A program made the translations under genes and the position numbers. From the NCBI GenBank assembly GCA_003990745.1, contig RBNI01000110.1:1-41960 (forward strand): a stretch of DNA of 41,960 nucleotides, written 5' to 3'. Origin of the DNA: Jimgerdemannia flammicorona (lineage: Eukaryota > Mucoromycota > Endogonomycetes > Endogonales > Endogonaceae). Every line of letters begins with the position of its first letter. Within the stretch, counting starts at the first letter, position 1. The notes under the pieces are model-generated. The model saw only the letters and a list, made by a program, of their open reading frames with translations, searched no databases and was not told the DNA's origin. Positions 1-41,960 of this stretch are shown here, one piece after another.

Positions 1-1144
1 TTTTTAACAGACTCAATGTCCTGCAGATTTTTATTAGAAGAGAACCTAGACTATATAGGCCAAAACCCTCCCCCACCACCCATCAAGCACTGCCCCCTCA
101 TTAATCTAGACTAGCTATTATTCAGCAGCTCAACTATGCTAGGTATAGTAGGGCCTATATTGGTCTACACCTCATTCTGTACACCATGCTCTCTCTACTA
201 CCAGGGGGAACCCAGCCATATACCAATGACCGAAAGTGTATACCCAAGACCCCAATATATGTACAAGACCATGCCCAAGCTGAATAGAATAGCCCCTGCC
301 ACTCCAAAGAGAATGACAGGCAAAGAAAAACTCTCATCAAAGTACATTATGGTGGGCAGAGCCTGGTTCTCTCAGTTAAGGTGAGTAAAGGACTTACATA
401 TGAGGTGGGAGAAGACCTCCAATACCCCACTACTCAAGCCTGCAGGCCTCAATCACATTACTATGTCAGCTCCCAGTTCCAGCTGAGTGCAGCCAAGATG
501 CCTGAAATAGGTAGCCTCAGGCCCTCCAACCCCCCCCAACAACCAGGGCCCAATCCGCTGAATTACCAAAAGAAGCTAAGAGTGACACCTACCACTTAAC
601 AACTCTGCACCAATCAAAAGACCCCACCAAAGCAGCACCCACCCCAGCCCTGATAACTGCCCCCAGCCTAGCACCCTACTGGTTCACTGTAATCACTCTT
701 CCTCCTATCTGTGATGGCCATCTCCCCTCCCATCTCGACAACACCTGAAAAGTAGTCACCTACACCAGAACTGTGCTTGCTGGGAGCTCACCAAAGCCAG
801 AGGGCCCCACTATAGATACTAAGGACCTGTAGATAACCTATACTGAGCACTTAATGCCCAAGGTCAGCCAACTCCCTATATAGCCTGAGACATACCGAGA
901 CAGCACCTTATTGGCAATAGCAAAAGAAAGAAGGTACTGCACCAAAATGGATATACTCCAGATGCAGCCAAAGGCACCAGAAACTACAAAAAAGTGGAGA
1001 AGACACTGATCTAACACTGATAAAGAGGCAACTCATCACCATTGCCTCTCTCCCACTGCTCTGCAACAGGTACAGCAAACCAACCTGAGGTAGAGGGGGT
1101 AATAATTGTGGAAAGTGAACTCAGAAGGTTGCCTACCAAACCAT
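1..1144. other. Unassigned C-rich region, no recognisable gene
   Basis: The plus strand is C-rich and G-poor, unlike the AT-rich sequence that follows from about 1190. Short open frames on both strands (for example 136-384 and 381-599, plus strand) show no motif I recognise and no support from a second copy. The window starts with a short T run, which could be the end of a minus-strand retroposon, but the LINE 3' end at 7905-7988 does not match it. It could be a remnant of another transposon. Confidence 0.4.
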
Positions 1145-1458
1145 TGTGACTGGTAAGATAGTGGAGAAAGGGGCTCTGATTACTCTTACTTTATAAAACT
1201 CAAGATATAAGATCAAGATCACTTCAAGATATAAGTCAGTTGGTTAAAATTGCCACAAAATTAGATATAAGACCCAGAAGGATACCAGAATTGCAAACTT
1301 GCCCAGAAACTCAAGAACAATATATAAACTGAATAGCAGTTGATATGAATATTGAGTTAGGAATACTATTAAGAAACAAATAGAATATAGTATATAGATA
1401 ATTCAGAGGCATATTGAGCTATACAGAAGACAATAAGAGATATAAATTGCATGCTACA
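1145..1458 (+). repeat. Gypsy-1 5' LTR, 3' end well placed, 5' end tentative
   Basis: The 3' end is placed by alignment to gypsy-3: GCATGCTACA at 1449-1458 followed by a sequence related to the gypsy-3 LTR/PBS junction at 33191-33225. The 5' end is only a guess, at TGTGAC (1145), which equals the first six bases of the gypsy-3 LTR. If correct, this LTR is far shorter (314 bp) than the 1.3-kb LTRs of gypsy-2 and gypsy-3. The stretch is AT-rich and decayed. Confidence 0.35.
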
Positions 1459-2254
1459 TTTTGAATCTTAACTGAGAAAGTTTTTCTAAAGACTTGATCA
1501 TTTGGCTTAAGAACTCAGCAGCTATCTACAATGGAGAATTCAGGAGAAACTAACAATAGCTCACTTCAGAAAGAGGAGCTTACACTATTGTTAGGACTTC
1601 CCAAGAACCAGTAGTTAGAAAACTGAATCAGAAGAAAGAAGTAATATAGATTATAGTTTGACCTCAAAGAAAAGAAGATGACTTAGAGAACAATCTAAGT
1701 CCATCCAGATTCAAGGCCCAGAACAAAAAGAAGACTTTTCTGAAGAATATCAGACTATAATCTACAGAAGATATTTAGACAGAAGTAACTATATTACTAC
1801 TGTCATTACTTGAGCCACTCTACTGGATCAAGTATATTTAGAATATCTAAAGAAGAAGAAACCTACCATTTTTACCTTTTAGAATAAAAGGAAGACCATA
1901 ATTAGGAAAGTCAACCAGATCACCTAAAAAATAAATTCAATCTTTATTACTACTTAAACAGTCATATAGACTCTTGGTAAGATAAACAGAACTCTGCTAC
2001 TTCATAATAACAAGGGGCAGACAATCTGAATATTAGTTATATCAGTCCTATTCCAATTGCCAAAACCTCAGTACTCTGGTCCTTCATATCCCAGTACTAT
2101 CTATAAGAGACATAAAGCTCCAGCCCTCTCAGTACCTCAATTTAGTGATCACTATCACTTAATTAAAGAATCACCACTATCAAGAACCCCTATCCCTGCT
2201 TTAATTAGAAGGGCCAGACTCTCTACACCCTTACCAAGATACTGTCTTTTGCCA
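1459..2254 (+). pseudogene. gag: Gypsy-1 gag, N-terminal part, interrupted by LINE
   Basis: This is the decayed first part of a Ty3/gypsy Gag polyprotein, the capsid precursor of virus-like particles. No open frame longer than about 80 codons remains; the clearest is 2057-2293 in frame 2, rich in Pro and Ser. If the LINE and one copy of its target duplication are removed, frame 2 continues at 8003 into a Pro/Ser segment and then a Ser/Asp/Glu-rich stretch. The same order is seen in gypsy-3 Gag around 33640-33740. Most stops are TAG, TAA and TGA, as expected after CpA-to-TpA mutation. It belongs to a family divergent from gypsy-2 and gypsy-3. Confidence 0.6.
2236..2254 (+). repeat. LINE target-site duplication, left copy
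   Basis: AAGATACTGTCTTTTGCCA here matches 7987-8005 (AAGATAATGTCTTTTGCCA) at 18 of 19 positions. The right copy lies immediately after the poly(A) tail. Long target duplications of this kind are typical of target-primed reverse transcription by an APE-type LINE. Confidence 0.85.
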
Positions 2255-2320
2255 AAAGACTCTCAGTATCTTTCACCAGTACTATTTGGGTGACACAAGA
2301 CTCAGACAATACTTTCGACA

Positions 2321-4231
2321 ATGTCTTCAAGTATTGGTGCTATCAAGATAGCAAGCAATATGCATTCTGGTGAGTATACTGGGCAGGGGGGTCCCAGTGC
2401 CTTTGACTGGCAATATGTGGGGGAGGGTCAAGGTGCTGGTATTGGTATGCTGAGTGCTTCGATGAGGGGACACGGGGCCGGAGATGGTGGCAGAGGAGGT
2501 GCAAGACTGCAGGGGGGAGGGAGGATGACTTTTGTGGACAAGGTCAGGATGGGAAAGCAGGCAACAGGGCTAGATGGCTGGCTGGAACTGGGGAAGGCAA
2601 CTGCTGCCACAAGTAGCAAGGAGGCCTCTCCTCTGGGGGAACAGCATAGTGGGGCTAGCGGTGTAGTGGCCGGGGCGGTGACTGCTGATGGCAGTGTGAC
2701 GGGCAATCTGGAAAAAAATCCAGATGTGATGGCTGATGGGGGACCTGGACAGGGGAGTGGCATGAGACCTAGGGACCTGGCGGATGGTGTAATGGGCCTG
2801 GTGGCAGCCCCGTTACTCAAGAAATCAAGATCGGAATTCGCCGTCACACTGTGCTTCCATTGCTTGGTATTGATGGTGAAGATGGTGCTGGGACTGTTGG
2901 CAAGTGAGGTGAAGGGTGCAGCCTCAGTTAAGTTTTTGAAGAAGCTGGAGGCAGTCGAGGTGGGGTTTGAAGAGGAGGATTTGCTACTGGAGGCAGTAGA
3001 GAAGGGTGTGGTGGTTGGAGGGATTTCAGTGCCAATGGCAAGGTGTATGTGCTGGGATCTCTGGGTGGTTCATCTGGTGATTGCAGACTTACCAATGGTG
3101 AAGAAGGAGGAGGCGAGGAGGCTGGTCACGGATGTGGTGAAGGAGTATGGTGAGGTGGTTGACATTGGGTTCAGGGTATGAGAGGGAACTGAGCTCAGGA
3201 CAGGAGATGTGGATGTCCGGCTGAGGCTGTTTGGGATGGAGAATACCGAGAAGGCTAGGGACTGGCTGGTGGTGCTGAAGTGGGGCCCAGTGGAGAGTAA
3301 GGTTTCAAGGGTGAAGGGGTCAGAGGAAGAAGAGGAGGACCTGCTGGAGGCACTTGAGGACCTAGTGGGGGCTGTAGAGAGGAGGCAAAGGGCTTGGAGG
3401 GCTTATGAGGCTAGGACAGTAGTGGAGGTGATCGAGGGCAGGAAGGTGTGAATGGACAAGGTACTCTGGGAGAAGGCAAAGGGGAGACAGCTGCAGAAGG
3501 ACCTGCTGGTCAGTTTGGATGGGGGGTAAAAGGTGGGGGCTGTGGAGGAGAGTGCTGGAGCAAGTGCTAGCATATGGGTGGAGGCCGGGCAGCAAGGGGG
3601 GAAGATGAGAGAGAGTGGGGGACAGGGGCCGGAGGAGGTGGTAGTGGACATGGCAATGGCGGATGATAATCAGATCCAGTATGGTGTTCCTGAGGTAGGA
3701 GAGGGGGAGTTGGAGGATGTGTCAGAGGATGGTTGGGATGAGTCTGTGTGAATGGAGGAGAGGAAGGAGAGAGAGGAAGATTTGGTGCTGGCAGCAGAGG
3801 TGGTTGGGGGGGAGAAGTGGCTATTGAGGGCACTGCAAAATGTGGCAGCTGAGGAACTGGGGGAGATCAACTTCCAGGTGATCAGTGAGGAATTCTGGGG
3901 GTGAGTGCTGAGAGGGGAGGAGGTTGTGAGGAAGTTGAGGGATGAGATGATGGCAGCTCTTCTGGAGGCGGAGGAGTATGAGGTCACCGAGGCAAGGGAG
4001 GCCACACTTTTGAGTATTGCTAATGAAAGGGCAGCTTATCTGTGGGGGCTGTGAAAGGGACTGGAAAAGTGGCAGGTGGTGTTTGAGGAGCACTGGGCAT
4101 CAATGGAGATAGTGGATGGCGAGGACTGTGTGGAATTATTGGCAGCTCTGGATGAACAGCAGAATGTGGAAGATGAGATTGCGGCAGAATGGAACCTGGA
4201 CCTGGCTGGAGAGGAAGTGAGTATGGAACTA
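2321..4231 (+). pseudogene. LINE ORF1, RNA-binding-type protein, broken by stops
   Basis: Frame 2 is coding-like across the whole span (about 635 codons) but has around eight internal stops (for example after 3179, 3449 and 3749). The start at 2321 is the first ATG inside the element and lies about 65 bases from its 5' end. The N-terminal 190 residues are Gly/Ala-rich and of low complexity. Near residues 240-330 the order LVIADLPMVKKEEARRLV, GEVVDIGF and VDVRLRLFG resembles an RRM-like fold found in some ORF1 proteins of L1-type elements. The C-terminal half is very acidic and probably helical. ORF1 proteins of this class bind element RNA in the RNP. Antisense Pro/Ser-rich frames here reflect the G-rich sense strand. 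Confidence 0.65.
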
Positions 4232-4268
4232 TAGATGTAGGGATATCGACACTCTCAAATAATTTGCT

Positions 4269-5100
4269 ATGAATAGTACAACCAACATTTTTTCTTTGAA
4301 CGTCAATGGACTTAGAGGGACTGGGAGGCAACATATGATTTTGGATGGCTGAAGAAACTGGAGGCAGATCACTTCTTACTTCAAGATGTACGGTGTGAGG
4401 GGGAGGAAGATGGACTGGAATGGACAAGAGAGTGGGGTGGGGAGGCAGTTTGGCAGGGTAAAGTGGGAATCCTGGTTAGAAAGGGGAAAGGGGACATTGC
4501 GGACATTGGACATTGGGGTAGTAGATTAGTGTGGGGGACATGGTGGAGGCCTGGATGGAACTCAATTGTGGTGGGATCTTGTTACTACCCAGCTGAGAGG
4601 GGGACCCGAGTAGCATAGATTGGAGAACTGTGGGATTCTGGGCTCTTGGTTGAGGCTGGGGTAGATTGTCTGGGGGGTGATTTTAATATGGTATGGGAGA
4701 GTAGACTGGACAGAACTGATGGGGGACAGGGTATGGCAGGAAAGAGTGGGGGATTGGAGAACTGGAAAGAGGTGGAAAGACTCAGCTCACTGGTGGATAC
4801 CATGCGACTTCAGGATGGGGATTGACAACTATATACTCACTGGGTGGAAGGCCTTGGCACTAGGATTGATTGGGTTCTGACTGCTGAGTGTTGGGGCAAT
4901 ACAGTTTGGAAGACAATGGAGGTCGAGTGGTGCTCTTGGTCAGATTACTGGGGTATTTGGGGAGGTGGGAGGTTTGGAGGGAGTGGAGAGGGGCCAGGAC
5001 ATTGGCATCTGAACTCTTCACTGCTGGATGAGATGGACCTGTGGAATGCATAGGTGGTGGAGGTACGTTCCAAGGTTATTGATTGGAGGCAAGCTGGGAT
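4269..5100 (+). pseudogene. LINE ORF2, APE-type endonuclease domain
   Basis: ORF2 starts at ATG 4269, about 35 bases after ORF1. The N-terminal domain is an apurinic-endonuclease-like nuclease that nicks target DNA to prime reverse transcription. Visible motifs are SLNVNGLR (near 4296), LLQDVR (near 4375; family usually QE), GGDFNMV (near 4677), RIDWVL (near 4863) and SDY near 4943, where the family has SDH. The reading frame changes from 0 to 2 near 4345 after one lost base, and stops occur near 4617, 4824 and 5051. The QE-to-QD and SDH-to-SDY changes hit catalytic or adjacent positions, so this domain should be inactive even apart from the stops. Confidence 0.75.
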
Positions 5101-5105
5101 GAGGA

Positions 5106-7612
5106 TTGGAGATAGGTGGTGAAGCTCAGAGGTACTGGGGGGAAGTGGGGAAGGAGCAGGGTACTCAGTGGAGGAGACAAGTCCAGTGGGCTTCTAGGAG
5201 ACTAGAAAGACTACTTCTGAATTGGGCTGGGATTCTGGAGGAGGAGGAGCTACTGGATTGGAAGGCTAAGCAGACTAAGCTAGAAGTGGCAGAACTGCAG
5301 GATTTGATGAGGAAGGAGGAAGCAGTGAAGGCTCAGGCTATGGCAGCGAGACTGCAGTGGCTAGGATTGGAAGAAGGAGAAAGGTCCACAAGGTTTTTGT
5401 CCTGTCTCCTCCATGCTAGGGGAGCGAGACACCAGTGGGAAGGAGTCCTTAACAATGAGGGAGAGATGGTATTAGGTGTGCAGGGGATCTTTGGCCAGTT
5501 GAGCACTTGCTGGAGTAACCTCTGGAGTGAAGAGGAGGGAGGGGAGGTGATGCAGGACATTGAGAGGCATCTGGAAGAGTGGTACCCAAATCCTGCAGCA
5601 GAGTTGGGGGATCTTGGTCAACCGGTTTTGAGAGAGGAGATCCTTCGAGTTCTGGCATCAACAACCCTAGGAATGGCACCTGGGGAGGATGGTTTGCCTT
5701 GGGACTTTTGGGAATGTATGGCATCCATAGAGGAGGCTCTTGAGGAGATGTCGCTGATGTGTGATGCCATCATCAGTACTGGGGAGTGGATTGGAGGGCA
5801 GCAGTTGGGGCTGGTATCCCTGCTGTATAAGGACAAAGGGCATAAGGAGGACTGGAAGAATTGGAGACCAATTATGTTACTGGATATGGACCACAAACTG
5901 GTCACCAAAATCCTGGTGGCGAGGCTACAGGGTGTGGCCCAACAGGTGCTGGGGAAGGAGCAGTGAGGCTTTGTTGGGGGCCGGCTGATCTGAGATGGTA
6001 GGGCATGAGTTCACGGTGTCATTGAAGGCACTAGGGCTGCAGAGATGGATGGCTGCTTGGTCTTCCTGGACCAGGAGAAGGCCTATGATAGGGTTCGGAG
6101 AGTGTGGCTGGAGAAAGTACTGGAGTGCATTGGAGTTCCAGTGGGCATGTGTCAGTCACTTATTGGACTACTGGAAGGGAGTAGGGCTGTGATTCTGGCA
6201 AATAGACACAGGGGAGCCTCTTTCCCCTTGGGGAGGGGAGTATCGCAGAGTGATCCATTGTTACCTATTCTTTACGCCTTTGCTTTGGAGCCATTGTTGG
6301 ATCAGATCTGGCACGGAGTTGGTGGACTAAATATCCTGGGCATCAATTGGAAGGTGGGGTCTTTGCAGATGATATAGTGATTGGGTTGGGTTAGGTGGCT
6401 GATGTGGCTATGCTCAAGGAGACAGTTGAGTGGTATGAGAGGTGTTTAGGAGCGAAACTCAACTGGCACAAGTGTGAGACAATGGTTCTTAGAGAAGGAG
6501 TCATAGGGGGGGACGTCATTGGAACAATTGTCCCAGCTGGAGGAGTGGTATGGTACTTGGGTATCTACTTCTCGGTGTATGACTCTTTACTTCTCAAGGA
6601 GTGGTGGGAGTGTAAGCTGGTAGAATGGGGGAAAGTACTGACGAGTTGGAGTAGTAGACAGGTGTCGCTGGCAGGGAGGGTAACTGTTCTGAATGTATAT
6701 TGGATGCCGAAGCTTTGGTATCTGGGCTACCATTTGGACTTCCCTAAGTGGGTGGTTAAAAGGCTTCTCAAGATGGCCCACTCTTGGCTCTGGGCTAGAT
6801 GTAGGAGTCAGATTGGTTGGGAGGTGCTAACACTTCCTGTGGATTGTAGAGGACTTGGCCTGGTGGACTTCTCCAAGAGGCTGCTCTGCTTGAGGGTATG
6901 GTGGATGAAGAGGGCCAGTGAGTTGAGAGGAGGAGAATGGGTGCCCCTTATGCAGCATTTGTGGGAGGTGAGGGTGTCACCAAGGGATGGCTCTGGTGAT
7001 CTACTGTCCTTGGTGGCCTTGGATGGTAGCTGGAGGATGCAGTACAAAGGATTCTGGTGGGGAGTGGTAGATGGAGCCCATTGCATTGGGATCCATTGGC
7101 AAGGTACTGAAGGGGATGAGGACTGGGGTCCAGAGATGTGGAGGTGGGACAGACTCTTGTTGGGAGGGAATCTAGTCAAGGACTTCTGCTTAGAGGAGGG
7201 TATGGAGTGCCTTAGGGGTCTGGGACAGGACCTTTGGCCAGAGACCTGGCAAGGGGCTGGGATCGGGGAGGGATGGGACTGGGCAGGCATCTGGTCTTGG
7301 ATCAAGGTTGTGTCAAGGTGGCTCCTGCCAAAACTCTGGGTAGCATGGTGGCAGTTGTTGTGGCGAAATGTGATGCTAAACTTTAGGGCTGGTCATCTGG
7401 TGGATGGCAGGGTCTTTGATTGTGAGGAGTGTTATAATGTAGGGCAGGAGGGTGGGGGGGTGCAGACTCCTGAACATTGGCTGGGGGAGTGCGAGAGTAT
7501 GGAGAATTTTTGGAAGATAGTTGGGGAGAGATTGGGAGTACCGGCACCTGACCCTGAGGTGGGTGGGTGGTGGGCAGCACTGCAGTCAAGGCTGGTGAGG
7601 GGTGGGGAATGA
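5106..7612 (+). pseudogene. LINE ORF2, reverse transcriptase and C-terminal region
   Basis: Frame 0 from 5106 to 6377 and frame 2 from about 6362 to 7612 encode the reverse transcriptase. Ordered motifs are GMAPGEDGLPWDFW (5673), LLYKDKGHKEDWKNWRPI (5820; fingers), FLDQEKAYDRV (6063; catalytic block A), GRGVSQSDPLLPILYAFALE (6234; block B) and FADDIVIGLG (6362; catalytic FADD box). The frame change lies between block B and FADD. Stops occur at 5964, near 5989 and at 6392. Beyond the thumb, a Cys/His cluster FDCEEC...H...C near 7420-7490 resembles the C-terminal zinc-finger-like region of L1-type ORF2. I see no RNase H domain. Confidence 0.85.
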
Positions 7613-7904
7613 GTGGCTGATGGTTGGTTGGGCTGTTGCAATATAGGTGAGGCTCGCAGAACACTGGCAGAGCATCTTTGAGGAGGGCCCTTGGAGGCCT
7701 GTGAGACTGAGAGTAGTGAGGTGGGAGGAGCTGATGCTCGAGCTCTTCAAGGCATGGTGGATTGGTTGGGGCCCCAAGGGGGGGAGATGTAAGGGACTAG
7801 TAAGGAGGATTGTAGAGAAGAGTGGGGGTAGAGTTGTGGTGAAGGTGGATGGGGTGTTATTGGTGGGAACTAGAGAGGGGGGGGGTCTCTGTGGGATAGG
7901 TTGA
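7613..7904 (+). pseudogene. LINE ORF2 C-terminal tail
   Basis: After a TGA at 7610-7612 the frame changes and 7647-7904 (frame 0) stays open for 85 codons, rich in Trp, Arg and Gly. It lies between the Cys/His region and the 3' UTR, so it is most likely the end of ORF2 displaced by a frameshift. I recognise no domain. Confidence 0.5.
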
Positions 7905-7988
7905 AGACATAGGCTGTATTAATATTACTATAGATGTCAGTTAATAAAGGGAGTCCAAGTGACTATAAAAAAAAAAAAAAAAAAAAAA
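7905..7988 (+). other. LINE 3' UTR with polyadenylation-like signal and poly(A) tail
   Basis: A short AT-rich 3' UTR contains TTAATAAAGG at about 7941-7950 (AATAAA-like) and ends in 22 uninterrupted A residues (7967-7988). The right target duplication overlaps the last two A residues. This is the expected 3' end of a LINE copied from polyadenylated RNA. Confidence 0.8.
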
Positions 7989-8005
7989 GATAATGTCTTT
8001 TGCCA
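7987..8005 (+). repeat. LINE target-site duplication, right copy
   Basis: Matches 2236-2254 at 18 of 19 positions; the first two bases are shared with the poly(A) tail. Gypsy-1 gag sequence resumes directly after it. Confidence 0.85.
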
Positions 8006-9640
8006 GTATCACTAGTTTATCAAGTATTTCCACCATCTTCATCTCTATAAATATCATCAAGAAACTCTAACTCAGAACCAGACTCAGATAGTGAAGATGA
8101 ACCAGATATGAGCTATCTTCAAAAATTCCATAATGCAGATAGTAAAGTATGAGCTACCTTCAGAAATTCTATAGTACAAATAGTGAAGATATCATGGAAT
8201 TCTGTGGAGAAATTAAAGTATAAGCAGCATTTAAGCAGTGAGATATCTAGAGAAAGCTCAGAATCATAGAATCACTCCTGAGAGGTCCTGCCCTACAGAA
8301 GTATAACTAAGCAAAGCAAGTTGGAGAAGATGTCCATAGAGTAGAATATGCTAACAACCTTCAAGCAAATAGAGAACACATGAATGGATATATATAATAT
8401 TTATAAGAGCTGACTCTATTTCTAGTTCAATAGTCTTAAGTACTAATAGAAAGCATAAGAAGCTTTAACCTATATAAGCCAAGCTACTAATGAAACTTCA
8501 AAAGACTTCTACTATTGGATTTAAGTCCAGATGATCAAGAAAAACTTATAACCTACAGTCCAACTAACCCTAGCCTCAACCACCTTTCTTAATGAAATAT
8601 TTCCAGAGCTTCAAAGGCAAGACATTAGGATAGACTATTAAATTATTGAGCAATAAGTTTTAGAAGTATAAAGGATACTGGGAAGCAGACTATAGACCAC
8701 CCTAGCAAGTATAAGAACATTGAGAATCAGCTCAAGCTGAAACCCCAAGGATTTATATAATAAATATATAATAAGAAAATATCTATTTGAGAGCCCAGTC
8801 AGCCAGCTATAAGACCAAACCTCAACCCCTAATTCTAACTTAATATAGGCAACAACAGTAGTCTCTACTAAGAATTCAAGAAGATCTTATAATAATGCTC
8901 ATCAAATAAATAAGAAACCTAACCATTATAGTTGCCTAGTTAAAGAACTAAGAGAGAAGACAACAAGATTATCATTGAGATAATAGACCAGACTACTAGC
9001 AGTAAGATAACAGAAGTTCTACTCAGGTCCCACCAGTTACAACTATAGGTTTATTAGTAATAGGTTTCTATATCCTACCTTACTTCAACTGTAGAAATTA
9101 AGATCACATTTAGAGATTTTATCCAAAGAAATAAACTCCATCTAATAATAGAAATATTAACCTCATTCAAGTAGATGAAGAGACTCAAGAAATAGAAGAA
9201 GAAGCTGTCTAGTATTATAGCTAATAAGATATCTATCCATACTATAAAGTCTTTCTCTCTAAGATAACTTGGGATGCAGTACTTGCACAGATTAGAGAAT
9301 GAGGAAGACCTCTAAGGACCCCACTTTTACCACTATTATCAGTAACTATATCTACAGATGAACATCTAAGATATGGTCATTCCTCCTCAGATACTTCTTA
9401 GGAGAAGAACAAGAGAGTCAGAAGAGATACCTCAGAACCAGAAGCTAGTCCATTAAGAGTATCAAGAAGTATCTCTCTGCCTGATCTTAAAGAAGATGAG
9501 TACATAAGTATAGAGTTCTCAGCTGATAAAGTACTCAATAAAAAAGAGAGAATCTACCACAAGAGACCTAGATATCAAAGAAGCAGCAAGCCCCATAAAG
9601 CAGCATCACTTTGAGAATACCTCCACACTCAGAATACATG
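8006..9640 (+). pseudogene. gag: Gypsy-1 gag, C-terminal part, heavily mutated
   Basis: This continues the Gag frame cut by the LINE. A Ser/Asp/Glu-rich linker (about 8075-8115) precedes a helical capsid-like stretch (about 8190-8360) that lines up with the conserved region after EEDPREFL in gypsy-2 and gypsy-3 Gag. A zinc-knuckle remnant lies near 9075-9115: NCRN, then DH and RFYPKK; a stop and Cys-to-Tyr losses have destroyed the CCHC pattern. Composition is about two thirds AT with stops every few dozen codons. The zinc knuckle would normally bind packaged RNA. Confidence 0.6.
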
Positions 9641-9799
9641 TCTTACAGTAGAACAAGTCTTCAGAAGTTAGGCAAAAATTCCTCAAGAGAGCCAAGGAAG
9701 ATACCAAGAGAATCTCTGTCTAAAGACCACATATACTACTATCTATACAGTTCAAGAACATTAGTGCTAAGAACATCAATCTATCAAGCTAACTAATGG

Positions 9800-10127
9800 A
9801 AAAATATATGGTGAAAATATCAGAATCCTTATTGATACTAGAGCAGCAGTTTGCATTATTACTCAGTAAATGCTAAAAAGAATCATATAGTGAATTGATA
9901 AAGAAATCCAAGTAAGAGTTATCATGGCAGATGGATCAGCATCCACCCTCTTTAGACTAGTCAGAGATATACCTATTCAAGTTGGAAAGGCCTGCCTTAA
10001 TATATCTCAAGCTATTGTAATACTAGCAATCCTTTATGATCTGATTTTGGGAACCTACTGGTTGTACCAAGTTAGAGTCAATATAGATATCAAGAATCAA
10101 CTCCTGGTCTTCATCTTCAATAGATAA
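9800..10127 (+). pseudogene. pro: Gypsy-1 aspartic protease
   Basis: The segment reads RILIDTRAAVCIITQ at about 9824-9868, corresponding to the KILIDTGAAVCIIA protease active-site loop of gypsy-3 (35291-35332). The catalytic DTG has become DTR. Downstream, an open frame 9924-10127 contains MADGS and LILGTYWL, the conserved ILG-type protease motif (DMILGTNWM in gypsy-3). Retrotransposon proteases of this type are homodimers that process Gag-Pol. Stops and the lost Gly make it inactive. Confidence 0.75.
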
Positions 10128-11022
10128 AGTACAGAGTATCAATTGAGTTAAAAGAAACAAGGAGAGTAAGTCAGACCTTCAAGACAGAATAGTAAAAACA
10201 TAGTAATACACTCACTACTATAGAGAATGAAAGTAAAGCAAATTGTCTGCAAGAACTAAGAAGTGATTTTGATACTTCTAGAGACTCTAAAAGTAGTCAA
10301 AAAGATCTTTTTGTTAGATTTATTAATACTGAAAGCCTGGAAGTAATCATTGATTGAGCTATTAGTGAAAAAGTAGTACTCAAATTTGCAGGACCATCTA
10401 TACAACCATCCCCACCTCTAAAATAAAATTGAATTATAAAAGCCTTCTGCCTAGATATATATGTGTGAATACTACAACCATTTCTACTCACTGAGAGATG
10501 ATTGTAGCAACTGCTGAATCTATAATCTCAAAAAGGTTCCAATACTAGCAATTAAAGACAAGGATGATTTAAAATAAGTCCTGGTCCTCAGATGAACACA
10601 ACTACTCACTCCAAAGGCTTTCAAAAAGACCTATAAAGAAGAGTAGAAGATCCTCTCTCACCAATCTTTGGAGATCTTTACAATTAAAGATAATAACAAT
10701 AGTATCTATACCATTATCTGAGCTCTTCAGATCAGTCTACCTACTAATGACAAATATTAAAAAAAATATCCAATAAGTAAGAAAATCAAACAGCAGAATG
10801 AGAAATTCCTCAAGCAAGAATACTGTAATTATGGAAAGACCTTTATCTGTTACTAGTGTGAATATTGAAGTGTCAATCTCAGTGAATATATATACAAGAG
10901 CTAAGTTAAAAGGAAGTATCTCATCTTATAAGAACCTTAAATTTACTGGGCCTATTGGAAATGCAAAGAGATCAACCATGAAGAAGACTACAAAGTTAAG
11001 AACAAGACCACTATCTGGAATC
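10128..11022 (+). pseudogene. pol: Gypsy-1 pol region after protease, Cys-rich, truncated by gypsy-2
   Basis: This matches the region between protease and dUTPase in gypsy-3 in order and spacing. The best-preserved landmark is EYCNYGKTFICY, a stop, then CEY at about 10818-10865, which parallels GYCNHGRHPDCRDC of gypsy-3 (36518-36562); all three Cys positions and the Asn-Tyr/His-Gly core are kept. The sequence stops at 11022, where the gypsy-2 LTR begins, so dUTPase, RT and later domains of gypsy-1 are absent from the window. Confidence 0.55.
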
Positions 11023-12315
11023 TATTATAGCCCAGCTCAATAGAGGCAAATTACAAGGTTGGGGGTTGTTGTAGTTTGGCTTAAGCCCACAGTTACTTTG
11101 TTAAAAGTAATAAAATATTCTTAGTGTTTAGCAGTATAATAGTTAAAACTAGATATCTGTGAGTGATTTTAGCAATTTTCTTATTGGGATAAGTTCTTAG
11201 ATATAGCAGTAATTATATATATAGCAGACTGGTAATTTAGTAGTTCTTCTTATGCAATTTCTACATGGCAATCTCTATATAGTATAGTGATCTCTATATA
11301 GCATAATGATCTCCAAAAGTATGCAATTTCTGCAGGACAATCTTATATAGCATGATAATCTCTATATAGCATAGTGGATTCCTTATGTATGATGATCTAG
11401 TAATTTGGTAGTTTTCTTATGTAGTTTTGGTGGACAACTTGGTTTGAGTGTAGATTCTTCTGAATTAGACTTACTGAAAATAATAACTCAGCAGTTTTTC
11501 TGGAGATATTGGGTAGTATAGATTCTTCTAAATCAGGCTTACTGAGAATTATACTGGTAGCAGATTCTTCTGAATCAGGCTCACTGGGAACAGATAGATA
11601 ACTCAGGTGTTGTGGATAACTCAGATAACTCAGATATCATATATTCTTGGCAAAGTTATATCAAAGACTGGCTTCATTTATATGGGGTTATATTATAGAC
11701 TGGCTCTACTATGAAGTTGTATCAAGAGACTGACTTGTGGTAAGGTTCCTTAAGAGATCTCTAGGAATGTGGATAACTTGGAATTGGTGGCTTATTTCTT
11801 AAGTAGAAGATTTCTCTTCAAAAGTCAGTAAAGTTCTTCCTTAAACTTTGGTGGCAAATCTTCAGGCTTATCTAACAAGTAAACCAAAAATGTAACAAAC
11901 TCTTCTTTGTATTAGAAAGTGGACTGGAGTGGAAAGGAGACTAATGCTCAATCTTTAGAGACTTTTTTGGTATTTGTATTTCAGACTAAGGTTTATTCAA
12001 TCTTATCTTTAGGGTATTTTATATATTATAGTTGCTATCTGATTGATATCTGAATAATTATAGATTTACCATTTCTGGTAATATTTGCATGTATCCATAG
12101 GACATAAGTGTATCCATAGTATATGAGTATGTCTGCAGAACATGAATATATCTACAGGACATGAGTATGTCTACTAGATATAGGTGTGTCTTTAGGATAT
12201 AAATAAACAACTCTGATTCAGCATTCTGGCTAATTATAAGTATGATGTGCATGAGTAACTATACTATGCTGAGAGTTCATGTCATCTGGCTATATTATAC
12301 TATTTGCTTGCCACA
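11023..12315 (-). repeat. Gypsy-2 3' LTR
   Basis: Read on the minus strand, the LTR starts with TGTGGC (12315) and ends near 11023, with about 1293 bp, matching the reverse complement of the gypsy-3 LTR (31890-33200) along its whole length. It contains six 19-bp tandem units (12091-12204). The boundary is confirmed by the gypsy-3 3' junction at 40764-40780, whose complement aligns to 12300-12330. The inner end (near 11023) is mutated and exact to only a few bases. Confidence 0.8.
12091..12204 (-). repeat. Six 19-bp tandem repeats in gypsy-2 LTR
   Basis: Units start at 12091, 12110, 12129, 12148, 12167 and 12186 and average about two thirds identity; for example GTATCCATAGGACATAAGT and ATATCTACAGGACATGAGT. 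The same place in the gypsy-3 LTRs has three copies of a related 19-bp unit, close to the TATA-like box. They may be promoter or RNA-structure elements of the LTR. Confidence 0.75.
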
Positions 12316-12870
12316 TCAGCCCTGAAGGATGGTCTGTCTCAGACTATTCTACAGTTATCATCCCAATAAGTATAAGCAGCTCCTGCATCTATACCTGTTC
12401 CATCATCTTCATTATCTGTACTATGATCACTCTATTCCAAAGACTCTTCTTCTTTCTTAGAAAATAGGATCTCAACTTAGTGAATGATACTGAGGTAGGT
12501 GGGTAGGGTCATTCTTTAGAGATCATTTAGGGAGAACTGGGCCTGGATTAGAGCTGAAGAGTTTTATTTATAAATTGTATATAATCTTTCTGCAGTAGTA
12601 GTATTCCTTCTGTTTAGGCCAGTGGTATTGTAGACATAGGTCAGGTCTGAGAGGGGAAGATTCTGCAATTGTTCTCCAATTGCAGAGTAGGTCTACAGCT
12701 GGTGGACCTGGAGTAGTCTCTTGGCCAGAGTGAGGTTTTCATGATGGACCTGGATTCTTTAGAGATATGTTCCATTGGGCTCTCAGAACTGTGACAGGGG
12801 AACTGGTAGAACTTGGAGAGAACTGAGAACAAGAGTCTGGAGGCAGTTGTCAATTCTCTGGTTCATAGTG
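12316..12870 (-). pseudogene. Gypsy-2 ORF3 (post-integrase ORF)
   Basis: On the minus strand this region translates to a protein closely similar to gypsy-3 ORF3 (40220-40735). Shared stretches include NCLQTL, LPVPL, HENL and RLLQVHQL, and the acidic end (EEESLE, DNEDDGTGIDA, YWDDN). Both copies even share a TGA after the QF dipeptide. Function is unknown; it sits where env lies in errantiviruses but I see no signal peptide or membrane segment. Several further stops are present. Confidence 0.6.
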
Positions 12871-13950
12871 GGGGAGATATATCTTAAGGCAGTTGATGTA
12901 TACTGGTGTCCTGAGAGTTCATTCATCTATGTTTCTTAAATAGATGCTGGTTCCTCTGATGTTGTGTACAAGGTAAGGTCCTTCTCATTTGGGCTCCAGT
13001 TTGGTGGTAAGTTTGTTTCAATCATACTTCTTCAAACTAGTACTTGATCTCCAATCTTGATCTCCTGATCTTTCTGCTTCTGGTCATAGTACTTCTTTTA
13101 TCTTTCTTGGGCTTTGATAATCTGAGCTTGAGCTTGATTATGTAACTGTTCTGCCTTCTTGAGGAGGTCTCTGAGATTCTCATAGTCAGTAGTTCTGGTT
13201 CTTTTAGCAAATATTATTTTGAATAACTTTTGTTTAGTAGAGATACAGCAGGGGTGTTCTAGATTTCCCATAAGATCTCAGATAAGCAGAGGTCCCAGTT
13301 GGTAGGATTGACTTGGGCAAGTTCTTTCTTGATGGTCTGGTTCATTCTTTCTGTCATGTCATTGGTCTAGGGGTGGTATGATATGATTCATTTGAGATAG
13401 ATCTTGTAAATTCAGACATAACTTGTAATTATATTATTGATGAATTCTGTACCTCAGTCAGAGATAAGTTCTTCTGGGGGTCCATATCTGAGTGTAAGTC
13501 TATGGAGATGGCTTACAATGGTTAAGACATCTGCAATTTCTATTGAAAAAGCCTCAGACCACTTAGTCAGATGTTCTATAAATATAAGATATACTTGTTT
13601 CTTCTTAGTATAACTGGTAGGGATCCAATTACATCTACTCCCTATCTCTAAAGGATGTTGTCTAGTGGTATGATTGGTTGTAGTGGTGCTTGATGGTTCT
13701 TCCTTCCTTGGTACTTCTGGCAGGTATCACATTTCTTGAGTATATTCTGGACTTGAGTTCTAAGGTTGGGCCAATATTGATATATTGTTCACAGCTTTTC
13801 TTCTATATTTACCTGTCCTTGGTGGGCTTTTTGATATTCTTTTCAGATGAGATCTTCTTGTGCCTTGATGGTCTGAGAAGCTTTCTTTATAGTATAGTTC
13901 CTTAGGACATCCTTCTTCTAGTTCATTAGAGCTGGCAGAAAAGTACATCA
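12871..13950 (-). pseudogene. int: Gypsy-2 integrase
   Basis: Minus-strand homologue of the gypsy-3 integrase. Landmarks are the N-terminal zinc-binding region (about 13690-13850), the first catalytic Asp segment (GVDVI-like, near 13635), the second Asp segment with TEF (near 13440-13470), and the GPY/F-type segment near 12960-12990. It inserts element cDNA into chromosomes. No chromodomain follows. The frame differs from that of the preceding RNase H, as in gypsy-3. Many stops. Confidence 0.75.
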
Positions 13951-14420
13951 ATATTGTTGTGAGCTTTCCCTACTTTATAGATAATGGTGATTTTGTAATC
14001 CTAAAGGATAAGGATCTAGTGGACTAGGATTTCAGTAGGTTTCTTATAGTTGAATAGCTATTTGAGGGCTGTATAGTCTATGATCAGAGTGAATTTTTTT
14101 CTGATAAGGTAATGCTTAAACAGAGTGACTGCTATTTGACTGCAAGATATTCCAGTTTGGTGCTGCCATAGTTTATCTGCTGCTGATTGATAGCTCAGCT
14201 TGCATAAGCTATCATATAATATTATTGGTCAGATCCTTCTTAGGCTAGAACTGCTCCTAGGCTATCTTGGAAGTATCTGTATATAAGATGAATGGCTTCT
14301 GTAGATTGGAGTACATAAGGACTGATGCTGTAGTCATGCAGTTCTTGAGTTCTTTGAAGACTTTCTCTTGCAATTCCATCTATTTGTAAGATACTCCTTT
14401 CTTGAGAAGGATTTGAATTG
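13951..14420 (-). pseudogene. rnh: Gypsy-2 RNase H
   Basis: Minus-strand RNase H with the ILYTDTSKD-type start of the domain near 14235-14285, matching ILYTDASKD in gypsy-3 (38791). The end reads NNIDVLFCQL then a stop, the counterpart of the conserved ADALSR-type terminus. It would degrade RNA in RNA/DNA hybrids during reverse transcription. Broken by stops. Confidence 0.75.
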
Positions 14421-15345
14421 GGGCAGTAATTTGGACAAAGTTCTTGATAAACCTTCTGTAGTAGGATAATAGTATCAGGAATAAGAGGGTTTCCTTTTGG
14501 GGTCTTGGGTATTGGCCAATTGTTGATCTTCTCAGTTTTCTTTGAGTCTATATAGATTCCTCTTTCAAAACTATAAATCCAAGGAATTCAAGTTTCTGTT
14601 TTTCAAAATAGTATTACTTAGTATTGAGTCTTAGGTAGTTCTTGCAGATGAGCTTGAAGAATTCTTCTAGATGATATAGGTATTCTCTGAAATTTGCTGA
14701 ATAGATGTTGGAATCATCTATGTATACAATCAGGCAGTAGTGGATTAGGGGGGCATAGACCAAATTCATCATTCTCTGGAAGATGAGAGGTGTATTGCAG
14801 AGTCCAAAGGGTATTCAGAGGTATTCAAACAGTTTTCCTAGAGTAAGAAAGGCTGTCTTTTGAATGTCTTTTGGATCTATGGGGACCTCATGAAATCCTG
14901 CAAAAAGGTCCATACTGCTGAAGTATCTGGTATCTTATAACTGGTCCAAGAGGTCATCAATTCTGAGCAAAGGATAGACATCCTTTTCAGTGACTGAATT
15001 GAGTTTCCTGTAATCTATGCAGAGTCTCCATCCTCCTTTCTTTGGTACAATAAGTATAGGACTGACCCAAGGGCTGGTTAAGGGTCAGATGACTCCATTG
15101 TCTAAGAGTTCTTGAATATGCTCCTTTTCAAATATCTTTAGGTGATGGGGTATTCTATAGGGTTTCTGTTGGATGGGTGTTATATTTTCTATATTTATAC
15201 TGTAGTGATATGATGGGTTATATGGTAGGTTGCCATAATTAGTAGTGAAGATATCTTGATATTTGTTGAGAAGCTCTACTAGTTGTTGCTGTTGCTGGGG
15301 TATCAATTCTTCTCCAATGTTGGTGGAAGACTTCACTATCTCCTA
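14421..15345 (-). pseudogene. rt: Gypsy-2 reverse transcriptase
   Basis: The N-terminal part is open (15085-15336: IGEELIPQQQQQLVELLNKY, IPHHLK, ELLDNGVI). The catalytic YIDDS box is encoded around 14715, and the PFGLCN region near 14800-14820. It is collinear with gypsy-3 RT. The RT frame is offset from the preceding linker frame in both copies. Stops of the TAG/TGA/TAA type interrupt it at least six times. Confidence 0.8.
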
Positions 15346-15700
15346 GATTGCAGAGGGGCCTTTCCTTTCTTCTGGGACCTTTTACCATTTCCTGATAAGT
15401 TTAGTTCATAAACTTCTTGATGAGTTCAGTTGAGAAAAGGCACTAGGTGTCCTATGATGGTTTCATTTGGCAAAATGATGGTTTCCCAACTTTGGTTGAT
15501 TGCTCATGAGTGTACTGGGTTCATCTCATCAGAGAATGTGTATCCTCCTATGTCCAGATTTAGGATATCTTCATTGGATTCAAAGAAGAGGTTTCTGGGG
15601 TCAGGTGGTAAAAATATTTCGAAGATGGTTTGCTCTCCAGGCTCCAGGATGAGATTCTTGTACAGTTTAACTGGTTGGCAGTATACTTGCTTGCTGGAGA
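15346..15700 (-). pseudogene. pol: Gypsy-2 pol linker between dUTPase and RT
   Basis: An open minus-strand frame (15504-15704) contains KNLILEPGEQTIFEIF, PPDPRNLFF and YTFSDEMNPVHS, closely matching gypsy-3 at 37415-37570. This beta-rich segment resembles the pre-RT linker of many gypsy Pol proteins. A 4-base insertion (CAAG repeat) relative to gypsy-3 lies near 15690. Confidence 0.7.
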
Positions 15701-16125
15701 ACATTCCTCTTGAGGTAATTCACTTGAAGGAGGTGTACTTTCTTCTTGGCTGAGCTTCTAAATCCTTTGGCTTGTCTTGTTCCTTCTGTTAGTTCAGAGA
15801 CTTCTTATAATTGTGGAGTCTTGACTTTTATAAAGACTCCTTGGACAATCTTCTGTCCACTCATAATTCAGTACTATTCTGTACTACTGTTGTATAGAAT
15901 GATCTTAATTTCGCCTGTATATCCTGAGTCAATGGTTTCTCCTTCTATAGTTATTCCTTGTCTGATGAGTCCAGATCTTGAGGTCAGTTGAATGTAAGTT
16001 CCTTGAGGTGGCCGCATAGCTAGTCCAGTTCTGATCATGAATGTTCTTCCAGGCTTAATGGATTCATTCTCCAGACTGTGAAGATTATATTCTATATCTT
16101 CTGGGTGAGCTTTGGTTGGGGGTTT
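15701..16125 (-). pseudogene. dut: Gypsy-2 dUTPase domain
   Basis: Minus-strand translation shows the five dUTPase motifs in order: EYNLHS (motif 1, about 16095), SRSGL (motif 2, about 15985), TIDSGYTGEIK with ILYNSS (motif 3, about 15935), the GQKI-type motif 4, and TRQAKGFRSS (motif 5, about 15760, first Gly of GFGS mutated to Arg). Motifs 1 to 3 are in one continuous frame here, whereas gypsy-3 has a frameshift between motifs 2 and 3. Trimeric dUTPases hydrolyse dUTP to dUMP and limit uracil incorporation during cDNA synthesis. Confidence 0.8.
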
Positions 16126-17300
16126 GGCCTTGGGATATAGCAGGACATACTGGACAACATTCTTGCTGAGTTCAGGCTGTCCTTAGACTGAAGCTTCACT
16201 AGCAGAGAGCCTCCAGACTCTGAGGTTGAGGTGTAGCCATTGGGCTCCTGTAGAGGGGTCTTAGAGATAGTTGATTCCTCTTCTTTCTATAGGGTCTAGG
16301 GCTTCCATGAAGTTGGTGGCATCTTCTGCCCATCCTTAGCAGGTTGTATATCTAATGAGAGCTAGAATGACTTCTCCTAAATTATAGATCTTAAGGGTCC
16401 TTCTTTCTGGCTTCTTTGTTTGGCTTTTTTAAATCTGACCTCTATTATCTCCTCTCTTCAAGGTGTGGATTGCAATATCATAACTGAGGTGGATCTTCTG
16501 GTGTCTGCAATCTCAGCAGTCTGGGTGTCTTCTATAGTTACAATATCCCATTACTTGAAAATGCTATTTCTGATTGTTGATCTCTTGTTGTCTTAGGAAT
16601 CTGTATCCATCTTAGTCATAAGTTGGGAGAAGAGTGGACAAGGAGTATACTTCTGTTTGGGTGAAGAGATCTTATCCTCTAAATCGACTTTATAACTTAG
16701 TAATAACTTCTTGGAAGATAGTTGACTATGTAACTATAGTCAGAGTTTCTGATCTTTGAGGTCTCTCTGATTGAGTAGATGGCACTGATAGCAGTAGTCT
16801 TGGGAAGAGTGGAAGACCATTTGGTATAGATATCTTCCTAGCCAAAAAGCCCTTTCTTGATGAGTTTCTTTCTTAGAAATAATGGGAATTATACTGGGTC
16901 CTTCCTCAATATTTCAGTGGTCATTGTTTTTGGATAGTGTCCAGTAATGGTCATCCCAGGAGATGAGTTCAGAGACCTCTTCTTCTTTGGGTACTTCTTG
17001 TTCAGAAACCTCCTGTTTAGGGGCTTTTTCTTCCTCAGATGATTCTTGATTACAAATTGCTTATATGTACTTCTACAGCTTTAGCTACAGGTGTCTCTGA
17101 GATATATCTGTATTTCTTCTTCTTTCTTCTGCACTCAGGGCAGGCTGTGCTAGGTGAATTCCTTGTCTCAATGATCTTAGAGGAGTGCTTGGAGCATTTG
17201 TATCTCTTGAGGCAGATAGGGCATCCTTTGATTTCTCCTACAATAGCTCCAATAGTAATGGAGATAGTGTTCTGGCCCACACATTGTCTTCTGGCCTGTC
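16126..17300 (-). pseudogene. pol: Gypsy-2 Cys/His-rich region between protease and dUTPase
   Basis: Three small Cys/His modules match gypsy-3: GCPICLKRYKC followed by TACPEC (17050-17280 frame), DYCYQCHL (about 16765-16800), and GYCNYRRHPDC with DCRHQKIH (about 16495-16550). Spacing of the Cys residues is preserved although flanking codons are mutated. They may bind zinc and nucleic acid. I know of no standard gypsy domain of this layout at this position. Confidence 0.6.
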
Positions 17301-17429
17301 ATCTATCAGATTAATTTATGGATTGAGTCTGGGATTAATTCCATCTTTGGATTCTTCTTCCTCTTCTATGGTAGATCCTTCACTATTGGTATATTCTTCC
17401 TAGATTGTGACCTTCTTCTTCTTCTTTGA

Positions 17430-17830
17430 TTGCTCATAGCTGGTCATCTTAACTCTGTACTTCTTGCCTTAGTAGTCAAACTTGAGTACTTGTTGACCAA
17501 TATCAACAACTGCATTCATTTCCTTCATCCAGTTAGTGACAAGGATTATGTCATAGGTGACAGTTTAGTGATGACAGTTTTTGGAATAGAGAATTGAATG
17601 TGTCTGGGAGAGATGGTGATATTTCATACTTCCCCAAGGGGTTGAGTTCAGGCTCCATCTGCTACTATGATGCTGAGATTGGATGGTCTATCAATGGACC
17701 ATTGAAGGGTATCTAGGAATTATTTAGCAATAACACAGATAGCTGCTTCTGTGTCCATGAGAATTTTCGCCTTTTGTCCTCTAATATCTCCATATAAGTA
17801 GGTGCTGACATGTCTCTCTGCAGCTTGGAT
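17430..17830 (-). pseudogene. pro: Gypsy-2 aspartic protease
   Basis: Minus-strand sequence around 17725-17765 encodes KILMDTEAAICVIAK, the counterpart of KILIDTGAAVCIIAK in gypsy-3; the DTG Gly is Glu here. Downstream the frame is collinear with gypsy-3 35330-35780. Inactive by loss of the catalytic loop Gly and by stops. Confidence 0.75.
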
Positions 17831-19154
17831 AGGTGTGGGAGCAGGTTCTTGCTGTGAAATGAGGACCCAGCCAGTTCTAGACCTAGTTGTCCTCAGCAAT
17901 TTGTTTTAAACTCCAGCTGGTATCAGTTGTAGGAACTACAGAAGAGGGACTTCTATCTTGACTTCTTGAATCTTCTACTAAACTTTATTGTAGATATCTC
18001 TGGACATAGTTTTCAGGGTGTACTTCTTCTTGGGCTTTGGGGTAGTAGATTCCTGTTCTTCTTGCTCTATTTCTTCATCTTCTAGTAATAGTTCATTTGT
18101 CTTGGAGGCAAAAGGTAAGAGAGTCTAGGGAGGTGTTTTCTACTTATTCTTCTTTATATTCTTCATCTTCTTCTTAGATAATTCTTCTGCTGATAGTCCT
18201 GGATGGCCTTCCAACAGGTCTCTTCCTTTTCTCTGCTACGTAGACTATTTTTCAGATGGTAACTTTGGTAGGGTATAAGTTTAGATCACTGTAGTCTTCA
18301 CTGTTGCTTGCTTCTTCAAAATTTTCGATAGGATGGGCTTCAGTCTTCTTGTACTGAGTATCATTCCTTCGATTTGATGATTCTGAGTCTCTTTGGTCAA
18401 TTTTTTTGTTATCACATTTAGTGGCATAGTATTCAAATTATCTATAGTAGAAGTATTGGACTTGGCCTCTATCTTAGACAGGATATCTTCTTTCCTCTTG
18501 CTGGTAGTTCCTGTTATCTCTTGGTGGATAACCTTGGCTCCTCTGAGGTGGGTATCCTCTGTTGTCTTGATAACTCTGATTTTCACATATGGTGAGTTTT
18601 TCAAGCTGTCCAATCAATCTGTCTAACTTGGAACTAAGGTCTTATATTTCTCTCCTGTCCTTCTTTCCTTCCTTGGCTAGTCTTCTTTCTTCAGATCTTT
18701 CTTATTCTTAAAGGAGTCCTTGTAGGGCTTTGACCAGGATATCTTCTTTATTATCCTTATTGTTATGATCACTCTAGGTAGTTCCTTGTCTAATATTAAA
18801 GAATCCTTGGGCTGTATCTATCTGCTCTTCAGACCTTCTGATGTCCAGGATGTAGACATACTGGGCAATGTTCAGGGGAATTCCATTCATAAAGGTCATT
18901 AGACCTATGATGTCTTGGTTGGTGGCATTAAACCCAGCTGTATATATTCTCTTTTAGATTCTTGTAAAGAAGGCTCTGGGTGATTCTCCAAGATTCATCT
19001 TCATCTCAATGATAGATTCTTGAGTATTGTGGCAGGTTTCATTTCCTGCATACTTTTCAATAAGTCAGTAGACCATGGCTACATATTTTAGCTCATAGGA
19101 TGCTGCTGCTTATATTTGTACTACCAGTTCTGAGTGTGGGTCATTTGTTATTAT
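17831..19154 (-). pseudogene. gag: Gypsy-2 gag, C-terminal part with AT-hook motif
   Basis: This contains the later capsid region, a decayed zinc knuckle (about 18415-18460; Cys and His codons changed to Tyr), an acidic stretch EEASNSEDYSDL in the same frame (about 18275-18310), and then KRKRPVGRPSR (about 18200-18235). GRP flanked by basic residues is the AT-hook core, a minor-groove binder of AT-rich DNA. In this copy the frame from the knuckle region to the acidic stretch is continuous, unlike gypsy-3, which has a local frameshift. The protein is cut on its N-terminal side by copia-1. Confidence 0.7.
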
Positions 19155-19300
19155 TGAAATATGTAGGTTACAACTCGATATATGGTGGTGCAGCCTTTCT
19201 TGACTACGTCATCATGTAAACATCACTAATTGCCACATGTAAAAGCATGTGAGGATTAGCAATAAACAGCACACTTCCCCTCCATTCCAAGTATTCCACA
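19155..19300 (+). repeat. Copia-1 5' LTR
   Basis: Starts TGAAATATGTAGG and ends GTATTCCACA. It aligns to 24759-24905 with roughly ten differences, several at CpG sites where this copy has TG or CA. AATAAA occurs within AGCAATAAACA near 19260. Confidence 0.9.
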
Positions 19301-19302
19301 AC

Positions 19303-19318
19303 ATAGGTTATGAGCCCC
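19303..19318 (+). promoter_or_regulatory. Copia-1 primer-binding site, tRNA-iMet anticodon-arm type
   Basis: GGTTATGAGCCC (19306-19317) is the exact complement of GGGCTCATAACC, the anticodon-arm sequence of eukaryotic initiator tRNA-Met. It lies a few bases after the LTR. Drosophila copia and yeast Ty5 use such a half-tRNA primer rather than the tRNA 3' end. Confidence 0.75.
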
Positions 19319-19369
19319 AGTTAGCAGCTATACACCCCTCTAACACATATGCTACACTACGCTATACAA

Positions 19370-20500
19370 TGGCTACTAGTTCAAGTAGTGCTAGCAGCAT
19401 GCCGCCAAGTTCTGGTAATACGAACACAAACACAGCCAGAACAGGTTTCGCTTCCATGATGATGAACATTCCGGTAGTGGTGCCAATGTCAATGGTAAAG
19501 AGGATGATTCCTGTCTTTGACGGTAAGGACTACACCATATGGGCGTACCATATGAAGAATCTCCTAGAAGAATGTGGTTTGGAGGACTACTGGAAGCCAC
19601 AGGTACAAGTAACGACATATGACGCTGCAAAAGATCACAAAGCACTAAGGGAGATTATGTTCACTCTTTCGAATGCACAAATGAAGCTGGTAATCAATGC
19701 TATGATGGCAAATGAAGCCTGGGAGATTTTACGCAATCACCATCAACAGGCATCCGCGTCAAACAGATTCCACTTAAAGGTGCAACTATTCAATCTTTGA
19801 ATTAAGTCCAAGGAGAGCATCTGGGACTATGTCAATCAAGTCAACGAGCTGGCGAATCAAGTGAATTCCCTTACATCTATGCTGGCAGACACCATCAAGG
19901 ATGAAGACAAGGTCCTGGCTCTTATACGAGGCCTTCCCGAAGCATACAACATGGTTGTCGCTGCTATGAGGGAGTCTGGCAAATTATCAGATTATAAGCA
20001 CGTCATCACAAGCCTTTTAAATGAGGAAACAAGGCTAGGCAGCAACAATGCCAATGAGGAATATAATGAGAAAGCATTCTACAGCGGAGCACATGGATGA
20101 GGCAAAGGCAAGCCGAACAAAGGTCGAGGCCAGCAACTCGAGAAATTCGATGGTAAATGCTTTTACTGTAATAAGCATGGATATCGTGAGCAGGACTGCA
20201 ACCGCAAGAAGAAGGAAAAGGGTGGCCAACAGCAAGGACAATGGCAGGCAAACACGGTGGATGCCAACAATGAAAACAGCGGTGGTGGAGGTCTATTCTT
20301 TGCAGAAGCAGCAACCTATCCATATGCAGAAACCATTGAAATAGGAGGAAATTCAGAACCAACCGCCAGTTCCACCAATGCCAGTTGCAGATGTAATTCC
20401 ACCAGTTCGACATCTACAAATCCTGGTCAACAAAACACTTTTCAGACAGCGAAAAATGGTGATGTCAATGTCGGCACCAGCGCAAATGTAAGCTATATGC
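19370..20500 (+). pseudogene. gag: Copia-1 Gag region with zinc knuckle
   Basis: The start at ATG 19370 fits family length; an in-frame ATG at 19249 lies inside the LTR and is less likely. The N-terminus is Ser-rich, then the copia Gag core follows: IPVFDGKDYTIWAYHMKNLL (19509), LVINAMMANEAWEIL (19690), KESIWDYVNQVNELANQV (19810) and IRGLPEAYNMVV (19926). A CCHC knuckle CFYCNKHGYREQDC lies at about 20160-20202. TGA stops occur at 19798 and 20098 where relatives commonly have Arg. Gag builds the virus-like particle and binds element RNA. Confidence 0.85.
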
Positions 20501-20602
20501 CGAACAGTACTTATATATACAGCGAAGAGGTCTGGCTCATGGATTCGGGTGCAATACAGCATATGATAGCTCACCGGGAGTGGTTCTCTACGTACAAGAA
20601 GT

Positions 20603-20619
20603 TCGAGCATCCCATACCT
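20603..20619 (+). repeat. 17-bp target duplication, left copy
   Basis: TCGAGCATCCCATACCT here is identical to 21288-21304 and belongs to the copia-1 protease gene. It brackets the minisatellite-tailed insertion. Confidence 0.9.
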
Positions 20620-21079
20620 GTTTTGCCTATCTTGCCCATGTTGCCTATCTTGTCTTGCCCGTATTGCCCATCTTGCCTACTTTGCCAGTCTTGCCCTGTT
20701 GTTTTGCCCATTTTGCCTGTCTTGCCCATGTTGCCCATCTTGCCATCTTGCCCATGTTGTCTATCTTGCCTGTTTTGCCAGTCTTGCCCATGTCATTTTG
20801 CCCATTTTGCCCATCTTGCCCATGTTGCCCATCTTGCCCATGTCGCCCGTCTTGCCATCTTGCCCATATTGCCCATCTTGCCCGTTTTGCCTATTTTGCC
20901 CATCTTGCCCATCTTGCCCGTCTTGCCCATCTTACCTGTGTCGTTTTGCTGGTTTTGCCCATCTTGCCCATGTTGCCTGTCTTGCCATCTTGCCCGTCTT
21001 GCCCGTCTCACCCATGTTGTCCATGTTACCCATGTTGCCCATGTTGCCCATCTTATCTGTGTCGTTTTGCCCATCTTGC
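20620..21079. repeat. Degenerate 9-bp minisatellite
   Basis: The plus-strand unit is TTGCCCATC, with variants TTGCCCATG, TTGCCTATC, TTGCCCGTC and an interspersed GTTTTGCC, about 50 units. Because 9 is divisible by 3, each frame gives a 3-residue periodic peptide (LPI, AHL or CPS types; minus strand GKM-type). Longer subrepeats begin with GTCGTTTTGC-like segments near 20700, 20790, 20940 and 21060, suggesting partial higher-order duplication. Confidence 0.9.
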
Positions 21080-21287
21080 CCCGAAATTCTTGAAATCCTT
21101 GTAACTTGCTGAAACTAGAAGCTATGGCTACACCGAAAAGACCAGATGGGACTCCTATACTTAAGAGATGAGGTACACCTGTCAGTGCTCCTTGGAGCCT
21201 ATATTTGTGGCCTCCAAAACTTGAGAAGCTCACCATCCTAGTGGCTTAGATGCGGAGCCAACTGTTTGGTCTGAGTGAAAGGTCCTG
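20620..21287 (-). mobile_element. SINE-like insertion with 9-bp minisatellite tail
   Basis: This 668-bp insertion has perfect 17-bp target duplications, as left by LINE-type reverse transcription. Read on the minus strand it starts with a unique 208-bp head (21287 to 21080, beginning CAGGACCTTTC) and ends in about 460 bp of tandem GATGGGCAA-like units. The order, a unique head and then a repeat tail, fits a non-autonomous retroposon on the minus strand. I find no convincing tRNA-type A and B boxes in the head, so Pol III transcription is not shown. A minus-strand frame (20793-21236) runs through head and repeats, but the repeat alone keeps frames open. Confidence 0.7.
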
Positions 21288-21304
21288 TCGAGCATCCCAT
21301 ACCT
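21288..21304 (+). repeat. 17-bp target duplication, right copy
   Basis: Identical to 20603-20619; copia-1 coding sequence continues directly. Confidence 0.9.
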
Positions 21305-21559
21305 ATCAAGCTAGGTGATAATAACATCATTTATGCTCAAGGGAAAGGCAACATAGGCATACATCTATATGGAAATGTTGATGAACCTTCAGGCACCTTC
21401 ATGGATGTACTATATGTTCAAGATATAGGCAAGAACCTCTTCTCGATAGGCTGGATGATGGCTCGCGGGGACAAAGGAGTAAATATACACCCGAATGGTG
21501 TAACGGTAATCAATCTGAAGAACAATAAAGAGTTAATGTATACATCGAAAAAGGGGAAT

Positions 21560-22660
21560 CTATATGCAATCAATGGCATGCTGAGTGGCGCTACATCTAC
21601 ATATTCTGCAACTATGACAGGAGAGGATTTCTGGTATATAATGCATGAACACTTAGGACATATCAGTAAAACGAGCCTGGAATGGATGATAAGGAGCAAG
21701 TTTATGTACAGTTTACCAGACTATATGCCACCGGATTTCTTTTACAATGGATGCACGGCAAATAAGGCTTCCCAGCAACCTTTTCAGGAATGAATGAAGT
21801 GAGCAGCCAGCATTCTCGATTTGATTCATACGGATATTTGTGGCCCCATGCGAACGGCATCACACTCTGGGAAGAAGTATTTTATTACATTCATTGATGA
21901 TTATACACACAAAGTCCACATATATTTCATTACAGGGAAAAATGAGGCATTCGACAAATTCCGGGAATTCAAGGCAGCTGTGGAGAATGAGACGGGATGT
22001 AGAATACGAACCCTACACTCAGATAACGGCAAAGAATACGTCAACAAAGGTTTCAGACACTTCTTGAAGAAGAATGGTATACAGCACTCTATGACAGCCC
22101 CTTATACACCTCAGCAAAATGGCGTGGTGGAACGATTCAATCGAATGGTAGTGGAAATGGCTAGAATGATGATGAATACGGCCAGCTTACCGAAGTCCTT
22201 TTGGGTGGAAGTGGTGAATATGGCAGCATATATTCGAAATCATTGTTTCTCTCGAGCTCTAAGCAAGGATCCTGGCAAGCAATCCAGGAATGACAGCAAT
22301 CTTACCCCTGAGGAATTATGGAATGGATCCAAGCCTGACATTTCACACTTACGCATATTCAGAAGCAAGGCATATGTTCTGGACAAAGGTGGCAACCGAG
22401 GCAAGTTCGAACCTAAGGCAGATAAGCATATATTCCTTGGATATGATGGAGCAGGATACAGACTTTGGAACCCGCAGAAATGACGTATGATCATTTTACG
22501 CGACATACAGTTCAAAGAGACTAAGCAGGAAATTTACATGGAAATTCCTATCTCAAATCCGATGGTGAATTCGACGGTACAGCCAGTGACATCTATGCCA
22601 ACTGCAAAGGCTAGCGGAACAACATCTACACCTGGAACGATACCGAAGACTACGTAAAAG
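21560..22660 (+). pseudogene. int: Copia-1 integrase
   Basis: The zinc-binding N-terminus is present as HEHLGHIS (21647) and NGCTANKA (about 21748), where the second Cys of the usual CxxC is Asn. The catalytic core reads LIHTDICGPM (21820), LHSDNGKEYV (22014) and PQQNGVVERFNR (22111), giving the D, D and E residues. The GKFEPKADKHIFLGYD segment (about 22400-22447) ends the core as in other copia elements. TGA stops at 21791, 21800 and 22481. Integrase inserts the cDNA into the genome. Confidence 0.9.
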
Positions 22661-23960
22661 ACATTCTTGGGACCTACGCCAGTGAAAACGCAACCCATTC
22701 AAATGGAAATGAAGTTGCAAGAACCAAGGATAACGGAAATTACAGATGAGGATGGCAAAGAGGATACCTTTCTGAAGGGTAAGAAGAAGCGCAAATCTGG
22801 GATGGATAACGAAGTCTAAGCAGATCTGGGAAATTACTGGAACTCACCCAAGTCATCTTGTCGCAAACAACATCACGTGAACTATGCCTGTGAATGTACT
22901 TACATAGCAACGACTGGTGAGCCAGCACACTACGACGAAGCCATTCACTCAAATGATAAGAAGGAGTGGAGAAGGGCTATGGATGAGGAGTACAGTTCGC
23001 TCATCGAAAACAACACTTGGGATCTAGTAAGCCTTCCAGCAGAGCAATAAGCTATAGGATTGAAGTGGGTCTACAAGATCAAGCATAAGGCTAATGGCAA
23101 TGTAGAATGGTATAAGGCTCAATTTGTAGCAAAGGGGTACTCGCAAGGCTACGGCATAGACTACGACAAGACATTTTCCCTGGTATTTAAGTTGACTTCA
23201 CTTAGAATACTTCTTGCAATCGGAGCCAAGTATGACTATGAGATATGTACATCAAATGGACGTTAAGACAGCCTTCCTAAATGGAGATGTAGATACCAAA
23301 CTATACGTTCTTCAACCACAAGGATATGAACTATACAACAACAATGGAAATGAGCTCGTATGTAAATTACGCAAAGGGCTCTATGGAATCAAGCAAGCGG
23401 CAAGGTTGTGGAATCGAAAGATCGATGGATATCTTTTAGACAACAGATTCAAGCGTTGTGAAGCCGATCTATGCATATACACCTGACATACATCCTCAGG
23501 AATGGTATACCTGGGAATTTGAGTTGACGATATTATTTTAGTCAGAATGGTAAGTGAAATCAATGATATAAAGGCTACACTATACCAGAAATTCAAAATG
23601 ACAGACTTAGGCGAAGTGTCCTATCTCCTTGGAATATTGATTACATATAATAGGCACGAGCGCGCTATACACCTAACACAAGCCACATACATTCGAAATA
23701 TTCTCGAGCGATTCGGGATGAGTGAATGCAAACCAGTCGGAACACCTATAGAAACATTCGTGAAACTAAAGAAGTCTGACACTATGCCTGAGGGAAACGA
23801 CATCCCCTATCAACAAGCCATGGGATCCCTCATATATCTTATGCAAGGGACAAGACCTAATATCTCTTTTGCGGTAAACAAAGTGGCGCAGTATTCTTCA
23901 TGCTACGACAATAGCCATTGGATGGCAATCAAGCAAATTTTCAGATACATCAAAGAAACT
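22661..23960 (+). pseudogene. rt: Copia-1 reverse transcriptase
   Basis: Motifs: EWRRAMDEEYSSL (22968), LKWVYKIKHKANG (23061), QGYGIDYDKTFSLV (23148), HQMDVKTAFLNGD (about 23248; block A Asp), LRKGLYGIKQAARLW (23370), VDDIILV (about 23524; catalytic DD) and FKMTDLGEVSYLLGI (23595). The reading frame changes from 2 to 0 near 23235 just before block A. Stops occur near 22656, 22816, 23048, 23484 and 23520. Copies element RNA to cDNA in the particle. Confidence 0.9.
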
Positions 23961-24497
23961 GCGGACTATATGCTCAGTTTGGGTGGTGATAATGGGCAAA
24001 GCAGGAGTACTATATGCCTACTCAGTTCTTGTGATGCCGATTGAGCTGGCGACTTAGATGACAGAAGGTCTACAACTGGATATATTTTTAAAGTAAACAA
24101 TGGAGCCATTTTGTGGCAAACACATAAGCAACCTTCAGTGGCAACATCCTCTATGCAAGCGGAATATCAAGCATTATCAATGACAACAAAGGAGGCTATC
24201 TGGCTTCGAGAACTGTTAAAGGAGCTGGGATACAAGCAATGGCACTCTATACTACTCCAGCAAGATAACCAATCAACGATTGCTTTAGCAAAGAACTCTA
24301 TACATCACGCCAGAATGAAACACATAGATATACAGCATTATTTCATATGTAAATGTGTGGAAAACGGCACTATACACCTTGAATACATCTCAACAGAATA
24401 TATGATGGTGGATTCATTGACTAAAGCCCTTCCAAAGGCAAAGTTTGACTTATGCATGCAAGGAATGGGTATTACGGGACTCTACACTGGTAATTAA
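23961..24497 (+). pseudogene. rnh: Copia-1 RNase H
   Basis: The Ty1/copia RNase H starts around SSCDADWAGD (the Trp codon is TGA at 24042), then RRSTTGYIF (24066), QPSVATSSMQAEYQALS (24129), QDNQSTIALAKN (24266), HIDIQHYFICKCVENGTIHL (24322) and DSLTKALPKAKF (24411). It ends with a stop at 24495-24497. Apart from the TGA at 24042 the domain is open from 23547. It removes RNA from RNA/DNA hybrids. Confidence 0.9.
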
Positions 24498-24758
24498 GGA
24501 CAATTCGGGATGAGATAGGATAATAGAGTAACAGCAAGCTTCTTTAACATTGATCCCTGCATTGGTGATTTCTACCAACATTGCTCATCTATGAATGTTC
24601 ACATCTCTATTTTTCAACCTATTTTTCGAGCTTTTAAGCAGGCAATTCAGGTGTTTTTCGGTTTCTAGATAGCAGTCTGAACATTACAGTGAGATTTGCA
24701 GTGGTTATAGCTTAGTATTGCAGTTTGGGAATTTGCATATCTCGTTGAGTGGGAATAT
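24498..24758 (+). other. Copia-1 3' untranslated region and polypurine tract
   Basis: Non-coding sequence between RNase H and the 3' LTR. GAGTGGGAATAT immediately before the LTR start is the likely polypurine tract priming plus-strand synthesis. Nothing else is recognisable. Confidence 0.6.
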
Positions 24759-24905
24759 TGAAATATGTAGGTTACAACTCGATATATGGTGGCACAGCCT
24801 TCCTTGACTACGTCATCATGTAAACGTCACTAATTGTGACGCGTAAAAGCGCGTGAGGATTAGCAATAAACAACACACTTCTCCCTCCATTCCAAGTATT
24901 CCACA
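24759..24905 (+). repeat. Copia-1 3' LTR
   Basis: 147 bp, TGAAATATG to TATTCCACA. It keeps CpG pairs (GTGACGCG, GCGCG) that are TG/CA in the 5' LTR. Followed by gypsy-2 gag sequence. Confidence 0.9.
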
Positions 24906-25642
24906 ATAGTTATTCAGTGGAAAATTCCTCTGACTAGTTCTCTGAGCTGAGCCTTGTAGATGGCAATTTTCCTTTCATCTGAGAGATTCCTCAGAGCTGT
25001 GATTCCCTCAATTCTGTCAAGGAATTCTCTAGGATCTTCCTCTGGGTATCCTGCAAAGGTTGACAATGAGGTGGCCATTTCATTGTCACTTTCTTCTGAT
25101 TCTGGTTCTGGTCCAGATTCTGATTTAGATTCTGACTCTGATTTACTTTCTGAAATATCACTAGAGATGGGAGTGCTTGGATATCTTGAGGATAGTGTTC
25201 TAGACCTTAGACAAAGTAGAATGAGCCTAGGTATTCTTGAAGAAGCTACTTCCAATTCTGCAATGGCTGGTGGTAAAGGTTTGATGGGTGAGACTGGTAG
25301 GACTTCTCTGGAGTATTTGGCTGCTAGATGCTAGACTTATATAATGAGATCTTCTAGTTCTTATGCAAGTTCCTCAAATTGTCCAACAGAACTACCTGTG
25401 TTGTCTAGTTGATCTGGTTGGAGATTTCAGACTATACTGGCTTCTGGTTGGGATCCTTCTGATGCTGTATAGTTGGTAAGTCTTGAGATAATTACTTCCC
25501 TTTCTTTCCAGATGCTAGTGATGACCAGTTCTCCTGTGGTGATAGAGATTGGTATTGTATCAAATGTATCCAGTTTGACTGTGAGTTCTTGTGAGCTGAA
25601 AAGTCACATTGATTTTAAAATCTTCTCAGTTGAGTTCCCAAA
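24906..25642 (-). pseudogene. gag: Gypsy-2 gag, N-terminal part
   Basis: The minus-strand frame 24914-25255 is open for 113 codons and closely matches gypsy-3 Gag: RYPSTPISSDI, a Ser/Glu/Lys-rich acidic linker, ESDNEMATSLSTFAGYPEED, PREFLDRIEGI and ERKIAIYKAQLRELVRGIF. The rest toward 25642 is broken. Copia-1 cuts it at 24906. In gypsy-3 the LTR end supplies an ATG in frame with Gag; here that codon is mutated. Confidence 0.8.
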
Positions 25643-26565
25643 TATAATGTGCCTGGCTCAATGAAGGCAAATTATAAGATTGGAGATTATTGTAGTTTGG
25701 CTTGAGCTCCCAGTTACTTTGTTAAAAGCAACAAAATATTCTTAGTATTTAGCAGTATAATAGTCAAAGCTAGATATCTGTAAACAATTCTGGCAATTTC
25801 CTTATTAGAATGGGTTCTTGGGAGTAGTGGCAATTATATATATAGTGGACTGGTAATTTAGCAGTTCTCCTTATATGATTTCTGCATGGCAATCTCTGTA
25901 TAGTATGATGATCTCTGTGTAGTATGATAATCTCCAAAAGTATGTGATTTCTACAGGACAATCTTGTATAGCATAATGATCTCTATGTAGTATGACAGAT
26001 TCCTTATGTATGATGATCTGGTAATTTGGCAGTTTCTTTATACAGTTTTGGCAGGCAACTTGGTTTGGGTGCAGATTCTTCTGAATTGGGCTTACTGGGA
26101 ATAGTTCTTCTAGAGATATTGGGTAGTATAGATTCTTCTAAATCAGGCTCACTGAGAATTGTACTGGTGGTAGATTCTTCTGAATTGAGCTTACTGGGAA
26201 CAGATGGATAACTTGGATATTATAGATAACTTAGATAACTTGGATAACTTGAATGTCATAGATTCTTAGTAAAGTTACATCAAAGACTAGCTTTGTTTAT
26301 ATGGGGTTATGTCATAGACTGGCTCTACTGTGAAGTTGTATCAAGAGACTAACTTGTGGCAAGGTTTCTTAAGGGATCTCTGAGAATGTAGGTAACTTGG
26401 AATTGGCAGCTTATTCCTTAAGCAACAGATTTCTCTTCAAAAGATAGCAAAGTTCTTACTTGAACTTTAGCAGCAAATCTTCAGACTTATCTGACAAGTA
26501 AACCAAAAATGTAACAAACTCTTCTTTGTATTGAAAAGTGGACCAGAGTAGAAAGAGGACCAATG
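25643..26565 (-). repeat. Gypsy-2 5' LTR, truncated
   Basis: About 923 bp matching 11023-11950, the U5-side part of the LTR. The remaining 370 bp, including the 19-bp repeats and TATA region, is missing; at 26565 the sequence changes abruptly to copia-2 integrase. The two gypsy-2 LTR parts agree well except for transitions. Confidence 0.8.
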
Positions 26566-27035
26566 AGCTTTCTATATATCTTAGCAAAATAGTATAACTG
26601 AGTATTTTAATCATATAGTCATAGAAATAGCTTATATAATAATTAATGTAGTAAGATTGGAATACTCTTATTAGACTAAAGCAATCAATATAGTAATATA
26701 TATATAATCAGTATATTTCTCAAGCACTAAACAAAGAAGCCAGTAATAATAATAAATATAAGGATGATAATCTCACTCTTAAAGAATAATAGAGTAGAAT
26801 TAAGCCTAATATGTATATCACATCTATATATATTTGGTTATGAGGCATATATTCTTAATAAAAGTAATGCCAATTGACATAAATTTAAGCCAAAAGCTAG
26901 CAAGTATATATTTTTTAGATATTCTGATACCAGCAAGATATATAGACTCTGGGATTTATACAAGTGGCATATTGTCATTTTATATAATATATAATTCAAG
27001 AAAAAAGAAAATGAAGAATTCTGTATAGATTATAA
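26566..27035 (+). pseudogene. int: Copia-2 integrase fragment, AT-rich
   Basis: This aligns without large gaps to copia-1 22100-22545, from the NGVVERFNR region to just after the RDIQF stretch, with dense C-to-T and G-to-A changes (for example TATACACCTCAGC versus TATATATCTTAGC). No long frame is open. It starts at the fusion with the gypsy-2 LTR and lacks everything upstream. Confidence 0.8.
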
Positions 27036-27047
27036 CAGTGACCTTAG

Positions 27048-28130
27048 AATGATGACATCAGTACCAGAGATAGTCTTTTCTTGCAAGCCATCAGATCGGA
27101 GCACAAGAAGATCATATGGTATATAAGATGAGCAATGATGACCAACTATAAGTCATTGTGACCACAGTATGAGTATCTTGAGGAATATAAAAGAAGGATC
27201 AAGGAACTGCAGTAGCAGCAACCAATAAGACCCACCAATCCCAAAATAGCTCAAAGACTTACTACAAATAAAATGCCTGCTGCCTGCCAAATCTCAAGGT
27301 CAAGAAACCACCAAGGCATCTTGATTAAAGAAAGGATGTTCCAAGACATCAGAAGAGCTATGAGGACCCACTCAAGAAGGACTCCTAGTATCAACCTGGG
27401 TACTGGTGACCCTTATCACTATATCCTCTACTGCCATGAAATGGAAACCAGGATCACCATTGCTACCAAATGCCTCCAAATATGGCAGGAGTATGAAATA
27501 GGAAACCTCCTCTGCTGGGAGTTCCCACAGGCCAGCACTCAAGAGCTACAAGATGCCACTCTCATAGATATACATGAAATGAGGACAGCTAAAAAGATCT
27601 ATCAGATCTTCAGGCATGCACCATAGTTGATCCCCAACTTGGAGTATGTTAGAGTCTCAGATTTCAGAGACCTGTCATCCTGCTGTATCAATGCACTAGA
27701 AGCCAGAGTGGCTACAGAAACCCAGTCCACTATCACTCTCAATAGTGATGAAGTAGAAGACTTCTGGCATCCTATCCTTCAGGACAACCCAGACCAATTC
27801 CTGTAAGGATTGATCTCAGTATTCCAAGGCCCAAGCATCCAGATTAGATCTCCCCAAGACCCCACATTTGTCCCCTATTTTGTGGAAGAGAATCTCATAG
27901 ACTGGAGAGCTTCAGATCTCCTTATTCCTGCTGCCACTGAATGTGATGATGTTATCGGCAATGACATCATCCCACATGACTTCAACATATGTGAGATATG
28001 CGATGAAGCAAGCAAAGTGTATGAAATGCACAACCTATATGATGAATTTGCAGACCTCATCTCCTTCAAAGATATCCTGACCTCTGATGATGAGGATGAA
28101 GCCCCCATGGTCTTGAACTTTCTGCTCTAA
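27048..28130 (+). pseudogene. Unknown protein, single frame with five stops
   Basis: Frame 0 is coding-like over about 360 codons with stops near 27126, 27153, 27213, 27624 and 27804, most of TGA or TAG type, and no frameshift. Segments include a charged helix YEYLEEYKRRIKELQ (about 27160), TGDPYHYILYCHEMETRI (about 27402), FPQASTQELQDATLIDIHEM (27519), DEVEDFWHPILQDNPDQFL (27747), DDVIGNDIIPHDFNICEICD (27945) and an acidic end DILTSDDEDEAP. Cys and His residues are scattered, with CEICD the only close pair. I recognise no family. The persistence of one frame argues that it once coded. Confidence 0.55.
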
Positions 28131-28146
28131 GTTCCTTATTACACTG

Positions 28147-28265
28147 GATAATGCCAGCACCAGCATTCTGAGGTGACACAGAATTGTTCCAGCATTGGTA
28201 TTTTGATATAACACTAAATAATACCAGCACCAGTATTCTGATATGACACTGAATTATACCAGCAT
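28147..28265. repeat. 35-bp tandem repeat, about 3.4 copies
   Basis: Units begin near 28148, 28184, 28218 and 28254; the core is CCAGCACCAGCATTCTGA followed by TGACAC. The second unit is more diverged. It starts about 18 bases after the stop of the unknown ORF and may be part of its 3' UTR or an element end. Confidence 0.7.
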
Positions 28266-28689
28266 CCTGAACCTGTACAACTATCAGTACTGACCCTGGA
28301 ACTTAGTAGTTTTAGTTATATCTTAGCAACTATTAAATTATATTTTATATAAATGCTCCTCTTATTTCCTCTGAAATAAAGTCAGTCAAGTTCACTTATA
28401 CACACTTCCTTGCAAGTAATCTAAGAGATAACAAGACAGTTAAAAGATAAGGAGTTTGAGGACTATAAGACCTTGGGAAGGCACTCCAATAAGAACTTGC
28501 TTATAACAAACTTGAGTTAGTCTAAGAGATATACCTTGAAGAGAATCTGGTATATTTGAAGGACTCAGTGACTACTATATGATAAGATGTACTAGTTTAT
28601 ATATCTATCTACATCTACATCTAAGTCAGTACAAGCACAACAACTGTCATTAATCTCTTCAGCAGTTAATTGAAATTATTTTCAACTGT
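28266..28689. other. Non-coding remainder of the unknown insertion
   Basis: AT-rich sequence with a TATATAAATG box-like string near 28348 and AAATAAAG near 28374. No open frame or known repeat is seen. Confidence 0.4.
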
Positions 28690-29215
28690 TATATATGTCT
28701 GAGCCAAAGTTATCTAAGCTAAGAATAATAGATATTAAGGATGAAGATGACAACATATCCAATACTAAGAGATCCTCTATAAAATAAGAAAAAGTATTCT
28801 AATATTTATTAAGAAACTTTTTCAAATTAGGAAGTTTTAGGACATACCAGTGAGCTCTAGATAGCAGTAATGTCAAGATTATATAAGCTATGCCAAAGTA
28901 TATAAATATACATATATTACAATATTCAGTAAGTCAAATATATATAACAAAGTTATGTAATTTCTGGACAGTAAAAAATGAGAATGTGTGATAAATGAGG
29001 AGTATTATTCACTTATCATGAATGATATATGAGATCTCATATCTCTTCTACCAAATCACCAAATAATTGGATCAAAGTGAGTCTATAGAATTAAACATAA
29101 GAGTAATAGAAGTGTAGAGTGATATAAAGCTCATTTCATTACTAAGAATTATTTACAGGATTATAGTATAGATTATAATAAGACTTTTTCACTAATATTA
29201 TAAGATGGTTACTTT
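28690..29215 (+). pseudogene. rt: Copia-2 RT N-terminal fragment
   Basis: This aligns to copia-1 22700-23190. The translation around 28985-29200 still shows SKWVYRIKHKSN, VEWYKAHFITKNY and IDYNKTFSLI, with stops. Cytosines are almost eliminated in places. Interrupted at about 29215 by another insertion. Confidence 0.8.
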
Positions 29216-31199
29216 GTTAGAGTACTATTATATAGTTCTGAAAGAGTTTTCTAGAAGTTCTGAATATTCTGGAAGACAATTTTCTCTAAAATCAAGATCA
29301 ATTTTATATAGAATATATTCTCTATACTTATTGATTTCAAGATTGAGTTAATGTCTCAACCAAAGTTCTTTTTGATCTAGTTCTAGATGTTCTGGATGTT
29401 TCTTATTTCAGAAAATTTGAGAAACTAAGACTAGCTTAGTTGAATTGATATATCACTGTAGATAATACTCAATTAGGAAATTTCAGGATTTAGTTAAGAG
29501 TAAGACCTAATAGAGTATAGATTTACTTAAGAGTGGTTTGTGGATTATTAAATAAGTTTATTTGCTATTTATAATATTACTATACTAGAAGTAATGTGTG
29601 AAGAGATATTTATCTGAAGAAGTATTTAGGAGTACTGGGTTGTTCTTATCTATTTGAGTCTATTTGTATCTATTTTTCTAAGATCTGGAGGAGTAGATAT
29701 TTATACTAATAAAAGGCTATCTGGACTATACTAAATATGGATATAGCAATTAGTACTTTGATGAGTCAGAATACAGTCACATAGTATAAATGTAAACTAA
29801 TATATCAAGAGATTCATCTGACTGCTGAGTCAGTATGCAATTACATGGTATAAGGCTAATCTAACTATACTAATGACTGTTAAGCTATCTATAAATTTAG
29901 ATACTATCTGAGTATTCTTCAATGAGAGCACTATCAATGACATTATCTCTGATGAAGTAGTTATCTAGAAAGAGTGGTTCTTGGATAATGTCTCTCTGTT
30001 TATTCATATAGTAATAGGTTGGAACCATATCACTATTCAATAATATAGTATCATCTATCTCATATACTAGATAGGATATTAATTAGTAGAGAGAGAGTAT
30101 ATTATCTTCATTTTCATCAGATTTGCTATCTGTATATCTTTGGTAGATAACAGTACTATATGTATATTGCAAAGTTGTAGTATACTAGTGATTATAGTTT
30201 GTTTTATTCATACTTAGGAGGTAGAGTTGTTGGTTCAATCTTAAGAGTTGTCTGGAGGTATAGATTATATTCTTCAGTCTCTTCATTATAGTTGAAGTAA
30301 TTGAGCATAAATGTAGATTGGTACTCATACTAGTGATCATTATTCTAATAGATTTTGTAGATAATTATAAATTATTATTCATCAGCAAGATTGGCAGAGT
30401 GATCAGGGTTAGTAGAGATCCTTAGCTGGAGGTCATTGTCTTCTACTTTATTATTATCAAACTGGATTATATTATAGATGACCTTCATGGTATATAACTT
30501 GGGGCATTTGTAGGATGTGGTTATTAGGGTATGGAAAAGGTCTGTCTGTGGTTTGAATATACTTGATATACTTGTAATTGAGTTTTTGTACCATATTATC
30601 AATTTGTCCATAGGACAGAGTGGCAACTATTTCAGTAGTAGTAACTTGGAGGTAGAGAATAAAGGTGCTATACTCATAGAAGAGTTCTCAGTATTTATAG
30701 GTAATGAGTTTCTGGTGTTGAGACATCTGAGTAATATCCTTATCATAGTAGTATTTAACTATATCTTTCAGAAGGTGACCAATCTGATAGTAGCTTGAAA
30801 TTTGTCCAATTTGGTAGATCTTACTAAGTATGTTCAGAGCATTCTATTGAGCTTTCATAAAGTAGAAAAGTACTAGGCTATGGATATTCATAAGAAGTAG
30901 GTGAGCTGTAGGTTAGTTGATAATGGTATTCCGAATATTAGTACAGATATATTTATAGATTATAGTGGTCATATCTGGTATTTATTTAAGAGTTATAGTT
31001 GTTCATTTGGTTTGTTGTAGTTCTTCATTTCAATATATCTATATATTTGATATATATCTTTGGTCCTGATTGGTAAGATTTCATTTTTAAAAATCTTATA
31101 TTCTGTAACTTTAAGTTGACTCAGCTTTGTAATCTTATATATAGTTTCTGAATTTATTCTGAGGGTGATGTGTGATTTCAGTAACTTAGAGATTGTACA
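29216..31199. mobile_element. Unidentified 2-kb AT-rich insertion in copia-2 RT
   Basis: Copia-2 RT stops near 29205-29215 and resumes near 31200. TTACTTT near both junctions may be a target duplication. The left end TGTTAGAGTACTATTATATAG and the following TTCTAGAAGTTCTGAATATTCT look like a copia-type LTR start, but I find no matching right LTR. The minus strand from about 31200 to 30375 has coding-like pieces, the longest 30375-30626 (83 codons), with no recognised domain. A 63-bp direct repeat starts at 29763 and 29826 (TGAGTCAG). The whole insertion is strongly mutated. Confidence 0.4.
30375..31199 (-). pseudogene. Unknown minus-strand coding remnant
   Basis: Minus-strand frames read for example RSTKLDKFQATIRLVTF (near 30780), then CPMDKLIIWYKN (about 30610) and KCPKLYTMKVIYNIIQF. 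The region resembles a mutated gag-like or transposase-like gene in composition only; no motif is diagnostic. Confidence 0.25.
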
Positions 31200-31889
31200 C
31201 TTATAGATATTCGAGCTTACTTTACTTAAAATACTCCTTGTGATCAGTATATTATATGATTTGAAAATCCATCAAATAGATATTAAGACATAATTTCTTA
31301 ATATTGATATAGATACTAAACTATATAACTGTCAACTGCAAGAATATAAAAAAGGTAATCTTGTATACAAATGATGTAAAGAACTATATAGTATCAAACA
31401 AGTAGTATAACTATCAAGTAAAAGGATTGATAAATATCTCCTTAATAATAGATTTACTTACTATAAAGCAAATAATTGCATATATATCTAGTACTATAAT
31501 AATAGTAGTATAGTCTTTATTAGTATCTGGATTGATGATATAATTATTATTATCAGTAAAAATAAGCTTAATAGAGTTAAAAAAGCTCTATGCTGAGAGT
31601 TCAAGATAACAGATATGAGTGATGCATCCTTTCTTTTGAGGATATCTATCATATATAATATAAATATACATATATGCTATATACTTCTTATAAGTAATAT
31701 ATATTCAAACAATTCTCAAATATTTCAATATGAATAAATATAAGTCTGTCAGCACTCTTATAGATACTTTCATAAAGTTAAGAAAGCCTGATACTATTTC
31801 TGAAGATAACAATAATATATAAGCCAAAAATGATATCAAAGATATACTATATCAGCAACTAATCAGTTCTCTTATATATCTCATACTAG
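31200..31889 (+). pseudogene. rt: Copia-2 RT C-terminal fragment
   Basis: This aligns to copia-1 23195-23848, covering block A to just before the conserved PNI region. The nucleotide match is visible despite extreme AT bias (for example TCTCTTATATATCTCATA versus CCCTCATATATCTTATGC at the right end). It ends where gypsy-3 starts at 31890. Confidence 0.8.
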
Positions 31890-32004
31890 TGTGACAAACC
31901 AGGACATACTAACTGAATTATACCTTAGCCAGATGACACAAACAATTAGCCAGATGATGTGAACACAGAGCATAGTAACCAGCAATCATTGCTGTAGAAA
32001 ACTG

Positions 32005-32012
32005 TATAAATA
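32005..32012 (+). promoter_or_regulatory. TATA-like box in gypsy-3 LTR
   Basis: TATAAATA lies 115 bases inside the LTR and is conserved in the 3' LTR near 40890. It is followed by the 19-bp repeats and, about 170 bases on, AATAAA (32179). A transcription start nearby is likely. Confidence 0.5.
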
Positions 32013-32038
32013 GCCAGACTACCAGATAAGGTATATCT

Positions 32039-32095
32039 GTGCAGGACCTGCACACCTGTGCTGGACCTGTACACTTGTGCTGGACCTGTACAACT
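32039..32095 (+). repeat. Three 19-bp tandem repeats in gypsy-3 5' LTR
   Basis: Units begin at 32039, 32058 and 32077: TGTGCAGGACCTGCACACC and two variants with CTGGACCTGTACAC. The first contains GTGCAGG-A-CCTGCAC, a perfect 7-bp inverted repeat around one base. Confidence 0.85.
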
Positions 32096-33192
32096 TGCTA
32101 TAGATAGCAAATCTATAGTTAGCCACATAGTAACCAGATAGCAACCAACTTGTATAAATTACCCCAGAGACAAGAGTGAATAAACCTCAGTCTGAAATTG
32201 AATCCAAAAGCAAAAGTAAAGTCTGCCTACCATACTTTGAGAGGAACTCTACAGCCACTGTTAGGAGATTGTGAGTATTGGTCCCCTTTTCCACTCTGGT
32301 CCACTTTCCAATACAAAGCTTGAAAAGTTTGCCACCAAGTTCAAGGAGAACTTTGCTGTCTTTTGAGTTATTTACCGCATTCCCAGAAGCCCACCTATTC
32401 TTGCCACAAGCCAGTCTCCTGATGCAACTTCACAGTAGAGCCAGTCTAATGACATAACTCTATGCAAACGAAGCTAGTCTTTGATGCAACTTGCCAAGAA
32501 TCCAAGTTATTTCCCAGAGAGCTGCCAATTTGGGAAGAATTCACATCATTTGCCATTTTTAAGTTATTCATATTCCCAGTTGAAGCTGCTGATTCAGAAG
32601 AATCCATACTACCCAAGTATTATTCCCAGAAGAGCCCAATTTGCAGCATCCGAGTTATCTGAATTATCTGTGATATCCAAGTTATCTGCCAAGTTATCCG
32701 TTGTTCCCAGTGAGCCCAAGTTATCAAGTCATCTGCCACCAGTACAATTCCCAGTTGATTTGAATAAGGAATCTGCTACACTACACAAAGATCGCCCACC
32801 ACCCAAGAAGGAGAACCATTAAATTGCTAGACCATCATACTCAGAGATCATCACACTACACAAAATTGTGGCATTCCCAGTTGACTCGAATAAGGAACTT
32901 GTCACACTACATACAAATTCCCAGTCGACCCAAATAAGGAACCTGTTCGTGCTAAACACAAATTGACCACCACCCAAGAAGGAAATCCATTCACACTCAA
33001 ATCACCACTACACCCAGAGAACTGTCCCAATAAGGAAATTGCTCACAGTATCGAGATCTTGACTATTATACTACTAAACACTAAGGACCTAAGTAATCTT
33101 AGAACATTTTGTTGCTTTTTGACAAAGTAACTGGGGGCTCAAGCTAAACTACATCAACCCCCAACCTTGTAATTTGCCTCCATTGAGCTGGC

Positions 33193-35291
33193 ATGTTACA
33201 TTTGGAGGCTCAACTGGGAAGATTTCAAAATCAACATAACTTTTCAGCTCATAAGAACCCACAGCCAAACTGGATACATTTGATCCAATACCAACCTCTG
33301 CTACTACAGGAGAATCAGTTATCACCAGCATCTGGACAGGAAGAGAAGTAATTACTTCAAAACTTGCCAATTACCCAGTATCAGAAGGATCCTAACCAGA
33401 ACCAGAAGGCAGTACAGCCCGAAATCCCCAACCAGATCAACCAGACAATACATGCTAGAGATTTTGGAGAACTTGTACAAGAACTAGAAGATCTTATCAC
33501 ACAAACCCAATACTTTACAGCCAGACACCCCACACCAGTCCCATCAATCTCACCAATAAAACCCCTACTACAACCCCTTGCAGAACTAGAAGTAGCTCCT
33601 ACAAGAATACCTAGGCCTATTCCACTCTGTCCAAAGACCAGAACACCATCCTCAAGCTACCCAAGCACCCCCATCTCTAGTGACAGTTTAGAAAGTGAAT
33701 CAGAATCAGAATCCAAACTTGAACCAAAATCAGAAGAAAGTGACAACAAAATGGCCACCTCATTGCCAACCTTTGCATGATATCCAGAGGAAGACCCCAG
33801 AGAATTCCTTGATGGAATTGAAGGAATTGCAGTCTTGAAGAATCTCTCAGATAAAAGAAAAATTGCCATCTACAAAGCTCAGCTCAGAGAACCAGCCAGA
33901 GGAATTTTCCATCAAATAGTAAACAACTGAGATTCAGAACTAGCAAGACAGATACAAGTAGCAATATCTGATGAGCTAGAATATGAGGCCATGGTCCACT
34001 GGCTCATTGAAAAGTATACAGGAAATGAAACCTGCCACAAGGCTCAGGAATCCATCATGGGGATGAAGATGAATCTTAGAGAATCACCCAGAGCCTTCTT
34101 CACAAGAATCCAGAAGAAAATGCATTCTGCTGGGTTCAATGCCACCAACCAGGACATCATAGGTCCAATGACCTTCATGAATGGAATTCCCCCAAATATT
34201 ACTCAGTATGTCCGCACTCTAGGCATCAGAAGGTCTGAAGAGCAAGTAGATGTAGCCCAAGGATTCTTTGATATCAGAAAAGGAACTACCTGGAGTGATT
34301 ATGACAAGAAGGAAGATAAAGAAGATATCCTGGTCAAAACCCTGCAAGGACTCCTTCAAGGACAAGAAAGATCTGAGGAAAGAAGGCCAGCCAAGGAAGG
34401 AAAGAAGGACAGAAGTGAAATCCAAGACCTCAGCTCCAAGTTGGACTGACTGGTTGGAAAGATTGAAAAACTCACCACATGTGAAAATCGGAGCTACCAG
34501 GATAACAGAGGATACCCATCACAGAGGAGCCAAGGTTATCCACTAAGAGATAACAGGAGTTACCAGCAAGAAGAAAGAAGATACCCTGTCCGAGACAGAG
34601 CCCAAGTCCAATGCTTCTATTGTGGATAATTCGGACACTATGCCACTGAATGTGACAACAAAAGAAGTGACCAAAGGGACTCAGAACCACCAAACCAAAG
34701 GAATGATACTCAGTACAAGAAGACTGAAGCCCATCCTGTGAAGATTTCGAGGAAGCAAGCAACAGTGAAGACTACAGTGACCTAGACTTATACCCTACCA
34801 AAGTTACCACTCAAAAAACAGTCTACCCAGCAGAGAAAAGGAAGAGACCTGTAGGAAGGCCATCCAGAAATATCAGCAGAAGAATGATCCAGAAAGAAGA
34901 CGAAGAGCATGAGGAGGAACAAGTAGAAACACCTCCCCGAACCCCCTCACCTTTTGTTCCCGAGACAAATGAGTTGCCACCAGAAGATGAAGAAATGGAA
35001 CAAGAAGAACAGGAACCTGCTGCTCCAAAGCCTAAGAAGAAGTACACTATGAAGACCATGTCTAGAGACATTTACAATGAAGCCTGGCAGAAGATTCAAG
35101 AAGCCATGATAGAAGTCCCTCTCCTGCAGTTCCTGTAACTGATACCAGCTGGAGTCTAAAACAAATTGCTGAGAACCACCAGGTCTAGCACTGGCCGAGT
35201 TCCAATCTCACAGCAAGAACAAGCTCCCATCCAAGCAGCTGAAGACATGTTAGCACCTACCTATATGGAGATATTGGAGGACAAAAAGTAA
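33193..35291 (+). pseudogene. gag: Gypsy-3 Gag with zinc knuckle and AT-hook
   Basis: Frame 1 is coding-like from ATG 33193 (inside the last 8 bp of the LTR) through the PBS. An ATG at 33364 after a TAA is the alternative start. Order: Pro/Gln-rich N-terminus, Ser/Glu-rich linker (33680-33750), capsid region (YPEEDPREFL, IAIYKAQLRE, YEAMVHWLIEKYTGNE, SPRAFFTRIQKKM, FMNGIPPNITQYV), then a zinc knuckle CFYCxxFGHYATEC (34612-34653, one codon now TAA). One lost base near 34737 moves the rest to frame 0: EEASNSEDYSDLDLYP, AT-hook KRKRPVGRPSR (34836-34868), and a long acidic/Pro-rich segment with KPKKK. Frame 0 ends at TAA 35289, overlapping Pol. Confidence 0.85.
33201..33218 (+). promoter_or_regulatory. 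Gypsy-3 primer-binding site candidate
   Basis: TTTGGAGGCTCAACTGGG directly follows the LTR. TGG starting at 33203 would pair with a tRNA CCA end, and the sequence resembles the tRNA-Pro type of primer site of some retroviruses. The fit to a fungal tRNA cannot be tested here. Confidence 0.5.
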
Positions 35292-35782
35292 AAATCCTCA
35301 TAGACACAGGAGCAGCTGTCTGTATTATTGCCAAATGATTCCTGGATACCCTTCAGTGGCCCATTGATGGACCATCCAACCTCAGCATTATAGTAGCAGA
35401 TGGAGCCTGAACTCAACCCCTTGGAGAAGTACGAAATATCACTATTTCCCTGGGACACATTCAGTTCTCCATTCCCAAAGCTGTTGTCACAGAAGCTGTC
35501 ACCTATGATATGATTCTTGGCACCAACTGGATGAAGGAAATGAATGCAGTTGTTGATATCAGCCAACAAGTACTCAAGTTTGACTATCGAGGCAAGAAGT
35601 ACAGAGTTAAGATGACCAACTATGAGAAATCAAAGAAGAAGAAGAATGTCACTATTCAGAAAGAGTATACCAGCAGTGAAGAATCTACTACAGAAGAAGA
35701 GGAAGAATCTGAAGATGGAAATGATCCCAGACTCAATCCCCGAATTAACCTGGTGGATGACAGACAAGAAGACAATGTGTGA
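35250..35782 (+). pseudogene. pro: Gypsy-3 aspartic protease
   Basis: Frame 2 reads GDIGGQKVKILIDTGAAVCI (35270-35329) with the catalytic DTG, then WPIDGPSNLSIIVADGA, ITISLGHIQFSIPKAVV and DMILGTNWMKEMNAVVDI (35511), the conserved ILG motif. A Lys/Glu/Ser-rich linker follows up to TGA 35780. Stops occur at 35336 and 35408. It processes Gag-Pol. The frame is -1 relative to the end of Gag, with overlap. Confidence 0.85.
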
Positions 35783-36950
35783 GCCAAGAATACCATCCCT
35801 ATCACCATTGGAGCCATTGCAGGAGAAATCAAAGGATGCCCTATATGTCTCAAGAGACACAGGTGTCCTGAGCACTCCTCCAAGATCATGGGAACAAGAA
35901 AATCACCTGGCACAGCCTGCCCATAGTGCAGAAGAAAGAAGAAGAAATGCAGACATGTTCCAGAAATACCTGCAACTGAAGCTGCAGAAGTACAAGCAAT
36001 TTGGGGCCAAGAATCATCTAAGGAAGAAGAAACTTCTGACCAAGAAGTCCCTAAACAAGAAGCACCAGAAGAGGAAGAAGTCCCCAAACTCATCCCCTGG
36101 GATGACTCTCACTGGACACTGCCTGAAGACAATGACCCTTGGAATATAGAAGAAGGACCTGGCACAATCACCATTATTCCCAAGGAAGAAACTCACCAAG
36201 AGAAAGCTTTTCAGCTAGGAAGATGCCTACACCAAATGGTCTTCCACTCTCCCCAAGACTACTGCTATCAGTGTCATCTGTTGGACCAATAAGAAAGACA
36301 GAGACCCCAGAGACCAGAACCCCCAACTACTCTTGCACAGTCCACCACCTTTCAAGAAGTCACTACAAGGTTACAAAGTCGATTTAGGGGACAAGACTTC
36401 TTCACCCGAACAGAAATATACCCCTTGTCTACCCTTCCCCCAACTTATAATCAAGATGGGTACCAATTCCCAAGACAACAGGAGATAAACAGCCAAGAAC
36501 ATCATTTCCAAGCAATGGGATATTGCAATCATGGGAGACACCCTGACTGTCGAGACTGCAGACATCAGAAGATTCACCTCAGTCATAATGTTGCAGTGCA
36601 CACTTTGAAGAAAGGAGATAACCAAAGCCAGATCCAAAAAAGCCAGATTCGAAAAAGCCAGACTAAGAAGCCTGGAAAAAGAATCCGCAAGATCTATGAT
36701 TTGGGAGAAGACATCCTAGCTCTCATCAGACATGCAACCCACCAAGAATGGGTAAAAGATACTGCCAACTCCATGGAAGCCCTAGACCCTACAGAAAGGA
36801 GGGGAATCATCTACCTCCAAGACCCCTCTACTGGAGCCAGATGGCCACACCTCAACCTTAGAGCTTGGAGGCTTTCTGCTAGTAGAGCTTCAGCCTTAGG
36901 AAAGCCCAAACTCAGTAAGGATATTGCCCAGTATGCCCTGCTGCACCCCA
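35783..36950 (+). pseudogene. pol: Gypsy-3 Pol Cys/His-rich region
   Basis: Frame 2 continues after the protease. Module 1 (35833-35955): GCPICLKRHRCPEHSSKI, then TACP, a stop and C, then KKKKCRH. Module 2 (36257-36277): DYCYQCH. Module 3 (36518-36580): GYCNHGRHPDCRDCRHQKIH. These are separated by acidic and Gln/Pro-rich linkers. A Lys-rich stretch with repeated SQIxKSQ (about 36630-36670) and the alpha-helical segment IYDLGEDILALIRHATHQE (36692) precede the dUTPase. All three modules recur in gypsy-2 and module 3 in gypsy-1. Likely zinc-binding; role unknown. Confidence 0.65.
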
Positions 36951-36959
36951 AGGCCAAAC

Positions 36960-37345
36960 CCCTGACCAAAGCCCACCCAGAGGATGTAGAATATGATCTT
37001 CACAGCCTGGAGGATGAATCTATCAAGCCTGGAAAAACCTTCATGGTCAGAACTGGATTAGCCATGCAGCCACCCCAAGGAGCTTATATTCAACTAACCT
37101 CAAGGTCCAGACTCGCCAGACAAGGGAGGGATAACTGTAGAAGGTGGAACCATTGACCCTGGATATACAGGCGAAATCAAGGTTATCCTACACAACAGCA
37201 GTGCAGAATGGCACTGAATCATTAGAGGATAGAAGATTTCACAAGTAGTATTTATGAAGGTCAAGACCTCACAGTTACAGGATATCTCTGAACTAACTGA
37301 AAGAACAAGACAAGCAAAGGGATTTGGAAGTTCAGATAGGAAGGA
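36960..37345 (+). pseudogene. dut: Gypsy-3 dUTPase domain
   Basis: The five trimeric-dUTPase motifs are in order: VEYDLHS (motif 1, 36986), TSRSRLA (motif 2, about 37100; family SRSGLA), GGTIDPGYTGEIKVILHNSS (motif 3, about 37143-37202, with the catalytic Asp region), IIRGxKISQVVF (motif 4, about 37220-37255) and AKGFGSS (motif 5, 37314-37334). A 4-base insertion (GGGA) near 37125 shifts the frame between motifs 2 and 3; gypsy-2 lacks it. Stops at 37217 and 37232. dUTPase lowers dUTP and protects cDNA from uracil. It lies between protease and RT, not between RNase H and integrase as in lentiviruses. Confidence 0.85.
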
Positions 37346-37709
37346 GGTACATCTCCTTCAGGTCAACCACCTCAAGAGGAATGTTCCCCAGCAAGTGTAC
37401 TGGCAACTAATCAGACTGCACAAGAATCTCATCCTGGAGCCTGGAGAACAAACTACCTTCGAAATCTTTGCACCACCCGACCCCAGAAACCTCTTCTTCA
37501 AACCCAAGGAAGATATCCCACACCTAGACATAGAGGGACACACATTCTCTGACAAGATGAATCCAGTACACTTCCGAGGAACCAACCAAAGTTGGGAGAC
37601 CATCATCTTGCCAGAAGGAACCATCATAGGACATCTAGTGCCTTTCCTCAACCAAACTCATAGGGAAGTTTATGAACTAAACCTATTGGGAAATGACAAA
37701 AGGTCCTAG
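37346..37709 (+). pseudogene. pol: Gypsy-3 pre-RT linker domain
   Basis: An uninterrupted continuation in frame 0 (ORF 37254-37709): VHLLQVNHLKRNVP, LHKNLILEPGEQTTFEIF, PPDPRNLFF, HTFSDKMNPVHF, QSWETIILPEGTIIGHLVPF and REVYELNLLGNDKRS. The pattern of beta strands with a GTIIGxL ending resembles the segment before RT in many gypsy and retrovirus-like Pol proteins. The stop at 37707 lies 36 bases before the RT frame. The same frame step occurs in gypsy-2. Confidence 0.7.
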
Positions 37710-37729
37710 AAGAAAGGAAAGATCCCTCT

Positions 37730-38686
37730 GCCACCCAGGAGACAGTGAAGCCTTCCACCAACATTGGAGAAGAACTGACACCTCAACAACAGCAACAACT
37801 AGTAGATCTTCTCAACAAATATCAAGATATCTTCACTATCAATTATGGCAACCTGCCATACAATCCATCATACCACCACAGTATAAATACAGAAAATGCA
37901 ACACCCATCCAGCAGAAACTCCATAGAATACCTCATCACTTGAAAACATTTGAAAAGGAGCATATTCAAGAACTCTTAGACAATGGAGTCATCTGACCCT
38001 CTATCAGCCCCTGGGCCAGTCCTATACTTATTGTACCAAAGAAAGGAGGATGGAGACTCTGTGTGGATTACAGAAAACTCAATTCAGTCACTGAAAAGGA
38101 TGCCTATCCTTTGCTCAGAATTGATGACCTTTTGGATCAGTTACAAGATGCCAGATACTTCAGCAGTATGGACCTCTTCGCAGGATTCCATGAGATCTCC
38201 ATGGACCCCAAGGACATTCAAAAGACAGCCTTCCTTGCTTTAGGAAAACTGTTTGAGTATCTCTGAATGCCCTTTGGACTTTGCAATGCACCCCCCACCT
38301 TTCAGAGGATGATGAATTCAGTCTATGCTCCTTTGATCCACCACTGCCTGATCATATACATAGATGATTCCAACATTTATTCGGCAAATTTTGAAGAACA
38401 CCTATACCACCTAGAGGAATTCTTCAAGCTCACCCACAAAAACCACTTGAGACTAAATGCAAAGAAATGTTACTTTGGAAAACAGAAACTTGAATTCCTT
38501 GGATTCATAGTTTTGAAAGAAGGAACCCATGCAGACTCCAAGAAAACTGAGAAGATCAACAATTGGTCAGTACCCCAAACCCCGAAGGAGACACTATCAT
38601 TTCTGATACTAGTATCCTACTACAGAAGGTTTATCAAGAACTTTGCTCAAATTGCTGCCCCAATCTAGATCCTTCTCAAGAAAGGA
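37730..38686 (+). pseudogene. rt: Gypsy-3 reverse transcriptase
   Basis: Frame 2: [40 protein letters not shown] (38016-38075; [15 protein letters not shown] block), [28 protein letters not shown] (38159; catalytic Asp), KTAFLALGKLFEYL, MPFGLCNAPPTFQRMMN (38267), LIIYIDDSNIYS (38348; YIDD catalytic box) and KKCYFGKQKLEFLGFIV (38463). Stops at 37994, 38264 and 38666. The Trp/Gln codons at these places are typical RIP targets. The sequence groups clearly with Ty3/gypsy RTs. Confidence 0.9.
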
Positions 38687-39160
38687 GTGCCATTCAAATG
38701 GACAGAATCACAAGGAAAAGTCTTCAAAGAACTCAAAAACTGCATGACTATAGCACTAATCCTTGTGCACCCCAATCTACAGAAGCCATTCATCTTGTAT
38801 ACAGATGCCTCTAAAGATGGCCTCAGAGCAGTTCTAGCCCAAGAAGGACCTGATCAACAGCACCATATGATAGCTTATGCAAGCAGAGCTACCAATCAGC
38901 AGCAGATGAACTATGGTAGCACCAAGCTGGAATGCCTTGCAGTCATATGGGCGGTCACCTTGTTCAAGCATTACCTCATTGGAAAAAGGTTCACCCTGAT
39001 CACAGACCATGTAGCCCTCAAATGGTTATTCAACTGTAAGGAACCCACTGGAATCCTAGCCCGCTGGATTCTTATCCTTCAGGATTACAAAATCACCATC
39101 ATCTGCAAAGCAGGGAAAGCTTACAACAATGTTGATATACTTTCCCACCAGCCCCAATGA
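38687..39160 (+). pseudogene. rnh: Gypsy-3 RNase H, open frame
   Basis: The 157-codon frame has no internal stop. PFILYTDASKDGLRAVLAQ (38786; first catalytic Asp), MIAYASRATNQQQMNYGSTK (about 38866), LECLAVIWAVTLFKHYL (Glu), FTLITDHVALKWLF (about 38992; Asp), ILARWILILQDYKITI and NNVDILSHQPQ (end; usual ADALSR motif diverged). The stop TGA (39158-39160) overlaps the ATG of the integrase frame as ATGA. Confidence 0.9.
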
Positions 39161-40236
39161 ACCAGAAGAAGGGTATCCCGAGGAACTACACCCTAAAGGA
39201 AGCTCCTCAGACCATCAAGGCACAAGAAGATCTCATCCATAAAGAACATCAGAAGACCCATCAAGGACAAACAAGTACAGAAGACAAGCTTCGAAAACTG
39301 TATCAATACTGGCCTCACCTCAGAACTCAAGTCCAAGACATCATCCAGAAATGTGACACTTACCAGAAGTACCAAGGAAAGAAGAACTATTAAGCCCCTT
39401 TGCAACTGATTCCCCCACCCACTCACATCTTTCAGAGATGGGGAGTAGATGTAATTAGACCTCTACCAGTTACACCAAGAAGAAACAAATACATCCTCAT
39501 ATTTGTGAAACATCTCACCAAGTGACCTGAGGCTTTCCCAATAGAAATTGCAGATACCTTAACTATTGTAGGCCTCCTCCATGGACTCACACTCAGATAT
39601 GGATCCCCAGAAGAACTCATCTCTGACCGAGGCACAGAATTCATCAACAACATAATCACAAGTTATGCCTGAATTCACAAGATCCACCTCAAAAGGACTA
39701 CATCATACCACCCCCAAACCAATGGCATGACAGAGAGAATGAACCAGACCATCAAGAAAGGACTTGCCCAAGTCAATCCTACTAATTGGGACCCCTGCTT
39801 ACCTGAGATCCTATGGGAAATTCAGAACACTCCTGCTATTTCCACCAAATAAAAGCCATTCGAAATGATGTTTGCCAAGAGAACCAGAACTGCTGACCAT
39901 GAGAATCTTGGAGATCTCCTCAAGAAGACAGAACAGTTATATAATCAAGCCTGAGGACAGATTATCAAAGCCCAAGAAAGACAAAAGAAGTACTATAACC
40001 AAAAACAGAAGGATCAGGAGATTAAGATTGGAGATCAAGTCCTAGTTTGGAGAAGCATGATTGAGACAAACTTTGCTGCCAAACTGGAACCAAAATGGGA
40101 AGGACCTTATCTTGTACACAACATCAGAGGGACCAGCATCTATTTAAGAAGCATGGATGGATGAACCCTCAGGACACCAGTACACATCAATTGTCTCAAG
40201 ATATATCTTTCCCCACATCATGAATCAGAGAGTTGA
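39157..40236 (+). pseudogene. int: Gypsy-3 integrase
   Basis: Frame 1. Zinc-binding N-terminus: HKEHQKTHQGQ and YQYWPHLRTQVQDIIQKCDT (39229-39362); the second Cys of CxxC is Tyr. Core: WGVDVIRPLP (39439; first Asp), LISDRGTEFIN (39616; second Asp) and HPQTNGMTERMNQT (39710; Glu). C-terminal region: KKYYNQKQKDQEIKIGDQVL, NFAAKLEPKWEGPYLV (40068; GPY/F module) and TPVHINCLKIYL. No chromodomain follows. Stops at 39391, 39523, 39670, 39850, 39952 and 40162, mostly TGA/TAA. Integrates element cDNA. Confidence 0.9.
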
Positions 40237-40735
40237 CAACTGCCTTCAGACTCTTATCCTTAGCTCATTTCAATCACTACCAGTCCCCCTACCCCAATTC
40301 TGAGAAGTCAATGGGAACACTCTCCAGAAGATCCAGATTCATCAAGAGAATCTTGTCCTGACCAGACAATTACTACAGGTCCATCAACTTCAGGCCCACA
40401 ATGCAATTGGAGAACAATTGCAGAACCTCCTAGTCCCAGAACAAACATATATCAGAAATACCACAGGACTATCAAGGAGAGATGTCACTGCTGCCAACAG
40501 GCTCTACACCCTTTACAAGTGAAACCCTGCAGCTCTAATGCAAGCACAATTCCCCTGGTATGATACACAAGGAATGAACCTAGCTACCTACCTGAGCATT
40601 GTCAATACTGTCAAAATCTTATTCCTAGAAGAAGAAGAAGAACCCTTGGAATGGAGTAACCATGGTACAGATGATGAAGATGATAGAACAGGTATTGATG
40701 CAGAAGATACTTACCCATACTGGAATGATGACTAA
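40220..40735 (+). pseudogene. Gypsy-3 ORF3, coiled-coil and acidic protein of unknown role
   Basis: Frame 2, 171 codons from ATG 40220, which overlaps the integrase end. Two stops (TGA near 40301 and 40520). Sections: DNCLQTLILSSFQSLPVPL, a heptad-like helix LQKIQIHQENLVLTRQLLQV (about 40322-40382) continuing to QLQNLLVPEQ, TGLSRRDVTAANRLYTLY, and WYDTQGMNLATYLSIVNTVK followed by a Glu/Asp-rich end. The product is conserved in gypsy-2 (12316-12870). It occupies the env position but shows no signal peptide, membrane segment or furin-type site. Function unknown. Confidence 0.65.
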
Positions 40736-40763
40736 AGGATAGTCTGAGGAGAGAGCATCCTTT

Positions 40764-40775
40764 AGTGGGGGCTGA
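40764..40775 (+). promoter_or_regulatory. Gypsy-3 polypurine tract
   Basis: AGTGGGGGCTGA directly precedes the 3' LTR start (TGTGAC, 40776). A G-rich purine run at this place primes plus-strand DNA in LTR retroelements. In gypsy-2 the run is mutated. Confidence 0.7.
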
Positions 40776-41960
40776 TGTGACAAACCAGGACATATCAACT
40801 GAATTATACCTTAGCCAGATGACGCAAACAATTAGCCAGATGACATGAATACACAGCATAGTAATCAGCAACCATTGCTGCGAAAAACTGTATAAATAGC
40901 CAGACTACCAGAAAAGATATATCGGTGCAGGACCTGCACACCTGTGCTGGACCTGCACACTTGTGCTGGACCTGCACAACTTGTCATAGATAGCAAATCT
41001 ATAGTTAGCCACATAGTAACTAGATAGCAACCAACTTGTATAAATAACCCCAGAGACAAGAGTGAATAAACCTCAGTTCGAAATTGAATCCAAAAGCAAA
41101 AGTCAAGTCTGCCTACCACACTTTGAGAGGAACTCTACAGCTACTATTAGGAGATTGTGAGTATTGGTCCCCTTTTCCACTCCAGTCCACTTTCCGATAC
41201 AAAGCTTGAAGAGTTTGCTGCCAAGTTCAAGGAGAACTTCGCTGCCTTTTGAGTTATTTGCCGCATTCTCAAAAGCCTGCCTATTCTTGCCACAAGCCAG
41301 TCTCTTGACGCAACTTCACAGTAGAGCTAGTCTAATGACATAACTCTGCACAAAAAAAGCCAGTCTTTGATGCAACTTGCTAAGAATCTGAGTTATTTCC
41401 CAGAGAGCTGCCAATTCAGGAAGAATTTGTGTCATTTGCTGTTTTCAAGTTATTTGTATTCCCAGTTGAAGCCGCTGATTCAGAAGAATCCACACCACCC
41501 GAGTATTATTTCCAGAAGAGCCCAATTCATGGCATCTGAGTTATCTGCCAAGTTATCCATTATTCTCAGTGAGCCCAAGTTATCAAGCCATCCACCGCCA
41601 GTACAATTCCCAGTTAACCCAAATAAGGAACCCACCGTGCTATACAAAGATCGCCTACCACTCAGGGAGAACCATTAAATTACTAGACTGTCACACTCAG
41701 AGATCGTCGCACTACACAAAATCATGGCATTCTCAGTTGATCTGAATAAGGAACTCATTGCGCTACATACAAATTTCCAGTTGACCTGAATAAGGAACCT
41801 GTTTGTACTACACACAAATTGACTGCCACCCAAGAAGGAAACCCATTCACACTCAAATCACCACTACACCCAGAGAACCATCCCAATAAGGAAATCGCTT
41901 GCAGTATCCAGATCTTGACTATTATACCACTAAACACCAAGGACCTCAGTAATCTTAGAA
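40776..41960 (+). repeat. Gypsy-3 3' LTR, cut by window end
   Basis: 1185 bases matching 31890 to about 33090. It carries the TATA-like box, the 19-bp units (40924-40980) and AATAAA near 41065. Differences from the 5' LTR are mainly transitions, with some small deletions (for example near 41540). The flanking duplication cannot be checked. Confidence 0.9.

Follow-up and report, generated by a model that had tools for sequence, protein, structure and literature searches.

A repeat family with a central VNTR and marks of retroposition in the fungus Jimgerdemannia flammicorona

The inserted element and its target site

The window (the whole stretch that was analysed, 41,960 nt of contig RBNI01000110.1) carries nested LTR elements at positions 11035-26565 and 31890-41960. 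Among them is a copia element on the plus strand (19152-24906) with gag and integrase matches; its end repeats (19152-19301 and 24756-24906) were 92% alike in a self-comparison and were taken as terminal repeats. The copia element interrupts another repeat, whose own end repeats are 83% alike. Among these nested elements, the stretches 12308-19133 and 40783-33934 show a likeness of 82% in inverse orientation, and 24918-25830 and 33911-33005 one of 78%; the first of the nested elements is split by the copia element.

Inside the copia element lies an insertion on the minus strand (20620-21287, 668 nt), hereafter W. As shown by the coordinates, W fits exactly between two identical 17-bp direct repeats set 685 bases apart, the target-site duplication at its 3' end (20603-20619) and that at its 5' end (21288-21304). 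Its 5' domain, the head, occupies 21082-21287 (206 nt), starts GACCTTTCACTYGGACC after a few extra bases and has copies elsewhere in the genome; in the family at large the head is ~205 nt long. The remainder (20620-21081) is a VNTR of 9-bp units that ends ...GGCAAAAC at the target. These repeats extend over ~460 nt in W, and TRF reported period 9 at 20623-21054 with 50.2 copies and 72% matches. An earlier note on this DNA had described a unique head followed by about 460 nt of minisatellite on the minus strand between perfect 17-bp duplications, and both descriptions were confirmed. It had also claimed that removal of the insertion restores the copia reading frame. When the empty site was rebuilt from the flanks and one duplicate, a single frame was free of stops over 205 codons; the occupied stretch (20301-21600) has stops in all three frames, so this claim holds as well. 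From this nesting (end repeats 92% alike in the copia element, 83% in the repeat that it splits), W would be the youngest of three insertion layers.

Copies, anatomy and insertion marks of the family

The genome assembly (134.8 Mb, 7754 contigs) was searched for the parts of the element. Its EF-1alpha, assembled from the exons, agrees with that of Jimgerdemannia flammicorona at 98% identity over 100% of the query; the other named fungi among the 120 hits listed of 7999 reach 91% at most. This single gene places the genome with Jimgerdemannia, a genus of Endogonales (Mucoromycota). Among solved structures, an RPB2 exon had its best match in yeast RPB2. The head gave 40 scored matches among 90 candidates, with identities of 92-100%, and is thus a genomic repeat rather than a sequence found once. 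The 5' end of the head, searched as a 28-mer with up to 3 mismatches, was found at 44 places, with none for the reversed-pattern control. For the 3' segment, 40 matches were scored among 203 candidates, and a pattern search with up to 3 mismatches detected 53 3' ends (reversed control, 0). Of the 44 heads, 22 had a similarly oriented 3' end 1083-1900 nt away, and none had one in the opposite orientation; some of the remaining heads reach a contig end. The full form consists of the ~205-nt head, the 9-bp VNTR and a unique 3' segment of 275 nt, followed by poly(A), ~1.1-1.9 kb in all. The 3' segment contains AATAAA ~20 nt upstream of the poly(A) and terminates with AGTTAATAAATGGGGCTCCGGCCTATAGAGG. 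Because of this position of AATAAA, the full element would be transcribed, from a putative promoter, as a polyadenylated RNA. W stops in the middle of the VNTR and lacks the remaining units as well as the 3' segment and poly(A). Coding capacity was examined in 11 copies over 1.9 kb from the head; the longest ATG frames on the sense strand were 100-191 aa, and their starts differed.

Two side observations concern the surroundings of the copies. Six contigs (C439, C2226, C3266, C3210, C3332, and C7660) start within 10 bases of an element 3' end, which suggests that the assembly breaks at the poly(A). Two copies, L031 past its VNTR and L056 past its 3' segment, pass into a similar sequence starting AGGACTTCTTTTGCT, which may be where another mobile element ends.

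The class of the head was examined with two programs. ARAGORN (bacterial code) found no tRNA genes in the window or in any of the 8 loci given. An Rfam scan of both strands of the window stretch and of L053 gave nothing near the cut-offs: the best matches scored 15.6 bits against a cut-off of 35 (a hit lying outside the element) and 19.1 bits against a cut-off of 40. A tRNA-derived head or one derived from a known RNA was rejected on these blank scans, which found no head of the RNA polymerase III type (tRNA-, 5S- or 7SL-derived). The earlier proposal of a SINE-like family is not supported in the strict sense, with no tRNA, 5S or SRP-like head detected by ARAGORN or Rfam.

For the insertion marks, 51 copies were tabulated; they were picked by score or by flanks and are a non-random sample. 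At least 25 nt of flank was present on both sides of 36 copies. An exact duplication of 12-17 bp was found in 26 of these 36, 24 by script and two on inspection: L046 (15 bp), whose tail contains a G that misled the script, and L035 (12 bp), where the copy ends beyond a LINE-related piece. By contrast, the longest match in the mismatched-flank control (1260 comparisons) was 10 bp. In several copies the duplication and the head are separated by a few to about ten additional bases. The target sites of 14 duplicated copies open with A (9), G (9), and G (9), with T directly before (8).

The main poly(A) site is the end of 18 of the 26 duplicated copies, some of which begin within the head or the VNTR. 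Copies truncated at the 5' end with both poly(A) and duplications start from nt 105 of the head (L054), from its nt 17 (L103) or in the last VNTR units (L055). In two of the 26 (L026 and L076), poly(A) follows nt 205 of the 3' segment, a common earlier position that points to either alternative polyadenylation or a sub-lineage. One copy (L040) extends only to nt 92 of the 3' segment and has a short A run there, one (L035) is a chimera, and four (W, L042, L043, and L044) end inside the VNTR. Duplications of 12 bp or more were missing in 10 of the 36 copies. In C188 the duplication was 9 bp on inspection and 6 by script; the other nine (L031, L045, L047, L048, L049, L024, L025, L028, and L051) have none, and four of these (L045, L047, L048, and L051) nevertheless carry poly(A). 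Some of the duplication-free copies may have been cut by other insertions.

Target duplications of variable length, poly(A) and 5' truncation are thus all present, as in target-primed reverse transcription. The earlier note had pointed to such retroposition by a minisatellite-bearing repeat family with long target duplications, and the 26 of 36 copies bear this out. These same marks argue against a DNA transposon or Helitron that carries a minisatellite inside. Internal tandem repeats are known in such elements, but the poly(A) ends, the variable 12-17 bp duplications and the 5' truncations speak against this explanation; two inverted pairs were found, neither of them at the element ends, and we regard it as scarcely credible.

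What did not survive is the minisatellite as the element's own end in place of poly(A). The earlier note had asked whether all copies end in the repeat and have long duplications: the duplications were found in 26 of 36 copies and were absent in 10, and a minisatellite end was found in only 4 of 26. A SINE-like family that normally ends in a minisatellite and is mobilised by a LINE sharing that tail would account for these four copies, in which the VNTR end lies 0 to a few bases from the duplication. However, 18 of the 26 duplicated copies run past the VNTR into the conserved 275-nt segment and poly(A), and as a rule for the family the minisatellite end is refuted by the full-length copies. 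A LINE with such a tail, which the earlier note had proposed to look for, was not found: neither the window LINE nor any other non-element poly(A) end in the comparison finishes in this minisatellite. Given the blank tRNA and Rfam scans as well, this explanation is very improbable. The earlier interpretation was half right, and the finding itself is real.

Inheritance and truncation of the VNTR

The unit order of the VNTR was compared between copies with unit shuffles as the control. The order in W exceeded all 20 shuffles against 16 of 27 copies. The 11 that failed were L034 and ten others. When L034 was used as the reference, all 11 comparisons (the ten others and L042) exceeded all shuffles, indicating a second VNTR type, in which about the first 148 nt seem to be missing according to one alignment (L035 with L034). 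On these comparisons, the unit order is inherited. The CpG position within the unit was read as CG 522 times, TG 1210, CA 420, and TA 96. A comparison of 29 heads with their majority sequence gave 171 transitions and 16 transversions. The slot counts and the excess of transitions point to decay of methylated CpG. Such decay would make the family look older than its actual age when judged from the mean pairwise identity of the heads, 95%.

The 17-bp duplication of W directly abuts the VNTR end, and the truncation therefore most likely arose during insertion. One alternative is that W was inserted at full length and lost its 3' part by a later deletion. The existence of two VNTR length types and the tendency of VNTRs to deletion are in keeping with it. 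The deletion, however, would have had to stop exactly at the duplication abutting the VNTR end, and L042 and L043 show the same abutment, which makes a later deletion quite unlikely.

The VNTR ends were then compared with related copies. In W, the VNTR ends ...GGCAAAAC and the target starts with AGG; related full copies continue with AGG in one of five cases and with GGG in four of five. The target continuation of L043 (TGGG) is matched by one of five related copies, and that of L042 (GA) by all five. The VNTR end of L044 could not be placed; a run of ~11 G before its duplication is neither poly(A) nor VNTR and is unexplained. Pairing at the VNTR ends would thus involve 2-4 bases, in three of the four copies. 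For a truncation during insertion, internal priming through short pairing between the target and the repeat RNA is probably the best reading, and a shortened RNA is possible. With internal priming, the nicked target (AGG at the site of W) would pair over a few bases with the repeat RNA, so that reverse transcription would begin within the VNTR rather than at the poly(A), and W would lack the distal VNTR together with the 3' segment and poly(A).

A resident LINE as candidate driver and comparison with known retroposons

A non-LTR LINE at 2255-7988 on the plus strand of the window represents the candidate driver family. It has 22 A at its end and broken frames, and its start was set by its target duplication, of which the first copy lies at 2238-2254 and the second at 7989-8005 (17 bp with one mismatch and a 12-bp exact core); this window copy, with its one mismatch, is the single copy from which the LINE duplication length is known. 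Two RVT_1 matches (E 5.8e-5 and 0.0088) were both below the Pfam gathering score. The LINE family end, AATAAAGGGAGTCCAAGTGACTAT followed by poly(A), was matched 328 times when up to 2 mismatches were allowed (control, 0).

The first base after the poly(A) was G in 16 of 20 LINE ends (p 6e-5) and in 14 of 21 element ends (p 0.004), relative to a background of 0.356 for G among non-A bases, since A itself is invisible at this position. The 20 LINE ends were taken in list order without the window copy and C183, and two of them run into A-rich simple sequence; the 21 element ends include 4 from copies without a duplication. A 3' end common to the element and the LINE was not found; the comparison of their ends revealed no common sequence beyond a loose AATAAA layout.

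The similar layout of AATAAA and poly(A) and the similar base after the poly(A) would also be compatible with a deletion derivative of a LINE, in which the head and the 3' segment would originate from the untranslated ends of the LINE. Against this, the only matches to either part were element copies when the window and L001-L050 were searched with blastn (word 7, E 0.01), and such an origin of the parts seems unlikely.

One duplicated copy, L035, links the element to LINE-related sequence, and it is a single case. After 9 unexplained bases, its head and VNTR are followed by 304 nt of LINE-related sequence and A23, all inside one 12-bp duplication. Within this piece, nt 167-300 resemble window 4669-4802 (72% alike) and nt 1-298 resemble L059 (68%), which in turn is 64% alike to window 4463-5025. 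These likenesses (64-72%) indicate that the piece derives from a relation of the window LINE, which may lie outside the abundant family. The joint lies at GGGCAAG, a 7-nt VNTR word that the LINE-related L059 has at the same position. A search for the junction pattern with up to 3 mismatches gave two matches, L035 itself and C3656 (L059). The latter was rejected as a parental copy of the chimera, as it is LINE-related sequence with GGGCAAG, and template switching is therefore favoured. A switch from LINE RNA to element RNA is a simple explanation of the joint; a 3' transduction from a lost parent is also possible.

The base preference after the poly(A), the long duplication and the one LINE chimera suggest that the resident LINE is likely to drive the family. 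Its machinery would copy the element RNA into new sites by target-primed reverse transcription, in line with the duplications, the poly(A), the 5' truncations and these points. We therefore consider it quite probable that W is a 3'-truncated copy, primed inside the VNTR, of a young non-autonomous VNTR-composite retroposon family copied by the LINE. The window LINE and the element share a poly(A) end, a long target duplication and a preference for G after the poly(A). They differ in that the LINE has reverse transcriptase coding remnants and other ends, and matches neither the head nor the 3' segment.

SVA has a poly(A) and a CpG-dense VNTR. The VNTR composites SVA and LAVA are described as specific to hominoid primates and as non-autonomous, with a 5' domain, a central VNTR with non-random unit order, a unique 3' domain and target duplications (PMC4432496), and LINE-1 is reported to move both in trans (PMC7353768). 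The fungal family resembles them, as compared by layout only, in the order of its parts, in being non-autonomous and in having target duplications: a central VNTR lies between unique 5' and 3' domains, and target duplications (26 of 36) and the main poly(A) (18 of 26) are present. The unit, however, is 9 bp rather than the 30-50 bp of SVA and LAVA; the head has no Alu- or SRP-like match in the Rfam scans, unlike their Alu-like 5' region; and the family comprises at least 44 heads and at least 53 3' ends in one fungal assembly, whereas SVA and LAVA are hominoid. Since the unit length and the head differ and the likeness is one of layout and working, the family is not classed as a member of SVA/LAVA; by its layout it looks like an independent counterpart. 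The SINEs of Aspergillus fumigatus include tRNA- and 5S-related families (PMC5063351). Both they and the present family are non-autonomous retroposons with target duplications, but the latter lacks such a head, is 1.1-1.9 kb long and has a VNTR core. Among the top-ranked open-access literature, no fungal VNTR composite was found. The point of most interest, which the earlier note could not have seen, is a VNTR-composite retroposon outside primates.

On balance, we lean toward an independent origin of VNTR composites in an early-diverging fungus, with the fixed-order VNTR serving a LINE reverse transcriptase as a zone of internal priming and template switching, and retroposition spreading a CpG-rich minisatellite. 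If so, the layout of SVA is no primate accident and can be favoured repeatedly by LINE machinery, and the fungal family would provide an independent second case for the role of the VNTR in mobilisation. Retroposition could likewise seed minisatellites at new sites via copies that end in the VNTR, as such copies resemble plain minisatellites.
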